From Shinella fusca (GTDB lineage: Bacteria; Pseudomonadota; Alphaproteobacteria; Rhizobiales; Rhizobiaceae): a stretch of DNA of 64,000 nucleotides. The notes beneath the pieces are model-generated. The model did not search any database, had not been told where the DNA came from, and saw only the letters and a program-made list of their open reading frames with translations. The first letter of the stretch is position 1; every line of letters begins with the position of its first letter. Below, in pieces: positions 1-64,000 of this stretch. The DNA is taken from NCBI RefSeq assembly GCF_014203155.1, contig NZ_JACHIK010000002.1, positions 124,001 to 188,000 of the forward strand. Reading direction: 5' to 3'. A program made the position numbers and the translations under genes.

Positions 1-866
1 CCTATGACATCAACGTGCCGACCGCGATCCTCGCGACGCTTGCCGCCACGGGCGACGAGAAGCTGACGGCGATGTCCTCGGGCAACACGAACTTCCTCTT
101 CATCAACACCGTCTCGGACAACAACAAGGGGGCGCTGAAAGATCTTCGCGTGCGCCAGGCGCTGGAATATGCCGTCGACAAGGCGGCCATCGTGCAGCAA
201 TGGGGCGGCTCGACCGTCGCCGAGCCCGCCAACGGCATCTTCGGCATCGGCGTCCTCGGCTACCACAAGTTCGATCTCTATCCCTCGCCGGACGCCAAGG
301 GCAACCCGGAAAAGGCCAAGGCGCTCCTGGCCGAGGCGGGCTTCCCGGACGGCATCACGCTGAAGATGCCCTATCGCAACAAGGACCTGGAAGTCGCGAC
401 CGCCGCCACGCTTCAGGCGAGCCTTGCGCGCGCGGGCATCACGCTGGAAATGACGCCGGTGACCGCCGCCGACTACTATTCCAAGTTCATGACCAACCCG
501 GTCAACACGAAGGAAGGCACCTGGGATATCGCGCCCGTGGGCTGGACGCCGGACTGGGTGGGCGGCGCCGCACGCTCCGTCTTCCAGCCGCAATTCACCT
601 TCGACGGCACGCACCAGACCTACAATTACACGGACTACAACAACCCGAAGGCCAACGAGATCGCCGGGCAGGCGATCAACGCCACGACGCCCGAGGAGAC
701 CGCGAAGCTCTGGGCCGAGGTCGATGAACTGGTGATGGCGGATGCGCCCGTCGTGCCGCTGATCGCCAACAAGAACCCGCGCTACCGCAGCGAGGCCGTC
801 AAGAACTACAAGCCCTACGCGCTCGGCGTCGAAGGCGACTGGACCAACCTGTGGATCGAACGCTGA
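1..866 (+). CDS. ABC transporter substrate-binding protein, family 5 (peptide type), 3' part
   Basis: This is the C-terminal part, about 287 residues, of a periplasmic extracellular solute-binding protein of the family that binds di- and oligopeptides, nickel and related ligands. The reading frame is open from base 3 and the true start lies before the window, so a GTG at base 15 is internal. Family signs are the segment RQALEYAVDKAAIV, the late pattern of lysine- and proline-rich strands, and the end LGVEGDWTNLWIER. Full members have roughly 500-540 residues, so the signal peptide and first lobe are missing here. It heads an operon with the ATPase and permeases that follow, and two peptidase genes further down support a peptide ligand. 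The exact ligand cannot be told. Confidence 0.9.
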   Translation, partial: YDINVPTAILATLAATGDEKLTAMSSGNTNFLFINTVSDNNKGALKDLRVRQALEYAVDKAAIVQQWGGSTVAEPANGIFGIGVLGYHKFDLYPSPDAKGNPEKAKALLAEAGFPDGITLKMPYRNKDLEVATAATLQASLARAGITLEMTPVTAADYYSKFMTNPVNTKEGTWDIAPVGWTPDWVGGAARSVFQPQFTFDGTHQTYNYTDYNNPKANEIAGQAINATTPEETAKLWAEVDELVMADAPVVPLIANKNPRYRSEAVKNYKPYALGVEGDWTNLWIER

Positions 867-876
867 GCCGATAGAC

Positions 877-933
877 GGCCACGCCGGCTTCGGCGTGGCC
901 TTGCGGCTTCCCGCGCATCCCGGGATGCGCGGG
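877..933 (+). other. Tandem RNA hairpins between binding-protein gene and transporter genes
   Basis: Two strong inverted repeats fill the gap after the binding-protein stop codon. The first has 10-bp arms at 877-886 and 891-900 around a 4-base loop. The second is an uninterrupted 24-bp palindrome at 910-933. Neither is followed by a clear T-run. Such hairpins often protect the upstream message or reduce read-through, so the abundant binding protein is made in excess of the membrane parts. That role is inference. Confidence 0.6.
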
Positions 934-971
934 GGCGTTTATCATTTCTCTTCGATAGATGAGGGGCGGAC

Positions 972-2812
<1,841 letters not shown>

Positions 2813-2816
<4 letters not shown>

Positions 2817-3781
2817 GCGAGACCACGGTGAACGAACCTTCCCCCGAGGCCGACGTCGTCCAGCGCGGCTCCTTCGCGCTGACGGTCCGCCGGCTCCGGC
2901 GCGATACCGCCAGCATGGCGGCGCTCTGCGTCATCCTCGCGGTGATCCTGCTGGCGATCGTCGCGCCGTGGGTGGCCGGGATCACCGGCCATTCGCCGAT
3001 CGAGCAGTTCCGCGAGACGGGCCTGTCGCCGGCCGGCATTCCGGTGGGGCCGGGGGCGGAATTCTGGCTCGGCACGGACCAGCTCGGCCGCGACGTCCTC
3101 GTGCGGCTCGCCTATGGAGCGCGGGTCTCGCTGCTCGTCGGCGTCTTCGCCTCCATGCTCGCCTCGCTGATCGCCGTCGTCGTCGGCACCACGGCGGGCT
3201 ATTTCGGCGGCACGGTCGACCTCGTCCTCAGCCGGCTGACGGACCTCGTGATGAGTGTGCCGTTCCTGCTCTGCGCGCTGGCGCTGGTCTCGGCCTTCGG
3301 GCCGAGCCTTGCGCTCTCCGTCGTCGTCATCGTCTTCTTCAGCTGGGCGCCGATGGCGCGCGTCATCCGCGGGCAGGTCATCTCGCTGCGGCGGCAGGAT
3401 TTCGTGCTGGCGAGCCGTTCGCTCGGCGCCGGGCCGCTGTCGATCATGGTCGTCGACATCCTGCCCAATCTCGCCGTGCCGATCATCGTCTACACGACCA
3501 TGCAGATCCCCAATTCCATCGTCTTCGAGGCGACGCTCTCGTTCCTCGGCATGGGTATCGTGCCGCCGACGCCGAGCTGGGGCGGCATGCTGGCGGATGC
3601 CTCGTCCAATTCGCTCTATCTCGTCGCCTGGTGGCTGATCTTCGTGCCGGGCACCGCACTCCTGATGACCACGCTCGCCTTCAACATCCTCGGCGACGGC
3701 CTGCGCGACGCGCTCGACCCGAAGAGCGCCCGCACCGTGCGCCGCCTCAGGCGCCAGCCGAAGGCAGGGACCAAGCCATGA
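2813..3781 (+). CDS. Peptide ABC transporter permease (DppC type)
   Basis: A 322-residue inner-membrane permease of the binding-protein-dependent type. It has an N-terminal cytoplasmic stretch, a first membrane helix near residues 38-58, the LGTDQLGRDVLVRLAYGAR segment typical of DppC/OppC N-termini, and five further helices. The coupling (EAA) region lies around LASRSLGAGPLSIMVVDILPN. It pairs with the DppB-type permease encoded next. The start overlaps the ATPase stop (ATGA), which implies translational coupling. It belongs to the operon that begins with the binding protein before position 866. Confidence 0.93.
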
Positions 3782-4731
3782 TCCGTTTCCTTGCCAGCCG
3801 TGTCGGCTTCGGTGCCGGCGTGCTCCTCGTCCTGTCGGCCTTCGTCTTCTTCCTGTTCTTCGTCGCGCCCGGCGATCCCGCCCGCATGATCGCCGGCGAC
3901 AAGGCGACGGAGAGCCAGCTCCAGCAGATCCGCAAGAATCTCGGCGTCGACCGGCCGATCGTCGTGCAATACGGCGCCTTCATGCAGAAGGCGCTCTCCG
4001 GCGACCTCGGCTTTTCCTACCGCAACCAGCAGCCGGTCGCGCCGATCATCCTGCGGCGCATTCCGGTCACGCTGTCGCTGGTGCTCGGCGGAGCGCTGCT
4101 CTGGCTTTCCATCGGCGTGCCGATCGGCATCATGTCGGCGCGCCATGTCGGAAGCCTGCGCGACCGGCTGGGGCAGGCCTTCATCCTCGTCGGCCTCAGC
4201 TTCCCGACCTTCGTGCTCGGCATGATGTCGCTCTATCTGCTCTACTTCATGCCGAAGCAGGCGGGTTTCACACTGTTTCCGGCCGGCGGCTACAAGGCGC
4301 TCACGTCCGATCCGTTGGTCTGGGCCTGGCATCTCGCGCTGCCCTGGACCACGCTGGCGCTGACCATGGCGGCGATCTATGCGCGCCTGACGCGCGGCCA
4401 GATGCTGGACGTGATGGGCGAGGACTATATCCGCACCGCCCGGGCCAAAGGCCTTTCGGAGCGCCGCGTCGTCTGGAAGCACGGCCTTCGCGCCGCGCTG
4501 ACCCCGCTCGTCACCCAGCTCGGCGCCGATATCGCGCTCCTGCTCGGCGGCGTCATCGTCATCGAGCAGGTCTACGGGCTCCAGGGCGTGGGCGCGCTCG
4601 CCGTGCAGGCGGTCGCCAACCAGGACAGGCCGATCATCATCGGCGTCGTCCTGCTCGGCGGCCTGTTCATCGTCATCGCCAATATCGTGGTCGACCTGCT
4701 TTACGTGCTGCTCGATCCGCGCGTCCGTTGA
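3778..4731 (+). CDS. Peptide ABC transporter permease (DppB type)
   Basis: A 317-residue inner-membrane permease with the classic DppB/OppB opening: a first helix directly after MIRFLASRV, then a periplasmic region with PGDPARMIAGDKAT and a six-helix membrane core. The EAA-type coupling loop is around YIRTARAKGLSERRVVWKHGLR. The ATG at 3778 overlaps the previous stop by ATGA. The frame stays open far upstream inside the previous gene, but that part is a shadow. With the DppC-type partner it forms the translocation pore. Confidence 0.93.
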   Translation: MIRFLASRVGFGAGVLLVLSAFVFFLFFVAPGDPARMIAGDKATESQLQQIRKNLGVDRPIVVQYGAFMQKALSGDLGFSYRNQQPVAPIILRRIPVTLSLVLGGALLWLSIGVPIGIMSARHVGSLRDRLGQAFILVGLSFPTFVLGMMSLYLLYFMPKQAGFTLFPAGGYKALTSDPLVWAWHLALPWTTLALTMAAIYARLTRGQMLDVMGEDYIRTARAKGLSERRVVWKHGLRAALTPLVTQLGADIALLLGGVIVIEQVYGLQGVGALAVQAVANQDRPIIIGVVLLGGLFIVIANIVVDLLYVLLDPRVR

Positions 4732-4740
4732 GGAAATCCC

Positions 4741-6039
4741 ATGATCGTCTCCGAATACACCATTCCCGGCCTGCATGTGCGCGATCATGTCGTGACCGTC
4801 CCGCTCGACTGGTCGAAGCCGGACGGCAGGACCATCGAAGTCTTCGCCCGCGAGGTGGTCGATCCCGCCCGCAAGGACGAAAAACTGCCGCTCCTCTGCT
4901 TCCTGCAGGGCGGGCCGGGCGGCAAGTCCCCGCGTCCGACCAAGAGCAGCCCGCCCTGGCTGGCCAGGGCGCTGAAGACGCACCGCATCCTCCTGCCCGA
5001 CCAGCGCGGCACGGGCCGCTCCACCCCCGTGGACGCGGCGACAATTACCGGCTTCGACGGCGAGGCGGGCGCCGATTACCTTGCCTGCTTCCGTGCCGAT
5101 TCCATCGTCGACGACCTCGAGCACCTGCGCAAGACGATCTTCGGCGGCGCGCGCTGGCAGACGCTCGGCCAGAGCTACGGCGGCTTCCTGACGCTCACCT
5201 ATCTCAGCCGCGCGCCCGAGGGCCTTTCGGCCTGCTACGTCGCCGGCGGCCTGCCGGGCCTCGATCCCTCGGCGGAGGCGGTTTACCGCCACACCTATCC
5301 GCGCGTGCGCGCCAAGAACGAGATCTTCTACAAGCGCTATCCGGACGACAGGGCGCTGGTCGCCCGCATCGCCGATTTCCTCGACGCGAACACTGTGACG
5401 CTGCCGGACGGCGGCCGCCTGACGGTGCGCCGCTTCCAGAGCCTCGGCCTCGATTTCGGCATGGGTCCCGGCTTCGAGAACATCCACTGGCTGCTCGACG
5501 AGGCCTTCGCCGCGCCGGATCGCCTGTCCGACCAGTTCCTCGGCGCGCTGATGCACGCGACCGCCTATAGCGGCAATCCGCTTTTTGCGGCAATCCACGA
5601 GGCGATCTACGGCGAGGGCGAGGGGGCGACGGAATGGGCTGCCGGGCGCGTGCTGGCCGAATTCCCGGAATTCGACGCCAAGGCGCGCCCGCTCCTCTTC
5701 ACCGGCGAGATGATCTATCCGTGGATGTTCGAGGAGATCGCGCTGCTGAAACCCTTCCGGGCCGCCGCCGAGGCGCTTGCCCGCCGCCCCCGGTATGGGC
5801 GGCTCTACGACAGGGCGCGCCTTGCGGAAAATGCCGTCCCGGTCTCGGCGGTCGTCTATTTCGACGACATGTATGTCGATGCGGGCCTGTCGCTTGCAAC
5901 GGCCAGGGCCGTTGGCAATCTCGACGCCTGGGTCACCAACGAATTCGAGCATGACGGTATCCGCCAGTCGGGCTCGGTCTTCGAGCGGCTCCTGTCGATG
6001 GTCGCCGAAAAGGGCGGGCCGCTGAAGGCCGACCACTGA
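4741..6039 (+). CDS. Alpha/beta hydrolase, proline iminopeptidase-like (S33 family)
   Basis: A 432-residue alpha/beta-hydrolase. It shows the oxyanion-loop segment LQGGPGGKSP near residues 55-64, the DQRGTGRS strand near 92, and the nucleophile elbow GQSYGG with Ser145. Candidate acid and base are an Asp near 375 (FDDMYVDAG) and His near 404 (FEHDGIRQSG). These are features of the S33 prolyl peptidases, which release N-terminal proline or other residues from peptides. There is no signal peptide, so it should be cytoplasmic. It starts 9 bases after the permease stop and is followed by an M24 aminopeptidase, which fits breakdown of imported peptides. True substrate preference is not visible. 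Confidence 0.88.
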   Translation: MIVSEYTIPGLHVRDHVVTVPLDWSKPDGRTIEVFAREVVDPARKDEKLPLLCFLQGGPGGKSPRPTKSSPPWLARALKTHRILLPDQRGTGRSTPVDAATITGFDGEAGADYLACFRADSIVDDLEHLRKTIFGGARWQTLGQSYGGFLTLTYLSRAPEGLSACYVAGGLPGLDPSAEAVYRHTYPRVRAKNEIFYKRYPDDRALVARIADFLDANTVTLPDGGRLTVRRFQSLGLDFGMGPGFENIHWLLDEAFAAPDRLSDQFLGALMHATAYSGNPLFAAIHEAIYGEGEGATEWAAGRVLAEFPEFDAKARPLLFTGEMIYPWMFEEIALLKPFRAAAEALARRPRYGRLYDRARLAENAVPVSAVVYFDDMYVDAGLSLATARAVGNLDAWVTNEFEHDGIRQSGSVFERLLSMVAEKGGPLKADH

Positions 6040-6055
6040 AGGAAAGACAATAAGC

Positions 6056-7843
6056 ATGACGACGAAGGAGAAGGTGGCGGCGTTGCGCGGCTGGATGGCG
6101 GCGGCGGGGCTCGACGGGCTGATCGTGCCGCGCACCGATGCGCACCAGAGCGAGGTCACCGCCCCGCGCGATGATTGCCTGCGCTACCTCACCGGCTTTT
6201 CCGGCTCGGCGGGGCTGGCGCTCGTGCTGTCGGATGAGGCGCTGATCTTCGTCGACGGGCGCTACCAGGTGCAGGTGCGCCAGGAGGTCGCCCCGGCGCT
6301 CTTTGCCGTCCATCACCTTTATGACGATCCGCTCGACGGCTGGCTGAAGGCGAATGCGCGGCCCGGCTGGCGTATCGGCCTCGACACCATGCTGGTGCCC
6401 GGCAGCCTCCATGACAGGCTGGCGGAGGGTTGCGCGGCGGCCGGTGCGAGCCTCGTCGCGCTCGATGCAGATCCCTTCGACGCCGTCTGGCGGGACCGTC
6501 CGCCCCGTCCGCTCGGCGCGATCCGCGCCATGCCGCCGGAGATGGCCGGTGAAACGGCCGGGAGCAAGCGGATGCGTATCGCCGGGAGCCTGAAGGGGAA
6601 GGGCGCCGATCTTCTCGTCGAGACCCTGCCGGACAATATCGCCTGGCTCCTCAACGTGCGCGGCTCGGACGTGCCGATGAACCCGGTGCCGCATTCCTTC
6701 CTCGTGCTGGAGGAGGACGGCCGCGCGGAATGGTTCGTCGACCGCCGCAAGTTCGGCAACGATCTCGATGCCTACGAGCTTGCCGATGTGGCCCTGTCGC
6801 CGCCGGAACGCTTCCTCGACCGCCTTGCCGAAACCGTCGCCGGAAGGACGGCGGCGATCGATGCGGATTTCGCGCCGCAGGCCGTGCGGGCGCGCATCCT
6901 TGCTGCCGGCGGCAGGCTTGCGCCGCAGACGAGCCCGATAACGCTCGCCAAGGCCGAGAAGACGCCGGCCGAATTGCAGGGCTATCGCGACTGCCATCTG
7001 GAGGACGGCATCGCCGTCGCCGATTTCCTCGCCTGGCTTTCCGCTGAAGCGCCGGTGCGGGCGGGCACGGAAACGCCGCTCGGCGAGCTGGAGGCCGAGG
7101 CGCGGCTGCTCGCCTTCCGCAGCGAGCGGCCCGGTTTCCTCGAGCCGAGCTTCCGCACGATTTCCGCCGCCGGTGCCAATGCCGCCATGTGCCACTATGC
7201 GGCAAGCCCCGAGACCAACGCGCCGCTCGAGACGGATGCGCCCTATCTGGTGGATTCCGGGGGGCAATATGCCAACGGCACGACGGACCTGACGCGCACC
7301 GTGATGTTCGGCGTGCCGACGGCGGAGATGCGCCTTGCCTATACGGCCGTACTGAAAGGCTTCATCTCGCTGATGTCGGCGCGGTTCCCGGCGGGAACGC
7401 ACGGGCACCAGCTCGACGCCTTCGCCCGCCGCGCGCTCTGGGATCTCGGCCTCGACTACGACCACGGCACGGGCCACGGCGTTGGCCATAACCTGCTGGT
7501 CCACGAATATCCGCACCGCTTCGCGCGCCAGCCGAACCTGCACGGCCTCACGCCCGGCAATATCATGACCATCGAGCCCGGCTACTACCGGGAGGGCGCT
7601 TTCGGCATGCGCATCGAGAACCAGGTGGAGGTGGTGGCCGACGCTCCCGGCTTCTGCCGCTTCGCCACGCTCACCTTCGTGCCCATCGACCTGACCATGA
7701 CAGACCTCGATGCCCTGAGTCCGGCCGAAACCGCCTTCCTTGATGCCTACCACGCGGAAGTGCGCGCGAAGCTCGAAGCCCATGTCCGCCCCGAGACGCG
7801 GTCGTGGCTGCTGGAGGAGACGAGGCCCGTCGCCGAGCGCTAG
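6056..7843 (+). CDS. Xaa-Pro aminopeptidase (M24B metallopeptidase)
   Basis: A 595-residue cytoplasmic aminopeptidase that removes an N-terminal residue preceding proline. The N-terminal half has two creatinase-like domains. The C-terminal pita-bread catalytic domain carries the expected metal ligands: two Asp in VDSGGQYANGTTDLTRT (about residues 400-410), His in GTGHGVGHNL (about 470), Glu in TIEPGYY and Glu in RIENQVEV. The length matches the long M24B form (about 600 residues) rather than the 440-residue E. coli PepP. It lies 16 bases after the S33 hydrolase gene and ends overlapping the convergent oxidoreductase gene by 4 bases. Confidence 0.93.
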   Translation: MTTKEKVAALRGWMAAAGLDGLIVPRTDAHQSEVTAPRDDCLRYLTGFSGSAGLALVLSDEALIFVDGRYQVQVRQEVAPALFAVHHLYDDPLDGWLKANARPGWRIGLDTMLVPGSLHDRLAEGCAAAGASLVALDADPFDAVWRDRPPRPLGAIRAMPPEMAGETAGSKRMRIAGSLKGKGADLLVETLPDNIAWLLNVRGSDVPMNPVPHSFLVLEEDGRAEWFVDRRKFGNDLDAYELADVALSPPERFLDRLAETVAGRTAAIDADFAPQAVRARILAAGGRLAPQTSPITLAKAEKTPAELQGYRDCHLEDGIAVADFLAWLSAEAPVRAGTETPLGELEAEARLLAFRSERPGFLEPSFRTISAAGANAAMCHYAASPETNAPLETDAPYLVDSGGQYANGTTDLTRTVMFGVPTAEMRLAYTAVLKGFISLMSARFPAGTHGHQLDAFARRALWDLGLDYDHGTGHGVGHNLLVHEYPHRFARQPNLHGLTPGNIMTIEPGYYREGAFGMRIENQVEVVADAPGFCRFATLTFVPIDLTMTDLDALSPAETAFLDAYHAEVRAKLEAHVRPETRSWLLEETRPVAER

Positions 7844-9225
7844 TGCCCGGTGATGCGGTCTGCGATGGCCGCGAGGCGCGAGGTCTGCGGCAGGCCGGCG
7901 AACTCCCGTTCGTCGGCCATGCGGTAGAGCTGGTACATGGAATGGACGCCGAGCCAGCGAAAGGGTTCGGGCTCCCACGGGCGCACCGTGCGGTTGACCC
8001 AGGGAAGCCCCGTCAGGTCGCTTTCCCGGCGCAGGACTAGGTCGCAGAGCGTGCGGCCGGCAAGGTTCGAGCTGGAGACGCCGAGGCCGACATAGCCGCC
8101 GGCCCAGCCGATGCCGGTCGAAGGATCGAAGCCGGCGGTGGTGCACCAGTCGCGCGGCACGCCGAGCACGCCGCACCAGGCATGGTCGATCTTCAGCGCC
8201 TTCGTCTGTGGTAGCAGGCGCAGGAGGATGGCGTGCAGGGCCTCGACGGTCGCCTGCTGCGTCTTTCCGGCATCGTCGGTGCGTGAGCCGAAGCGATAGG
8301 GCACGCCCCGCCCGCCCATGGTGATGCGGCCCTCGCGGGTGCGCTGGGCATAGCAATAGGCGTGGGCCGCATCGCCGAGGAGTTCGTGTCCCTCCCAGCC
8401 GATCTCCTGCCACAGCGCATCCGGCACGGGCTCGGTGACGATCTGGGCGCTGTTGAGCGGCAGCCAGGTGCGCTCGCAGCCGGGAAGGCCGGCCGTGAAG
8501 CCCTCCGTCGCGCGGATGATGACGGGTGCGCGCACGCTGCCGCGGTCGGTCTCGACCAGGCCTTTCTCGAAGCGTGTGACGGTGGTGCCTTCGTAAATGG
8601 CAACGCCGAGGCCTTCCACGACGGCGGCAAGGCCGCGCACGAGCTTGGCCGGCTGCACGCGCGCCATGTCGTGGATGACGAAGGCGCCCTGTACGTTCTT
8701 GATGCGGATGCGCCGGAATGCCTCCTCCGCCGAGAGCATCTCCATCCGTTCGGCCGGCATCTCCCAGTCGAGGTAGAACTGGTATTCCTCGCGGGCGCGC
8801 TCCAGTTGCGGAGCGTTGGTCGCCACGGTGATGTTGTCGACGCGCAGGATATCGGCGTCGATGGCTTCGTTTGCGCAGACGCGGATCACCTCGTCCACCG
8901 TGCCGGCCATGGCGCGCTGCATGTCGACCACCGCGCCGCGGCCGGAGGTCTTGAGGTACTTTTCCCGCGACCAGCCGAAGCCGCCGGAAAGCCAGCCGCC
9001 GTTGCGCCCGGACGCGCCGAAGCCGGCGAATTCCCGCTCGACGACGACGATGTCGAGGCCGGGATCGGCCTTCTTTAGGTAATAGGCGGTCCACAGGCCC
9101 GTATAGCCCGCACCGATGATGCAGACATCGGCCTGCCGGTCGCCGGGAAGGGCGGGGCGCCTTTGCGGAAGGCCGCCGATATCGGCATACCAGAAGGAAA
9201 CGTTGCCGTTCGTCTTGACGTCCAT
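7840..9225 (-). CDS. FAD-dependent amine oxidoreductase (DadA/PuuB-like)
   Basis: A 461-residue flavoprotein of the DAO family. It has an N-terminal Rossmann motif (CIIGAGYTGLWTAYYL) near residues 33-48 and the family signature GASGRNGGWLSGGFGW near 70. The C-terminal part has the FAD-contacting GWAGGYVGLGV. Relatives oxidise gamma-glutamylputrescine, glycine derivatives or D-amino acids, and the substrate here cannot be told. I chose the ATG at 9225 because the family sequence begins there; an in-frame ATG at 9297 would add 24 residues of unlikely composition. It follows the LysR regulator gene on the same strand with a 75-base gap. The two stop codons of this gene and the aminopeptidase gene overlap. 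Confidence 0.88.
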   Translation of the reverse strand: MDVKTNGNVSFWYADIGGLPQRRPALPGDRQADVCIIGAGYTGLWTAYYLKKADPGLDIVVVEREFAGFGASGRNGGWLSGGFGWSREKYLKTSGRGAVVDMQRAMAGTVDEVIRVCANEAIDADILRVDNITVATNAPQLERAREEYQFYLDWEMPAERMEMLSAEEAFRRIRIKNVQGAFVIHDMARVQPAKLVRGLAAVVEGLGVAIYEGTTVTRFEKGLVETDRGSVRAPVIIRATEGFTAGLPGCERTWLPLNSAQIVTEPVPDALWQEIGWEGHELLGDAAHAYCYAQRTREGRITMGGRGVPYRFGSRTDDAGKTQQATVEALHAILLRLLPQTKALKIDHAWCGVLGVPRDWCTTAGFDPSTGIGWAGGYVGLGVSSSNLAGRTLCDLVLRRESDLTGLPWVNRTVRPWEPEPFRWLGVHSMYQLYRMADEREFAGLPQTSRLAAIADRITGH

Positions 9226-9300
9226 GGAAGGGCTTTCGGTTCGGGCGGGCAGGCCGCGAGCATAGGAACCGGCACGCCCGGCCGCAACAGGCTCCACCCG

Positions 9301-10203
9301 CTATTCCACGATGGCGCGCAGCGCCCGCGCGATCTCGTCGGCGAACATGGAGGCGGCGAGCGCCCGGCCGCGCTTCTCGCGCTGGACGAGGGAGAGCACG
9401 TTCTTGCCGAAGGTGCGGTCGCGGATCTGCACATAGGTCAGCATGCCGTTACGCTGCTCCTCGGCGATGTCGAACTTGCTGAGGAAGGCGATGCCGTCGC
9501 CGGCGGCGGCAAGGCATTTCATCGCCTCGATGGAATTGGTGAGGAAGGCGGGCTCCACCGCAAGACCGGCCTCGGCGAAGGCGTCGGCGACGATGCCGTG
9601 GATCAGCATGCTCTTCTCGGCGAAGATCAGCGGATAGGGCTCGCAGAAGGAGAGCGGCAGCGTCTCCATGCCGGCAAGCGGATGCTCCGGCGAGACGACG
9701 GCGCCGAGGCGCGTATCCGCCTTCCACAGCGTCTCGAGCTGGGGCGTCGCCGGCAGGTTGAAGGCAAGGCCGAGATCGGCCTCGCCGTCGATCACCGCCT
9801 GCACGATGTCGCGCACGAACATCACGCGGATGGAGATCTTCAGGCGCGGGTGCCGGGTGCAGAAGCTCGCCGCCGCCTTCGGCACGATGCCGCCGGCAAG
9901 GCCGTTCATGGTGGCGATGATCACCTCGCCGCTCTGCAAGGTCTTGATGTCGCGAATCTCCGCCTCGACCTGGCTGTATTCCTTGATCGTCCGGCGTATG
10001 TGGGCGACGAGGATCTCGCCGGCCGGCGTCAGGCGCAGGCCGCGCGGCAGGCGCTCGAACAGCGGCTCGCCGATGGCTTCCTCCAGTTGCAGCACATGCT
10101 TGTTGATGGCCGACGGCGCCACGTTCAGCCGCTCGCCGGCCGCCCGGATCGAGCCCAGCCGCGCAACTTCGTCGATATAGCGCAGCACGCGGGAGTGCAG
10201 CAT
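9301..10203 (-). CDS. LysR-family transcriptional regulator
   Basis: A 300-residue LysR regulator. The winged helix-turn-helix covers residues 1-60 (RYIDEVARLGSIRAAGERLNV, then SAINKHVLQLEEAIGEPLF), followed by the effector-binding domain from about residue 90. The start at 10203 is chosen by the HTH alignment; upstream in-frame ATG codons would add an unusual leader. It is divergent from the adenine-deaminase-like gene, and a nested inverted repeat in the shared 184-base gap (10226-10264) is the likely operator. The FAD oxidoreductase gene downstream may be co-transcribed. Confidence 0.92.
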   Translation of the reverse strand: MLHSRVLRYIDEVARLGSIRAAGERLNVAPSAINKHVLQLEEAIGEPLFERLPRGLRLTPAGEILVAHIRRTIKEYSQVEAEIRDIKTLQSGEVIIATMNGLAGGIVPKAAASFCTRHPRLKISIRVMFVRDIVQAVIDGEADLGLAFNLPATPQLETLWKADTRLGAVVSPEHPLAGMETLPLSFCEPYPLIFAEKSMLIHGIVADAFAEAGLAVEPAFLTNSIEAMKCLAAAGDGIAFLSKFDIAEEQRNGMLTYVQIRDRTFGKNVLSLVQREKRGRALAASMFADEIARALRAIVE

Positions 10204-10225
10204 GGCGTTCTCCTTCAACCGTTCT

Positions 10226-10264
10226 CGAAAAGCGTACGTTATGCGCATAAAATACTGCTTTTCG
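10226..10264. promoter_or_regulatory. Nested inverted repeat, candidate LysR operator
   Basis: CGAAAAGC at 10226-10233 is matched by its exact reverse complement GCTTTTCG at 10257-10264. Almost concentric with it is the perfect 12-bp palindrome TTATGCGCATAA at 10239-10250. It lies between the divergent LysR gene (start 10203) and the amidohydrolase gene (start 10388), where LysR proteins usually bind. Binding is inference. Confidence 0.55.
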
Positions 10265-10387
10265 GAAACGGTGCAATGGCGTCTTATGCCATTCGGGAAG
10301 CGCGGGGGCGGGAGCCGCCGCTTCCGGGGGAAACCCCGAACGATTGCCGGCCCCGGCGACGGGGCCGAAGAGACCGGAGGACCAGTC

Positions 10388-12127
10388 ATGAACCAGCATG
10401 TGAACATCGCGGAAGCCGCGCACTACGACACGGTGCGGGCGATCTTCGCCATCCTCAACGGCGAGCGGGAAGCCGACCTGCTCCTGAAGAACCTGAACAT
10501 CCTCGATGTTCACGGCGAGACCGTCTACCACGGCTCGATCCTCGTCTACGACAAGCGCATCATCGCGCTCAATCCGGACGAGGAGATCCTGAAGGTGAAG
10601 GAGGTCTTCGACGGCAAGGGGCTCTATGCGATCCCCGGCCTGATCGACGCCCATATCCATTTCGAATCCCAGCTTGCCCATCCGACGGCGCTCGCCGAGG
10701 CCATGGTGCCCTGCGGCACGACGACGATCTATTCCGAATGCCTCGACCTTCTGAGCGCGGCGGCGGAAGAGGGCGTGGAAGCGGCGCAGAAGCTCTTCAA
10801 GGACTACGACAAGCTGCCCTATCGCCTCTATGCCTTCGCGCCGGGCAAGAAGACGGCGGCCGACGTCACCGAGGCGGTGCTGAAGATGGAGCCGGTGATC
10901 GGCCTCGGCGAGTTCGAGCACTTCACCTATTCCTCCGGCAGCGACGACGATTTCCGCAAGGCCGCCTGGGTGCGCGCCAAGGGTGGCTTCATGAACGGCC
11001 ACTGGGGCGTCACCGCGCTCTCCGACATGATCCTCAACTACCTTCCGGCCATCGGGGTCTCCAACAACCACGACGTCTGGAACGAGAAGGATATCGAAAA
11101 GAGCATCCGCTACGGCTTCCCGACGCACATCAAGTTCGGCGTCGGCTCGGCCGAGGTCATCAAGGTGCTGCTGCGCGCCATCGTCGACCGCAAGTGGCCG
11201 ACCGACAACTTCATGCTCTGCACGGACAATATCTCCGTCGAGCGCCTGCTGACCATGGGGCACATGGACTGGATCATCTCGCTCTGCGCCGAGATGGGCA
11301 TCAACCCGATCCATGCGATCAAAATGGCGACCTACAACACGGCGCGTTCCTTCCACATGGAGGACAGGATCGGCTCGCTGACGCCCGGCCGCTTCGCCGA
11401 CATCGTGCTGACCGACAGCCTGTCGAAGATCAACCCGCTCTTCGTCTTCAAGGACGGCGAGCTGGTGGCCAAGGACCGCAAGCTGCTGAAGAATGCCGAT
11501 ATCGACTATTCCGGCATGTGCAAGAAGGGCGTTCCGGGTCTTGCGGACCTGACGGCGGACCAGCTCGACATCGTGCCGCTGGAAATCTCAGAGGACGGCA
11601 GCAAGGCCAAGGTCTACCTCTTCGACGTCTACGGCCGCGGCCATGCCAAGTTCTACCAGGAAGTCTGGGTGCCGTTCACGGACGGCAGGGTCGTGCCGGA
11701 GGTGGACGGCGTGAAATACTCGCGCCTCTCCGTCATCCAGCGCTATGCGAACGGCAAGCGGCACATCGTCAACGGCCTCTTCAAGGGCGTGTCGATCGAC
11801 CGCGGGGCGGTCGCGACCTTCTGGCCGGCGCCCAAGCCCTATTTCGTCGTGATCGGCGAGGAGAGCGCGGAGATGTGTCATTGCGTGAAGCAGGTGGACA
11901 CCTATGCCGGCGCCTGCATCGTCACCGAGAACAAGGTGGAGAAGGCGGTGATGCCGCTCGATATCTACGGCGTCATGGCGAACATGACCGTCTCGGAGCT
12001 GACGGCCGCGGCAAGTTCCATCGACGCGGCGCTGGAAGACCTCGGCAACCGCAACGAGGGTGAGCCGGTCGTCAACAAGCTGCTCAGCCTCTTCATCTCG
12101 CTGCACCGCTTCCGCTTCATGGCGTGA
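10388..12127 (+). CDS. Adenine deaminase-like amidohydrolase
   Basis: A 579-residue protein with the adenine deaminase (Ade) fold and length. It has the metal motif PGLIDAHIHFES near residues 88-99, NGHWGVTALSD and SNNHDVWNE in place of the usual His/Glu regions, and CTDN near the late Asp ligand. The C-terminal Ade domain is present (GLFKGVSIDRGAVATFWP). The usual C-terminal HDSHN motif of adenine deaminases is replaced by a WPAPKPY stretch, and SDHE reads NNHD, so adenine may not be the substrate. The start at 10388 has GGAGG 7 bases upstream; the open frame further up is non-coding. A divergent LysR gene probably controls it, and a membrane protein gene follows. Confidence 0.8.
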   Translation: MNQHVNIAEAAHYDTVRAIFAILNGEREADLLLKNLNILDVHGETVYHGSILVYDKRIIALNPDEEILKVKEVFDGKGLYAIPGLIDAHIHFESQLAHPTALAEAMVPCGTTTIYSECLDLLSAAAEEGVEAAQKLFKDYDKLPYRLYAFAPGKKTAADVTEAVLKMEPVIGLGEFEHFTYSSGSDDDFRKAAWVRAKGGFMNGHWGVTALSDMILNYLPAIGVSNNHDVWNEKDIEKSIRYGFPTHIKFGVGSAEVIKVLLRAIVDRKWPTDNFMLCTDNISVERLLTMGHMDWIISLCAEMGINPIHAIKMATYNTARSFHMEDRIGSLTPGRFADIVLTDSLSKINPLFVFKDGELVAKDRKLLKNADIDYSGMCKKGVPGLADLTADQLDIVPLEISEDGSKAKVYLFDVYGRGHAKFYQEVWVPFTDGRVVPEVDGVKYSRLSVIQRYANGKRHIVNGLFKGVSIDRGAVATFWPAPKPYFVVIGEESAEMCHCVKQVDTYAGACIVTENKVEKAVMPLDIYGVMANMTVSELTAAASSIDAALEDLGNRNEGEPVVNKLLSLFISLHRFRFMA

Positions 12128-12145
12128 AGCTCACGAAAATTCCGG

Positions 12146-12163
12146 CAGGCGCTCCGGCGCCTG
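12146..12163 (+). terminator. Hairpin after the adenine deaminase-like gene
   Basis: Seven-bp arms CAGGCGC and GCGCCTG flank a TCCG loop, 18 bases after the stop codon. There is no T-run, so it may be a weak terminator or a processing hairpin before the membrane protein gene. Confidence 0.4.
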
Positions 12164-12285
12164 TTGGAAAGACAGGATTGCGGATTGACCGGGAGAAGGA
12201 GTTCCGGGAAACCCGCAGGAACCAATTCAGGCGCGGCCGGCCGGGAGCAAGGGAGGCCGCCGTGCAACACCATCGGGAGGAAACC

Positions 12286-12996
12286 ATGGCACATCGTCCG
12301 GCGGAAGCCGATATCGTCGACACCGGCAGCCTTACCCGGCGCTGGATCATGTATGTACTGGGCATCTACATCCTGACGCTGGGCGTGAGCCTTGCGATCC
12401 GGGCGGGTGTCGGCATCTCGCCGCAGAGCAGCCTGACGCGCACCATGACGCTCGTCTACACGCCGCTCAGCCAGGGCACCTACAACTTCATGCTGGAACT
12501 GCTGATGCTGTTCCTGACCTACCTGGTGCTGCCGAAGGACTTTAAGCTGAAGAACTTCGCGGCCCTGATCCCGGCCTTCGTTCTGGCCGTGTTCCTCGAC
12601 CTCAACCTCAAGCTCACCGAGTTCATCGCGCTGGAGGATTACTATTACCGGGTCGCGCTTCTGGTCTTCGCCGATGCGGCGCTCGCCTTCGGCCTCTTCC
12701 TGATGATCCGCGCCAACCTCGTGCTGATGCCGATCGACATGTTCGTCAACACGATCTTCAAGCGCACCGGCTGGAAGTGGGGCAACATCAAGACAGGCTT
12801 CGACTGCACGCTGCTCGTCATCTCCGCGCTGATCGGCCTTGCCTTCCTCGGCGAGATCAAGTTCATCCGCGAGGGCACGATCCTCAACGCCATCCTCGTC
12901 GGCCAATACATCAAGCTCTATTTCTTCCTCTACAGGAAATTGAGCGCGAGGAACGCGGCGCCGGCTGCGGGCAACCTCGAAGCCGCCGCGGAATAG
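12286..12996 (+). CDS. YitT/DUF6198-type integral membrane protein
   Basis: A 236-residue inner-membrane protein with about five to six hydrophobic segments, beginning with WIMYVLGIYILTLGVSLAI at residues 21-39, then the GVGISPQSSL loop that is typical of the YczE/YyaS/YitT-like group. No transport reaction is established for this group. The start at 12286 has GGGAGG 5 bases upstream, while an in-frame ATG at 12124 lies inside the previous stop region and lacks one. The gene sits 158 bases after the adenine-deaminase-like gene on the same strand, so it may export or import that enzyme's substrate or product. A terminator at 13023-13045 closes the unit. Confidence 0.78.
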   Translation: MAHRPAEADIVDTGSLTRRWIMYVLGIYILTLGVSLAIRAGVGISPQSSLTRTMTLVYTPLSQGTYNFMLELLMLFLTYLVLPKDFKLKNFAALIPAFVLAVFLDLNLKLTEFIALEDYYYRVALLVFADAALAFGLFLMIRANLVLMPIDMFVNTIFKRTGWKWGNIKTGFDCTLLVISALIGLAFLGEIKFIREGTILNAILVGQYIKLYFFLYRKLSARNAAPAAGNLEAAAE

Positions 12997-13022
12997 GCGG
13001 TGGGCATCGGAACCGAAATGCG

Positions 13023-13045
13023 AAGGCGCCCCTTGCGGGCGCCTT
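13023..13045. terminator. Bidirectional rho-independent-type terminator
   Basis: Nine-bp arms AAGGCGCCC and GGGCGCCTT surround a 5-base loop. The A and T ends give short U-tracts on both strands. It lies 27 bases after the membrane protein stop and touches the stop of the convergent hexosaminidase gene, so it can serve both. Confidence 0.65.
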
Positions 13046-15046
13046 TCAGTGTCCGGAAGATCCGTAAAGCACCGGCATCAGGCCGGCAGCGGCCTTGAAG
13101 CGGCTCCAGGACTTGCGCCCGGGCAGCGTCCATCCGGTCTCGGCGACGGCGGAAAGGCGCGGGAAGACGAGGCGGTCGAAGACCGCGCGTTCCTTCATCG
13201 CCTCCGACCAGATGCAGGCCTGCACGCCGAGCAGCCTTTCCTTCTGGGAAGCGCTCCAGCCCGCGACGGGATCGAAGGCGTAGGTCGCCTCCGGCGTCGA
13301 GGAGCCGGCCCAGCTTGCGCCCGGCTCGGCCCAGTCGGGGCTCATGGCCATGTCGAGGTAATAGGCCTGTCCCGGCGTGACGACGATCCGGTAGCCTTCC
13401 CCGGCAAGCGTGGCGGAGACCTCTCCGTCGCGCCAGCCGCACAGATAGGTCGTCTCCCTGTCGAAGGCATTGCCGTGCGCGGCCTCCTGCCAGCCGCCGG
13501 TGACGCATCCTTCGGCGGCGAGGAACGTCTGGATGCGCTTGAGGAAGATTGCCTGCAACGCTGCCGCGCCGGAGCCCTCGATGTCCTCGGCAAGGTGCGA
13601 CTGGCTGACGGCGTTCAGCCGCCGCGCATGGGCTTCGGCCATTGCGGGGCCGCCGATAGCGCGCAGCCTTTCGAGCGCTTCCGGGGAGCCGGACCATGCT
13701 GCGAGCGGCACTTCGTCCGCCCCGATATGGATGGTCCTGAAGGGGAAGAGGTCGATGACCTCACGGAAGATCGCCTCCAGCACCTCGTAGGTCTTTTCGC
13801 GCGCAGGGTTGAGGCAATTGTCGGGAAAGCCCTGCACGGACTGGTAGCCGCCTTTCTCCTGCGGGTCGCGCAGTTCCGGGATCGCCTGCTGGAGGGCGTG
13901 GCTGTGGCCGGGCACGTCGATCTCCGGCACGATCTCGATGCCGAAGCCTGCCGCATGGGCGACGATGTCGCGCACCGCCGCCTTGCTGTAATAGCCGCCG
14001 CTCCTTTCCGGGCCGGTGCCGAGCAGGGGCGGGATGGCAAGGCCATGGCCGCGCCACGCGCCGATGGCGGCAAGCGCCGGATAGGCGTCGATCTCGATGC
14101 GCCAGGCCTCGTCGTCGGAAAGATGCCAGTGGAAGCGGTTCACCTTGTTCCAGGCGAGGACGGAAAGCAGCTTCCTGATCTCGGCGCTCGCGTAGAACTG
14201 CCGCGCGGTATCGAGGAGGAGGCCGCGCCAGGCCATGGCGGGCGCGTCGCCGATCGTTCCCTCCCGGGGAAAACCGTAGGCCGAGGGAAAATGATGCGCG
14301 CCGCGCCAGATCTGGCCGAGCGTGACGAGGCCGTAGAGGAGACCCGTCCGGGTGGACGCCGATACCGCGACCGAGGCCGGCGCGAAGGCGATCTCGTAGG
14401 CTTCCGCGCCGAACCCTTCGCGGCAATGCAGATGAACCGGCCGGCCGCCTTCCTCCTCCGGCCGCACGATGCCCTCGACGGCGAAGAGGTCGTCGGTGAG
14501 CCGGGCGAAGGCTTCCGCGGCCGCCTCCGCTTCACGCCCCTCGGTGATGAGGGCAAGGCCGGCCGGCGCGCCGGCAAGGCTGCTGACGGAGACGGCGTTG
14601 GGCCAGGGAATGACCGCGATGGGCGCGGGCGGGGCGGCGGGAACGGGAAAGGGCTCCGCGCCGCGCTTGGGCGGCGTATTGCGGCCGGCGAATTTCGTGG
14701 CGGCGGTGGCAAGGGCGAGGGTGGAGCCGTCGGCAAGCACGAGATAGGCCCCGCGCGCGCCGTCCGTCCAGTGCTGGAAGGCCCAGCCGAGATCGTGCAG
14801 CGTGACCGTCCAGGTCGCGCCGGGTGCGAGGATGAAACCCTGCGGCGGGAGGAGCTCCACGAAGGTCGAGAATATCCGGCCGATGGTCCCGCCCTCGGCT
14901 TTTGCCGTCGGGGCGATCTGGCCGGGGCCGCTGAAGCAGAGCCGGAAGCCGGCAAGCGCTTCCCCCGATGTGTTCGCAAGGCTGAGGCGATAGGCCATTG
15001 CCCTGTCGCCGCCGGCCGGAACGAACGTGGTTTCGAGGGCGGGCAT
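13046..15046 (-). CDS. Beta-N-acetylhexosaminidase (GH20)
   Basis: A 666-residue glycoside hydrolase family 20 enzyme that releases terminal GlcNAc or GalNAc. The catalytic pair is Asp444-Glu445 in IHIGADEVPLAAW. Other family marks are GLLLDTARQFY, FHWHLSDDEAWRIEIDAYP and IVPEIDVPGHSHALQQAIPEL. About 220 residues precede the barrel and form an N-terminal accessory region plus a GH20b-like domain. No signal peptide is visible after the ATG at 15046, so a cytoplasmic enzyme acting on imported amino-sugar oligomers is likely. The start is placed there because the upstream open frame reads back through the GNAT gene. It lies 7 bases after that gene. Confidence 0.92.
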   Translation of the reverse strand: MPALETTFVPAGGDRAMAYRLSLANTSGEALAGFRLCFSGPGQIAPTAKAEGGTIGRIFSTFVELLPPQGFILAPGATWTVTLHDLGWAFQHWTDGARGAYLVLADGSTLALATAATKFAGRNTPPKRGAEPFPVPAAPPAPIAVIPWPNAVSVSSLAGAPAGLALITEGREAEAAAEAFARLTDDLFAVEGIVRPEEEGGRPVHLHCREGFGAEAYEIAFAPASVAVSASTRTGLLYGLVTLGQIWRGAHHFPSAYGFPREGTIGDAPAMAWRGLLLDTARQFYASAEIRKLLSVLAWNKVNRFHWHLSDDEAWRIEIDAYPALAAIGAWRGHGLAIPPLLGTGPERSGGYYSKAAVRDIVAHAAGFGIEIVPEIDVPGHSHALQQAIPELRDPQEKGGYQSVQGFPDNCLNPAREKTYEVLEAIFREVIDLFPFRTIHIGADEVPLAAWSGSPEALERLRAIGGPAMAEAHARRLNAVSQSHLAEDIEGSGAAALQAIFLKRIQTFLAAEGCVTGGWQEAAHGNAFDRETTYLCGWRDGEVSATLAGEGYRIVVTPGQAYYLDMAMSPDWAEPGASWAGSSTPEATYAFDPVAGWSASQKERLLGVQACIWSEAMKERAVFDRLVFPRLSAVAETGWTLPGRKSWSRFKAAAGLMPVLYGSSGH

Positions 15047-15053
15047 GGCGTTC

Positions 15054-15524
15054 TCAGATGTCGAGCATGCCGGCATAGATGCCGGGCGCGGAATCGGGGA
15101 TCGGCATGGCGCCGACCGTCTTCTCGTAGAAGGCGGAGGGGCCAACGTCGCCGATGATCGCATAGGCATAGCCCATCGCCTTGAGGTCGAAGAGGCTGGC
15201 GAGCAGGAGAGCATGGCCGATGCCGAGCCCGCGTGCGCCTTCCTCGACGCCGGTCGGGCCGAAGAAGCCGCGGGCGATCGCCTCGTGGCAGGCAAAGCCG
15301 ACGAGCCTGCCGGCGCGGGTGGCGACGAAGGCGCTCGGCGGCTGGCGCGTCAGCGCGACGGACATCTCGCTCGCCCAGCCCCTGCCGAAGGTCGCGGCGA
15401 TCCAGTCGGTGACGAGGCCGGCCTCGGGCGCGAGCGGCCGGCGGATCGTCACCCCGGCCTCCGCCATGCGCGCGTCGAGCGCCGGCGCGGGGGCAAGGCG
15501 CGTAAGGTTGACGAGATAGTCCAA
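15054..15524 (-). CDS. GNAT-family N-acetyltransferase
   Basis: A 156-residue acetyltransferase. The acetyl-CoA-binding motif A is GVEEGARGLGIGHALLLASL (about residues 92-111), preceded by the strand RLVGFACHEA. The start is a TTG at 15524, supported by GGAGG six bases upstream and by the protein beginning at the expected point. The gene lies between the MFS transporter and the GH20 hexosaminidase on the same strand, so it may act on an amino sugar or a related metabolite. Substrate unknown. Confidence 0.82.
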   Translation of the reverse strand: MDYLVNLTRLAPAPALDARMAEAGVTIRRPLAPEAGLVTDWIAATFGRGWASEMSVALTRQPPSAFVATRAGRLVGFACHEAIARGFFGPTGVEEGARGLGIGHALLLASLFDLKAMGYAYAIIGDVGPSAFYEKTVGAMPIPDSAPGIYAGMLDI

Positions 15525-15564
15525 GGAGAACCTCCGCTCGGGGGCATCCGCCCCCGGATACTGC

Positions 15565-16890
15565 CTAATGCTGGTCGAGCACCCGCGTCAGGGTGAGCGC
15601 GGCGATGGTGCAGATCGCGCCGGAGATCAGGTAGCCGCCGATGAAGATGATGCCGAAGCTGGAGGCAAGGCCGAGCGCCACGAGCGGGGCGAAGGCCGCG
15701 CCGACGAGCCAGGCGAGGTCCGAGGTCAGCGCCGCGCCGGTATAGCGGTAAGGCTGCGTGAAGCGCGAGGAGACGGCGCCCGAGGACTGGCCGAAGGTAA
15801 GGCCGAGGATGAAGAAGCCGATCAGGATATAGGCGTCCTGCCCCTTGCCGCCGGCATCCAGCAGGAAGGGCGCGGAGAAGGAGAAGATCGCGATGAGGAT
15901 CGCGCCGGCCATCAACTGGTTGCGCCGGCCGATCCGGTCGGCGAGGATACCGGACAGCACGATGCCGATCGCGCCGACGCCGGCGCCCGCCACCTGCACC
16001 CAGAGGAATTCTGCCGCCGACTGGCCGCCCTTGAGGGTGACCCAGGAGAGCGGGAAGATCGTGACGAGATGGAACATCGCGAAGCTGGCGAGCGGCACGA
16101 AGGCGCCGAGCACGACGTCGATCGCGTGCTTGCTCAGCATTTCGAAGATCGGCCGCGGCTCCAGCTCCTGTGCTTCCATGGCGGCGCCGAATTCCTTGCT
16201 GGCGACGATGCGAAGGCGCGCGAAGAGCGCCACGACGTTGATCGCGAAGGCGACGAAGAAGGGATAGCGCCAGCCCCAGGCGAGGAAATCGGCCTCGGAA
16301 AGGTTGCTGACGAAATAGCCGAAGAGGATGCTGGCGAGCGCGAAGCCGAAGGGCGCGCCGAGCTGCGGGATCATCGCGTACCAGCCGCGGTGGTTGGGGG
16401 GCGCGCTGAGGCTGAGGAGCGAGGCGAGCCCGTCCCACGCCCCGCCGAGCGCGAAGCCCTGCCCCAGCCGGAAAAGTGCGAGCAGCGCCACGGCCCAGTA
16501 GCCGATCGTCTCGTAGCCCGGCAGGAAGGCGATGGAGGCGGTCGAGCCGCCGAGGATGACGAGCGCGACCGTCAGTTTCGTGCCGCGGCCATAGTTGCGG
16601 TCGATCCACATGAAGATGAAGGAGCCGACCGGCCGGGCGAGGAAGGCGAGGGGGAAGAGCGCGAAGGCCATCAGCGTGCCGGCCACCGCACTCGGCGCGA
16701 AGGGGAAGATGAGCTTCGGGAAGACGAGGATGGAGCCGAGGCCGTAGACGAAGAAATCGAAGAATTCCGAGGTGCGGCCGATAACCACGCCGATGGCGAC
16801 GCTGCCCGGCGACAGCGGCTTGCCGTCCGCATGCATGCGGCGGGCGTCCCGTTCCAGGCCTGACGAAGTGGGATTAGCGACCGAACTCAT
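15565..16890 (-). CDS. MFS transporter, metabolite:H+ symporter (MHS) type
   Basis: A 441-residue transporter with twelve predicted membrane helices. The MHS/ProP-KgtP group is indicated by the opening GVVIGRTSEFFDFFVYGLGS, the loop FLARPVGSFIFMWIDRNYGR between helices 2 and 3, and FRLGQGFALGGAWDGLASLL. Members import organic acids, betaines or shikimate with protons. Here the ligand cannot be told, but the neighbours are a GNAT and a hexosaminidase gene 40 bases downstream. It is divergent from cyoA across a 259-base gap. Confidence 0.88.
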   Translation of the reverse strand: MSSVANPTSSGLERDARRMHADGKPLSPGSVAIGVVIGRTSEFFDFFVYGLGSILVFPKLIFPFAPSAVAGTLMAFALFPLAFLARPVGSFIFMWIDRNYGRGTKLTVALVILGGSTASIAFLPGYETIGYWAVALLALFRLGQGFALGGAWDGLASLLSLSAPPNHRGWYAMIPQLGAPFGFALASILFGYFVSNLSEADFLAWGWRYPFFVAFAINVVALFARLRIVASKEFGAAMEAQELEPRPIFEMLSKHAIDVVLGAFVPLASFAMFHLVTIFPLSWVTLKGGQSAAEFLWVQVAGAGVGAIGIVLSGILADRIGRRNQLMAGAILIAIFSFSAPFLLDAGGKGQDAYILIGFFILGLTFGQSSGAVSSRFTQPYRYTGAALTSDLAWLVGAAFAPLVALGLASSFGIIFIGGYLISGAICTIAALTLTRVLDQH

Positions 16891-16933
16891 GAATTTCTCC
16901 GAGCGATGTGCGCCATGTCGTTCAAGTGTTGAC

Positions 16934-16949
16934 TATTCGGCGTCGAATA
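16934..16949. promoter_or_regulatory. Palindrome in the MFS-cyoA divergent gap
   Basis: TATTCG and CGAATA are exact inverted arms around GCGT. The site is 44 bases upstream of the MFS start and overlaps a TTGACT that could be a plus-strand -35 element. It is a candidate operator; the regulator is unknown. Confidence 0.35.
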
Positions 16950-17054
16950 TCAAGAATTGGCTTGTACATTCGAGCGTCGCCCGACGACGGCGCCCTACGC
17001 ATCTGGGCTAGTACAAATCCGCCCCGGCGGACAGCCCCCGACGTCTTGCCGCGG

Positions 17055-17103
17055 TGCGACACAATGCTGCGCTGCGACGAACCACCTCATTTCCAAGTGC
17101 GAC
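17055..17103 (+). promoter_or_regulatory. Three TGCGAC direct repeats upstream of cyoA
   Basis: TGCGAC occurs at 17055-17060, 17073-17078 and 17098-17103, ending 46 bases before the cyoA start. RegR/ActR/PrrA-type redox regulators bind GCG-rich half sites and control terminal oxidases in alphaproteobacteria, so these repeats are candidates for such a site. The match to a full consensus is incomplete. Confidence 0.35.
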
Positions 17104-17149
17104 AGCGCCCGCTTAATGCCGACTAGACAGAACGCAAGTCGAGGCCGAA

Positions 17150-18253
17150 ATGCCGAAGCCATTCAGTTTAGCCCGAATCTCGATCGTCCTTCCCCTCATG
17201 CTCGCGACCTTGTCCGGATGCGACATGGTCGTCATGGCGCCCTCCGGCGATATCGCGGTGCAGCAGCGGGACCTGATCGTCATCTCGACGGTGCTGATGC
17301 TGCTGATCATCGTGCCGGTGATCTGCCTCACGCTGTTCTTCGCCTGGCGCTACCGCCAGTCCAACAAGGCGGCGACCTACGATCCGGAATGGCACCATTC
17401 CACGGGCCTTGAGGTCATCATCTGGTCGGCGCCGCTCGCCATCATCATCGCGCTCGGCGCCATCACCTGGGTCAGCACCCACAAGCTCGATCCCTACCGG
17501 CCGCTCGACCGCATCGATGCCGCCCGCCCGGTGAGCGGCGAAGTCAAGCCGATCACCGTCGAGGTGGTGGCGCTCGACTGGAAGTGGCTGTTCTTCTACC
17601 CCGATTACGGCATCGCCACGGTCAACGAGATGGCCGCGCCCGTCGACGTGCCGATCAATTTCAAGCTCACCGCCTCCTCGGTGATGAACTCCTTCTACGT
17701 GCCCGCGCTCGCCGGCATGATCTACACCATGCCCGGCATGGAGACGAAGCTGCATGCCGTGATCAACAAGGCCGGCGACTACGAGGGCTTCTCGTCCAAC
17801 TACAGCGGCGACGGCTTTTCCCACATGCGCTTCAAGTTCCACGGGCTCGACCAGGCCGGCTTCGACCAGTGGGTCGCGCAGGTCAAGCAGAACGGCACGG
17901 CGCTCAACCGCGACGCCTACCTCAAGCTGGAAAAGCCGAGCGTCAAGGAACCCGTGCGCTACTACGCCTCGGTCGATGACGGGCTCTACGAGGCCGTGCT
18001 CAACATGTGCGTGCGCGAAGGCCAGATGTGCATGAAGGACATGATGCATATCGACATGATGGGCGGTGCCGGCGTCGAGAGCCAGGAGAACAGGGCGAAG
18101 CTCCAGCACGACAACCGCCATGCCGACCAGGCGTCCGGGGAAGGGGGAACGGCCGCGACCTTCCCCGACACCGGCAATCCCTCGCACAGCGAGGAACCGG
18201 CTGAAGGCGTCGAGGAGCCGGCCACGATGAACCACGACGGGCACCAGATGTAA
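17150..18253 (+). CDS. cyoA: Cytochrome bo3 ubiquinol oxidase subunit II
   Basis: A 367-residue lipoprotein subunit of the quinol oxidase. The lipobox is LSGC (Cys about residue 24), followed by two membrane helices (about 45-67 and 86-106) and the periplasmic cupredoxin domain. CuA-ligand cysteines are absent from the cupredoxin fold, as expected for a quinol oxidase rather than a cytochrome c oxidase. Marks are VEVVALDWKWLFFYPDYGIATVNE, LAGMIYTMPGMETKLHAV and YSGDGFSHMRFKFHG. An acidic, His-rich tail of about 60 residues extends beyond the E. coli length. It heads the cyoABCD-SURF1 operon. Confidence 0.97.
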   Translation: MPKPFSLARISIVLPLMLATLSGCDMVVMAPSGDIAVQQRDLIVISTVLMLLIIVPVICLTLFFAWRYRQSNKAATYDPEWHHSTGLEVIIWSAPLAIIIALGAITWVSTHKLDPYRPLDRIDAARPVSGEVKPITVEVVALDWKWLFFYPDYGIATVNEMAAPVDVPINFKLTASSVMNSFYVPALAGMIYTMPGMETKLHAVINKAGDYEGFSSNYSGDGFSHMRFKFHGLDQAGFDQWVAQVKQNGTALNRDAYLKLEKPSVKEPVRYYASVDDGLYEAVLNMCVREGQMCMKDMMHIDMMGGAGVESQENRAKLQHDNRHADQASGEGGTAATFPDTGNPSHSEEPAEGVEEPATMNHDGHQM

Positions 18254-18337
18254 CAGCTCTCCATGTCCGCCGGCCCCGGCGGGCACCCCGGACCCGCGGT
18301 CCCGCGGGCTGCAATGGAAACGATATTGGACGATCCC

Positions 18338-20341
18338 ATGTTCGGTAATACCAGCCTCACGCACTTCCTCTTCGGGCGGCTCTCCTGGGAAGCGATCCCC
18401 TACCACGAGCCGATCCTCGTGGTGACCTTCGCGGTCGTGGCGCTCGGGGGCCTCGCCCTCCTTGCCCTCATCACGAAGTACAGGCTCTGGGGCTATCTCT
18501 GGCACGAATGGTTCACCAGCGTCGATCACAAGAAGATCGGCATCATGTACATCATCCTCGCCATCATCATGCTGCTGCGCGGCTTTTCCGATGCCGTCAT
18601 GATGCGCATCCAGCAGGCCATCGCCTTCAACGGCAGCGAAGGCTACCTGCCGCCCCACCACTACGACCAGGTCTTCACCGCCCATGGCGTGATCATGATC
18701 TTCTTCGTGGCGATGCCCTTCGTCACCGGCTTCATGAACTATGTCGTGCCCTTGCAGATCGGCGCGCGCGACGTCTCCTTCCCGTTCCTCAACAATTTCT
18801 CCTTCTGGATGACGACGGCCGGCGCGATCATCATCATGATGTCGCTCTTCGTCGGCGAGTTCGCGCGCACCGGCTGGCTTGCCTATCCGCCGCTCTCGGG
18901 TGCGGCCTACAGCCCCGGCGTCGGCGTCGACTATTACATCTGGGGCCTGCAGGTGGCGGGCGTCGGCACGACGCTGTCGGGCATCAATCTCATCGCGACC
19001 ATCGTGAAGATGCGCGCGCCCGGCATGACCTTCATGAAGATGCCGGTCTTCACCTGGACCTCGCTCTGCACGAACATCCTGATCGTCGCCACCTTCCCCA
19101 TCCTGACGGCCACGCTCGCGCTGCTCTCGCTCGACCGCTATGTCGGCACGAACTTCTTCACGAACGACCTCGGCGGCAACCCGATGATGTATATCAACCT
19201 CATCTGGATCTGGGGCCATCCGGAGGTCTACATCCTCGTGCTGCCGGCCTTCGGCATCTTCTCCGAGGTGGTGGCGACCTTCTGCGGCAAGCGCCTCTTC
19301 GGCTATGCCTCGATGGTCTATGCGACCTGCGTGATCATGATCCTGTCCTATCTCGTGTGGCTGCACCACTTCTTCACGATGGGCTCGGGTGCATCGGTCA
19401 ACGCCTTCTTCGGCATCACCACGATGATCATCTCGATCCCCACGGGCGCGAAGATGTTCAACTGGCTCTTCACCATGTATCGCGGACGCATCCGCTACGA
19501 TGTGCCGATGCTGTGGACCGTCGGCTTCATGGTGACCTTCGTCATCGGCGGCATGACGGGCGTGATGCTGGCCATCCCGCCAGCCGACTTCGTGCTGCAC
19601 AATTCGCTCTTCCTCATCGCCCACTTTCATAACGTCATTATCGGCGGCGTGCTGTTCGGCCTGCTTGCGGGCGTCAACTACTGGTTCCCGAAGGCCTTCG
19701 GCTACCGGCTCGATCCCTTCTGGGGCAAGCTGAGCTTCTGGTTCTGGCAGATCGGCTTCTTCGTCGCCTTCATGCCGCTCTACGTGCTCGGCCTCATGGG
19801 CGTCACGCGCCGCGTCTCGCAGTTCGAGGACCCTTCGCTGCAGATCTGGTTCATCATCGCCGCCGTCGGCGCCTTCCTGATCGCGCTCGGCATCCTCGCC
19901 TTCATCGTCCAGCTCGTCGTCAGCTTCCTGCGCCGCGATGAGCTGCGCGATACGACGGGCGATCCGTGGGACGGCCGCACGCTGGAATGGTCGACTTCCT
20001 CGCCGCCGCCGGACTACAACTTCGCCTTCACGCCCGTCGTGCACGATCACGACAGCTGGTACGACATGAAGAGCCGCGGCTACGAGCGCCCGCTGACCGG
20101 CTTCAGGCCGATCCACATGCCGAAGAACACCGGCACGGGCATCATCCTCGCCGGCATCAGCACCGTGCTTGCCTTCGCGCTGATCTGGTACATCTGGTGG
20201 CTGGCCGCCCTCTCCTTCATCGCGATCGTCGCGGTCTCGATTGGCCACACCTTCAACTATCACCGCGACTTCTTCATTCCCGCCGATACCGTGGTGGCGA
20301 CGGAAGAAGCCCGCACCAAGACGCTTGCAGAACGGACCTGA
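18338..20341 (+). CDS. cyoB: Cytochrome bo3 ubiquinol oxidase subunit I
   Basis: The catalytic heme-copper subunit, 667 residues, with about fifteen membrane helices. It reduces oxygen and pumps protons. Visible residues include the D-channel Asp in [12 protein letters not shown], the CuB His and cross-linked Tyr in [15 protein letters not shown] (about residue 292), the CuB pair in VWLHHFF (about 341), the K-channel Lys in [11 protein letters not shown], and heme ligands in [10 protein letters not shown] (about 428). This is a type A oxidase. The start at 18338 gives [25 protein letters not shown]; an in-frame ATG at 18314 is also possible. It lies 84 bases after cyoA, with a GC-rich hairpin in the gap. 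Confidence 0.97.
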
Positions 20342-20345
20342 GCCC

Positions 20346-20966
20346 ATGAGCGCGACCCAAGTCCAGGAAACCGAAAAGCCGCAGTTCTACCTGACGGAAG
20401 AACACCATCCGGAAAACAGCACCATGCTGGGCTTCTGGATCTACCTGATGAGCGACTGCCTGATCTTCGCCGTGCTCTTCGCGACGCACGGCGTGCTCGG
20501 GCGCAGCTATGCGGCAGGCCCGTCGCCAGCCGACCTGTTCGACCTCGGCCTCGTCGCCTTCAACACGGCGATGCTGCTCCTGTCCTCCATCACCTACGGC
20601 TTCGCCATGCTGCAGATGGAGCGGGGCGCGAAGATGGAGACGCTGGTGTGGCTCGCCGTCACGGGCCTCTTCGGCGCGACCTTCCTCGGGGTGGAGCTTT
20701 ACGAGTTCCATCACCTCATCCTCGAAGGGGCGGGCCCGACGCGCTCGGCGTTCCTCTCCTCCTTCTTCACGCTGGTCGGCACGCACGGCCTCCACGTCAC
20801 CTTCGGCACGATCTGGCTGATCACGCTGATGATGCAGGTGGGCAAGCATGGCCTCACCCCCGAGAACCGCCGCCGCCTGATGTGCCTTTCCATGTTCTGG
20901 CACTTCCTCGACGTCATCTGGATCGGCGTCTTCTCCTTCGTCTATCTCCTGGGAGTCCTCGGATGA
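20346..20966 (+). CDS. cyoC: Cytochrome bo3 ubiquinol oxidase subunit III
   Basis: A 206-residue inner-membrane subunit with five predicted helices, of the cytochrome oxidase subunit III family. Typical stretches are GFWIYLMSDCLIFAVLFATH, FLGVELYEFHHLI, FFTLVGTHGLHVTFGTIWL and the end MFWHFLDVIWIGVFSFVYL. It starts 4 bases after the cyoB stop and overlaps cyoD by ATGA. Confidence 0.96.
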   Translation: MSATQVQETEKPQFYLTEEHHPENSTMLGFWIYLMSDCLIFAVLFATHGVLGRSYAAGPSPADLFDLGLVAFNTAMLLLSSITYGFAMLQMERGAKMETLVWLAVTGLFGATFLGVELYEFHHLILEGAGPTRSAFLSSFFTLVGTHGLHVTFGTIWLITLMMQVGKHGLTPENRRRLMCLSMFWHFLDVIWIGVFSFVYLLGVLG

Positions 20967-21349
20967 GCCACGAAAGCGCCTCTGAAGCACATCACGCCCA
21001 CAGCCACGGCCACGAGGCCGGGCACGGCTCGTTCAAGGGCTACATGACCGGCTTCATCCTGTCGGTCATCCTGACGGCCATTCCCTTCTGGCTCGTCATG
21101 GCGGGCGTGCTGGAAAGCAAGCTGCTGACGGCCGTGCTCGTCATGGGCATCGGCGTCGTGCAGATCCTCGTGCACATGATCTACTTCCTGCACATGAACC
21201 CGCGCTCGGAAGGCGGCTGGACGCTGATGGCGCTGATCTTCACGCTCATCATCGTCGGCATCGCGCTCGCCGGCTCCCTCTGGGTCATGCATCACCTCAA
21301 CGCCAACATGATGCCGATGACCCAGGAGATGATGAAGAACATGCCCTGA
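20963..21349 (+). CDS. cyoD: Cytochrome bo3 ubiquinol oxidase subunit IV
   Basis: A 128-residue subunit with three helices. A His-rich N-terminus (HHAHSHGHEAGHGSFKGYM) precedes GFILSVILTAIPFW, then VLVMGIGVVQILVHMIYFLHM and a last helix ending in WVMHHLN. A Met-rich tail (NMMPMTQEMMKNMP) follows. It is thought to help assemble the oxidase. It overlaps cyoC by ATGA. Confidence 0.95.
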   Translation: MSHESASEAHHAHSHGHEAGHGSFKGYMTGFILSVILTAIPFWLVMAGVLESKLLTAVLVMGIGVVQILVHMIYFLHMNPRSEGGWTLMALIFTLIIVGIALAGSLWVMHHLNANMMPMTQEMMKNMP

Positions 21350-21386
21350 CGGGGCGGGACGATGACGATGGACGTGATGCTGTAGC

Positions 21387-22109
21387 ATGCCCCAGCCCGC
21401 TTCCCGCCGCCGGCGCCTCATCGCCTTCCTCGTCCTTCTCGTCGCCGTCTTCCTCGCGCTCGGCACATGGCAGGTCCAGAGGCTTTTCTGGAAGCTCGAT
21501 CTCATTGCCCGGGTGGAAGCGCGGATTCACGCCGCGCCGGTGCCGGCTCCTTCGAGCAACGAATGGGGCGGCGTGAATGCGCGGGACGACGAATATCGCC
21601 GCGTCATCGCGACCGGGTTCTTCGAACACGACAAGTCCGTCCTCGTGCAGGCGGTGACGGCGCTCGGCGCCGGCTTCTGGGTGGTGACGCCGCTGCGCCT
21701 TGCCGACGGGTCGGCGATCCTCGTCAACCGGGGCTTCGTGCCCGCCGACAAGCGCGATCCGGCCGCGCGCCTGGCAAGCGAGATCGCCGCCGGCCCCGTC
21801 ACGGTGACGGGCCTTCTGCGCATCACGGAGCCTGGCGGCGCGTTCCTGCGCTCCAACGATCCGGCGCATGACCGGTGGTACTCCCGTGATGTCGCCGCCA
21901 TTGCCGCGGCCGAAGGGCTTTCCGATGTCGCGCCTTATTTCATCGATGCGGATGCGACGCCCAATCCGGGCGGCCTTCCCCTCGGAGGCCTCACGGTCGT
22001 CGCCTTCCGCAACAGCCACCTCGTCTACGCGCTGACATGGTATGCGCTGGCCGCCATGAGTGCGTTCGGCGTCTACCGCATCCGCCGCCTCGCTGATCGC
22101 TCGTCGTGA
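21387..22109 (+). CDS. SURF1-family oxidase assembly protein
   Basis: A 240-residue SURF1 protein. It has an N-terminal helix (LIAFLVLLVAVFLALGTWQVQRL, about residues 11-33), a periplasmic domain with WVVTPLRLADGSAILVNRGFVP and a second helix near the C-terminus (HLVYALTWYALAAMSAFGVYR). SURF1 proteins help insert heme into heme-copper oxidases. Its place directly after cyoD points to maturation of the bo3 oxidase here. Confidence 0.93.
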   Translation: MPQPASRRRRLIAFLVLLVAVFLALGTWQVQRLFWKLDLIARVEARIHAAPVPAPSSNEWGGVNARDDEYRRVIATGFFEHDKSVLVQAVTALGAGFWVVTPLRLADGSAILVNRGFVPADKRDPAARLASEIAAGPVTVTGLLRITEPGGAFLRSNDPAHDRWYSRDVAAIAAAEGLSDVAPYFIDADATPNPGGLPLGGLTVVAFRNSHLVYALTWYALAAMSAFGVYRIRRLADRSS

Positions 22110-22137
22110 AAAAAAGAAGCCCCGCACGAAGCGGGGC
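22109..22137 (-). terminator. Rho-independent terminator, minus strand
   Basis: A GCCCCGC/GCGGGGC stem (22137-22131 and 22125-22119) with a 5-base loop is followed on the minus strand by TTC and seven T. It ends exactly at the SURF1 stop codon and serves minus-strand transcription, either of the AraC gene or of the small RNA candidate. Confidence 0.75.
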
Positions 22138-22195
22138 AGCGAGCGCCACGGTTTGGCTCCCAATGACGCGGGGAAGCTCGCGGGTTGCGCGAGTG
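22109..22195 (-). ncRNA. Candidate small RNA ending in a strong terminator
   Basis: On the minus strand a possible promoter (CTTCCC at 22230-22225, 17-base spacer, CTAGTT at 22207-22202) precedes an about 87-base segment. It can form hairpin 1 with arms CTCGCG/CGCGAG (22193-22188 and 22182-22177), a weaker middle hairpin near 22162-22140, and a terminator stem (22137-22119) followed by TTCTTTTTTT. No reading frame fits. The promoter matches are weak, and the alternative is simply the terminator of the AraC gene whose stop is at 22304. Family unknown; the three-stem form resembles rhizobial alpha-r small RNAs. Confidence 0.45.
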
Positions 22196-22303
22196 ATATC
22201 CAACTAGGGTTTCGCCGGGGCACAGGGAAGGTCTGATTCGGCGAATCCGGTACGGTTGTGCAAATAAACTTTCAGGCAGCCGTCGCGGCTTGCGCCGTGC
22301 CCT

Positions 22304-23314
22304 TCAGGAAAGGCCCGTGCGCCGGACGGCGGTCGGCACGATGCCGAAGCGGCGGCGGAAGGCGGTGGCGAAATTGGCGGGGCTGGTATAGCCGGCGATG
22401 GCGCTCGCCTCCTGTACCGTGGCCTCGCCGCGGCCGAGGGCGGTGAAGGCGCGCTCAAGCCGCACGTTGCGCACATAGTCGAAGACACTACGGCTCTCGG
22501 CGGCGCGGAAGAGGCGCTGCAGGCCGCTCGCGCTGATGCCCGCCTCGCGGGCGATCGCCTCCACGCTCATCGGCTCGCCGGCATGGGCCTCGACGAAATC
22601 CTTCGCCCGCTGCAGGCAGACGGCGTCCTGGCGGGTCAGCGTCGCGCCGCCGGCCTCGCGGCGGTCGGACCGCAGCACCGCCGCCATGGTCTCGGCCACC
22701 AGTTCGACGGCCCGGCCTTCCAGATAGAGGTCGCGCAGTTCGGGAACGAGCGGGGAGGGCGAGAAGATCTGCCGCACGAGGTCGATCATGCGCGGGGTCA
22801 GCGTCCAGCGGTGCTCGGCAAGATGGTTGCGCAGCAGCCGGGCGCCGCCTGTCCCGTCCGTGACGGCTTCGAGCGCGTCGCGGTGCAGCCATTCGGGCGT
22901 TGCCGACACCACGAGATGGCGAAGGTGCTGGCGCCCGCGGGAGGCGCGGGCGAAATGCTCCGGGCAGGAATTCACGATGGCCACGCCTTCGGCAAGGCCC
23001 CCTTCGCCATGGAAGGCGAAGCGCCGGCCGCCGATCGCAAGATCGACGCTGCCCTCCAGGAAGAAGATGCAGGAGAGCTCTTCCGGCAGGAGCGAGGTGG
23101 CGGTGAAGGCCCGCTCCTCGATGGCGTCGCTGACATGCAGCAAGAGGCCGCGGCGCAGTTCCCGGTGCAGGAACGCGCCCTTCATCAGCGTATCGTCGGG
23201 GGAAAGCCGCTCCTCCGGGCTTTCGAGCGCAATGCCTTCGTGGCGCATGAAATCGCGCACGCGAAGATGGCCTGCGTCGGCCCGGTTTCCGGCATCGCCG
23301 CTTGCGGCTGCCAT
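22304..23314 (-). CDS. AraC-family transcriptional regulator of siderophore uptake
   Basis: A 336-residue AraC regulator. The C-terminal double helix-turn-helix covers about residues 235-333 (MSVEAIAREAGISASGLQRLF and ASAIAGYTSPANFATAFRRRFG), and the N-terminal part is a ligand or partner domain. It is divergent from a TonB-dependent siderophore receptor gene, the usual arrangement for PchR/RhrA-type regulators that sense an iron-siderophore. A strong inverted repeat at 23430-23463 lies between the two. The siderophore is not identifiable. Confidence 0.9.
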   Translation of the reverse strand: MAAASGDAGNRADAGHLRVRDFMRHEGIALESPEERLSPDDTLMKGAFLHRELRRGLLLHVSDAIEERAFTATSLLPEELSCIFFLEGSVDLAIGGRRFAFHGEGGLAEGVAIVNSCPEHFARASRGRQHLRHLVVSATPEWLHRDALEAVTDGTGGARLLRNHLAEHRWTLTPRMIDLVRQIFSPSPLVPELRDLYLEGRAVELVAETMAAVLRSDRREAGGATLTRQDAVCLQRAKDFVEAHAGEPMSVEAIAREAGISASGLQRLFRAAESRSVFDYVRNVRLERAFTALGRGEATVQEASAIAGYTSPANFATAFRRRFGIVPTAVRRTGLS

Positions 23315-23429
23315 TGCTTTCCCTTCTGTTGCGTTTCCCGACCCGGGGTGGAGATTTCCCGTCGCGCAAAGGCATCTGCGCGTTCCGCAAAGGAACCGGC
23401 GTTGCCGGCCGTGCGAATGTTGCCCTAGG

Positions 23430-23463
23430 AATAACTTAACTTGATTAACAAGGTCAAGTTATT
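23430..23463. promoter_or_regulatory. Overlapping inverted repeats before the siderophore receptor gene
   Basis: AATAACTT at 23430-23437 is the inverse of AAGTTATT at 23456-23463, and AACTTGA at 23438-23444 is the inverse of TCAAGTT at 23454-23460. The two repeats share the right arm, so alternative pairings exist. This AT-rich block is flanked by GC-rich DNA and sits in the divergent promoter region. It is a candidate binding site for the AraC regulator or an iron regulator such as RirA or Irr. Confidence 0.55.
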
Positions 23464-23493
23464 GCAGAAGGCAGGGACGTTGGGGTCGTGAAC

Positions 23494-25719
23494 ATGAATT
23501 TGGGACAGGAAACGGCGATGAGGAGGGCAGGGCGCCGGCGGCTTTGGCTCGCCTCGACGGTGGCGCTCGCGGTGGGCGCGGCGGCGGGGCCGCTGTCGGC
23601 GCAGGATGCGGCGACGACGGAGCTTCAGGCCGTCACCGTGGACAATGCCGGCGACAATGCGAAAGGCCCCGACCGCGGCATCGTCGCCAGGCGCAGCCTC
23701 AGCGGCTCGAAGACGGACACGCCGCTGCGCGAGACGCCGCAGGCTGTCAGCGTCGTCACGCGTGACGAGATCGATGCGCGCGGTGCAAACTCCGTCCGCG
23801 AGGCGCTTCGCTACACGCCCGGCGTCATGGCGGAGGCCAATGGCGACGACGTGCGCGGCGGCTGGATGTGGATCCGCGGCTACAATGCCTATGCCCGGCT
23901 CTGGCTCGATGGCCTCGCCATGGCGGGGGATACGGAGGGATATGCCTCCACCCCGATCAATTCCTATGCGCTGGAGCGCGTCGAGGTGATCAAGGGACCG
24001 TCCTCGGTCCTCTACGGGCAGACATTGCCCGGCGGCCTGGTCAACCAGGTCAGCAAGCGGCCGCAGACCGACGCCCATAACGAGGTGGAGGTGACGACGT
24101 CGTCCCTCGGCGGCATCCAGACCTCGGTGGATTTCACCGGGCCGGTCGGTGCCGACAGCGATTGGTCCTATCGTCTCGTCGGGCAGGCGCGCGACCTCGG
24201 CAGCCAGATCGACGAGGAGCGCAACAGGCAGCTCATGCTGCTGCCGAGCCTCACCTGGTCGCCCGACGAGGACACCTCGCTTACCCTCTACGGCTTCTAT
24301 CAGAAGGTGAACCCGAAGAATTTCAGCGGGCGCTTCTATCCGGCCTTCGGCACGCTGATACAGAACCCGGCCGGGCAGATACCGACCAGCACCCATATGG
24401 GTGACTATCTCTCCAATGCGAACGAGTTCGACGCCAATCTCTATACGGCCGGCTACGAGTTCTCGCACAATCTCACCGAAGACCTGACCTTCCGGCAGAA
24501 CCTGCGCTACAGCCATGCCGACCAGAACATGTTCCTGGCCGTCGTGAATCCGGCCTGGACATGGACGACGAAGCCGCCTTCGGGCACCACGCTCGGCCGC
24601 GTCGTCTCTGCGTCCGACGACAGGCTGTCGTCCATCGATATCGACAACCAGCTCGAAGCGCGCTTCGATACCGGCGCGCTGGACCATACGATGCTGTTCG
24701 GGCTCGAATACATGCATCTCAAGTCCGATCGGTATTTCGGCAGCGCGAAGATAACCAGCCAGGATTACCTCAACCCTGTCTACGGCGGCACCTATGCCTT
24801 CCCGGCCTGGACGACCTCCAGGGTATCCGAGCAGGACCAGATCGGCGCCTATATCCAGGATCAGGTCCGCTACGACGGCTGGCTGGCGACGCTCGGCCTT
24901 CGCTACGACCATTCGGAGATCACGACGACAGACCGCATAAAGAATGTCACCTACGAGAACGAGGACGGCGCGCTTTCGGGCCGGGCCGGGCTTGCCTATC
25001 TCTTCGACAACGGCCTGACGCCCTATGCGAGCTTCTCCACGTCGTTCCTGCCGACGATCGGTGCCGACGTCGACGGCGATCCTTACAAGGCGCAGGAATC
25101 GCAGCAGTTCGAGGCAGGCATCAAGTACGAGCCGGAGGGCGAGCGCGGCATGATCGGCGTCTCGGTCTTCGACCTGACGCTGGAGAATGCGCTGACGCCC
25201 GTCTACAGCGGCACGGGCACCACGCTCGGCTATGTCCAGACCGGCGAGCAGCGCATCCGCGGCCTCGAGATCGAGGGCAAGTACGAGCTGACGCCGGAAC
25301 TGGACCTGATCGCCTCCTATGCCTATTCCGACTCCAAGGTGCTGGAGACGAATATCGCAACGCAGGTCGGGCAGGACATGCTCCGCGTGCCGAGGCATCA
25401 GGGCGCCCTCTGGGTGCAGTACCGGCCGGAATGGGCCGAGGGCCTGTCGCTGAGCGCGGGCGTTCGCGCCATGTCGTCCTACCATACCGACACGACCTAT
25501 CTGGATGCGCTCAGGATCCCGGGCCTCGCGCTCGTCGATATCGGCGCGCAGTTCGACCTCGGCGCCCTGAACAAGGACTTTTCCGGAACGACGCTGCGCC
25601 TCAACGTCTCCAACCTGTTCAACGAGGTCTATGTCGTCCAGTGCACCAACGATATGGGCGGAAGCTGCAACTACGGCCCGGGCCGGACCGTCATGGCAAG
25701 CCTGAAATACGAATGGTGA
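23494..25719 (+). CDS. TonB-dependent siderophore receptor
   Basis: An outer-membrane receptor of about 741 residues. A signal peptide ends near PLSAQDA; the plug domain follows (ETPQAVSVVTRDEID, VEVIKGPSSVLYGQTLPGGLVNQVSKRP), then the 22-strand barrel ending in the usual aromatic residue (SLKYEW). The form is that of FhuA/FoxA-type hydroxamate siderophore receptors. Starts at 23494 or 23518 are both possible; the latter has AGGA 7 bases upstream and places the signal peptide at the very N-terminus. Binding-protein and reductase genes follow directly. Iron control is likely but not proven from sequence. Confidence 0.95.
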   Translation: MNLGQETAMRRAGRRRLWLASTVALAVGAAAGPLSAQDAATTELQAVTVDNAGDNAKGPDRGIVARRSLSGSKTDTPLRETPQAVSVVTRDEIDARGANSVREALRYTPGVMAEANGDDVRGGWMWIRGYNAYARLWLDGLAMAGDTEGYASTPINSYALERVEVIKGPSSVLYGQTLPGGLVNQVSKRPQTDAHNEVEVTTSSLGGIQTSVDFTGPVGADSDWSYRLVGQARDLGSQIDEERNRQLMLLPSLTWSPDEDTSLTLYGFYQKVNPKNFSGRFYPAFGTLIQNPAGQIPTSTHMGDYLSNANEFDANLYTAGYEFSHNLTEDLTFRQNLRYSHADQNMFLAVVNPAWTWTTKPPSGTTLGRVVSASDDRLSSIDIDNQLEARFDTGALDHTMLFGLEYMHLKSDRYFGSAKITSQDYLNPVYGGTYAFPAWTTSRVSEQDQIGAYIQDQVRYDGWLATLGLRYDHSEITTTDRIKNVTYENEDGALSGRAGLAYLFDNGLTPYASFSTSFLPTIGADVDGDPYKAQESQQFEAGIKYEPEGERGMIGVSVFDLTLENALTPVYSGTGTTLGYVQTGEQRIRGLEIEGKYELTPELDLIASYAYSDSKVLETNIATQVGQDMLRVPRHQGALWVQYRPEWAEGLSLSAGVRAMSSYHTDTTYLDALRIPGLALVDIGAQFDLGALNKDFSGTTLRLNVSNLFNEVYVVQCTNDMGGSCNYGPGRTVMASLKYEW

Positions 25720-25742
25720 GCTTGTTGACGCGATTTCCGTCG

Positions 25743-26864
25743 ATGAAGAGAGCCGGCGGCATGCCGCCGGTCCTCCGTTTCCTGATGGTGGCCGCGGCCC
25801 TCGTGCTGGCGTGGTCCATCCCGGCGCGGGCGGAGATCGTGCTGTCCGACGCGGCGGGGCGTACCGTCCGCCTCGCCGGGCCCGCGCACCGCATCGCCAC
25901 GAACGAAAGCCTCATCCTCATCTCGCTCGCCCTCGTCGACGCCGATCCCGTCGCGCGCATCGCGGGCTGGGCCGCGCCGCAGCGCATCGACCGCGGCATG
26001 TACGAGACCTACCGCCGCCGCTTTCCCGCCATCGACGCGATCCCGGCCGTCGGCGCCGTTTTGCCCGGGAAAACCTCCGTCGAGGCAATCCTGTCCGTCA
26101 AGCCGGACCTCTTCGTCGTCTCCATCTGGGAGGCCGGCTGGAACGAGACGGCGGCGACGCTGGAGGCGGCCGGCGTGCCGGTTCTCTTCCTCGACGGGCC
26201 GGTGAACGACGGCAAGGGGCCGGCCGAGACGACGGCCTTTTCCGTGGAACTGCTGGCCAAGGCCGTCGGGCGGGAGGAGAAGGGCAGGGCCTACGGCGAT
26301 TTCGTGCGGGCGCGCTACAAGCGCATCACGGACAGGACCGCCGCCCTTTCCCCGGTCTCCGTCCTCGTCGACGCCCATGCGGGCGCCACCTGCTGTTCGA
26401 CGCCGGGCAGCGGCAACCGGATGACGGAGGCGCTGCGCCTTGCCGGCGGGAAAAGCATCGGCGCGGATGTGCCGGGCTATGACGGCCGGCTGAGCCCGGA
26501 ATTCGTGCTCGGGGCGGATCCGTCGGTCTATATCGCGACCGGCGGCCCGCATCTTGCCGCCCAGGGCGGCCTCGTTCTCGGCGGCGGCATCGACCGGGCT
26601 TCGGCGGAAAGATCCTTCGACGGCATTCTCGGGGAAGGAATGCGCGACGCGCTGACGGCGGTGCGCAGCGGGCGGGCCCATGCGGTTTCGCACCAGCTCT
26701 CCATCTCCGTCGTCAATATCCTCGTCTTCGAGTGCTTCGCCAAGTGGCTGCATCCCGACGTCTTTTCCGATGTCGACCCCGCCGCGACGCTCGCCGAAAT
26801 CAACGACCGTTTCCTGGCGGTGCCGCTCGAAGGCACGTTCTGGATCGACCACGAAACCGAATAG
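25743..26864 (+). CDS. Periplasmic iron-siderophore binding protein (FecB/FhuD-like)
   Basis: A 373-residue ABC-type binding protein of the helical-backbone class that carries iron-siderophores or cobalamin. After a signal peptide (LRFLMVAAALVLAWSIPARA) come VLSDAAGRTVRLAGPAHRI, then IPAVGAVLPGKTSVEAILSVKPDLFVV, the typical first lobe. It starts 23 bases after the receptor stop; an overlapping ATG at 25713 is less likely. No permease or ATPase gene lies in the locus, so it must use transporter parts encoded elsewhere. Confidence 0.87.
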   Translation: MKRAGGMPPVLRFLMVAAALVLAWSIPARAEIVLSDAAGRTVRLAGPAHRIATNESLILISLALVDADPVARIAGWAAPQRIDRGMYETYRRRFPAIDAIPAVGAVLPGKTSVEAILSVKPDLFVVSIWEAGWNETAATLEAAGVPVLFLDGPVNDGKGPAETTAFSVELLAKAVGREEKGRAYGDFVRARYKRITDRTAALSPVSVLVDAHAGATCCSTPGSGNRMTEALRLAGGKSIGADVPGYDGRLSPEFVLGADPSVYIATGGPHLAAQGGLVLGGGIDRASAERSFDGILGEGMRDALTAVRSGRAHAVSHQLSISVVNILVFECFAKWLHPDVFSDVDPAATLAEINDRFLAVPLEGTFWIDHETE

Positions 26865-26872
26865 GACGCCGC

Positions 26873-27952
26873 ATGCAAGGCAGACACTATACCGCTCAGG
26901 CCCGCATCGCCCTCCGCGATCCCGATCCCGTCATCGCGGAATTCTGCGAGCACATGACCGAGCATAATGCCGTGGTGAGCGCCGGCCCGACCGGCCCGCT
27001 GCTGCGCATGGGCGGGATCAGCGCGCAGTTTTCCCGCGCCGGGGGTGAAACGGTGGTGGAAGTCGCCGCGCCGGACCTCGAAGGCCTCTATCTCGCCCGC
27101 ATGTCGGTGGCCTCGCATATCCTGGAATTTGCCGGGGACGACCCGCCGGAGATCGCCTGGACGGGCGACGGCGGCGAGATCGTCCGGCCGCCGAATTTCC
27201 AGATTCTTCAGGTCGTCGGCTGTCGGCAGGTGACGCCGCACATGCGCCGGCTGACCCTTTCCGGCGAGAACGTCGCGCGCTTTGCCGGGCTCGATGCGCT
27301 GCACCTCAACCTGATGGTCCAGCGCCCGGAGGCCGCCGAGCCGCAATGGCCTCGCGTCGGGGCGAACGGTGTGATCGCCTGGGACAATCCGGATCTGCGC
27401 CCTCTCATGCGCAAATATACCGTGCGCAGCGTCGATCTTGCCGCCGGCACGCTCGACATCGATTTCGTGCTGCATGCCGATGCCGGGCCGGGCTCGGCCT
27501 TTGCCGAACGCGCCGCGGTCGGCGACCGTGTCGGGGTGGTGGGGCCGGGCGGCGGTGGCCTTGCTGCGGCCGACTGGTATCTTTTCGCCGGCGACGAGAC
27601 GGCGCTTCCGGCCATCGCACGGATGCTGGAGCACCTGCCGGCCGATGCGCGCGGCCTTGCCTTCATCGAAGTCGCCGATGCGGCGGAGATCCAGGCGCTC
27701 GCCGGGCCGGCCGGCATTGCCGTTGAATGGCTCCTGCGCGACGGCCGGCCGGCGGGCGGCACCAGTCTTCTTGCCGATGCGGTGCGCGCCGCCGCCTTTC
27801 CGGCGGAGGGCGGCAAGGTCTATGTCTGGGCCGGCTGCGAATTCGAGGCTTTCCGGGCGATCCGCAGCCATGTGCGGCAGGAACGAGGGCTTGCCGGCAG
27901 CGAGCACCTCGTCGTCTCCTACTGGCGGCGCGGCACTCCCGAGAGCGAGTAG
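26873..27952 (+). CDS. Siderophore-interacting protein with DUF2218-like N-terminal domain
   Basis: A 359-residue protein with two parts. Residues 1-100 resemble the DUF2218 domain found at the front of rhizobial homologues (RHYTAQARIALRDPDPVI). From about residue 108 there is a ViuB/YqjH-type siderophore-interacting flavoreductase: FQILQVVGCRQVTPHMRRLTL, FAD-contacting RKYTVRSVD, and C-terminal VWAGCEFEAFRAIRSHVR and HLVVSYWRRG. It releases iron from the imported complex by reduction. The ATG at 26873 is 8 bases after the binding-protein stop. The gene is convergent with kdpD. Confidence 0.9.
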   Translation: MQGRHYTAQARIALRDPDPVIAEFCEHMTEHNAVVSAGPTGPLLRMGGISAQFSRAGGETVVEVAAPDLEGLYLARMSVASHILEFAGDDPPEIAWTGDGGEIVRPPNFQILQVVGCRQVTPHMRRLTLSGENVARFAGLDALHLNLMVQRPEAAEPQWPRVGANGVIAWDNPDLRPLMRKYTVRSVDLAAGTLDIDFVLHADAGPGSAFAERAAVGDRVGVVGPGGGGLAAADWYLFAGDETALPAIARMLEHLPADARGLAFIEVADAAEIQALAGPAGIAVEWLLRDGRPAGGTSLLADAVRAAAFPAEGGKVYVWAGCEFEAFRAIRSHVRQERGLAGSEHLVVSYWRRGTPESE

Positions 27953-27959
27953 GCCTCGC

Positions 27960-30662
27960 TCATTTCGCCTTCTCGGCCTTTGTCCTGTCTCCGATCGGGA
28001 AACGGATGACGATGCGCGTGCCCTTCTTCTTCACGGCGGGGCTTTCGGCATGGATGCGCCCGCCCATCGCCTCCACGAAGCCGCGCGCGATGGAAAGGCC
28101 GAGCCCCGTGCTCTGCTGCGTGCGGCCGTCCGGCTTGCCACGGCGGTGGAACTTGTCGAAGATGCGGTCGATGTCGGCCGGCGCGATGCCCTTGCCGAGG
28201 TCGGTGACCGAGATCAGCACGTCCGTCCCGTCGCGCCGCGCATAGACGTTGACCGGCTCCTCGCCGCCATATTTCACGGCATTGTCGAGCAGGTTGAAGA
28301 GCACCTGGCCGAGCAGCACGCTATCGCCCTCGATGGGCGGCAGGTCGGGAGCGATCCCCGTCTCGATGACCTTGCCCGGATAGTATTTGCGCGCCCGCTC
28401 GACGGCCGAGTGGATGAGTTCGGAGACGTCGATCCAGTCGCTCTTCGGCTTCAGCGTGCCCGATTCGATGCGCGTCATGTCGAGGAGGTTGGAGACGAAG
28501 CGGTTCATGCGGCTTCCTTCCTCCTCGATCGAGCGCAGCAGTTCGTCGCGTTCCTCTGCCGTCGTATCGGCGGCCGGCTGGCGCAGGCTCCGGACGGCGG
28601 AAAGGATGGTGGCGAGCGGCGTGTGCAGGTCGTGCGAAACGGAGGAAAGCAGCGCCTCGCGGTAGCGCTCGCCTTCGAGGCGCGCGGCCTGCGTCACGCT
28701 TTCGTCGGAAAGCCGCGCCCGGTCGAGGGCGATGGCCGTCTGGTCGAGGATGGCGGTCAGCGCCCGTTCGGCGTTGAGGTCGAGGCGCTCGTCGGAATGC
28801 TCGATGCCGCAGACGCCGACCAGCCCGTGCGGGCCCATCAGCGGACGGAACTCGAAGCGGCTCGCCGGCAGCGTTCCCGTGCCGAAGCCCGCCGGCTCCT
28901 GCTTGTCGCGCGTCCAGCGCGCGGCGGTGAAATCGGTGGCGTCGAGATCGGTATCCGGCGGCCAGACGGCGGCGACCTTGAGGTCGCCCTTCTCCGGGAC
29001 CAACAGCGCGACGTTGCGCTTGAGGCTGGCCTGGAGATAGGAGACCGCGAGCCAGATCGCATCGTCCCCGGTCGCGGTCGTCGCGAGCTTGCGGGAGAAA
29101 TCGTAGAGCGATTGCAGGGCGGCGGCGCGCACGCGCGAAACTTCCGCCTGTTCCTTGATGCGTGAGGCGAAGCTGCCGGCGATCACCGCCACGGACACGA
29201 AAACGACGAGCGCGAAGACCTCGTGCGGCGCGGTGATCGTGAAGGTGTGCAGCGGGTCGATGAAGAGGAAGTTGTAGGCGAGCGCCGAAAGAAGCGCGGC
29301 GATGAAGGCCGAGGCATAGCCGCCGACCACCGCTGCGCCGAGCACGGCGAGCAGGAAGAGCAGCGAGATGTTCGGCAGTTCGGCGAACTGGTAGACGAGC
29401 TTGCCCGCCACCGCCGTCACGCCGACGAGGCCGGCCGCGACCAGCGCGGCATGGCGCAGTGAAGCGATGCTGACGGCCGGAAGGGCGGCAGCCGGCATGG
29501 CCGGCTTGTCCGCCTTCTCGGGCGTCACGAAATAGACGCCGAGGCCGCTGGCGCGGCGCGACAGCGCATCCGGCAGGGAGCGGGAGAAGAACCGCATCCA
29601 GCCCCGCTGGCGCCGGGCGCCGATGACGATCTGCGTGGCGTGCTCGCGCCGCGCGAGCTTCAGGATCTCCTCGACGAAATCCGTGCCGGCCACCCGGCGC
29701 GTCTCCGCACCCAGTTGTTCGGCCAGCCGGAACAGCGCCTCGATGCGCTGCAGGCGCTCCGGCGTTTCTTCTTCACGGTCCGCCCGCTCGATGGAGACGA
29801 CGAGCCAGGGCGCGTGGAGGCCTGTGGCGAGCCGCGCGGCGACGCGCAGCACCTTTTCCGAAAGATCGTCCGGCCCGACGCAGACCAGGAGCCGCTCGCC
29901 GGCCGCCCACGGGCCCTCGATAGCATTCTGGCGGAGGTAGTCGACCATCTGGTCGTCGACCCGGTCGGCGGTGCGGCGCAGCGCAAGTTCCCGCAGTGCC
30001 GTCAGGTTGCCGAGGCGGAAGAAACGGTCGACGGCGCGGCTGATGCTTTCCGGCAGGTAGACCTTGCCTTCCTTCAGCCGTTCGATCAGCTCGGTCGGCG
30101 GCAGGTCGACCAGCACGATCTCGTCGGCCTTCTTCAGGACGAGGTCCGGCACGCGCTCGCGCACCGTCACGCCGGTGATCTGCGCCACGATGTCGGCGAG
30201 GCTTTCGAGATGCTGGATGTTGAGGGCCGTCCACACGTCGATGCCGGCGGCAAGCAGTTCCTCGACGTCCTGGTAGCGCTTGGGATGGCGGCTCGCCTCC
30301 GGGTTGGAATGGGCAAGCTCGTCGACGAGCACGATGCGCGGATGCCGGGCGAGCGCGCCGTCGAGGTCGAATTCCTCCAGCACCTTCTCGCCCTGGACGA
30401 CCTTGCGGCGCGGCAGCACTTCGAGCCCGTCGAGAAGGGCGGCCGTCTCGCTGCGGCCATGCGGCTCGACGAGACCGACGACGATATCCACGCCCTCGGC
30501 CTTGAGTTTGCCGGCGCGCGTCAGCATGGCGTAGGTCTTGCCGACGCCGGGCGCGGCGCCGAGGAAGACGGTCAGCTTGCCGCGCTGCTCCTTTTCGGCG
30601 GCGCCGGCGGGCATTGCATCGGTGTCGGGTTTGCGATCGTCGTCACGGTCGTCGTCCGCCAT
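27960..30662 (-). CDS. kdpD: Osmosensitive K+ sensor histidine kinase KdpD
   Basis: A 900-residue membrane histidine kinase. In order: KdpD N-terminal domain with Walker A GAAPGVGKT (residues 35-43) and VDELAHSN near 110; USP-like domain (about 245-375); four membrane helices (about 400-490); GAF-like domain; HisKA box SSVSHDLHTPLATI with phospho-acceptor His677; and HATPase with NLLDNAVKYGG, DLGKGIAP and STGLGLSIARG. The start at 30662 (MADDDRDD) is preferred over 30683. KdpD normally pairs with KdpE and controls the kdpFABC potassium pump, yet none of these is within the window on either side. The next gene downstream is the convergent siderophore-interacting protein gene. Confidence 0.94.
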   Translation of the reverse strand: MADDDRDDDRKPDTDAMPAGAAEKEQRGKLTVFLGAAPGVGKTYAMLTRAGKLKAEGVDIVVGLVEPHGRSETAALLDGLEVLPRRKVVQGEKVLEEFDLDGALARHPRIVLVDELAHSNPEASRHPKRYQDVEELLAAGIDVWTALNIQHLESLADIVAQITGVTVRERVPDLVLKKADEIVLVDLPPTELIERLKEGKVYLPESISRAVDRFFRLGNLTALRELALRRTADRVDDQMVDYLRQNAIEGPWAAGERLLVCVGPDDLSEKVLRVAARLATGLHAPWLVVSIERADREEETPERLQRIEALFRLAEQLGAETRRVAGTDFVEEILKLARREHATQIVIGARRQRGWMRFFSRSLPDALSRRASGLGVYFVTPEKADKPAMPAAALPAVSIASLRHAALVAAGLVGVTAVAGKLVYQFAELPNISLLFLLAVLGAAVVGGYASAFIAALLSALAYNFLFIDPLHTFTITAPHEVFALVVFVSVAVIAGSFASRIKEQAEVSRVRAAALQSLYDFSRKLATTATGDDAIWLAVSYLQASLKRNVALLVPEKGDLKVAAVWPPDTDLDATDFTAARWTRDKQEPAGFGTGTLPASRFEFRPLMGPHGLVGVCGIEHSDERLDLNAERALTAILDQTAIALDRARLSDESVTQAARLEGERYREALLSSVSHDLHTPLATILSAVRSLRQPAADTTAEERDELLRSIEEEGSRMNRFVSNLLDMTRIESGTLKPKSDWIDVSELIHSAVERARKYYPGKVIETGIAPDLPPIEGDSVLLGQVLFNLLDNAVKYGGEEPVNVYARRDGTDVLISVTDLGKGIAPADIDRIFDKFHRRGKPDGRTQQSTGLGLSIARGFVEAMGGRIHAESPAVKKKGTRIVIRFPIGDRTKAEKAK

Positions 30663-30803
30663 ACTTTCTCTCATGTTCCGCACGGCCTGCGCTGTCCAAG
30701 CTGTAGCATGTTCGCGCGCAGTTCGCCGATGATTCCGAAAGACGGCTTTCTATACGGTTTTCCCCCCGTTCCGCCATGCCTGTTTCAGGCGGTCTTTTTC
30801 CCG

Positions 30804-32195
30804 CTATTTTTCAAGCCGCCGCTTGAGACCTTCGATGATGCGGGTCGCGAGCGTGTCATAGTCGCCGTCGAAGTGGTGGCCGCCCTTGATGCGGATGGAT
30901 TCGACGCCCGATGCCTTCAGCGTCGGGCAGGGATCGTCGTCCTCCTCCGAGCCGTAGATGCATTGCACGTCCCCGGGATCGATCTTCGCGATGTCTTTGA
31001 CGGGGTCTCCGCCCGCGCCGGCTCCGGCAACGCCCAGCCAGCCTGTCACGGAAACCTCGTAGTCGACCTGGCGGGAGAGCGCCATGAGCGTGACCTGCGG
31101 CACGCGGGCCCTGTCCTCCGGCGAAAGGAGGTTGTAGGTGGCCGGCATGATGTCCGCGCCGAAGGAATAGCCGACGAGCAGGACATGGCTCACGTTCCAT
31201 TTCTTGCGGAACGTATCGATGATGCGCGCAAGGTCGTCCGCCGTCTCCTGCGGCTTGCGCTCGGACCAGAAGTAGCGCAGCGAATCGACGCCGACGACCG
31301 GAATGCCGCGCTGCTGGAGGGCGCCCGCCACCTCCTTGTCGATGTCGCGCCAGCCGCCGTCGCCCGAATAGACGACGGCCATCGTGTCGTAGGCCGGCGC
31401 CGCCTTGAGGATGGTGAGCGGCAGGCCGAGCGGGGAATCCGTGTCGCTTTCCGCATCCATCCGGTCGGCGAGGGCCTGCCCGAGGACGTCCCCGGCGGTT
31501 GCCGACGCATCGCGCACGTCGATGTCGGGATGGGCCTTCCTGAGCGCGGCGACATGGTCGCGGCCGTCCTGCGCCGCATCGGCGGTGAAGAGCACGGTGA
31601 TCGCGGCGGGAAGCGGGCCGTCCGTCAGGCCGTAGACGGTGCGGCCGTCCGCTTTCGTCTTGGCGGCGGGCGTGCAGAGGATCCTGTCGAGGGCGATGCC
31701 GGCGTCGGGATCGACGGCGACGGCCTCGCCGACGGTCGCGGCCGGGCTCTGGGCGACCATGGCGAGCGCCAGCGCGCCGCCCTCGCCGATGCCGGCGACG
31801 ATCGGCGGGTGGTAGCTCGTGGAGCCGCCCGCGCGCTGCACCTGATGGGCGAGCGATTCGATATCCGAGATCATGTAGACGCAGTCGTCGGACGCCTTGG
31901 GATCGTCGCTCTCGGTGTTGGCCTGCAGGGCCTTCAGATAGGCGGGCAGGTCGATGCCGATGACGGCGGCGCCCTTGTCGACGAGGGCGGCGGCCTGCTC
32001 GTCCTCTGCATCGCCCCATCCGTCCGCGCCGGAGATGAGGAAGATGCTCGCCTCCGGCGCATCGTCCGGCATCAGGATATGGCCGGGCGGGATCATGCCC
32101 GTGTCGAAGGTCTGCCCGCCATCATCGGCGGCCGCGGCAAGCGGCAGGAGGAGGGCGGCAAGCAGCCCGGCGGCGAGGCGAGGGGAAAATGTCAT
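30804..32195 (-). CDS. acvB: AcvB/AtvA/VirJ-family lysyl-phosphatidylglycerol hydrolase
   Basis: A 463-residue exported protein. A signal peptide (LAAGLLAALLLPLAAAADD) is followed by two alpha/beta-hydrolase-like halves. The first half has GIGEGG, with no serine at the elbow. The second half has VGYSFGADIMP with Ser344, likely the nucleophile, and a late His in KGGHHFDGDYD. In rhizobia and Agrobacterium AcvB works in the periplasm and hydrolyses lysyl-phosphatidylglycerol made by LpiA. It overlaps lpiA by 4 bases, so the two are translationally coupled. Confidence 0.92.
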   Translation of the reverse strand: MTFSPRLAAGLLAALLLPLAAAADDGGQTFDTGMIPPGHILMPDDAPEASIFLISGADGWGDAEDEQAAALVDKGAAVIGIDLPAYLKALQANTESDDPKASDDCVYMISDIESLAHQVQRAGGSTSYHPPIVAGIGEGGALALAMVAQSPAATVGEAVAVDPDAGIALDRILCTPAAKTKADGRTVYGLTDGPLPAAITVLFTADAAQDGRDHVAALRKAHPDIDVRDASATAGDVLGQALADRMDAESDTDSPLGLPLTILKAAPAYDTMAVVYSGDGGWRDIDKEVAGALQQRGIPVVGVDSLRYFWSERKPQETADDLARIIDTFRKKWNVSHVLLVGYSFGADIMPATYNLLSPEDRARVPQVTLMALSRQVDYEVSVTGWLGVAGAGAGGDPVKDIAKIDPGDVQCIYGSEEDDDPCPTLKASGVESIRIKGGHHFDGDYDTLATRIIEGLKRRLEK

Positions 32196-34789
32196 TTCGC
32201 AATCACTCCTTTGACGCCGCCGCCGATGAGGAAGGTCACGTCCATGAGGGCGAGCGCCGCGCCCGTTCCGTTCGATACCGCAAGATAGCGCGGCTCCCAG
32301 CGCGGATGGAATTTCGACTTGAAGGCGCGCAGGCCCTTGAAGTTGTAGAAGCGCTCGCCGTGCTCGAAGAGCGTTCCGCCGACCCGGTCCCAGACCGGGG
32401 CCGCTTCGCGCCGCGCCATGCCCGAGAGCGGCGCCATGCCGAGGTTGAACTGCCGGTAGCCCTCGGCCTTGAGGTATTCGAGGATGCTGGCGAAGAGGAA
32501 ATCCATCGTGCCCTTCGGCGCCTCGGGGGCAAAGCGCATCAGGTCGACGGTGGCTTCGTGCCTGGTGTTCGTCACCATCAGCGTCGCGAAGGCGACGATC
32601 TTATCCTCCAGCCGCACGACGGCGACGGGCTGGGCGGCGACGTAGGCATCCTCGAAGGCACCGAGGGAGAAGGTCTTCTCCTTCGTCTCGTGCTCGGCGA
32701 GCCAGCCGTCCGAAATCGCCCGGAGATCGGCAAGGACGGCGTCGACCGCGCCCGGCGGCACGACGGAGAAAGTGAGGCCGTCGCGAAGGCCGCGGTTGTA
32801 CGACTGGCGCAGGTTCGCAAAGCGGCTTCCCTTCATCTCGAAACCGGCGAGATCGATGACGGCGAGCTCCCCCAGCTTGAAGGCGCGCAGGCCCACATCC
32901 GCGCAGGCCGAAAGCAGCGGCGGCGAAATCTGGTAGAAGGCGGGCCGCCCGCCACCCGCGCGCGCCGCGCTGACGAACTGCCAGACGAGCTCGGGAAACT
33001 CCTCCTCCGCGCCGATCGGGTCGGCGAGCGCGATCCACGAGCGGCCGTGGATGCCGTACATGATGAAGGACCGGCCGGATGGGGAGAACAGCAGCCGCTT
33101 GTCGCCCATGCGCACGAGATTGGCGTCGGCGAGGTCCTGTTCCATGGTGATGGCGACGGCGCGCTCCAGTTCCTCCTTCGTCGGCCCTTCCGTGCGGAAA
33201 TGCGCCGGGCGGAGCAGGCTGGAGAGCGCGAGCGCCGATGCGGCGATGGCAAGGCCGAGAAGCGCGCGCAGGCCGCGCGGGGCCTCCTCGGAGAATTCGA
33301 ACTGCCACCACAGGTCATGGCCGTATTCGGTGTCGCGGTAGACGAAGAGCAGGATGACGAAGGCGGTGACGAGGATGACGCCGATGGCCGCGAGCCAGGA
33401 GGGGCCGAGCGTCTGGCGCAGCAGCGAGCTGTGCCGGTCGAAGGCGCGGGCATTGACGAGGAGCGCGACGATGAAGAGGGCGAGCAGCGCCGCCTCGAAG
33501 ACGGCGATTGCCTTGAGGAAGGCGAAGGCGAAGGCGACCGCCGCGCCCCCGAGCGCCACCCACCAGGCCCCGTCCAGCCGCTGGCCGAGGCCGCGCGCGG
33601 CCACCACCAGCAGCAGGCCGAGGAGGCTGGAGAGGAAATGCGCGCCCTCGACGATGGGCAGCGGCAGGTAGGTTGCCAGCACGTCGAGGTCGGAATCGGG
33701 CGTCGGCACCACGCTGGAGAAGATCAGCATGGTGCCGAGCACCAGCGACAGCGTCGCGATCAGCGCCGGGGCCAGCTTGCCGGCAAGCTGCGCGGCCTCG
33801 GCCACGCGCGGGCGCAGGGTGAGCTGCCGCATTTCCGTGACGAGCAGCAGGATCGTCGAGAGGAGGAGCGGCAGGACGTAATAGATCAGCCGGTAGAGCA
33901 CGAGGCTGCCGAGGAGCTGGTCGATGCTGATGACATTCGACAGGCCGGCCATGATGACCGCCTCGAAGACGCCGAGCCCGGCCGGTACATGGCTGAGGAC
34001 GCCGAAGCCGATCGCCACCGCATAGACGGCAAGGAAGGTCGGCCAGCCGACATGGGTTTCCGGCAGGAGCACGTAGAGCACGGATGCGGCGGCGGCGATG
34101 TCCAGCGCCGAGACGAGGAACTGGCGGGAGGTGGTGCGGCTGTCGGGCAGGCGCAGGCTGAAGCCCCGGATATCGATTCCCTTGCCGGCGCGGCCGATGA
34201 AGAACACGGCCGCCAGGACGGCGAGAACGGCAAGGACGATGGCCCGCAGCCAGCCGGCGTCGATGCCGAGGATGCCGGCGACGCGCGGGGCGACGGCGAG
34301 GGTGGCGAGCGCGCTGACGGAGAGGAGCCCGAGGCCGAAGGAGAGCGTGACGAAGGCGATGACGCGGGCGATCTCGCCGGGCGAGAGGCCAAGCCGGGAA
34401 TAGGCGCGGAAACGGATCGCCCCGCCGCTGAGCGGGCCGAAGCCGACGGTGTTGCCGACGGCATAGGCGATGAAGGCCGTGACGGCCACGGAGGGGAACG
34501 GCGTCCTGCGGCCGACATAGTCGATGGCGTTGACGTCGTAGAGGACGAGCGCGAAGAAGCTGAGGCCCGTAAAGAGGATCGCAAGGGCGATGGCGCTCCA
34601 GGACGTGTCGGAAAGCGCCGCCAGCACCTCGTCGTAGCGCACTTCGGCGGTGAGGCGGTAGACGCCCGAGGCGACGAGGGCGAAGATCAGCAGGCTGGCC
34701 GCACCCAGGATGTAAAACCGATAGGTCAGGAAGAACCGCACGATCAGCGCCGGCCGATCCTCGACAATCCCGTTATTCTCATTCGACAT
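32192..34789 (-). CDS. lpiA: Phosphatidylglycerol lysyltransferase (LpiA/MprF)
   Basis: An 865-residue membrane enzyme. The N-terminal half holds about a dozen or more helices of the flippase-like domain (SSDUF0104 type), with NTVGFGPLSGGAIRFRAYSRLGL near residue 110. The C-terminal DUF2156/GNAT-like catalytic domain starts near residue 530, with FMKYGIHGRSWIALADP-like spacing and the end NFKGLRAFKSKFHPRWEPRY. It moves lysine from Lys-tRNA to phosphatidylglycerol, which gives acid tolerance and resistance to cationic peptides. In Rhizobium the lpiA-acvB operon is induced by low pH. The start at 34789 is preferred over 34819. Confidence 0.95.
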   Translation of the reverse strand: MSNENNGIVEDRPALIVRFFLTYRFYILGAASLLIFALVASGVYRLTAEVRYDEVLAALSDTSWSAIALAILFTGLSFFALVLYDVNAIDYVGRRTPFPSVAVTAFIAYAVGNTVGFGPLSGGAIRFRAYSRLGLSPGEIARVIAFVTLSFGLGLLSVSALATLAVAPRVAGILGIDAGWLRAIVLAVLAVLAAVFFIGRAGKGIDIRGFSLRLPDSRTTSRQFLVSALDIAAAASVLYVLLPETHVGWPTFLAVYAVAIGFGVLSHVPAGLGVFEAVIMAGLSNVISIDQLLGSLVLYRLIYYVLPLLLSTILLLVTEMRQLTLRPRVAEAAQLAGKLAPALIATLSLVLGTMLIFSSVVPTPDSDLDVLATYLPLPIVEGAHFLSSLLGLLLVVAARGLGQRLDGAWWVALGGAAVAFAFAFLKAIAVFEAALLALFIVALLVNARAFDRHSSLLRQTLGPSWLAAIGVILVTAFVILLFVYRDTEYGHDLWWQFEFSEEAPRGLRALLGLAIAASALALSSLLRPAHFRTEGPTKEELERAVAITMEQDLADANLVRMGDKRLLFSPSGRSFIMYGIHGRSWIALADPIGAEEEFPELVWQFVSAARAGGGRPAFYQISPPLLSACADVGLRAFKLGELAVIDLAGFEMKGSRFANLRQSYNRGLRDGLTFSVVPPGAVDAVLADLRAISDGWLAEHETKEKTFSLGAFEDAYVAAQPVAVVRLEDKIVAFATLMVTNTRHEATVDLMRFAPEAPKGTMDFLFASILEYLKAEGYRQFNLGMAPLSGMARREAAPVWDRVGGTLFEHGERFYNFKGLRAFKSKFHPRWEPRYLAVSNGTGAALALMDVTFLIGGGVKGVIAK

Positions 34790-34894
34790 GGTTCGATCCG
34801 CGCTGGGCAACGGCTGCATATCGATCCGGCTTGTGGCAAATGTCGGGCAGGTTGTGACGGGAGATAGCCTTCCCGCAGGATATTTCGCGCGGTG

Positions 34895-35812
34895 CTAGTC
34901 GGCGAGGCCGGAAAGGGCCTCGCGATCGGCGGCATAGGCGATGAAGACGGCCTTGAGATGTTCCGCCGCCGGCGAAAGGCTGTGGTGGCGGCGCTGGAGC
35001 AGCGAGACGTCGCGCATGACCATCGGCTCGATGAGATCGACGGTCGTCACCCGCACGGCCGAGGCGAGCTGGCTGGAGTTTTCCGGCAGCACGGCGACGC
35101 CCATGCCGGCGGCGATCATGCTCATGGCGGTGGTGGAGAACCGCACCTCGTATTTCGGCCGGTAGTTGGGCACGACGCGCAGGAGATTGTGCTCGACGAT
35201 GTTGCGCAGCGGGTTGGCCGCGGCAAGCGTGATGAGGGTTTCGTCCTTCAGTTCCGTCCAGCGCACGGACTTGCGCTTGGCGAAACGGTGGTCTTCCCGG
35301 CAGACGAGCATCAGCTTGTCGCGCAGCAGGGCCGTCGCGGCGATCTCGGGATCGTCCTCCGACAGCGTGCCGACGGCGATATCGACCTCGTTGCGCTTCA
35401 GCGCCGGGCTGATCTGCTCTTCCGGCATGTCGCGGATGCTGACGGAGATTTCCGGATACATGCGCATGAAGCGCGCAAGGATCGGCGGCACGATGGTCGC
35501 GGCCAGCACGATCGCCGCGGCGATGGTGACCTGGCCGCGCTTCAGCGAGGCGTTGTCGCGCACGTCGCCGACCGCAAGCTCCAGATCCTTCAGGATCTTG
35601 CGCGCCTGCGGCAGGAATTCCTGGCCGACGAGCGTGAGGGAGACCATGCGCGTGTGGCGGTCGAACAGCCGCACGCCGATCTCCGTCTCGAGGTCGCGGA
35701 TGAGGATGCTGACCGCCGACTGGGTGATGTGCAGGTTCCGGGCGGCGAGATTGAACTGGCCAAACTCGGCCACCGCGATGAAGGCCCTGAGTTGCCGCAG
35801 GGTTATGTTCAT
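34895..35812 (-). CDS. LysR-family regulator next to the BMP-type importer
   Basis: A 305-residue LysR regulator. The HTH is in residues 1-60 (LRQLRAFIAVAEFGQFNLAARNL, SAVSILIRDLETEIGVRLFDRH) and an effector domain follows. It is similar along its length to the LysR protein at 44116-45012, including the shared RLFDRHTR and the end SLSPAA. It lies 59 bases downstream of the importer ATPase gene on the same strand and 105 bases before lpiA. It probably controls the importer block rather than lpiA, but this is inference. Confidence 0.92.
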   Translation of the reverse strand: MNITLRQLRAFIAVAEFGQFNLAARNLHITQSAVSILIRDLETEIGVRLFDRHTRMVSLTLVGQEFLPQARKILKDLELAVGDVRDNASLKRGQVTIAAAIVLAATIVPPILARFMRMYPEISVSIRDMPEEQISPALKRNEVDIAVGTLSEDDPEIAATALLRDKLMLVCREDHRFAKRKSVRWTELKDETLITLAAANPLRNIVEHNLLRVVPNYRPKYEVRFSTTAMSMIAAGMGVAVLPENSSQLASAVRVTTVDLIEPMVMRDVSLLQRRHHSLSPAAEHLKAVFIAYAADREALSGLAD

Positions 35813-35871
35813 GTCCGCGCCGCCTTCCTGTTCGTGCGGTTCGTATAAAACGCTACCGCGCGTTCTCCTGT

Positions 35872-37404
35872 CTAGCCTGCAAGCGCCGGTTGCTCCGTTT
35901 TGCCGGCCATCAGCAGGCCGAGCTCGTCGAGGCGGCTGCGGTCGGGCGGCAGCTCGCCGAGGATCTCGCCGTGGAACATCACGAGGATGCGGTCGCAGAT
36001 GGCGAACAGCTCTTCCAGCTCCGTGGAGATGAGCAGGACGGCGCGGCCGTTGTCGCGCTGCTTCAGCATCTCCTCCATGACGAATTCCATGGCGCCGATG
36101 TCGATGCCGCGGGCAAGCTGGTTGACGAGGATGAAATCCGGGTTGCGGGCGAGTTCCCGCGCGACCACCAGCTTCTGCTGGTTGCCGCCGGAAAGCGAGC
36201 CGATCGCCTGGTTCTCGTCGCGGCTCTTCACGCGGAAGCGCTTGATGAGGTCGCGGGTGTGCTCGCCGATCGCCCGGCCGTTGAGCATGCCGCGGGCGGC
36301 GAAGGGTGCCTGGTCGTAGCGCTGGAGGATCGCGTTCTCGCTGAGCGAGAGCGACATGACGATGCCGTGCTTGTGGCGGTCCTCCGGGATATGGGAGAAG
36401 CTGCTGGCATTGATGCGGGCGGGATCGAGCCCGGTGATGTCCTTGCCATTGAGCACGACACGGCCGGAATCGACCGGCAGCAGTCCGGAGAGCGCCAGCG
36501 ACAGTTCCGTCTGGCCATTGCCCGAGACACCGGCGATGCCGACGATCTCGCCGGCCCGCACGTCGAGGCTCACCCCGCGCACGGCGGGAAGGCCCGTTTC
36601 GGCGCGGCAGGTGAGGTTTTCGACGGAGAGCACGATGCGGCCGGCGGGCTCGGGGCTGCGCGGCAGCTCCATGCGCACGTCGCGGCCGACCATCATGCGG
36701 GCGAGCTCGCGCGCATTCGTCTCGCCGACATCGACCGTATGCACCACGCGCCCGTCGCGCATGACGCTGATGCGGTTGGAAACGCGCATCACCTCGTCCA
36801 GCTTGTGCGAGATGAAGACGACCGTCTTGCCGTCCTTGACGAGATCGCCCATCAGCGAGAGCAGCCGGTCGGTCTCCTGCGGCGTCAGCACGGCGGTCGG
36901 CTCGTCGAGGATGAGGAGGTCGATGCCGTGGAAGAGGGCCTTCAGGATCTCCACGCGCTGCTGCTCGCCGACGGAAAGGTCCTCGACGACGGCATCGGGG
37001 CGCACGTCGAGGGCGTAGCGGTCGGAAAGCGCGCGGATTCTCGCATGGACCTTGTCCATGTCGTTGATGACGCGCAGCGCCGAGCCCTGGCCGAGGATGT
37101 AGTTTTCCGCGACCGTCAGGTTGGGCACGAGCATGAAATGCTGGTGCACCATGCCGATGCGCTGGCGGATCGCCTCGCGCGGGCTGTTGAAGCGCACGAC
37201 CTCGCCCCTGTAGACGATCTCGCCCTCGTCGGGCCGCACCATGCCGCAGATCATGCTCATCAGCACGCTCTTGCCCGCGCCGTTCTCGCCGAGCAGCGAG
37301 TGGATCTCGCCCTCTTCGATTTCCAGCGACACGCCGTCGCTGGCGACGATGGGGCCGAAGCGCTTGCGGATGTTGTCGATGCGCAGGAAGGGTTTGTTGG
37401 ACAT
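35872..37404 (-). CDS. Nucleoside/nucleobase-type ABC transporter, double ATP-binding protein
   Basis: A 510-residue ATPase with two ABC domains, as in YufO/NupO and sugar (RbsA-type) importers. The first domain has GENGAGKSVLMSMICG near residue 37 and LSVGEQQRVEILKAL near 140, with LLILDEPTAVLTPQE. The second domain has the degenerate Walker A GVSGNGQTELSLALSG near 288 and LSGGNQQKLVVAREL near 395. The degenerate second site is usual for this family. It ends the importer operon of two BMP-type binding proteins and two permeases. Start at ATG 37404, 5 bases after the permease stop. Confidence 0.93.
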   Translation of the reverse strand: MSNKPFLRIDNIRKRFGPIVASDGVSLEIEEGEIHSLLGENGAGKSVLMSMICGMVRPDEGEIVYRGEVVRFNSPREAIRQRIGMVHQHFMLVPNLTVAENYILGQGSALRVINDMDKVHARIRALSDRYALDVRPDAVVEDLSVGEQQRVEILKALFHGIDLLILDEPTAVLTPQETDRLLSLMGDLVKDGKTVVFISHKLDEVMRVSNRISVMRDGRVVHTVDVGETNARELARMMVGRDVRMELPRSPEPAGRIVLSVENLTCRAETGLPAVRGVSLDVRAGEIVGIAGVSGNGQTELSLALSGLLPVDSGRVVLNGKDITGLDPARINASSFSHIPEDRHKHGIVMSLSLSENAILQRYDQAPFAARGMLNGRAIGEHTRDLIKRFRVKSRDENQAIGSLSGGNQQKLVVARELARNPDFILVNQLARGIDIGAMEFVMEEMLKQRDNGRAVLLISTELEELFAICDRILVMFHGEILGELPPDRSRLDELGLLMAGKTEQPALAG

Positions 37405-37409
37405 GTCCG

Positions 37410-38342
37410 TTACCTCATCTCGTAGGGCTGGCCGAGCTTGCTGGGAGCCGCGCCCTTGCCGCGGACGACGATGAGCGTGACGATCGTCATGATGTAGGGA
37501 AGCGCCTGGAGGACCTGGTAGGGCACGACCACCGATGCCTCGGCCTGCAGCATCAACTGAAGGGCATAGAAGAGTCCGAAGAGCAGCGAGACGAAGAAGG
37601 CCCCCGTCGGCGACCAGCGGGCGAAGACGACGACGGCGAGCGCGATGAAGCCGCGGCCGGACGTGATGCCCTCGACGAACTGGTTGGAATGGCCGAGCGT
37701 CAGGAAGGCGCCGCCGAGCCCGGCAAGCCCTGTGCCGACCAGCACGGCGGCATAGCGGTAGCCCGCGACGTTGCGGCCGGCGACGTCGACGGCCTTCGGA
37801 TGCTCGCCGACGGCCCGCAGTGTCAGGCCGAAGGACGTGCGGTAGAGCACGAGGGCGGCGAGGATCGTCACGAGGATCGTCGAATAGACGATGAGGTTCT
37901 GCCGGAAGAAGGCCTCGCCGAGGAAGGGCAGGTCGCTGAGGAAGGGAATGTGGACCGGCTGGGCGATCTCGATGCCCTTGCCCGTCGAGACGTAGTAGGT
38001 GCGGAAGAGGAAGGCCGTCAGCCCCATGCCGAGAAGATTGAGCGCCGCGCCCACCACGATCTGGTCCGCCTTGATGGTGATCGTGAAGAGGGCGAAGAGG
38101 AGGCCGAACGCCATGCCGCCGAGAATGCCGGCAAGAAGCCCGATGAGGATGCTGCCGGTGGCGGACGCCGTGGCGAAGCCGCAGAAGGCGCCGACGAGCA
38201 TCGTGCCTTCCAGCCCGATATTGAGCACGCCCGCACGCTCGGAGAAGACCTCGCCGATCGAGGCGAAGATGAGGGGGGTCGCAAGCCTCCAGGCGGCGCC
38301 CATGAGCGTCGCGAGGAAGGTGAGGAACATCATGTCGTCCAT
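37410..38342 (-). CDS. ABC transporter permease (BPL_LivHM type, YufQ-like)
   Basis: A 310-residue inner-membrane permease with about eight to ten helices. Family marks are SIGEVFSERAGVLNIGLEGTML near residue 28, FGLTLRAVGEHPKAVDVAGRNV near 180 and GRGFIALAVVVFARW near 235. This arrangement is that of the second permease of nucleoside importers. The start at 38342 has AGGA upstream. A 77-base gap with a hairpin separates it from the first permease gene. Confidence 0.93.
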   Translation of the reverse strand: MDDMMFLTFLATLMGAAWRLATPLIFASIGEVFSERAGVLNIGLEGTMLVGAFCGFATASATGSILIGLLAGILGGMAFGLLFALFTITIKADQIVVGAALNLLGMGLTAFLFRTYYVSTGKGIEIAQPVHIPFLSDLPFLGEAFFRQNLIVYSTILVTILAALVLYRTSFGLTLRAVGEHPKAVDVAGRNVAGYRYAAVLVGTGLAGLGGAFLTLGHSNQFVEGITSGRGFIALAVVVFARWSPTGAFFVSLLFGLFYALQLMLQAEASVVVPYQVLQALPYIMTIVTLIVVRGKGAAPSKLGQPYEMR

Positions 38343-38380
38343 GGTGAGGTCCTTCGGGAATGTCGCCCAGGTTTTTGTTT

Positions 38381-38407
38381 TCCCGCAGGACCGGCGGCCC
38401 TGCGGGA
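38381..38407. other. Hairpin between the two permease genes
   Basis: Nine-bp arms TCCCGCAGG and CCTGCGGGA enclose a 9-base loop. It lies in the 77-base gap between the permease genes. It could tune the level of the downstream permease and ATPase. Confidence 0.4.
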
Positions 38408-38419
38408 GTTTCCATTCTT

Positions 38420-39514
38420 TCAGGCCACGATCCTGAGGATGTCGCGCAGCTTGGCAAAGGCGACGACCGAGAGGATGACGATGCCCTGGATGACCAGCAC
38501 GAGGACCTGCGGCACCTGCGAGGTGATCTGGAGGACTTCCGAGCCGGAGCGGAGCGTCGCGAAAAGCCCGCCCGACAGGATCGCCGCCAGGGGATTGTTG
38601 TTGGCGAGCAGCGCCACCGCGATGCCCTCGAAGCCGTAGCCCGGCGAGATGTTCTGGTAGAGCCGGTGGGTGACGCCGGCCACCTCGAAGGCGCCGGCAA
38701 GGCCGGCCATCGCACCGGAGATGCAGATGGCGACCATCACGTTGCGGGCGACGTCCATGCCGGCATAGCGCGCCGCATGCGGATTGAGGCCGACGACGCG
38801 CAGCGCAAAGCCCCGGCTGCTCCTTTGCAGGAAGATATAGAGTGCGACGGCCAGCACGACGGCGATGAGGATGCCGATATGCAGGCGCATGTCGGAGACG
38901 ATGCGCGGCGTCCAGGCTTCGCGCACGAGGCGCGCCGATTGCGGATAGGCGGCGCTCGCATCCTTCATCGGGCCGGTGACGAGATAGCTCGTCAGGATCA
39001 GCGCGATATAGTTGAGCATGATCGTGGTGACGATCTCGCTCGCCCGGAAGCGGACCTTGAGGTAGCCGGCAATGCCGGCCCAGGCCGCGCCCGCGAGCGC
39101 ACCGGCCAGCATGACGAGCGGCGCATGGATCCAGACGGAGAGGCCGTCGAGGCTGGTGCCGACCAGCGTGGCGGCGATCGCCCCCGCATAGAGCTGGCCC
39201 TCCGCGCCGATGTTCCAGATGCTGCACCGGAAGGCGACGCAGAGCCCCGCGCCGATGAGGATGAGGGGCGTCGCCTTCAGGAGGATCTCGCCGACCGCCC
39301 GCATGTCCTGGAACGAGCCGAAGACCATGACGGTGATGGCGTCGAGCCCGTTGAAGCCGTTGAGCCAGAGAAGGACGGCCCCGCAGGCGAGCGCCACGGA
39401 GACCGCCGCGATGGGGGTCACCGCGCTGAGTGCGATCTGCGAGAGCTTGCGGTAGAAAGTATGGGCTGCTTGAGGATACACGGTCTCGCGCACTCCCTGG
39501 TTAACCTGTTCCAT
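38420..39514 (-). CDS. ABC transporter permease (BPL_LivHM type, YufP-like)
   Basis: A 364-residue permease, the first of the pair. A 30-residue cytoplasmic lead precedes the helices. Marks are PLILIGAGLCVAFRCSIWNIGAEGQLYAGA near residue 82, the EIVTTIMLNYIALILTSYLV stretch near 160 and FALRVVGLNPHAARYAGMDV near 235. This pattern is typical of nucleoside or nucleobase importers that use BMP-family binding proteins. A 70-base gap with a hairpin separates it from the binding-protein gene. Confidence 0.93.
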   Translation of the reverse strand: MEQVNQGVRETVYPQAAHTFYRKLSQIALSAVTPIAAVSVALACGAVLLWLNGFNGLDAITVMVFGSFQDMRAVGEILLKATPLILIGAGLCVAFRCSIWNIGAEGQLYAGAIAATLVGTSLDGLSVWIHAPLVMLAGALAGAAWAGIAGYLKVRFRASEIVTTIMLNYIALILTSYLVTGPMKDASAAYPQSARLVREAWTPRIVSDMRLHIGILIAVVLAVALYIFLQRSSRGFALRVVGLNPHAARYAGMDVARNVMVAICISGAMAGLAGAFEVAGVTHRLYQNISPGYGFEGIAVALLANNNPLAAILSGGLFATLRSGSEVLQITSQVPQVLVLVIQGIVILSVVAFAKLRDILRIVA

Positions 39515-39551
39515 GATAGGTCCGGATGTTGGCGTGGCGCTGGACGGTGCG

Positions 39552-39575
39552 CTGCGGCCGGAGGGCCGGCCGCAG
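39552..39575. other. Hairpin between binding-protein and permease genes
   Basis: Ten-bp arms CTGCGGCCGG (39552-39561) and CCGGCCGCAG (39566-39575) enclose a 4-base loop. It lies 9 bases after the binding-protein stop on the minus strand, the same layout as the hairpins at 877-933 in the peptide importer. Confidence 0.5.
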
Positions 39576-39584
39576 CACAGCCGA

Positions 39585-40565
39585 TTACGGGGTGTCGGTC
39601 TTGATCTCGCCGGCCGCGATCTTGTCGCTGATCGCCTTGACCTCGGCGCGGATGTCTTCGGGCACCGTGACCGGGCCGTCCTCGCGGAAGGTGAAGGAGA
39701 TGACCTTCGGGTCCTTCAGGCCGAAGACGACGTTCTCGGTCGGCGGGTTGCCGTCCTTGATCGCCCGGGCGACTTCCACCACACCCTGCGCATAATCGGC
39801 GACGTAGAGGCCGAGGATGTTGTTGGGCGCGACCGGCGTGAAGTCGCTGAAGATCGAGAAGGTGCGCACGTCCGGGCCGGATTCGGCGATGGCCTGGTAG
39901 CCGCCGACGGTGGCGCCCGAAGCGTTCGGCACGACGAAGTCCGCACCCTGCGAGATCATGCTGAGGGCCGCTTCCTTGGCCGCCGTCGTATCGGTGAAGT
40001 TGCCGATATAGGCCTCGCTGATCGGGAAATCGGGATTGACGCTTTTCGCGCCGTTCTTGAAGCCGGTGAAGGCCTGCTGGATCGGCGGGATCTCCATGCC
40101 GCCGACGAGGCCGGCCTTGTGGCCCATCTTCGCGGCGATGACGCCCATCAGGTAGAAGGGCTGGCTGGTATCGGTGTTGAGGCCGATGACGTTGCCTTCG
40201 TGGATCGCGCTCGACGAGATCAGGAAGTAGGTGTCGGGATAGTCCTGCGCCACTTCAAGCGCGGCGTCCTGGAACTCGAAGCCGTGGCCGAGGATGACCT
40301 TGTAGCCCTGGCTCGCATAGTCGCGGAACGCCTTCTCGAAGGAGGCGGGGTTCTGTTGCAGCTCGACATAGCTGATCTTGGCGCCGAGCTGGGATTCCAC
40401 GCCCTTCAGCGCGTCGTAGCCGATGCGGTTCCAGCCCTCTTCCGAGACGCTGCCGGGCACCAGAAGGCCCATCTTGAAGTCTTCGGCCTGAGCCATTGCC
40501 GGGATGGAAACGGCGATGGACAGCGCCGCCACTCCTTCCAGGAAAGTCCGTCGTGAAAGTCTCAT
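39585..40565 (-). CDS. BMP-family substrate-binding protein, copy 1
   Basis: A 326-residue periplasmic or lipid-associated binding protein of the basic membrane protein (PnrA/TmpC) family, which binds purine nucleosides or similar ligands. After a Tat-like or Sec signal (LSRRTFLEGVAALSIAVSIPAMAQA) come MGLLVPGSVSEEGWNRIGYDAL, VILGHGFEFQDAAL and GMEIPPIQQAFTGFKNGAK. It is a close paralog of the protein encoded just upstream (40609-41595). Start at ATG 40565. Confidence 0.92.
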   Translation of the reverse strand: MRLSRRTFLEGVAALSIAVSIPAMAQAEDFKMGLLVPGSVSEEGWNRIGYDALKGVESQLGAKISYVELQQNPASFEKAFRDYASQGYKVILGHGFEFQDAALEVAQDYPDTYFLISSSAIHEGNVIGLNTDTSQPFYLMGVIAAKMGHKAGLVGGMEIPPIQQAFTGFKNGAKSVNPDFPISEAYIGNFTDTTAAKEAALSMISQGADFVVPNASGATVGGYQAIAESGPDVRTFSIFSDFTPVAPNNILGLYVADYAQGVVEVARAIKDGNPPTENVVFGLKDPKVISFTFREDGPVTVPEDIRAEVKAISDKIAAGEIKTDTP

Positions 40566-40608
40566 TGCTCTTCCTCCCATTAAGATGATTTCCCCGGAGG
40601 GGCATCGG

Positions 40609-41595
40609 TTACTTCGTGCGCGTCTCGATCTCGCCTGCGGCGATCCTGGCGCTCACCTCCTCCACATATTTGCGGACGTCTTCCGGCACGGACCGGGCGG
40701 CCGCGTCGTTGAACGTGAACTTGATCACGTCCTTGTCCGCCAGGCCGAAGTCGACATTGCTCTGCGGTATCGTGCCGTCCTTGATCCCCGAGACGATGCG
40801 CACGATGCCCTGCCCGTAATCGGCGATGAACGTGCCGAGAATGTTCTTCGGCGCGACGTCCGTGTAGTCGCTGTAGACGCTGAAGGTGCCGAGCCGGTCG
40901 CCCGTCTCCTGCGCCGCCTGGATGACGCCCAGTCCCGCCGCATTGGCATTGGGAACGACGAAATCGGCGCCCTGCGAGATCATGCTGAGCGAGGCTTCCT
41001 TGGCCGCGCTCGCATCGGTGAAGCTGCCGATATAGACGGTGGAGACCGGAAAGTCCGGATCGACGCTCCTGGCGCCCTTCGCAAAGCCTTCGAAGGCATG
41101 CGCGATGGGCGGGATCTCCATGCCGCCGACAAGGCCGGCGCCCTTGCCCATCTTCGCGGCGATCACGCCCATCAGATAGAAGGGCTGGCTGGCATCGGTG
41201 TTGAGCCCGATCACCTTGCCTTCGTGGATGTAGCTCGACGAGACGAGGAAGACGGTATCGGGAAAGTCCTCCGCCGTCGTCAGGGCCGCATCCTGGAACT
41301 GGAAGCCGTGGCCGAGGACGACCTGGTAGCCGTGGCTGGCATAGTCGCGGAACGCCTTTTCGAAGGCGGCCGGGTTGTCGGGCAGCTCGACATAGCTGAT
41401 CTTGGCGCCGAGTTCCTTCTCGACGCGCTTCAGCGCGTCGTAGGCGATGCGGTTCCAGCCTTCCTCGGCGACGCTGCCGGGAACGAGGAGGCCCATCTTG
41501 AAGTCCTCGGCATGGACGGGCCCGGCCATTCCGGCAAGGGCCAGTGCAACGGTGGACGCAAGCAACGAACGACGTGAAATCGCGGTCTTTCCCAT
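40609..41595 (-). CDS. BMP-family substrate-binding protein, copy 2
   Basis: A 328-residue BMP-family binding protein, closely similar along its whole length to the downstream copy (same FKMGLLVPGS opening, VGGMEIPPI and MISQGADFVVPNA stretches). The signal region is ISRRSLLASTVALALAGMAGPVHA, with twin arginine. The start at 41595 has GGGAGG 6 bases upstream. Two binding proteins in front of one permease pair suggest a wider ligand range or two ligands. It follows the amidohydrolase gene by 51 bases. Confidence 0.92.
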   Translation of the reverse strand: MGKTAISRRSLLASTVALALAGMAGPVHAEDFKMGLLVPGSVAEEGWNRIAYDALKRVEKELGAKISYVELPDNPAAFEKAFRDYASHGYQVVLGHGFQFQDAALTTAEDFPDTVFLVSSSYIHEGKVIGLNTDASQPFYLMGVIAAKMGKGAGLVGGMEIPPIAHAFEGFAKGARSVDPDFPVSTVYIGSFTDASAAKEASLSMISQGADFVVPNANAAGLGVIQAAQETGDRLGTFSVYSDYTDVAPKNILGTFIADYGQGIVRIVSGIKDGTIPQSNVDFGLADKDVIKFTFNDAAARSVPEDVRKYVEEVSARIAAGEIETRTK

Positions 41596-41646
41596 TTCAT
41601 TCCTCCCAATAGATTGCAGTTCCAATCCCCCGGAGTCGCCGCTCGG

Positions 41647-42942
41647 TTATGCATCCTCCTTTTCGCGGATGGTCTCGGTCGCCGTCTGCGAGACGAGGCG
41701 GCCCTTCGAGAAGACGAAGGCGCGATCCGGCCCGCCGGCAACCAGCGTGTCGGTATCGATGCAATCGGTGACGACGAAGTCGGCGCGCGCGCCGGCCTTC
41801 AGGCCGTAGTCCTTGCCGAGGCCCATCAGGCGAGCCGGCGCCGTCGTGATCATGTGGTGGGCGGCGGAGAGCTCGTCGCCGCGCAGATGGCCGGCGAGCA
41901 GCGTCCAGCGGGCGATTTCCAGCATGTCGCCCGAGCCGGTCGGCACGAACGGGTCCTGGATATTGTCCGAGGCCGTGGCGATGGTGACGCCCATCCGGTG
42001 AAGTTCGGCGACGCGGGTAAGCCCGCGCGGCGGCAGCATCTCGTAGTCGCGGCCCTGAAGGTAGAGGTTCGCTGCCGGCAGCGTCACCGCGCCGACATCG
42101 AGGTCGAGCATGCGCTGGGCGATGCGCTGGAAGTCGCGGCGGGGCAGGGCGCTCAGCACGGAGATGTGGCTGAACACGGTGCGGCCGCGCATGTCGAAGC
42201 GCTCGACCCGGTCGAGGGCGGCATCGAGCAGGTGGACGCCGGCGTTGAGATGCTCGTCGAGGTGCAGGTCGACCGGCTTGCCGGCCTTCACGGCGGCGGA
42301 AAAGAGGATGTCGAGATAGCGCGGCGGGTCCTCGGAAACGGCGGGTGTTCCCCCGACAGCATCGGCCAGCGCCACCGCGCCGTCGATGTTCTTGCCGAGC
42401 CAGTCGAAGTCCTGGCCGGGATGCGGCGTCATGAAGGCGACGAGCTGCAGGGTGATGCGGTCCTTCTCGGCGTCGCGCACGCCCGCCAGCGTCTCGATGC
42501 CGTGGAAGCCGGCATCCTTGTCGACGTTGATATGGCTGCGGATGGCCGTGGTGCCGCGGGAAAGACATCGCTCGACGGTGCGCGTCGCCCGCTTGTGGAT
42601 GTCGTCGGGCCCGGCGGTGCGGGCATATTTGGCGAAGGCCTCGCGGGCGCCCTGCAGCGTGCCGGAGGGATTGGGCGTGAAGCGCAGCACGCCGGTCTTG
42701 TCGAGGTGCTGGTGGGCATCGAGGAAACCGGGCGTGACCAGCATGCCGGCGATATCGACGCAGGCTCCGCACGAACTCGTGTCGAGGAAGGGTTCGACGG
42801 CGACGACGCGCCCGTCCGCTCCCACGATGATGTCGCTTGCCGATTGCGAGCCGTCCTCGAGGATGACGGTGCCTCCCGTAAGCGCAAAGGACTGACCGGA
42901 GGCCAGACTTGCGAGCGACGCAGTTGGATTTTCGCGTACCAT
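41647..42942 (-). CDS. Cytosine deaminase-like amidohydrolase
   Basis: A 431-residue metal-dependent hydrolase of the cytosine deaminase/isopropylammelide group. Motifs: GFLDAHQHLDKT (HxH, near residue 73), IRSHINVD near 140, the HLDEHLNAG box with the likely catalytic Glu near 230, FSHISVLSALP near 260, and ASDNIQDPFVPTGSGDM with the late Asp near 318. These match the CodA order of metal ligands, so deamination or ring hydrolysis of a pyrimidine- or triazine-like compound is probable. It leads the operon with the BMP-type importer. The promoter region upstream contains an inverted repeat at 42993-43022. Confidence 0.85.
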   Translation of the reverse strand: MVRENPTASLASLASGQSFALTGGTVILEDGSQSASDIIVGADGRVVAVEPFLDTSSCGACVDIAGMLVTPGFLDAHQHLDKTGVLRFTPNPSGTLQGAREAFAKYARTAGPDDIHKRATRTVERCLSRGTTAIRSHINVDKDAGFHGIETLAGVRDAEKDRITLQLVAFMTPHPGQDFDWLGKNIDGAVALADAVGGTPAVSEDPPRYLDILFSAAVKAGKPVDLHLDEHLNAGVHLLDAALDRVERFDMRGRTVFSHISVLSALPRRDFQRIAQRMLDLDVGAVTLPAANLYLQGRDYEMLPPRGLTRVAELHRMGVTIATASDNIQDPFVPTGSGDMLEIARWTLLAGHLRGDELSAAHHMITTAPARLMGLGKDYGLKAGARADFVVTDCIDTDTLVAGGPDRAFVFSKGRLVSQTATETIREKEDA

Positions 42943-42992
42943 TCGTTCCCGCCTTTTTCGTTATGTAAGGAACCTAAGCACGGGCCATTAAT

Positions 42993-43022
42993 TCAAACAA
43001 ATTCATTATTTCAATTGTTTGA
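42993..43022. promoter_or_regulatory. Inverted repeat upstream of the amidohydrolase/importer operon
   Basis: TCAAACAA at 42993-43000 is the exact inverse of TTGTTTGA at 43015-43022, with a 14-base AT-rich spacer. It lies 51 bases upstream of the amidohydrolase start in a 221-base gap that is much richer in A and T than the surrounding genes. A LysR or GntR site is plausible. Confidence 0.5.
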
Positions 43023-43163
43023 TAACAGATTCCAAATAATCGCAGTTGCTAAGATTTTTTGCGTTTGCAAAAATCGCGTCAGAAAACAAAGTATTTTCAA
43101 TAGCCTGTGTGAGTGATGCGTTTGCGCCGCCTGAAAGGCGCGCGGCGCAAACGCGTTCCGCCC

Positions 43164-43964
43164 TCAATGGCGATATTGCGGTTCCTCGGCGTCGAGTTGC
43201 CGGCGGATGGCCGCCAGATGGGCTCTTGCGGAATCCGCGTCCCCCTCGCGCATCTGGCGGTAGGCGGCCTCGGCGATCGCCGGATCGACGGGCGTGACCG
43301 TGCGGCCGGTGGACATGGCGAGCACCTGCACCTCGGCGGCCCGTTCGAGGTAGTAGAGGTCGTCCCAGGCCTCCGCGATGGTCGGCGCCAGCACCAGGAC
43401 GCCGTGGTGCTTCATGAAGACGATATCGGCCTCGCCCACCGTTCCGGCGATGCGGGCGCCCTCGGAATAGTCGAGGGCGAGACCGTTGTAGTTCTCGTCG
43501 ACCGCGGTGCGGCCGTAGAACTTGAGCGCCGTCTGCCCGGCCCAGATCAGCGGCTGGCCGTCCGTCATGGAAAGCGCGGTCGCATAGGGCATGTGGGTGT
43601 GGAAGGCGACCCTGGCGCGCGGCAGGCGACGGTGGATCTCGGCATGGATGTAGAAGGCCGTCGCCTCCGGCTCGCCCTCGCCGTCGACGACGGTGCCGTT
43701 GAAGTCGCAAACGAGGAGCTTCGAGGCTGTCAGCTCGCGGAAGGCATAGCCGTAGGGATTGACGATGAAGAGGTCGTCATGGCCCGGCACGACGGCCGAG
43801 AAATGGTTGCAGATGCCTTCCTCAAAGCCGTTGCGGGCGGCCATGCGGAAGCAGGCGGCAAGGTCTTCCTTCGCCGTGCGGATGGCGTCGGTGGAAAGGT
43901 CGGGGCGATTCGGCCGGCCGGTCTCGTCGCAAGAGGCGGCGCGGTCTTTGAGGGAATGAGCCAT
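43164..43964 (-). CDS. Class II aldolase/adducin-family protein
   Basis: A 266-residue protein of the class II aldolase family. The metal-binding histidines are in VAFHTHMPYATALS (about residue 120) and in FMKHHGVLVL (about 186), with EGICNHFSAVVPG near 50. Members act as aldolases, epimerases or decarboxylases on small sugar-like or hydroxy-acid substrates; the substrate here is unknown. The start at 43964 is preferred to an upstream in-frame ATG. It lies between the LysR gene and the amidohydrolase/importer operon, all on the minus strand, and may process a product of that pathway. Confidence 0.85.
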   Translation of the reverse strand: MAHSLKDRAASCDETGRPNRPDLSTDAIRTAKEDLAACFRMAARNGFEEGICNHFSAVVPGHDDLFIVNPYGYAFRELTASKLLVCDFNGTVVDGEGEPEATAFYIHAEIHRRLPRARVAFHTHMPYATALSMTDGQPLIWAGQTALKFYGRTAVDENYNGLALDYSEGARIAGTVGEADIVFMKHHGVLVLAPTIAEAWDDLYYLERAAEVQVLAMSTGRTVTPVDPAIAEAAYRQMREGDADSARAHLAAIRRQLDAEEPQYRH

Positions 43965-44115
43965 GGGTGCTCCTGGTCTTGTGTGGCTGGGAGCGGCGGC
44001 CGCCGGAGCGCGCATCGGCGCCGGCGCCGCGCGCAGCAGGGACCGCTGCGCCCTGCCTGCCTGCGCCTCGCGCAGTCCAGCAGCGCCATCAGATAACGCC
44101 CGAATTTTTCGCGGG

Positions 44116-45012
44116 TCAATGGACGGACTTGATCAGGAAATCGCGAAACCTGCGGGCCGCCGGTGAAAGCGAGCGGGAGCGCTTCTGGATCAGGCTGACC
44201 TCGCGCTTGATGTGCGGCTCGGTCGGCGTGCGCACGATGAGGCCCATTGAGGTCGCAAGGCGCGTCACCGCCGAGGTCATGATGGCGACGCCCAGTCCGC
44301 CCTCGACCATGCCGATGATCGTCAGCGGCAGCGCCACCTCCTGCATGGCCTTGTCGAGCGGCAGCATGATGCCGTTGCGCGCCAGCTCGTTCTCCAGCCG
44401 CTCGCGGATCGGGTTGCCGCGCTGCGGGCCGATCAGCTTGCGCTCGGCAAGGTCCGTCCAGCGCAGCGTCGCGATCTTGACCAGCGGGTCCTCCGCATGG
44501 AGCACGACGAGGAACTCGTCCGTCGTCAGCCGCGTGCCGACGAGATCGGGGTCGTCGTCCGGCACCGTGCCGATGCCGAGGTCTGCCGAACCGTTGGCGA
44601 CCTGCTCCAGCACGGTCTTCTCCGCGACGTCGTGCAACTCCACCGTGATCTCCGGGTAGAGCTTGGTGAAGCCGTGGACGAGCTGCGGGACCATGAGCGC
44701 GGCCTGCACCGTGCCCGCCGCCATCGTCACCTTGCCGCGCCGGAGCGCGTTCAGCTCCCGCGAGCTTTCCACCATGCCTTCGATGTCGGCGACGGCGCGC
44801 GCGGCGATCGGCAATATGTCCATGCCGGCCTGCGTGAGGCGCAGGAGCCGCGTATGCCGGTCGAAGAGGCGCAGGTTCAGGTTCGTCTCCAGTTGCCGCA
44901 CCAATGTGCTCACCGCCGATTGCGACGAGCCGAGCTTGTCCGCCGCAAGGGTGAACTGCCCGAGATTGGCCACGGTGACGAAGGCCCGGAGCTGCTTCAG
45001 CGTGATGTCCAT
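44116..45012 (-). CDS. LysR-family regulator divergent from the NCS2 permease gene
   Basis: A 298-residue LysR regulator (LKQLRAFVTVANLGQFTLAADKL, SAVSTLVRQLETNLNLRLFDRH) with an effector domain, similar to the LysR protein at 34895-35812. The start at 45012 matches the family start; a second ATG 9 bases upstream is possible. The 161-base gap to the divergent permease holds a perfect T-N11-A palindrome (45024-45038), a classic LysR box. It probably controls the plus-strand heterocycle pathway genes. Confidence 0.92.
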   Translation of the reverse strand: MDITLKQLRAFVTVANLGQFTLAADKLGSSQSAVSTLVRQLETNLNLRLFDRHTRLLRLTQAGMDILPIAARAVADIEGMVESSRELNALRRGKVTMAAGTVQAALMVPQLVHGFTKLYPEITVELHDVAEKTVLEQVANGSADLGIGTVPDDDPDLVGTRLTTDEFLVVLHAEDPLVKIATLRWTDLAERKLIGPQRGNPIRERLENELARNGIMLPLDKAMQEVALPLTIIGMVEGGLGVAIMTSAVTRLATSMGLIVRTPTEPHIKREVSLIQKRSRSLSPAARRFRDFLIKSVH

Positions 45013-45023
45013 GGCGACCATTT

Positions 45024-45038
45024 ATCCAATTATTGGAT
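45024..45038. promoter_or_regulatory. LysR box (T-N11-A palindrome)
   Basis: ATCCAATTATTGGAT is a perfect palindrome around one central T, and reads T-N11-A with dyad symmetry. It begins 12 bases upstream of the LysR start, in an AT-rich segment of the divergent gap toward the NCS2 permease gene. Confidence 0.65.
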
Positions 45039-45173
45039 GAATAAATATAATTATGCCGATTGTTTACTGATTTGGCCAGCCTCATGATCCTCGGTGTACG
45101 GCGTGCGGTGCCGAACCTAAGAGGCCAAGATGCCCCCCACCGCGCCGGAACCTGTTCGCTGGGAGGAAAGCGA

Positions 45174-46574
45174 ATGTCCAATCCCGATACCACGACGGAT
45201 CCCGTCGAAAGAATGTACCCGGTCCCGAGCCTTCTGGCACTGGGCCTCCAGCATGTTCTCGTCATGTATGCCGGCGCGGTCGCCGTGCCGCTCATCATCG
45301 GCAGCGCACTGCACCTGCCGAAGGAGCAGGTCGCGATGCTCGTCAGCGCGGACCTCTTCTGTTGCGGTCTCGTGACCATCATCCAGTCGCTCGGCATCTG
45401 GAATGTCGGCGTTCGCCTGCCCATCATGATGGGCATCTCGTTTACCGCCGTGCCCTCGATCATCGCGACGGGCACCAATCCGGACCTCGGCATGCCGGGC
45501 GTCATCGGCGCCGTCATAGGATCCGGTATCTTCACCATCCTCGTGGCGCCGTTCTTCGGGCGCTGGGTGCGCTTCTTCCCGCCGGTCGTCACCGGCACGG
45601 TGATGCTGGTCATCGGCCTGTCGCTGATGCGCGTCGGCGTCAACTGGGCCGCAGGCGGCCAGCCGATGATCAAGGGACCGGACGGCATGATCCCGAACCC
45701 GGCCTACGGCGCGCCCTTCGCGCTCGCCATCGCCGCGCTCGTCCTCGTGTCGATCCTCCTGCTCACCCGCGTTCTCAAGGGCTTCCTGTCCAATCTCGCG
45801 GTGCTGATCGGCATCGGCATCGGCTTTGCCGTCGCCATCGCCTTCGGCAAGGTCGATTTCGGCGGCGTAGGAGATGCCGACTGGGTGCGCGTCATCCATC
45901 CGCTCGCTTTCGGCTGGCCGGTCTTCGAGTTCTGGTCGATCCTGTCGCTCTGTGCCGTCATGACGGTCATGATGATCGAATCGACGGGCCAGTTCCTGGC
46001 GGTCGGCGACATGGCCGGGCGCAAGATCACCCAGGAGGACCTGACGCGCGGCCTTCGCACCGACGGCGTCGGCAACATCATCGGCGGCCTGCTCAACACC
46101 TTCACCTACACGACCTATGCGCAGAATGTCGGCCTGCTCCAGATCACCGGCGTGCTCAGCCGCTGGGTGGTCGCCACGGGCGGCGCCATCCTGATCCTGC
46201 TCGGCGTGCTGCCGAAGGTCGCCTTCGTCAGCGCATCGATCCCCAGCTACGTGGTCGGCGGCGCGGCGATCGTCATGTTCGGCATGGTTTCGGCCACCGG
46301 CGTGAAGATCCTCGCCAAGGTGGATTTCGTCGCCAACCGCCGCAACCTCTACATCGTCGCCGTCAGCGTCGGCCTCGCCATGGTGCCGGTCGTGGCGGAG
46401 AACATCTTCGACAAGCTGCCCGATGCGCTGGACAAGTTCCTGCATAGCGGCGTGCTCGTCGGCACCTTCGCCGCCGCGCTTCTCAACATCCTCTTCAACG
46501 GCGTGCCCGCACGCGAGGAGGACGACCACAGCCACGGCCTGAAGAACGGCGCAGCCGCGCCCGACGCGGCCTGA
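45174..46574 (+). CDS. NCS2-family uracil/xanthine-type permease
   Basis: A 466-residue nucleobase:H+ symporter with about fourteen helices. Family features: LGLQHVLVMYAGAVAVPLIIG near residue 22, the substrate-site Glu269 in MMIESTGQF, and NTFTYTTYAQNVGLLQITGV near 315. The protein ends with a His- and Glu-containing tail. NCS2 members import uracil, xanthine, uric acid or related rings. The start at 45174 has GGGAGG 7 bases upstream. It is the first gene of a plus-strand run that leads into a molybdenum hydroxylase, which suggests the substrate is a ring that is then hydroxylated. Confidence 0.94.
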   Translation: MSNPDTTTDPVERMYPVPSLLALGLQHVLVMYAGAVAVPLIIGSALHLPKEQVAMLVSADLFCCGLVTIIQSLGIWNVGVRLPIMMGISFTAVPSIIATGTNPDLGMPGVIGAVIGSGIFTILVAPFFGRWVRFFPPVVTGTVMLVIGLSLMRVGVNWAAGGQPMIKGPDGMIPNPAYGAPFALAIAALVLVSILLLTRVLKGFLSNLAVLIGIGIGFAVAIAFGKVDFGGVGDADWVRVIHPLAFGWPVFEFWSILSLCAVMTVMMIESTGQFLAVGDMAGRKITQEDLTRGLRTDGVGNIIGGLLNTFTYTTYAQNVGLLQITGVLSRWVVATGGAILILLGVLPKVAFVSASIPSYVVGGAAIVMFGMVSATGVKILAKVDFVANRRNLYIVAVSVGLAMVPVVAENIFDKLPDALDKFLHSGVLVGTFAAALLNILFNGVPAREEDDHSHGLKNGAAAPDAA

Positions 46575-46638
46575 AGGCAACATACGCAACATCTCCGGCG
46601 GCTCCACGCCGCCGGATCCCTGAACAAAGAGGAAAGCC

Positions 46639-47502
46639 ATGAGACGCTTTGACTATCATCGGGCGGAAACGCTGGAGCACGCCTCCCGTCTTCTCACCGA
46701 ACTCGGTGACGATACCTTCCTGTTCGCCGGTGGAACGGACCTTCTGGTCGAGATCCGGGAGCGGCTGCGCCGCGTGCGCAACGTCGTCGACATCAAGGCG
46801 ATCCCCGGCCTTTCCGACATCACCTACGACGAGACGCGCGGGCTGACCTTCGGCGCCCTGGTGACGGTCGGCCGGCTGGAGCGTCTGCCGCTGGTGCGCC
46901 AGCGCTATCCGAACCTGCGCGCGGCCTTCGCCTCGCTCGGCTCCATCCAGGTGCGCAACCGCGCGACGGTCGTCGGCAATATCTGTCGCGCCTCGCCGTC
47001 CGCCGACACCATTCCGCCGCTGATCGCGGACGGCGCCTTCGTCCATATCTACAGCCGCACCGACATGCGCGTGGTGCCGCTTTCCGAATTCTTCACCGGG
47101 CCGGGCAGGACCGTGCTCGCCAAGGGCGAGATCGTCACCGGCATCACGGTGCCGCCGGCCGCCGACAACAGCGGCAAGGCCTATCTCAAGCACGGCCGGC
47201 GCAAGGCGATGGAGCTGTCCACCGTCGGCGTCGCCGTCAGCCTCCTGATGGAGGAGGGCGTCTGCAGCGATATCCGCATCGCGCTCGGCGCCGTCGGCGC
47301 GACCGTGCTGCGCGCCTCGCAGGCCGAGGCCATGCTGCGCGGCACCGCGCTCGACGCGGCAACCGTCAAGAGCGCCGCGGACAAGGCGATGGAGGAGTGC
47401 ACGCCGATCAGCAACGTGCGCGCCAGCGCCGATTACCGCCGCGACATGGTCGGCGTGCTCACGGGCCGCGCCATCAAACAGGCATTGGAGACTTTCGCAT
47501 GA
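46639..47502 (+). CDS. Molybdenum hydroxylase, FAD-binding medium subunit
   Basis: A 287-residue FAD subunit of the xanthine dehydrogenase/CO dehydrogenase superfamily. FAD-binding motifs are FLFAGGTDLLVEIRE near residue 28 and TVVGNICRASPSADTIPPL near 109. The C-terminal domain (CO_deh_flav_C) follows from about 180. The start is 64 bases after the permease stop, preceded by AGAGGAAAG. The gene order medium, small, large differs from classical XdhAB and is that of many three-subunit hydroxylases acting on N-heterocycles or CO. It overlaps the next gene by ATGA. Confidence 0.93.
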   Translation: MRRFDYHRAETLEHASRLLTELGDDTFLFAGGTDLLVEIRERLRRVRNVVDIKAIPGLSDITYDETRGLTFGALVTVGRLERLPLVRQRYPNLRAAFASLGSIQVRNRATVVGNICRASPSADTIPPLIADGAFVHIYSRTDMRVVPLSEFFTGPGRTVLAKGEIVTGITVPPAADNSGKAYLKHGRRKAMELSTVGVAVSLLMEEGVCSDIRIALGAVGATVLRASQAEAMLRGTALDAATVKSAADKAMEECTPISNVRASADYRRDMVGVLTGRAIKQALETFA

Positions 47503-47981
47503 AGAAGATCGTCGAATTCACCGTGAACGGCGAGCCGCGCGAGATGACGGTGGACACCTGCCGCTCGCTGCTCGACGCGCTGCGCGAGGAGGTCGGCCTT
47601 ACCGGCACCAAGAAGGGCTGCGACGTCGGCGACTGCGGCGCCTGCACCGTCATCGTCGACGGCGAACCGGTCAATGCCTGCCTCATGCTGGCCGTGGAGG
47701 CCGAGGGCCGCTCGGTCCAGACCGTCGAAGGGCTTCAGCCTGGCGTCGACAGGCTTCATCCGCTGCAGGACGCCTTCATGCGGCACGGGGCGTCGCAATG
47801 CGGCTTCTGCACGCCGGGCATCCTGATGATGGCCAAGAAGCTGCTCGACGACAACCCGAACCCCACCGACGAGGACATCCGCTTCGGCCTGTCCGGCAAT
47901 ATCTGCCGCTGCACGGGCTACACCAAGATTTTCGACGCGATCAAATCCGCCGCGCGCGAGATGGAGGCAGCAAGATCATGA
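47499..47981 (+). CDS. Molybdenum hydroxylase, 2Fe-2S small subunit
   Basis: A 160-residue subunit with both iron-sulfur clusters. The plant-ferredoxin-type cluster uses Cys41, Cys46, Cys49 and Cys61 (KGCDVGDCGACTVIVDG). The second cluster uses Cys101, Cys104, Cys136 and Cys138 (QCGFCTPG and ICRCTGY). It passes electrons from the molybdenum centre to FAD. It overlaps both neighbours by ATGA, which indicates tight coupled expression. Confidence 0.95.
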   Translation: MKKIVEFTVNGEPREMTVDTCRSLLDALREEVGLTGTKKGCDVGDCGACTVIVDGEPVNACLMLAVEAEGRSVQTVEGLQPGVDRLHPLQDAFMRHGASQCGFCTPGILMMAKKLLDDNPNPTDEDIRFGLSGNICRCTGYTKIFDAIKSAAREMEAARS

Positions 47982-50284
47982 ACATGACGACCCCGATCGA
48001 AAAGCGCGAGTTCAAGATCGTCGGCAAGAGCGTCAAGCGCGACGACGTCCTGGAAAAGGTGACAGGCGAGGCGCAGTATACCGGCGACGTCAAGCTGCCG
48101 GGCATGCTCTACGGCAAGATGAAGCGCGCCGCCGTCGCCCATGCGCGCATCAAGAGCATCGACGTCAGCAAGGCGCTCGCCTATCCGGGCGTCAAGGCCG
48201 TGCTGACGCATGAGAACGTGCCGCGCGTCCTGCACTATGGCTCGCCGCATCCGCGCTCGGCCTCCTGCACCAAGGACCAGTACATCCTCGACGACCGCGT
48301 GCGCTTCTGGGGCGAGGGCGTCGCCGCCGTCGCCGCCATCAGCGAGGAGATCGCCGACGAGGCGCTCGACCTCATCGAGGTGGAATACGAGCCCCTGCCG
48401 GCCGTCTTCGACCCGGACGAGGCCGTCAAGCCGGGCGCGCCGATCCTCCACGAGGTCGGCCCGGGCGGCAACCTGGTGCTCGACCCGGTCCGCGTCAACC
48501 GCGGCGACGTCGAGGCGGGCTTCGCCGAGGCCGACTTCGTGCTCGAAGGCGTCTTCTCCGGCGGCCGGCCGCATCCGGCCTATATGGAGCCGAACATCTG
48601 CATCGCCGACTGGGACGGCTCCAACAAGCTCACCGTCTGGATCTCGACGCAGACCTCCTTCATGGTGCGCGGCATCCTTGCCGAAGTGCTCGGCCTGCCG
48701 CTCACCAAGGTGCGCGTCCTTGTCGACCATATGGGCGGCGGCTTCGGTGCCAAGCAGGATTGCTTCCAGCACGAATTCCTCTGCGCGCTCCTTGCAAAGG
48801 AGACGCGCCGGCCGGTGAAGATGGAGTTCACCCGCCACGAGACGTTCGTCGCCGGCCGCGCCCGCCATCCCTGCAAGGTCTGGCTCAAGCAGGGCTTCCG
48901 CAACGACGGCACCATCGTCGCGCGCGACATGAAGCTCGTCTACGATTCCGGCGCCTACGGCTCGCACGGCCCGGGTGTCACGACGGTCGGCACGAATGCC
49001 GCGACCTCGCTCTATCGCTGCGAGAACGTGCGCATCGAGGGCCGCTGCGTCTACACCAACACGCCGATCACCGGGGCCTTCCGCGGCTACGGCGTGGTGC
49101 AGAGCTACTATGCGCTCGATATCCAGATGGACGAGGCGGCAGAACGGCTCGGACTGGACCCGGCCGAGGTGAAGCTGAAGAACGCCGTCCGCCAGGGCGA
49201 CATCGCGCCCTCCGGCCATGCGATCGTCGGCCACGGGCTCGAGACCTGCATCAAGCACGGCATCGACGCCATCGGCTGGAAGAAGCTGCGCGAGCGCGAC
49301 CGCACGCCGGACCCGAAGCGCCCGCATATCCGCAAGGGCTGGGGCGTCGGCTGTGAGATGCACGGCTCCTCCGCCTATCCGGGCATCAAGGAGCAGGGCA
49401 ACGCCACGGTGAAGGTCAACGAGGACGGCACGGTGACGCTGCTCACCGGGGCCGCCGGCCTCGGCACCGGCGCGCATACCGCGCTGGCGCAGATTGTCGC
49501 CGAAGAGCTTGGCGTGCGCTTCGAGGATGTCGGCGTCATCCACGGTGACACCGACGTCGTGCCGTGGGATATCGGGGCCTTCGCCAGCCACACGACCTAT
49601 CTCGTCGGCAGCGCCGCCAAGATCGCCGCCGGCAAGGCGCGCGAAGCCGTGCTGGAACGGGCGGCGATGAAGCTGCAGGTCCAGGTCGGCGAGATCGATG
49701 CGAGCGAAGGCCGCGTCTTCGTGATCGCCGAACCCGGCCGCTTCATCAGCGTTGCCGAGGCCATAGGCCCGTCGAAGGGCATACCGGCCGCCAACATCGT
49801 CGGCAACGGCACCTACGAGCCGACGAAGTCCTATTCCTTCGCCGCCCACTTCACCGAAGTGGACGTCGACACGGAAACCGGGATCGTCGAGGTCAAGCGG
49901 GTCATCCCGGTGCACGATGTCGGCCGGGTCATCCACCCGATCGCCGCGCAGGGCCAGATCGAGGGCGGCATCCAGCAGGGTATCGGCCACACGCTGACCG
50001 AGGACTACGTCATCGACAAGAAGACCGGCCGCTCGCTCAACGCGGGCCTCGTCGACTACAAGATGCCGCTGTCCATGGACATGCCGGACATCGAGACGAT
50101 CATCCTGGAAGCCGCGCCCGATCCGGGCGGACCGTGGGGTGCCAAGGGCGTCGGCGAGGACCCGATCATCGCCATCGGCCCCTCCATCGCCAATGCCATC
50201 CACGACGCCATCGGCGTCCGCTTCCACCACTATCCGATCACCCCGGAAGACATTCTGAAAGCCTTGAGGGAGAAGGACGCATGA
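47978..50284 (+). CDS. Molybdenum hydroxylase, molybdopterin-binding large subunit
   Basis: A 768-residue catalytic subunit. N-terminal aldehyde oxidase/xanthine dehydrogenase a/b hammerhead domain, then cofactor-binding domains. Motifs: GGGFGAKQD near residue 253, GAFRGYGVVQ near 365, and the catalytic Glu727 in GAKGVGED. There is no CO dehydrogenase active-site loop (AYRCSFR type), so CO is not the substrate. The group hydroxylates N-heterocycles, aldehydes or purines next to a ring nitrogen using water. Substrate cannot be told from sequence, but the NCS2 permease upstream argues for a nucleobase-like ring. XdhC, needed to sulfurate such enzymes, is encoded at 55882. Confidence 0.93.
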   Translation: MNMTTPIEKREFKIVGKSVKRDDVLEKVTGEAQYTGDVKLPGMLYGKMKRAAVAHARIKSIDVSKALAYPGVKAVLTHENVPRVLHYGSPHPRSASCTKDQYILDDRVRFWGEGVAAVAAISEEIADEALDLIEVEYEPLPAVFDPDEAVKPGAPILHEVGPGGNLVLDPVRVNRGDVEAGFAEADFVLEGVFSGGRPHPAYMEPNICIADWDGSNKLTVWISTQTSFMVRGILAEVLGLPLTKVRVLVDHMGGGFGAKQDCFQHEFLCALLAKETRRPVKMEFTRHETFVAGRARHPCKVWLKQGFRNDGTIVARDMKLVYDSGAYGSHGPGVTTVGTNAATSLYRCENVRIEGRCVYTNTPITGAFRGYGVVQSYYALDIQMDEAAERLGLDPAEVKLKNAVRQGDIAPSGHAIVGHGLETCIKHGIDAIGWKKLRERDRTPDPKRPHIRKGWGVGCEMHGSSAYPGIKEQGNATVKVNEDGTVTLLTGAAGLGTGAHTALAQIVAEELGVRFEDVGVIHGDTDVVPWDIGAFASHTTYLVGSAAKIAAGKAREAVLERAAMKLQVQVGEIDASEGRVFVIAEPGRFISVAEAIGPSKGIPAANIVGNGTYEPTKSYSFAAHFTEVDVDTETGIVEVKRVIPVHDVGRVIHPIAAQGQIEGGIQQGIGHTLTEDYVIDKKTGRSLNAGLVDYKMPLSMDMPDIETIILEAAPDPGGPWGAKGVGEDPIIAIGPSIANAIHDAIGVRFHHYPITPEDILKALREKDA

Positions 50285-51420
50285 ACATGCACATCCAACC
50301 CGCCGAACGCAAACTCCCGATCACCATCCTCACGGGGTTCCTGGGGTCGGGCAAGACGACGCTGCTCAACTACATCCTCACCGAGCGCCACGGCCACCGC
50401 ATCGCGGTGATCGAGAACGAATACGGCGAGGTGGACGTCGACAGCGACCTCGTGCTCGCCTCGGACGAGGAGATCTTCCAGATGCAGAACGGTTGCATCT
50501 GCTGCTTCGTCGACGTGCGCAACGACCTGATCGACGTGATGAAGAAGCTCCTCAGCCACAAGGACAAGTTCGACCACATCATCGTCGAGACCTCCGGCCT
50601 TGCCGACCCGACGCCGGTCGCCACCGCCTTCTTCGTCGACCGCAGCGTCGCCGAGGAAGTCGAGCTCGACGCCATCGTGACGCTGGTCGACGCCATGCAT
50701 ATCGACCAGCACCTCTACGACCCGGTGCTCGACGGCAGCGACAACCAGGCGGTCAACCAGATCGTCGCGGCCGACCGCATCCTCGTCAACAAGATCGACC
50801 TTGCCGAGGAGGACGCTCTCGGCTCGCTGGAGGGCTCGCTGCGCAAGCTCAACCAGACGGCGCCGATCCTGCGCTCCAGCTACGGCAAGGTCGACCTTTC
50901 CAATATTCTCGGCGTCAACGGCTTCCGCCCGTCCTATGTGCGCGAGCGGGCGGAGATCCTCGACATCGACCTCGACGACGACCGCGACGCACATGGCCAT
51001 CACGACCACGATTGCCACGATGCGGCCTGCGACCATCCCGATCACGACCATGCCCATGATCACCATCACGGCGACGAGGGCGGCAAGGCCGGCCCGATCT
51101 CGCTGCGCCCGCACCGGCACGACGCGACGGTGAAGTCCCATTCCTTCGTCTATCCGGAGCCCTTCGACGGTGAGAAGCTCGCGGCTTTCCTGAAGGATTA
51201 CCTCGCCGAGCACGGCGACGACATCTTCCGCACCAAGGGCATCGTCTCGGTGGCGGACGACGAGCGCTTCTTCGTGCTCCAGGCCGTCCACAAGCTGGTC
51301 GATTTCCGGGCCGATCACGCCTGGGGCGAGGACAAGCCGAAGTCGAAGTTCGTCTTCATCGGCCGCAATCTCGACCGTGAGGGTATCGACAGAAACTTGC
51401 GTGCATGCCTGGCGGCCTGA
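50281..51420 (+). CDS. COG0523/CobW-family metallochaperone GTPase
   Basis: A 379-residue P-loop GTPase with metal-binding features. Motifs are GFLGSGKTT (residues 19-27), the conserved GCICC metal motif (71-75), NKIDLAEED near 172, and a His/Asp-rich linker (about residues 235-265, with more than ten His) before the C-terminal CobW_C domain. The family delivers zinc, cobalt or iron-related metals to target enzymes. It overlaps the hydroxylase large subunit gene by ATGA, so it is part of the same operon. The client could be the hydroxylase or the metal-dependent amidohydrolases encoded next; this is inference. Confidence 0.92.
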   Translation: MNMHIQPAERKLPITILTGFLGSGKTTLLNYILTERHGHRIAVIENEYGEVDVDSDLVLASDEEIFQMQNGCICCFVDVRNDLIDVMKKLLSHKDKFDHIIVETSGLADPTPVATAFFVDRSVAEEVELDAIVTLVDAMHIDQHLYDPVLDGSDNQAVNQIVAADRILVNKIDLAEEDALGSLEGSLRKLNQTAPILRSSYGKVDLSNILGVNGFRPSYVRERAEILDIDLDDDRDAHGHHDHDCHDAACDHPDHDHAHDHHHGDEGGKAGPISLRPHRHDATVKSHSFVYPEPFDGEKLAAFLKDYLAEHGDDIFRTKGIVSVADDERFFVLQAVHKLVDFRADHAWGEDKPKSKFVFIGRNLDREGIDRNLRACLAA

Positions 51421-51467
51421 CGGCGCTTCTCCCGCTCTCAAGCCGCTTTCGCAAGTCCTCTGTCTGA

Positions 51468-51499
51468 ACCGCCCGCGCACCCTCCAGCGCGCGGGCGGT
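51468..51499 (+). terminator. Hairpin after the hydroxylase/COG0523 operon
   Basis: Eleven-bp arms ACCGCCCGCGC and GCGCGGGCGGT enclose a 10-base loop, 47 bases after the COG0523 stop. A short run of T is not obvious after it, so it may be a rho-type or processing hairpin. Confidence 0.5.
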
Positions 51500-51557
51500 C
51501 GCTGCCGTTTGTGCGGAAAAATCCTTTTAAAAATAATGGGTTAGATTGATTATTTTA

Positions 51558-51586
51558 TTGACATAAAGCCCGCCCTGTGGTCTTTT
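51558..51586 (+). promoter_or_regulatory. Possible sigma70-type promoter for the amidohydrolase genes
   Basis: TTGACA at 51558-51563 is a perfect -35 element, followed after 17 bases by TCTTTT as a weak -10. The surrounding AT-rich block fits a promoter. The transcript would have a leader of over 200 bases before the gene at 51823. Confidence 0.4.
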
Positions 51587-51822
51587 CGCAGGCGAGTAGA
51601 AGCACCGACAATTGCTCACCGTCTGTTGGAAGATGAGGCTGCGATGTCGATGCTGACTACGAAAGGAACGCCCGGTTGCCCCCGCCTTGGGGACGATGCG
51701 CCGGCCCGTTCCCTCCGTCATTGGCATTTCCTGAGATCGCGGATCCACGCCCGGCTTTTGCCGGCATGGCGTTCATCGCGCGGCCCCGCATCGACCGGAC
51801 CCTCTACGACAGGAGAACAGGA

Positions 51823-52746
51823 ATGATAATCGACCTAAGCTGCTACCCCACCGACCTGGTGGACCTGGCTTGGCGCCATGACGGACCGCCGTTCACCGGC
51901 GACAAGCTTCTGAAGATGATGGACGGCCCGTACTACGTGAACGGCAAGCCGCGCCGCATCGACAAGGCCTTCATCCAGCCGCCGCAGGGCAACACCATCT
52001 ACACCCACGAGGTCATGGACCTGGAAGGCAAGGCCGCCATCCGCCAGTACATGGGCTATACGGAAAAGATGGTGACCGAGCATCCCGACCGCTTCCTCGG
52101 CTGCTTCGTCTACAACCCGCGTTACGGCGTGCAGAACGGCGTCGACGAAATCGAACGCTACGCCAAGGAATTCGATTTCAAGATGGTCCAGCTCCAGGCA
52201 AACATGCACGCCTACCGCCCGGACCGCGCACTCGACTGGCTGCGCCCGGCCATGAAGAAGTGCGCCGAGCTCGGCCTGATGGTGAAGGTGCATACCGGTG
52301 ACGGTCCGTACTCGATCCCGACGGAATTCTATCCGATCATCCGCGAGTTCCCGGAAATCAACTTCATCCTCGCGCATTTCGGCGTGCAGACCGGCGGCGT
52401 CTACGTGTTCGAGCCCATGCAGATGGCCCTCGACACGCCGAGCGTCTATGTCGAATCCGGCTGGTGCCTCCAGTCGCGCATCGTCGAGTTCGCCAAGGTC
52501 CTGCCCAAGCACAAGATCCTCTTCGGCTCAGATACGCCGCCGAACGAGCCGGGCATGTGGATCAACCTTCTGGAAGTCCTCTGCCACGAGCCGCCGCAGG
52601 GCCTCAACCTCGATGAGGACACGCTGGAGGACTACCTCGGCAACAACCTCGCCCGCATGATCGGCCTGGAGCCGACCGCCCCGCCGGCAACCGTCGAGGA
52701 AGCCGAGGCGTATCTGCGCCAGCACGGCGTCCAGATCGCCGCGTAA
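51823..52746 (+). CDS. Amidohydrolase-2 family protein lacking the HxH metal motif
   Basis: A 307-residue TIM-barrel protein of the amidohydrolase_2 (ACMSD/resorcylate decarboxylase-like) family. It is a close paralog of the protein encoded next, yet the start reads MIIDLSCYP where the paralog has MIIDTHLHP, so both histidines of the HxH metal site are replaced (Ser6, Tyr8). Later ligands are kept: His in VKVHTGDGP, His in LAHFGVQTGG and Asp in LFGSDTPPN. It may bind metal differently, act as a non-catalytic partner, or have a different reaction. ATG at 51823 has AGGAGAACAGGA upstream. The next gene begins 16 bases later. Confidence 0.88.
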   Translation: MIIDLSCYPTDLVDLAWRHDGPPFTGDKLLKMMDGPYYVNGKPRRIDKAFIQPPQGNTIYTHEVMDLEGKAAIRQYMGYTEKMVTEHPDRFLGCFVYNPRYGVQNGVDEIERYAKEFDFKMVQLQANMHAYRPDRALDWLRPAMKKCAELGLMVKVHTGDGPYSIPTEFYPIIREFPEINFILAHFGVQTGGVYVFEPMQMALDTPSVYVESGWCLQSRIVEFAKVLPKHKILFGSDTPPNEPGMWINLLEVLCHEPPQGLNLDEDTLEDYLGNNLARMIGLEPTAPPATVEEAEAYLRQHGVQIAA

Positions 52747-52762
52747 ACGAACGGAGTGAACA

Positions 52763-53710
52763 ATGATCATCGATACCCATCTTCACCCGACCAACCTCGT
52801 CGACGAGGCGTGGCGTCATACGGGTACGCCCTTCACGGGCGAGCGCATGCTCAAGCTGATGGACGGCCCCTACATGATCAACGGCAAGCCGCGCCGTATC
52901 GACATGGGCTTCATCCAGCCGCCGCCGGGCAATACCGGCTACCGTGACGGCAACCGCAAGGGCCGCGAGGGCATCCGCGACTACATGGCCTATATCGCCG
53001 AGCTGTGCGAGAAGTATCCGGACCGCTTCATCGGCAACTTCAACTACAACCCGCGCTGGGGGCCTGAGAACGGCGCTGCGGAGCTGGAATTCCACGTCAA
53101 GGAATACGGCTTCAAGATGCTGAAGCTCCATGCCAACATGCACGGCTACCGTCCCGACCGCGCGCTCGAATGGCTGCGTCCGGCGATGAAGAAGTGCGCC
53201 GAGCTCGGCGTCGTCGTCCTCATCCACACCGGCGACGGCCCGTACACCATCCCGACGATGTTCTACCCGATCATCCGCGAGTTCCCGATGGTCAACTTCA
53301 TCATCGGTCACTTCGGCATCCAGACGGGCGGCAACTATTCGTTCGAGTCCTTCTGGATGGCGATGGATACGCCGAACGTCTACTGCGAATCCGGCTGGTG
53401 CTTCCAGTCGCGCATCGTGGAGTTCGCCCAGCAGCTTCCGAAGAACAAGATCGTCTTCGGCACGGACAGCCCGCCGAACGACCCGGGCATGTGGCTGCGC
53501 GAGCTGGAAGTGCTCTGCAAGGATCCGCCGCACGGCATCAACCTCTCCGAGGACGACCTGGAAGGCTATCTCGGCAACAACATCGCCAAGCTCGTCGGCA
53601 TCGACCCCTCGCCGCCGCCGCGCGACCTGAAGGACGCCCAGGCGCGCCTGACGGACAGCTACGCCGGCGTCGACCGCGCCACCGGCAAGCACCTGCTGCA
53701 GCCGGCCTGA
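52763..53710 (+). CDS. Amidohydrolase-2 family protein with intact metal site
   Basis: A 315-residue TIM-barrel hydrolase or decarboxylase with the full metal set: HxH in MIIDTHLHP (His6, His8), His in LIHTGDGP near 155, His in IIGHFGIQTGG near 187 and Asp in FGTDSPPN near 235. Strongly similar to the preceding gene product over most of its length, with a few extra C-terminal residues. The family includes ACMSD, resorcylate and isoorotate decarboxylases and hydrolases of ring products. Together with the upstream paralog it may form a hetero-oligomer. Confidence 0.9.
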   Translation: MIIDTHLHPTNLVDEAWRHTGTPFTGERMLKLMDGPYMINGKPRRIDMGFIQPPPGNTGYRDGNRKGREGIRDYMAYIAELCEKYPDRFIGNFNYNPRWGPENGAAELEFHVKEYGFKMLKLHANMHGYRPDRALEWLRPAMKKCAELGVVVLIHTGDGPYTIPTMFYPIIREFPMVNFIIGHFGIQTGGNYSFESFWMAMDTPNVYCESGWCFQSRIVEFAQQLPKNKIVFGTDSPPNDPGMWLRELEVLCKDPPHGINLSEDDLEGYLGNNIAKLVGIDPSPPPRDLKDAQARLTDSYAGVDRATGKHLLQPA

Positions 53711-53717
53711 CGAATGA

Positions 53718-53742
53718 CGCCCGCCGCTCAGGGCGGCGGGCG
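53718..53742. terminator. GC-rich hairpin after the amidohydrolase pair
   Basis: Ten-bp arms CGCCCGCCGC and GCGGCGGGCG enclose a 5-base loop, 7 bases after the stop codon. There is no T-run, so it may be a weak terminator or may protect the message end. Confidence 0.5.
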
Positions 53743-53745
53743 AAG

Positions 53746-53864
53746 GCCCCCTCATCCGGCCCTGCGGGCCACCTTCTCCCCGGAGGAAGAAGGGGAGGTG
53801 CGGACCTCACGGTTTTCCCCCTTCTCCCCTCGGGGAGAAGGTGCCGGCAGGCGGATGAGGGGGC
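53746..53864. repeat. RIME-like intergenic palindromic repeat
   Basis: A 119-base imperfect palindrome. The left arm at 53746-53781 begins GCCCCCTCATCCGG and ends CCTTCTCCCC; the right arm at 53832-53864 is its near-exact inverse, differing mainly in the centre of the arm. The interior also contains opposed CTTCTCCCC-like blocks. Repeats with CCCTCATCCG...CCTTCTCCCC arms are widespread between genes in rhizobia (RIME-type elements). It follows the amidohydrolase pair and precedes the ubiD-like gene; a run of T after it could terminate transcription. Confidence 0.7.
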
Positions 53865-53918
53865 TTTTATACATCGGGCGGCCGCCGCGCCGCCAACCCC
53901 GAGCACCGAGGCCGAGAG

Positions 53919-55292
53919 ATGACCGAGTACCACAAGCAAGACGTCCGCCGCTTCCTGGCCGATTACCGGGACCGGCATCCCGAGGACGTCATCACCATCG
54001 ACCGGCCGGTCTCGGACGATCAGGACGCCACGGCCCTGATCTGGACCCTTGCGGACAAGGGGCAGCATCCGCTGCTGCACCTGAAAAACGTCAGCGGCGT
54101 CGGTGCGCAAGTTCTCTGCAACATCTTCGCCTCGCGCGAGCGCATCGCCCGGCTTCTCGGTTCGACCGCCGACAGGTTGCACGAGGCCTACCAGGCCCGC
54201 GCCAACAAGCCCTTCGCGCCGGAGGTAGTGGAAAGCGGCCCGATCACCGAGGAGATCATCTCCGGCGACGCCGTCGATCTCCACGCGCTGCCGATGCTGA
54301 AACACTTCGACACCGACCGCACGAAATACATCACCAGCGGCATCATCATCGGCGAGAACCCGGAAACGGGCGCCGGCAATCTCAGCTATCACCGGGCGAT
54401 GATCCATTCGAAGAATTCGCTCGCGACGTCGCTGCATTCGCGCGGCCATCTCTGGCGCCTGATGAACACGGCGAAGGAGAAGGGCAAGCCGATGCCGGTC
54501 GCCATGGTGATCGGCGGCCATCCGCTGTTCATGATCGCCGCCTCCGCGCGCCTTGCCTTCGGCGAGGACGAGCGCGACGTCGCCGGCGGCCTGATGGGCG
54601 AACCGCTCCAGGTCGTGCGCACGCCGAAATACGGCATCCGCGTTCCCGCCCATGCCGAGATCGTGCTGGAAGGCGTGATCGATCCCGAGGCCCATGTTGA
54701 GGAGGGGCCGTTCGGCGAGTTCACCGGCTATTCCTCCGACCGCTCGACCAACAACCTCTTCACCGTCGAGACGATCATGCGCCGACGCGACGCCATGCTC
54801 GTTTCCGTGGCGGGCGGCAATTCGGCCGAACACCTCAACCTCGGCCGCGTGCCGCGCGAAGCCGAGGTGGTGGAGAAGCTGAAGGCCCGCTTCCCCTCGA
54901 TCACGGCGGTTCACTATCCGTCCTCCGGCACCCATTTCCACGCCTATATCGCGATGAACCAGACGCGCGAGGGCGAGGCGCGGCAGGTCATGCTCGGCCT
55001 TCTCGGCTGGGACCAGTACCTGAAGAACGTCGTGGTGGTGGACGCGGACGTCGACATCACCAAGGACTCGGAAGTGCTCTGGGCGCTCGCCACCCATTTC
55101 CAGCCGCACAAGGACGTCGTCATCATCGAGGGCCTGCCGGGCAATGCGCTCGACCCGTCGGCGAGCGGCATCGGCACGACCTCGCGCATGGGGCTCGATG
55201 CGACGCGCGGGCCGAATTTCCACGGCGTGCGCGCGCGCATCAGCGACGAGGCCAATGCGCGCGCCGCCGCACTCCTTGCAAGCGCGGGATAG
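53919..55292 (+). CDS. UbiD-family prenyl-FMN-dependent decarboxylase
   Basis: A 457-residue reversible (de)carboxylase of the UbiD family. It carries the prFMN-contacting segment NLSYHRAMIHSKN with the family Arg, and the catalytic pair Glu262 and Glu267 in EGPFGEFTGY. Members act on aromatic, heteroaromatic or cinnamic acids. It is followed after 3 bases by a UbiX-type gene, which would supply its cofactor, so this is a dedicated pair and probably not the ubiquinone pathway copy. Context (nucleobase permease, Mo hydroxylase, amidohydrolases) points to decarboxylation of a ring or ring-opened acid. Confidence 0.93.
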   Translation: MTEYHKQDVRRFLADYRDRHPEDVITIDRPVSDDQDATALIWTLADKGQHPLLHLKNVSGVGAQVLCNIFASRERIARLLGSTADRLHEAYQARANKPFAPEVVESGPITEEIISGDAVDLHALPMLKHFDTDRTKYITSGIIIGENPETGAGNLSYHRAMIHSKNSLATSLHSRGHLWRLMNTAKEKGKPMPVAMVIGGHPLFMIAASARLAFGEDERDVAGGLMGEPLQVVRTPKYGIRVPAHAEIVLEGVIDPEAHVEEGPFGEFTGYSSDRSTNNLFTVETIMRRRDAMLVSVAGGNSAEHLNLGRVPREAEVVEKLKARFPSITAVHYPSSGTHFHAYIAMNQTREGEARQVMLGLLGWDQYLKNVVVVDADVDITKDSEVLWALATHFQPHKDVVIIEGLPGNALDPSASGIGTTSRMGLDATRGPNFHGVRARISDEANARAAALLASAG

Positions 55293-55295
55293 GCG

Positions 55296-55880
55296 ATGAG
55301 CGAGCGGCCAGCACGCATGATCGTCGGCATTTCGGGCGCTTCCGGAGCCATCTACGGCAAGCGCATCCTCGAAGTGCTGCGCGACCTCGGGGTCGAGACG
55401 CATCTGGTCATGTCGCGCGCCGCCTGCATCACGCTGGCGGCCGAGGCGGACTTCACGAAGCAGGACCTCGAGGCGCTGGCGACGACCACCCATTCCAACA
55501 AGGATATCGGCGCGGTCTGCTCCTCCGGCTCCTACAAGACGCTCGGCATGATCGTCGCGCCCTGCTCGGTGAAGACCATGGCCGAGATCGCCACCGGCAC
55601 GACGGACAACCTCCTCTCGCGTGCCGCCGACGTGGTACTGAAGGAACGCCGCCGGCTCGTGCTGATGCTGCGCGAGACGCCGCTGCATCTCGGCCATATC
55701 AGGAACATGGCGCAGGTGACCGAAATGGGTGGTATCATCTACCCGCCCGTTCCCGCCTTCTACGCCCGGCCCAAAAGCCTGGAGGACATGGTCGACCACA
55801 CGGTCGGCCGGGTCCTCGATCTCTTTGACCTCGACGCCGGTATCGTGCGACGATGGCAGGGAACGCAAGGAGTGGAGTGA
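55296..55880 (+). CDS. UbiX-family flavin prenyltransferase
   Basis: A 194-residue flavoprotein that attaches a prenyl group to FMN to make prFMN for UbiD enzymes. FMN-binding motif VGISGASGAIYGKRI at residues 10-24, SSGSYKTLGMIVAPCSVKTMAEIATG near 75-100, and RRLVLMLRETPLHLGHIRNM near 125-145. The start is 3 bases after the UbiD-type stop, so the two are co-translated. It is followed by xdhC. Confidence 0.94.
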   Translation: MSERPARMIVGISGASGAIYGKRILEVLRDLGVETHLVMSRAACITLAAEADFTKQDLEALATTTHSNKDIGAVCSSGSYKTLGMIVAPCSVKTMAEIATGTTDNLLSRAADVVLKERRRLVLMLRETPLHLGHIRNMAQVTEMGGIIYPPVPAFYARPKSLEDMVDHTVGRVLDLFDLDAGIVRRWQGTQGVE

Positions 55881-55881
55881 C

Positions 55882-56820
55882 ATGGCCGCCCTTATCGCCT
55901 CCGACCCGCAGACGCTGACGCTAGAACCGCGCGCCGCATTCCTTTCCGACGACGCCGACGAGATTCTGGGCTTTGCCGCCCGATGTCTCGAGGAGGGCCA
56001 CAAGGCGGCCCTCGTCACCCTCGTCGAGATCCATGGCGGTGCGGCCCGCGCCATCGGTGCGCAGATGGCGGTGCGCGGGGACGGGCTTTACTGCGGCTTC
56101 GTTTCCGGCGGCTGCACCGAGGCGGCCGTGGCGGCGGAGGCCGCGAGCGCCATTGCCAAGGGCGTCGACCGGAACCTCCGCCTCGGCGAAGGCTCACCCT
56201 TCTTCGATATCGTGCTGCCCTGCGGCGGCGGCATCACCCTTGCCATCCATGTCCTGCGCGATGCCGATCCGCTGCACCGGGCGCTCGCCGCACTGGAGCG
56301 GCGCATGCCTGTGCGCCTGCGCTACGATCCCGGCGCGCAGGCGCTTTCCCTCGCTCAGGGCGCAGGCCCGACCGGCTGGGAGAATGACTGTTTCATTCGT
56401 CGGTACCGGCCGAAGGAGCGGCTAGTTCTGGCCGGCGGCCCTGCCGAGACGGGGCGGGTCGCCGCGGTCGCGACGGCGGCCGGCTATGAGGTGATCGTCG
56501 TCGAGCGCGGCAAGGTGCCCGCACCGGGCGACGTCGATGCGGATACGGCGGTCGCGATCCTCTTTCACGACGTCGATCGGGAAGTGCCGCTGCTCGAGCA
56601 GGCGCTCGCCACCGACGCCTTCTACATCGGCGCGCTCGGCAGCCGGCGTACGCATGAGAAGCGCTGCGCCGCCCTTCGCGAACGGGGCGTCGAGGCCGCC
56701 GCGCTGGCGCGCATCCGCGCGCCCATCGGGATTTTCGACAAGGCGCGCGATTCCCGCTCGCTCGCCGTTTCCGTCGTCGCGGATATCGCGCAGGCGCGGC
56801 TGGCCGGCGCGGCGGAATAG
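55882..56820 (+). CDS. XdhC-family molybdenum cofactor maturation protein
   Basis: A 312-residue XdhC/CoxI protein. The N-terminal XdhC/CoxI domain has LVTLVEIHGGAARAIGAQMAV near residue 46 and GLYCGFVSGGCTEAAVAAEA near 72. The C-terminal Rossmann-type domain has LVLAGGPAETGRVAAVATAAG near 178 and AFYIGALGSRRTHEKRCAAL near 250. XdhC binds molybdenum cofactor and helps sulfurate and insert it into xanthine-dehydrogenase-type enzymes. Its place at the end of this gene run ties it to the hydroxylase at 46639-50284, although the UbiD/UbiX genes lie between. Start at ATG 55882, 1 base after the UbiX stop. Confidence 0.9.
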   Translation: MAALIASDPQTLTLEPRAAFLSDDADEILGFAARCLEEGHKAALVTLVEIHGGAARAIGAQMAVRGDGLYCGFVSGGCTEAAVAAEAASAIAKGVDRNLRLGEGSPFFDIVLPCGGGITLAIHVLRDADPLHRALAALERRMPVRLRYDPGAQALSLAQGAGPTGWENDCFIRRYRPKERLVLAGGPAETGRVAAVATAAGYEVIVVERGKVPAPGDVDADTAVAILFHDVDREVPLLEQALATDAFYIGALGSRRTHEKRCAALRERGVEAAALARIRAPIGIFDKARDSRSLAVSVVADIAQARLAGAAE

Positions 56821-56824
56821 ACCG

Positions 56825-57739
56825 TCAGGCGCCGAGCGCCTCGGCGGAGATCCAGAAGACCGCGTCCTGCGATTCGGCCGTTTCCAGCCAGAGGAAATCG
56901 AGATGGGGGAATTCCTCTTCGAGGATTTCCCGGCCCGACCCGATCTCGCAGATCATGCCGCCCTCCGGCGTCAGGTGGTCGCCCGCTTCCGTCAGAAGCC
57001 GGCGCACGAGGTCGAGCCCGTCCTCGCCGCCGTCATGGGCCATGACCGGCTCGGCCCGATGCTCGGCCGGGAAGCCCGCAAGCGCCGCATGGTCGACATA
57101 GGGCGGGTTGGTGATGATGAGGTCGTAGCGGCGGCCGGCAAGCGGGGCGAAGAGGTCGCCATGATGGAGGCTCACCTGGTCCTCCACGTCATGTTCGGCA
57201 AGGTTGATCTTCGCCACTTCCAGCGCATCGGCTGAGAGGTCGACGGCGTCGATTGCAGCCTGCGGGAAGAATTTCGCGGCCAGAACCGCAAGGCAGCCCG
57301 AACCCGTGCAGATGTCCGCCGCGCTTTCCACCGACAGCGGATCCGGCAGGAAGGAGGAGCCTTCCGAGTTCAGATATTCGCCGAACAGGATCTCGCCGAT
57401 ATGCGAGCGCGGCACGATCACCCGCTCGTCGACATGGAAGCGCACGCCCTGGATATAGGCATGGCCGGTGATGTAGGAAGACGGCTTGCGGGTCGTCACG
57501 CGCGTTTCGATGCGCTCCGCCAGCAGTCGGCGCTCGGCCGGCAGCAGGCGCGCGTCGAGGAAGGGATCGAGCGTGTCGATCGGCAGGTCGAGCGAATCGA
57601 GCAGCAGGAAGGCCGCGTCGTCGCCGGCGGTCGTCGTGCCGTGGCCGAAGCCGAGGTCGGCGGCGTTGAAGCGGGAAATCGCGTAGCGCCAGTAATCGCG
57701 CAGGGTCACGAGTTCGCTGGTAATGTCGTCCTTGTTCAA
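56825..57739 (-). CDS. prmB: Ribosomal protein L3 glutamine N5-methyltransferase
   Basis: A 304-residue SAM-dependent methyltransferase of the HemK/PrmB group. The SAM site is near CTGSGCLAVLAAKFFP (about residue 144) and the signature NPPYVDH near 212 binds the target glutamine amide. The N-terminal helical domain (LRDYWRYAISRFNAADLGFGHGT) is the PrmB form, which distinguishes it from PrmC. It is convergent with xdhC (4-base gap) and divergent from the pseudouridine synthase gene. Confidence 0.92.
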   Translation of the reverse strand: MNKDDITSELVTLRDYWRYAISRFNAADLGFGHGTTTAGDDAAFLLLDSLDLPIDTLDPFLDARLLPAERRLLAERIETRVTTRKPSSYITGHAYIQGVRFHVDERVIVPRSHIGEILFGEYLNSEGSSFLPDPLSVESAADICTGSGCLAVLAAKFFPQAAIDAVDLSADALEVAKINLAEHDVEDQVSLHHGDLFAPLAGRRYDLIITNPPYVDHAALAGFPAEHRAEPVMAHDGGEDGLDLVRRLLTEAGDHLTPEGGMICEIGSGREILEEEFPHLDFLWLETAESQDAVFWISAEALGA

Positions 57740-57851
57740 CGGCGTCTCACTTCGAATGGTGCGAATTGGGCTGGACGCCCCCGCCGTTGAGTGGCAAGGG
57801 CCGATGGGTCAACCGATAGCGGGGCCGCTGCACGGCTTCAAGGGCGCCATC

Positions 57852-58649
57852 ATGAAAGACATCCGCAAAGGGCAGAAATCCGCCGCCGGCCGCAGGGCGC
57901 CGCCCGCGCCCGCCGGCAAGCGCGCGACCCTGCCGCGGGCGCTCTCCAAGCTCGGCTTCTGTTCGCGCACGCAGGCCGAGGAACTGGTGCGGGCCGGACG
58001 GGTGAGCGTCGACGGGCATATTGCGACGAGCCTTGAAACCTGGGTCGACGTGGAGACGGCGGCCATCGCCGTCGACGGCAGGCGGGTGACCGCCGAAAAG
58101 CGCGTCTACCTGATGCTGAACAAGCCGCGCGGCCTCGTCACCACCCGGCACGACCCGCAGGGCCGCCCGACGGTCTACGATTGCCTTGCCGGGCTCGACC
58201 ACACCCATCTTTCGCCGGTCGGCCGGCTCGACAAGGCGAGCGAGGGGCTGCTGCTCTTCACCAACGATACCGAATTTGCGCAGGCGCTGCTGGATCCTGA
58301 GACCCATGTGGCGAAGACCTACCATGTGCAGGTGGACCGGCATGTCGATGCCGATGTGCTGGAGGCCTTAGTGGCTGGTGTGCGGCATGACGGCGAGTTC
58401 CTGCGGGCGAGGCGCGCGCACCTCCTTCGCGAGGGCGGGCGGAACGCCTGGCTGGAGATCGAGCTGGAGGAGGGGCGCAACCGCCAGATCCGGCGGATGC
58501 TGGAGGTGCTGGATATCGCCTGCCTTCGCCTCCTGCGCGTCTCCATCGGCAATCTCGCCCTCGGCGACCTTGAAAAGGGCGCCGTGCGGCCGCTGACGGA
58601 AGCGGAGGTGGCGGACCTTCGCCGTCTTGCCGGGAAAACCGCTTTGTGA
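57852..58649 (+). CDS. RsuA/RluB/RluE-family pseudouridine synthase
   Basis: A 265-residue RNA modification enzyme. A basic lead of about 25 residues precedes an S4 RNA-binding domain (about 27-75: LPRALSKLGFCSRTQAEELVRAG). The catalytic domain has GRLDKASEGLLLFTND near residue 123 with the active Asp. The end has EGRNRQIRRMLEVL. The start at 57852 is chosen because the longer open frame upstream (57723) has no family sequence. The specific site in rRNA cannot be told. Confidence 0.92.
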   Translation: MKDIRKGQKSAAGRRAPPAPAGKRATLPRALSKLGFCSRTQAEELVRAGRVSVDGHIATSLETWVDVETAAIAVDGRRVTAEKRVYLMLNKPRGLVTTRHDPQGRPTVYDCLAGLDHTHLSPVGRLDKASEGLLLFTNDTEFAQALLDPETHVAKTYHVQVDRHVDADVLEALVAGVRHDGEFLRARRAHLLREGGRNAWLEIELEEGRNRQIRRMLEVLDIACLRLLRVSIGNLALGDLEKGAVRPLTEAEVADLRRLAGKTAL

Positions 58650-58698
58650 AAGACAATTGCCGCCATGCCTTGCGGCGTGCAGAAGAGGACATTCGACA

Positions 58699-60060
58699 AT
58701 GCCTGCCAATCCGCGTTCCATCGCCCAGCTTTCCGTGCTCCTGCAATCGGGCGCGCTCGATCCTGTCGCGCTGCTGGAGGAGACGCTGGACGCGGTGGAA
58801 GTGTACCCCGACAAGGCGGTCTTCACGGTGCTGACGAAGGAGCGGGCGAGGGCGGAGGCCGAGGCCTCCCGCCGACGGTTGCGCGAAGGGCGTTCGCTCG
58901 GCGCCCTCGACGGCGTGCCGATCGCCTGGAAGGACCTCTTCGACATGGCGGGCCTGCCGACGACGGCCGGCTCGCGCGTGCTGGCGGACGCGGCGCCCGC
59001 CGAACGGGACGCGGCCGTGGTGCGGGCGCTGGCCGGGGCCGGGATGGTCAGCATCGGGCGGGTCAACATGAGCGAGTTCGCCTTTTCCGGCCTCGGCATC
59101 AACCCGCACTACGGCACGCCGCGCAATCCGGCAGCGCCGGTCGGCGAGCACCGCATTCCCGGCGGCTCGTCCTCGGGCTCGGCGGCTGCGGTCGCCGCCG
59201 GCCTCGTTCCAGTCTCCATCGGCACGGATACCGGCGGCTCGGTGCGCATCCCGGCCGCCTTCACCGGCATCGTCGGCTACAAGGCCTCGCGCGGGCGCCA
59301 TTCCATGGAGGGCGTCTTCCCGCTCGCCCGCACCCTCGATTCGCTCGGGCCGCTCTGCCGCACCGTGCAGGATGCCGTCTGGGTGGATGCCGCCATGCGC
59401 GGCAGGCCGGCCAGCGAAGCGCTGCCGCGCGCCGACCTTGCCGGGCTTTCCCTTGTGATCCCCGAGACCGTGTTCTTCGATGGTGCGGAGCCGGAGGTGG
59501 TCGCGGCCTTCGAGGCCGGCGTCGAACGGCTGGCGAAGGCCGGCGCGCGCATCCGCCGCGAGGCCTTCCCGGAATTTGCCGAGATCTTCGCGGTGATGGC
59601 GCGGCACGGTGCGCTGGTTACGGCCGAGGCCTTCGTGCTGCACCGCGAGCGCATCAAGGGCGAAGCGGCCGCAGGCATGGACCCGCGCGTCGTCAAGCGC
59701 ACGCTGCTCGGCGAGAAGATCACGCTGGCCGATTATCTGGAAACGCAGGCCGCCCGCGAAAGGCTGACGGCCGCCGTCGAAGCGCGGCTCGGGCCGGAAA
59801 GCCTGCTGATCAGCCCGACGCTGCCGCATGTCGCCCCGCTCACCCAGCCGCTGGTGGACGACGAGGAGCTGTTCTTCGCCACGAACGGCAAGACGCTGCG
59901 CAACACGCTCGTCGGCAATTTCCTCGACTGGTGCGGCGTCTCGCTGCCCTGCGGGACGGGGGCCGCGGGCATGCCGGCGGGCCTCCTCGTCTCGGGGCCG
60001 AGGGGAAGCGACGCGCGGGTCCTCGCCGTCGCCTCCGTTGTCGAAGGGCTCGTCGGCTAG
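58699..60060 (+). CDS. Amidase signature family hydrolase
   Basis: A 453-residue amidase with the Ser-cisSer-Lys triad: Lys78 in PIAWKDLFD, the Ser cluster GGSSSGSAAAVAAG at residues 155-168, and the nucleophile Ser181 in GTDTGGSVRIPAA. It resembles GatA in form but has no GatB/GatC neighbours, so it is a free-standing amidase. Candidate substrates include indole acetamide, allophanate-like or other small amides. The frame is open upstream from 58627, but the ATG at 58699 fits the domain start. A 2-base gap to the convergent sulfurtransferase gene follows. Confidence 0.9.
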   Translation: MPANPRSIAQLSVLLQSGALDPVALLEETLDAVEVYPDKAVFTVLTKERARAEAEASRRRLREGRSLGALDGVPIAWKDLFDMAGLPTTAGSRVLADAAPAERDAAVVRALAGAGMVSIGRVNMSEFAFSGLGINPHYGTPRNPAAPVGEHRIPGGSSSGSAAAVAAGLVPVSIGTDTGGSVRIPAAFTGIVGYKASRGRHSMEGVFPLARTLDSLGPLCRTVQDAVWVDAAMRGRPASEALPRADLAGLSLVIPETVFFDGAEPEVVAAFEAGVERLAKAGARIRREAFPEFAEIFAVMARHGALVTAEAFVLHRERIKGEAAAGMDPRVVKRTLLGEKITLADYLETQAARERLTAAVEARLGPESLLISPTLPHVAPLTQPLVDDEELFFATNGKTLRNTLVGNFLDWCGVSLPCGTGAAGMPAGLLVSGPRGSDARVLAVASVVEGLVG

Positions 60061-60062
60061 GC

Positions 60063-60929
60063 TTACTTGCCGAGCCAGACGGTGCCGGTCTTGTTGACGA
60101 CCGGCACGCCGACGGCGTTGCCGTATTCGGTCCAGGAGCCGTCATAATTGCGGGCATCGTAGCCGAGCAGGCGCTTCAGCGCGAACCAGGTGTGGCTGGA
60201 GCGCTCGCCGATGCGGCAATAGGTGATGACCGGCTTGCTGCCGTCGATGCCCTTTTCGGCATAGATGCGGCGGATCTCATCGAGCGGCTTGTAGGTGCCG
60301 TCCTCGTTGACGATGGTCGCCCACGGCACGTTCTCGGCGCCGGGGATGTGGCCGGCGCGGATGGACAGTTCCTTGACGCCTTCCGGCGCGAAGACCTTGC
60401 CGAGATATTCGTCGGGCGAGCGGATGTCGACCAGCTTGCCGTCGATGCGGCCCTCGGCGAAGTCGAGCGTGTTAACGAGGCGGGCGCGCAGGCTGTTGTC
60501 GCGCTCGGGCAGTTTGAGGCTGGTTGCCGCGTAGGCGGGCACCTCGGCCGTCAGCGGCAGGCCGCGGGCTTCCCACAGCTTGCGGCCGCCGTCGAGCAGC
60601 TTTGCCCGCTCGCCGAAGCCGTAGACATCGAGCACCCAGACGCCCCAGGCGGCGAACCAGTTGTTGTGGTCGCCGTAGATGATGACGGTCGTATCCTTGT
60701 CGACGCCCGCCTGGCGAAGCTGCTCCTGCAATTTCTCACGCGAGGCGATGTCGCGGTTGACGGTGTCGACGAGGTCCGTGTGCCAGTTGAGGTCGACGGC
60801 GCCGGGGATATGGCCCTTCTCGTAGACGCCGGTATCGACGCTCACCTCGAAGACCCGCACCTTGGGATCGTCGAGATGGTCCTTCAGCCAGTCCACGGTC
60901 ACAAGCGAATCGGTTGCTGCTTTCGTCAT
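60063..60929 (-). CDS. Thiosulfate sulfurtransferase (double rhodanese domain)
   Basis: A 288-residue protein with two rhodanese domains. The active-site loop CRIGERSS with Cys238 is the CRxGxR form of thiosulfate sulfurtransferases, not the CGSGVT form of mercaptopyruvate sulfurtransferases. The N-terminal domain lacks a catalytic cysteine at that position (DHNNWFAAWG), as usual. It lies 16 bases after cysI on the same strand and probably shares its operon, linking it to sulfur assimilation. Confidence 0.92.
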   Translation of the reverse strand: MTKAATDSLVTVDWLKDHLDDPKVRVFEVSVDTGVYEKGHIPGAVDLNWHTDLVDTVNRDIASREKLQEQLRQAGVDKDTTVIIYGDHNNWFAAWGVWVLDVYGFGERAKLLDGGRKLWEARGLPLTAEVPAYAATSLKLPERDNSLRARLVNTLDFAEGRIDGKLVDIRSPDEYLGKVFAPEGVKELSIRAGHIPGAENVPWATIVNEDGTYKPLDEIRRIYAEKGIDGSKPVITYCRIGERSSHTWFALKRLLGYDARNYDGSWTEYGNAVGVPVVNKTGTVWLGK

Positions 60930-60945
60930 GATGCTTTCCTTTCCG

Positions 60946-62676
60946 TCAGTCGTTGAAATGGCGGCCTTCCGTGACCTCGGCCACGTAGCCGGCGCGGATG
61001 GCGAAATCGCCGAAATGCTCGCCCGGCTGCCGCTCGCGGGCGAAGTGGCCGATCACCGTGCCGAGAAGCTCGAGGATCGCCGGCTCTGCCACGTTCTCCA
61101 GCACCATCTTGTTGAGGCGCTGGCCGGCAAAACCGCCGCCGAGATAGAGGTTGTACTTGCCGGGCGCGCGGCCCGTCAGCGCGATCTCGGCGATGTAGGG
61201 CCGTGCGCAGCCGTTCGGACAGCCGGTCATGCGGATGGTGATGGGCTCGTCCGACAGGCCGTGCTCGGCGAGGATGGCGTCGATCTTCGTGATCAGCGTC
61301 GGCAGGTAACGCTCGCTCTCGGCCATGGCGAGGCCGCAGGTCGGCAGCGCCACGCAGGCCATGGAATTGCGCCTGAGGCCGCTGCCGCCGTTGAGCCTGT
61401 CGAGCCCGTGCGCCTTCAGGAGCGCGTCGATCTTCGGCCGGTCGGCGGGGTCCACCTCGGCGATGATGAGGTTCTGGTTGGGCGTCACGCGGAAGGTGCC
61501 GCGATGAGCCTCGGCAATGGCGCGTATGCCGTCGAAGAGCGCGAGGTTCTCGAAATTCTTCACGCGGCCGTTCTCGATGCGCAGCGTATAGTGCTCGCGC
61601 CCGTCCTCGCCGCGCTGCCAGCCGAGCGTGTCGCCGTTGGTGGTGAAGGCGTAGGCGCGCGCCTCGCCGAGGGCGAAGCCCAGCCGGTCCTCGATCGCCG
61701 CCTTGATCCAGTCGAGCCCCTTGTCGTCCACCGTATACTTGAAGCGGGCGCGGCTGCGGTCGGCGCGGTCGCCGTAGTCGCGCTGCACACCCATGACGGC
61801 GTCGCAGGTCTCGATCACCTTGTCCTTGGCAACGAAGCCGATGACGCTGGCAAGGCGCGGATAGGTCTTCGGCGCCTGGTCCGTCCGCCCCATGCCGCCG
61901 CCCACCGCCACGTTGAAGCCGAGGAGCCGGCCCTTTTCGACGATGGCGATGAAGCCGAGGTCCTGCGCGTAGACGTCGATATCGTTGACGGGCGGGATGA
62001 CGAAGCCGATCTTGAACTTGCGCGGCATGTAGGTGCGCCCGTACATCGGCTCTTCCGGCGCCTCGCCCTTCGTCTGGCGCTCCTCGCCGTACCAGATCTC
62101 CGGATAGGCGCCGGTCTTCGGCGTGGCGTGGTCGCTTGCGCCCTTGGCGAGCGCGTAGACCTCGGCGTGCAGCGCCGAAAGCTCGGGATTGATCGAGGCC
62201 ATGACGCCGCGCGCGTCGTCGCCGCAGGCCGCCTTGGTGTCGAGCGCGACGTCGTTCAGCCCCTGCATGACGGCGCGCAGGTTTTTCTTGTGGATGTAGT
62301 GGAACTGGAAGGTCTGGCGTGTCGTCAGGCGCAGCATGTCGCCGGCATAGGCACGTCCCAGCGCATCGAGCTTCAGCCATTGCGCGGGTGTCAGCACGCC
62401 GCCGGGAAGGCGCACGCGCGCCATGAAGCGATAGGCGGGCTCCAGCTTCTGCCGGCGCCGCTCGTCGCGGATGTCGCGGTCGTCCTGCTGGTAGACGCCA
62501 TGGAACTTCATCAGCTTGATGTCGTCGCCGGGAACGGCGGCGGTCAGCGGCGCAGCGAGCCCCTCGGCGATGGTGCCGCGCAGCTGGTCGCTGTTCGCCT
62601 TCATCGTCTCGTCCGGCGTGAGCCTTTCGAGGGGCTGGGAGATGTCGTGGCTGCGGTCGGTTTCAAGAAGGGTCAT
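60946..62676 (-). CDS. cysI: Sulfite reductase hemoprotein (beta) subunit
   Basis: A 576-residue siroheme/4Fe-4S enzyme that reduces sulfite to sulfide with six electrons from CysJ. The cluster cysteines are Cys441 and Cys447 (CVALPTCG) and Cys486 and Cys490 (GCPNGCARPY). Other marks are LRLTTRQTFQFHYIHKKNLR near residue 110 and the two Nir/Sir ferredoxin-like repeats. The length is close to E. coli CysI (570). The start at 62676 lies 8 bases after the cysJ stop; the open frame continuing upstream is a shadow within cysJ. Confidence 0.95.
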   Translation of the reverse strand: MTLLETDRSHDISQPLERLTPDETMKANSDQLRGTIAEGLAAPLTAAVPGDDIKLMKFHGVYQQDDRDIRDERRRQKLEPAYRFMARVRLPGGVLTPAQWLKLDALGRAYAGDMLRLTTRQTFQFHYIHKKNLRAVMQGLNDVALDTKAACGDDARGVMASINPELSALHAEVYALAKGASDHATPKTGAYPEIWYGEERQTKGEAPEEPMYGRTYMPRKFKIGFVIPPVNDIDVYAQDLGFIAIVEKGRLLGFNVAVGGGMGRTDQAPKTYPRLASVIGFVAKDKVIETCDAVMGVQRDYGDRADRSRARFKYTVDDKGLDWIKAAIEDRLGFALGEARAYAFTTNGDTLGWQRGEDGREHYTLRIENGRVKNFENLALFDGIRAIAEAHRGTFRVTPNQNLIIAEVDPADRPKIDALLKAHGLDRLNGGSGLRRNSMACVALPTCGLAMAESERYLPTLITKIDAILAEHGLSDEPITIRMTGCPNGCARPYIAEIALTGRAPGKYNLYLGGGFAGQRLNKMVLENVAEPAILELLGTVIGHFARERQPGEHFGDFAIRAGYVAEVTEGRHFND

Positions 62677-62684
62677 GTCGGTCC

Positions 62685-64000
62685 TCAATAGACGTCGATC
62701 TGGTAGCGGCGGCTTTCCTGCAGTGCGGCGAGGTATTCCTCGGCGGCAGCCTTGCCACGCCCGCTTTGCTCGGTGACGATCGTCAGGAGGGCGCGGTGGA
62801 CGTCGGGCGCGAGCTTGGCCCCGTCGCCGCAGACATAGAGATGCGCGCCCTCTTCCAGCCAGGCGTAGACGTCGCGCGCCTCTTCCTGGAGGCGGTGCTG
62901 CACATAGGTCTTTTGCGCCCCGTCGCGCGAGAAGGCGACGTTCATGCGGGACAGGACGCCGTCCTTCAGAAAGCCCTGCCATTCCGTCTGGTAGAGGAAG
63001 TCGCTGTCGAAGTTGCGCTCGCCGAAGAAGAGCCATGCGCGGCCGTCCGCGCCTTGCGCCTCGCGCTCCTGCAGGAAGGCGCGGTAGGGGGCGACGCCCG
63101 TGCCCGCGCCGATCATGATGATCGGCGCATCGCCCGCCGGCAGGCGGAAGCGCGGGTTCTCCTGCACATAGACGGGCAGGACGGTTTCCGGCGCGGCGCG
63201 GCGCGAGAACTGGCCGGAGGCGACGCCGAAACGCTCCTCGCCGTTCAGCGCATATTGCACGGTGGAGACCGTCAGATGCACCTCGTCGGGAACGGTCGTC
63301 GCGGAGGAGGCGATGGAATAGAGCCGCGGCTGGAGCGGGCGAAGGCCGGCGGCGAGCGCCGCCGCATCGACACCCCTTACCGGGAAGCGGCGCACGATAT
63401 CGATGACGTGGTTTTCGCGCAGGAATGCCGAGCGGGCATCGCCCGTCAGGTCCTTCAGCTCCGTCGAGCCGGTCACCTCGGCCCACTGGTCGAGGAAGCG
63501 CGGGGTAGCGGCGGTGATTTCCAGAACGCCACCGAGCGCCTCGCTGAGCGTCGTCGCCTCGCCCTTGAGCGTCAGGGGCTCGGCGCCGGAAAGATCGAGC
63601 GCCGACAGGAGGCTTTCGACGAGCGCCGGATCGTTGCGCGGCACGATGCCGAGGGCGTCGCCTGGCGCGAAGGAGAGGCCGGAGCCCTCCAGCGAGAGTT
63701 CGATATGCCGCGTCTCCTTGCTCGATCCCCGGCCGGTGAGCGCCAGGTTCTCGATGACGATGGCCGGGAAGGGGTTGCGCTTGTCGTAGGCTGTGGCAGC
63801 GGATACGGCCAGGCTGGCGGCGGGTGTCGCGGCGACGGCGCGCGGCGGGGCGAGCAGGCCGACGGCCGTCTCGATCCAGCCGGCGGCGGGGTCGTCATAG
63901 TCGACGTCGCAGTCGATGCGCGGGTGCAGGCGCTCGGCGCCGAGCTCGGCAAGGCGCTCGTCGATCCGCCGGCCCGCGCCGCAGAAGAATTCGTAGGTGG
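62685..64000 (-). CDS. cysJ: Sulfite reductase flavoprotein (alpha) subunit, 3' part
   Basis: The window holds about 438 C-terminal residues of a diflavin reductase that passes electrons from NADPH to CysI. The frame is open to the window edge, and the GTG at 63644 is internal. Visible are the FAD-binding domain (PFPAIVIENLALTGRGSSKE; RLYSIASS near the middle), the NADPH site (IMIGAGTGVAPYRAFLQER) and the end YVCGDGAKLAPDVHRAL to RRYQIDVY. The FMN flavodoxin domain would lie mostly beyond the edge. It is followed after 8 bases by cysI. Confidence 0.93.
   Translation of the reverse strand, partial: TYEFFCGAGRRIDERLAELGAERLHPRIDCDVDYDDPAAGWIETAVGLLAPPRAVAATPAASLAVSAATAYDKRNPFPAIVIENLALTGRGSSKETRHIELSLEGSGLSFAPGDALGIVPRNDPALVESLLSALDLSGAEPLTLKGEATTLSEALGGVLEITAATPRFLDQWAEVTGSTELKDLTGDARSAFLRENHVIDIVRRFPVRGVDAAALAAGLRPLQPRLYSIASSATTVPDEVHLTVSTVQYALNGEERFGVASGQFSRRAAPETVLPVYVQENPRFRLPAGDAPIIMIGAGTGVAPYRAFLQEREAQGADGRAWLFFGERNFDSDFLYQTEWQGFLKDGVLSRMNVAFSRDGAQKTYVQHRLQEEARDVYAWLEEGAHLYVCGDGAKLAPDVHRALLTIVTEQSGRGKAAAEEYLAALQESRRYQIDVY

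What the first reader, a model, noticed from the sequence alone, without database searches (positions are those of the whole stretch)
45174..56820. Undescribed N-heterocycle catabolic cluster with a Mo hydroxylase, paired amidohydrolases and a UbiD/UbiX module
Seen: one plus-strand run of NCS2 permease, three-subunit Mo hydroxylase, COG0523 GTPase, two amidohydrolase-2 proteins, UbiD, UbiX and XdhC, with a divergent LysR gene at the head. Known: each family acts in import, hydroxylation, ring hydrolysis or decarboxylation of aromatic or nucleobase-like rings. Inferred: these form a single pathway in which a ring is imported, hydroxylated next to nitrogen, hydrolysed, and a carboxylate removed by a prFMN enzyme. 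I know of no characterised pathway with this exact set. HMF/furoate degradation (HmfABC plus HmfF/HmfG) is the nearest analogy, but the CoA ligase step is absent here.
Basis: partly seen in the sequence, partly recalled or inferred. Interest (0 to 1): 0.85.

Follow-up and report, generated by a model that had tools for sequence, protein, structure and literature searches.

The report
Candidate pterin-breakdown gene cluster
A block of genes shared by soil bacteria from several groups looks like an undescribed route for eating a nucleobase-like ring, most likely a pterin, and it carries one working-looking enzyme beside a sister copy that has lost metal-binding residues.

Summary
Every named gene is present, and the unit extends upstream to about 34895 with an ABC importer, a CodA-like deaminase (AHcod), an aldolase and a second LysR.

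It is a real unit. Two amidohydrolase-2 genes (AH2a, AH2b) plus UbiD occur together in 43 of 43 loci examined. The pair co-occurs with a nucleobase-type deaminase: AHcod in the same 7 of 199 genomes of the window's family; IxpD, a relative of PDB 2PAJ, in the same 8 of 198 Pseudomonas-family genomes (80, 81) and in 37 of 38 pair-positive Burkholderia-family genomes (43, 44).

AH2a lacks the HxH metal motif in 43 of 43 loci; AH2b keeps it. The pair is probably one enzyme.

Best reading (inferred, 0.42): pterin catabolism to xanthine by deaminase, Mo hydroxylase, ring contraction by the AH2 pair, and UbiD. This would supply genes for a pathway I recall from 1960s biochemistry (EC 5.5.1.3). No substrate was tested. 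Against: 2PAJ lies in an unlinked sister group; UbiD on a purine C8 acid is unprecedented to my knowledge; five loci lack a nearby Mo enzyme.

The parts
34895..35812 (-). LysR-type regulator at the far end of the divergent arm
   Evidence: Pfam; 90% identical to the gene in the same place in Ensifer L160
35872..37404 (-). ABC transporter ATP-binding protein
   Evidence: 91% identical to the annotated ATPase of L160
37410..38342 (-). ABC permease (BPD_transp_2)
   Evidence: Pfam; 92% to L160
38420..39514 (-). ABC permease (BPD_transp_2)
   Evidence: Pfam; 88% to L160
39585..40580 (-). BMP/PnrA-like substrate-binding protein
   Evidence: Pfam Bmp; 88% to L160
40609..41625 (-). second BMP/PnrA-like substrate-binding protein
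   Evidence: Pfam Bmp; 69% to the one BMP gene of L160
41647..42942 (-). AHcod, CodA/AtzC-like amidohydrolase (predicted nucleobase- or pterin-type deaminase)
   Evidence: Pfam, PDB relatives, below cut-off in the 25 NCBIfam families shown of 37; present in the same 7 of 199 genomes as the AH2 pair
43164..43964 (-). class II aldolase family protein (role unknown; accessory)
   Evidence: Pfam, NF005068 above cut-off; an aldolase is annotated in the same place in L037, L160 and L161
44116..45012 (-). divergent LysR-type regulator
   Evidence: Pfam; start placed by homology
45020..45042 (.). candidate LysR operator, ATTTAT-N11-ATGAAT
   Evidence: partly conserved among 18 aligned intergenic regions; inferred
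45174..46574 (+). NCS2 permease of the xanthine (pbuX) subfamily
   Evidence: TIGR03173 521 bits, cut-off 414
46639..47502 (+). FAD subunit of the molybdenum hydroxylase
   Evidence: Pfam, NCBIfam
47499..47981 (+). [2Fe-2S] subunit
   Evidence: Pfam, NCBIfam
47978..50284 (+). Mo-binding subunit; paralogue outside the curated XDH families
   Evidence: NF043082 648 bits, cut-off 780; TIGR02965 335 bits, cut-off 849.5
50281..51420 (+). COG0523 (CobW) GTPase with His-rich loop, predicted metallochaperone
   Evidence: Pfam; His-rich loop read
51421..51822 (+). about 400-base gap with an A+T-rich stretch; possible second promoter for the AH2/UbiD module
   Evidence: read in sequence; the consensus scan found no promoter-like site here; inferred
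51823..52746 (+). AH2a, amidohydrolase-2 paralogue without the HxH metal motif (DxSCYP); predicted pseudoenzyme partner
   Evidence: 43 of 43 loci; alignment; model
52763..53710 (+). AH2b, amidohydrolase-2 with intact ligands (HLHP, H155, H183, D235)
   Evidence: 43 of 43 loci for HLHP; invariant columns; model
53919..55292 (+). UbiD-family (prFMN) decarboxylase
   Evidence: TIGR00148 307 bits, cut-off 245
55296..55880 (+). UbiX-family flavin prenyltransferase
   Evidence: TIGR00421 and NF004685 above cut-off
55882..56820 (+). XdhC-family Mo-cofactor insertion protein
   Evidence: Pfam XdhC_C and XdhC_CoxI above cut-off

Best explanation
A catabolic unit for pterins (2-amino-4-oxopteridines) that ends in xanthine. 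Shown: the gene content, the conservation, the link to a deaminase, the loss of the HxH motif in AH2a, and separate XDH, allantoinase and allantoicase genes in the same genome. Inferred: an NCS2 permease and an ABC importer bring in the ring. A deaminase (AHcod here, IxpD in beta- and gammaproteobacteria) removes the amino group of the pyrimidine half. The Mo hydroxylase adds oxo groups to the pyrazine half, giving tetraoxypteridine. AH2b with its metal-motif-free partner AH2a acts as one enzyme that opens the oxamide-like ring and recloses it as an imidazole, giving xanthine-8-carboxylate. UbiD, with prFMN from UbiX, removes the carboxylate; if the substrate is pterin-6-carboxylate, UbiD could instead act earlier on the 6-carboxylate. 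Xanthine then enters the ordinary route. The COG0523 GTPase would supply metal to AH2b, and XdhC would mature the Mo enzyme.
For: 2) The best PDB relative of IxpD is 2PAJ (452 bits, against 296 for 3HPA). I recall 2PAJ as isoxanthopterin deaminase and 3HPA as 8-oxoguanine deaminase (Hall 2010, not held); PMC5270733 (passages) says such enzymes deaminate isoxanthopterin and pterin-6-carboxylate. 3) IxpD and its sister group, which holds 2PAJ, share APTT, RGG and ADH[HN]Y tracts (24 of 24 sequences) where 3HPA has APCS, RGA and SDHLY. 4) The permease is of the xanthine subfamily. The Mo enzyme is related to XDH, and that xanthine oxidase acts on pterins is stated in PMC5270733; legends in PMC11121863 place XDH in the isoxanthopterin and xanthopterin branches of insects (passages). 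5) The genome has its own XDH, guanine deaminase, allantoinase/OHCU decarboxylase and allantoicase genes elsewhere (uricase not sought), so the cluster is not the ordinary purine route. 6) The order deamination, Mo oxidation, isomerisation, decarboxylation matches a pterin-to-xanthine pathway that I recall for Alcaligenes (McNutt, 1960s; EC 5.5.1.3). A metabolomics table lists tetrahydroxypteridine and xanthine-8-carboxylate for one mass (PMC5941619, passage), as isomers must be.
Against: No activity was measured and no substrate is shown. The window genome has no IxpD orthologue (best 29-30% identity); its AHcod is a different family with no above-cut-off NCBIfam match among the 25 shown. 2PAJ belongs to a sister group (727 bits to L105) that is not linked to AH2 genes (0 of 7 loci), so specificity is transferred across groups at most 56% identical. 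The best structural matches of AH2a and AH2b are mainly decarboxylases of what I call the ACMSD clade, not ring isomerases; both models are of middling confidence. prFMN chemistry on a carboxylate flanked by two nitrogens has no precedent that I know. Five loci with about 8-15 kb on each side have no Mo enzyme nearby (L030, L033, L113, L124, L126). No paper describing the McNutt pathway was seen in searches (judged from listings).
Confidence: 0.42

Rival explanations
1. The unit breaks down another nucleobase-like or azaaromatic acid (for example a pyrimidine, pyridine or pyrrole carboxylate, or the thiamin pyrimidine): the deaminase removes an exocyclic amino group, the Mo enzyme hydroxylates, UbiD decarboxylates and AH2b is a further decarboxylase or C-C hydrolase. 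This is.
For: The structural neighbours of AH2b are decarboxylases, a hydratase (LigJ) and a C-C hydrolase (LigY), and those of AH2a include isoorotate decarboxylase. AHcod is nearest to cytosine deaminase and AtzC-type enzymes. UbiD enzymes on furan, pyrrole and indole acids are known (recalled).
Against: The permease is of the xanthine subfamily, and the deaminase used in beta- and gammaproteobacteria is nearest in the PDB to 2PAJ. A second decarboxylase would not explain an obligate partner without the metal motif.
Confidence: 0.25
2. An aerobic version of the clostridial xanthinase route: the two AH2 proteins open xanthine to 4-ureido- and then 4-amino-5-imidazolecarboxylate, UbiD decarboxylates it to 4-aminoimidazole and the deaminase acts on that.
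For: Xanthine-type permease; two amidohydrolases, a decarboxylase and a deaminase; the aminoimidazole acid is chemically apt for prFMN (inference). The clostridial route is outlined in PMC12507026 (passages) and PMC3519856 (passages).
Against: It needs two active hydrolases, but AH2a has lost HxH in 43 of 43 loci. It leaves the Mo hydroxylase without a role. The window genome already has XDH, allantoinase/OHCU decarboxylase and allantoicase genes. No imidazolonase is named in the annotated stretches, though no search was made for one.
Confidence: 0.13
3. Two neighbouring modules with separate functions: a Mo-hydroxylase module and an AH2-UbiD module that often travel together.
For: The Mo genes are inverted relative to the core in Sinorhizobium and separated by other genes in Paracoccus L029, are of two distant types, and are absent from 5 well-flanked loci. 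A gap of about 400 bases precedes AH2a.
Against: Some Mo enzyme lies in the stretch with the core in 36 of 43 loci, and an NCS2 and a GTPase gene are present in 42 of 43 whichever Mo type is there.
Confidence: 0.12

Closest known systems
Pterin catabolism of Alcaligenes via tetraoxypteridine isomerase, EC 5.5.1.3 (McNutt; recalled, no paper seen)
   Same: Needs a deaminase, a Mo-type oxidase, a ring isomerase and a decarboxylase, and yields xanthine
   Different: No genes for it are known to me; the assignment of the AH2 pair and UbiD is inference
Isoxanthopterin deaminase, PDB 2PAJ (Hall 2010; entry recalled, activity from passages in PMC5270733)
   Same: IxpD of the beta/gamma clusters matches it with 452 bits and shares several tracts
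   Different: 2PAJ lies in a sister group that has xanthine riboswitches in the same stretch in 2 of 2 loci scanned (L105, L107); no orthologue of IxpD in the window genome
   Same: Mo hydroxylase plus UbiD/UbiX; the best PDB hit of UbiD is 6H6X/6H6V, which I recall as HmfF
   Different: No CoA ligase found; has an NCS2 permease, a deaminase and the AH2 pair
ACMSD-clade amidohydrolase-2 enzymes (2,6-dihydroxybenzoate decarboxylase, LigW, ACMSD, LigJ, LigY)
   Same: Fold and metal-ligand pattern of AH2b; ACMSD uses an arginine from a neighbouring subunit (title of 4IFK)
   Different: 12-18% identity among the 50 matches shown for AH2b, and an obligate partner that lacks the HxH motif
Clostridial xanthinase pathway (PMC12507026 and PMC3519856, passages)
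   Same: Amidohydrolases and a decarboxylation acting on a purine
   Different: Anaerobic, in Clostridia and Bacilli; its gene families were not seen
Reductive uric acid pathway (PMC12507026, abstract and passages)
   Same: XDH homologue and an amidohydrolase (SsnA) in one cluster
   Different: UbiD is not mentioned (0 hits in the main text) and the chemistry differs

Membership tests
UbiD family decarboxylase (TIGR00148) | score above the curated cut-off | tested here: met
   306.9 bits, cut-off 244.85; UbiX partner also above cut-off
UbiD family decarboxylase (TIGR00148) | prFMN-dependent decarboxylation | not testable with these tools
   needs an assay
Xanthine permease PbuX (TIGR03173) | score above the curated cut-off | tested here: met
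   521.3 bits, cut-off 414.15
Xanthine dehydrogenase (NF043082, TIGR02965) | score above an equivalog cut-off | tested here: not met
   648 against 780; 335 against 849.5; the genome's XDH elsewhere scores 1360
ACMSD-clade amidohydrolase-2 enzyme, AH2b | HxH on strand 1, later His and a C-terminal Asp as metal ligands | tested here: met
   HLHP in 43 of 43; H155, H183, D235 invariant among 30 rows; ligand roles recalled
ACMSD-clade amidohydrolase-2 enzyme, AH2a | HxH on strand 1 | tested here: not met
   DxSCYP in 43 of 43; also KLH becomes QxQ in the 10 AH2a rows
Isoxanthopterin deaminase (2PAJ group) | orthologue in the window genome | tested here: not met
   best own-genome matches 29-30% identity
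Isoxanthopterin deaminase (2PAJ group) | beta/gamma cluster deaminase falls inside the 2PAJ group | tested here: not met
   sister group, at most 56% identity between groups; no tree was built
PRK12393 amidohydrolase family (NF009059), IxpD | score above the curated cut-off | tested here: met
   776.7 bits, cut-off 543; function of the family not named
Isoxanthopterin deaminase (2PAJ group) | activity on isoxanthopterin | not testable with these tools
   needs an assay
Cytosine deaminase (NF005759 and relatives), AHcod | score above a curated cut-off | tested here: not met
   210 bits, cut-off 403
McNutt pterin-to-xanthine pathway (EC 5.5.1.3) | ring isomerisation of tetraoxypteridine | not testable with these tools
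   needs an assay; pathway recalled
HMF/furoate cluster | acyl-CoA ligase in the cluster | tested here: not met
   none among the genes named in 34895-56820
Clostridial xanthinase pathway | two active metal-dependent ring hydrolases | tested here: inconclusive
   AH2a lacks the HxH motif, but loss of activity was not shown

The most novel reading that the evidence does not exclude
AH2a/AH2b is a hetero-oligomeric ring-contracting isomerase, an active amidohydrolase paired with an obligate pseudoenzyme, that turns tetraoxypteridine into xanthine-8-carboxylate, and the neighbouring UbiD is the first prFMN enzyme known to decarboxylate a purine C8 acid. The cluster would then be the missing genetics of bacterial pterin catabolism, carried on plasmids and chromosomes of rhizobia, Paracoccus, Burkholderia relatives and Pseudomonas.
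Probability: 0.22. Interest if true: 0.85.

Novelty: new variant of a known kind. Interest (0 to 1): 0.6.

Why it matters
Pterins are widespread in living things, yet I know of no gene set for their complete bacterial catabolism. If the reading holds, the cluster gives candidate genes to an enzyme activity described decades ago without a gene (EC 5.5.1.3, recalled), shows how a pteridine can be turned into a purine, and adds a case of an obligate catalytic plus pseudoenzyme pair. Sinorhizobium meliloti 1021 carries it on pSymB, so it can be tested directly in a laboratory strain.

Tried and rejected
1) The Mo enzyme as the genome's xanthine dehydrogenase: rejected, because another gene scores 1360 bits, above the XDH cut-off.
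2) IxpD as a member of the characterised 2PAJ group: rejected after testing a group-2 gene (727 bits to 2PAJ). The claim was lowered to sister group.
3) Riboswitch control of the cluster: no Rfam match at gathering score in the window, and no riboswitch in five cluster loci scanned (L017, L113, L112, L124, L121; these were 5 of the 43). The xanthine riboswitch appears only in the two group-2 stretches scanned (L105, L107).
4) Literature. Searches showed, by their listings, no bacterial pterin pathway with these genes. Two searches on guessed S. meliloti locus tags gave none and one passing mention of SMb20132 (PMC12542648, passage); I did not verify that this tag belongs to the cluster. One search led to PMC4016543 (abstract and passages), a different purine route; search 97 to the xanthinase papers. 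PMC5941619 (passage) only lists the two compounds as putative ions. The library holds only open-licence papers, so absence here is weak.
5) Tsx-like porin beside IxpD in L017: below the Pfam cut-off; not used.
6) VIA-align second look: library not available.
7) IxpD thresholds (67% or more, 78% or more) were set after seeing the gap to the next group (55% or less and 54% or less). The genomes are related, so the Fisher values overstate the evidence.
8) Rows dropped: one over-long group-2 reading (L106) before the comparison. Promoter and terminator scans were uninformative (3 promoter-like sites against 1.3 expected, sd 0.9; 6 terminator-like against 5.8).


Full report
What is there. Reading outward, the divergent arm from 45012 back to 34895 encodes LysR, a class II aldolase, a CodA-like amidohydrolase (AHcod), two BMP binding proteins, two ABC permeases, an ABC ATPase and a second LysR. 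The same arm stands in the same arrangement in Ensifer plasmids L160 and L161, with one BMP gene instead of two, and the window genes are 69-92% identical to those of L160. Three Aminobacter loci (L009, L015, L016) carry AHcod and the transporter on the other side of the operon, so the link survives rearrangement.

How conserved. The one genome-contig scan, made with UbiD, returned 18 loci. Sixteen rhizobial loci keep LysR-NCS2-FAD-FeS-Mo-GTPase-AH2a-AH2b-UbiD-UbiX in order, two of them (L012, L013) without an XdhC match; two Pseudomonas loci (L017, L018) keep AH2a-AH2b-UbiD-UbiX with other neighbours. Among plasmids, 91 records hold AH2b, with 182 places in all, and each of the 60 records listed has two places. 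In a sample of 398 genomes of the window's phylum 4 are positive, the window's own included, each with two places.

AH2a, AH2b and UbiD are in 43, UbiX, GTPase and NCS2 in 42, an Xdh-type Mo subunit in 26, an Ior-type in 10, AHcod in 11, IxpD in 14, and no stretch has both deaminases. Since loci were found by UbiD or AH2b, one member is present by selection. Eighteen stretches show no deaminase. Thirteen of these are rhizobial stretches that begin near the LysR gene, so that the arm beyond it was not fetched; in L160, fetched longer, AHcod is there. For L115, L117, L120 and L121 IxpD was found on another contig or further along. L031 ends just after a second NCS2 gene. The loci are not independent: L032 and L114 are the same stretch by record length, and L026 and L036 are two S. 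meliloti strains.

The deaminase link. Genomes searched are unnamed; I infer the families from the loci they match. Window's family (Rhizobiaceae): 7 of 199 genomes hold the AH2 pair and the same 7 of 199 hold AHcod, on one contig in 6. Pseudomonas-like family: 8 of 198 hold the pair; 31 of 198 hold an IxpD-like gene at E 1e-130 or better, of which the same 8 score 78% or more and the other 23 score 54% or less. Burkholderia-like family: 38 of 200 hold the pair; 37 of these and none of the other 162 hold IxpD at 67% or more; G525 lacks it; a second group at 49-55% occurs in 13 places. In the 34 of 37 genomes with both on one contig, the distance is 5.4-17.1 kb.

What the deaminase says. IxpD from L017 hits 2PAJ with 452 bits and 3HPA with 296. 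I recall from Hall 2010 that 2PAJ is isoxanthopterin deaminase; the paper is not held, and PMC5270733 (passages) reports such enzymes from Sargasso DNA with activity on isoxanthopterin and pterin-6-carboxylate. A result against my reading: a group-2 gene (L105) matches 2PAJ with 727 bits, and none of seven group-2 loci carries AH2 or UbiD. So the cluster enzyme is a sister of the characterised group: at most 56% identity between groups, with 37 group-fixed columns, 6 of them insertion columns, in 24 aligned sequences (18 and 6; one over-long reading dropped). The sister group has xanthine riboswitches in the same stretch in the 2 of 2 loci scanned (L105, L107). PMC7373994 (passages) names PRK12393-type amidohydrolases among genes under this riboswitch, and IxpD scores above the PRK12393 cut-off (777 against 543). 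That ties this deaminase family to purine oxidation, though not this cluster.

The amidohydrolase pair. AH2b keeps the HxH pair, H155, H183 and D235. AH2a has DxSCYP instead of DTHLHP in 43 of 43 loci and differs at the KLH tract, while the later ligands stay. AH2b is 83% or more identical to the window's in all 43 loci. The two models are of middling confidence (mean pLDDT 71.2 and 70.2, from 20 sequences each). Their best PDB matches are dihydroxybenzoate and 5-carboxyvanillate decarboxylases, ACMSD and relatives at 12-18% identity. Since ACMSD needs an arginine from a neighbouring subunit (title of entry 4IFK), I infer that AH2a is a structural or substrate-binding partner of AH2b and that the pair makes one reaction.

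The rest of the pathway. The Mo subunit falls below the cut-offs of the XDH families it matches, while the genome has an XDH at C7 above cut-off with guanine deaminase, PuuE/OHCU decarboxylase and allantoicase genes nearby (uricase was not sought). The permease is a xanthine-type NCS2. Put together with a pterin pathway that I recall from McNutt's work (isoxanthopterin, trioxopteridine, tetraoxypteridine, xanthine-8-carboxylate, xanthine), the gene set fits step for step: deaminase, Mo oxidase, ring isomerase, decarboxylase. In insects, XDH and an isoxanthopterin deaminase are placed in the pterin branches (PMC11121863, passages), so the first two steps have a precedent. The fit is inference. 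The weakest step is UbiD on a carbon between two nitrogens; an open variant puts UbiD on a pteridine-6-carboxylate before ring contraction.

Regulation. An inverted repeat ATTTAT-N11-ATGAAT lies between LysR and NCS2 at 45020-45042 and is partly conserved in 18 aligned regions. Consensus scans were uninformative.

Verdict. A real, conserved catabolic unit, larger than reported, with an unusual obligate enzyme plus pseudoenzyme pair. Not shown: any substrate, any activity, any co-regulation.

Noticed in passing
L105:13159-13237, L107:5466-5529 and 5729-5814: Xanthine (NMT1) riboswitches lie 3-4 kb from the sister-group deaminase that matches 2PAJ; in L105 ABC-transporter-like reading frames lie between them.
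   Followed up: partly
L021 and L132 (G000:C4:277944-281844): The same genome has a second place where a divergent Mo-hydroxylase subunit adjoins UbiD- and UbiX-like genes; possibly an HMF/furoate-type cluster.
   Followed up: no
L037:22127-28890: In Shinella zoogloeoides the cluster on a plasmid is directly followed by two Tn3-family transposase genes, in line with mobility.
   Followed up: no
L029:20361-20903: A MobA-like NTP transferase gene next to XdhC in Paracoccus, perhaps for Mo-cofactor tailoring of the cluster's Mo enzyme.
   Followed up: no
L018:9952-12862: An M20-family gene and an NCS1 permease (cytosine/purine/allantoin family) adjoin the cluster in one Pseudomonas.
   Followed up: partly
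L161:24086-26847: A second uracil-xanthine permease and another amidohydrolase are annotated just beyond the cluster in Ensifer canadensis.
   Followed up: no
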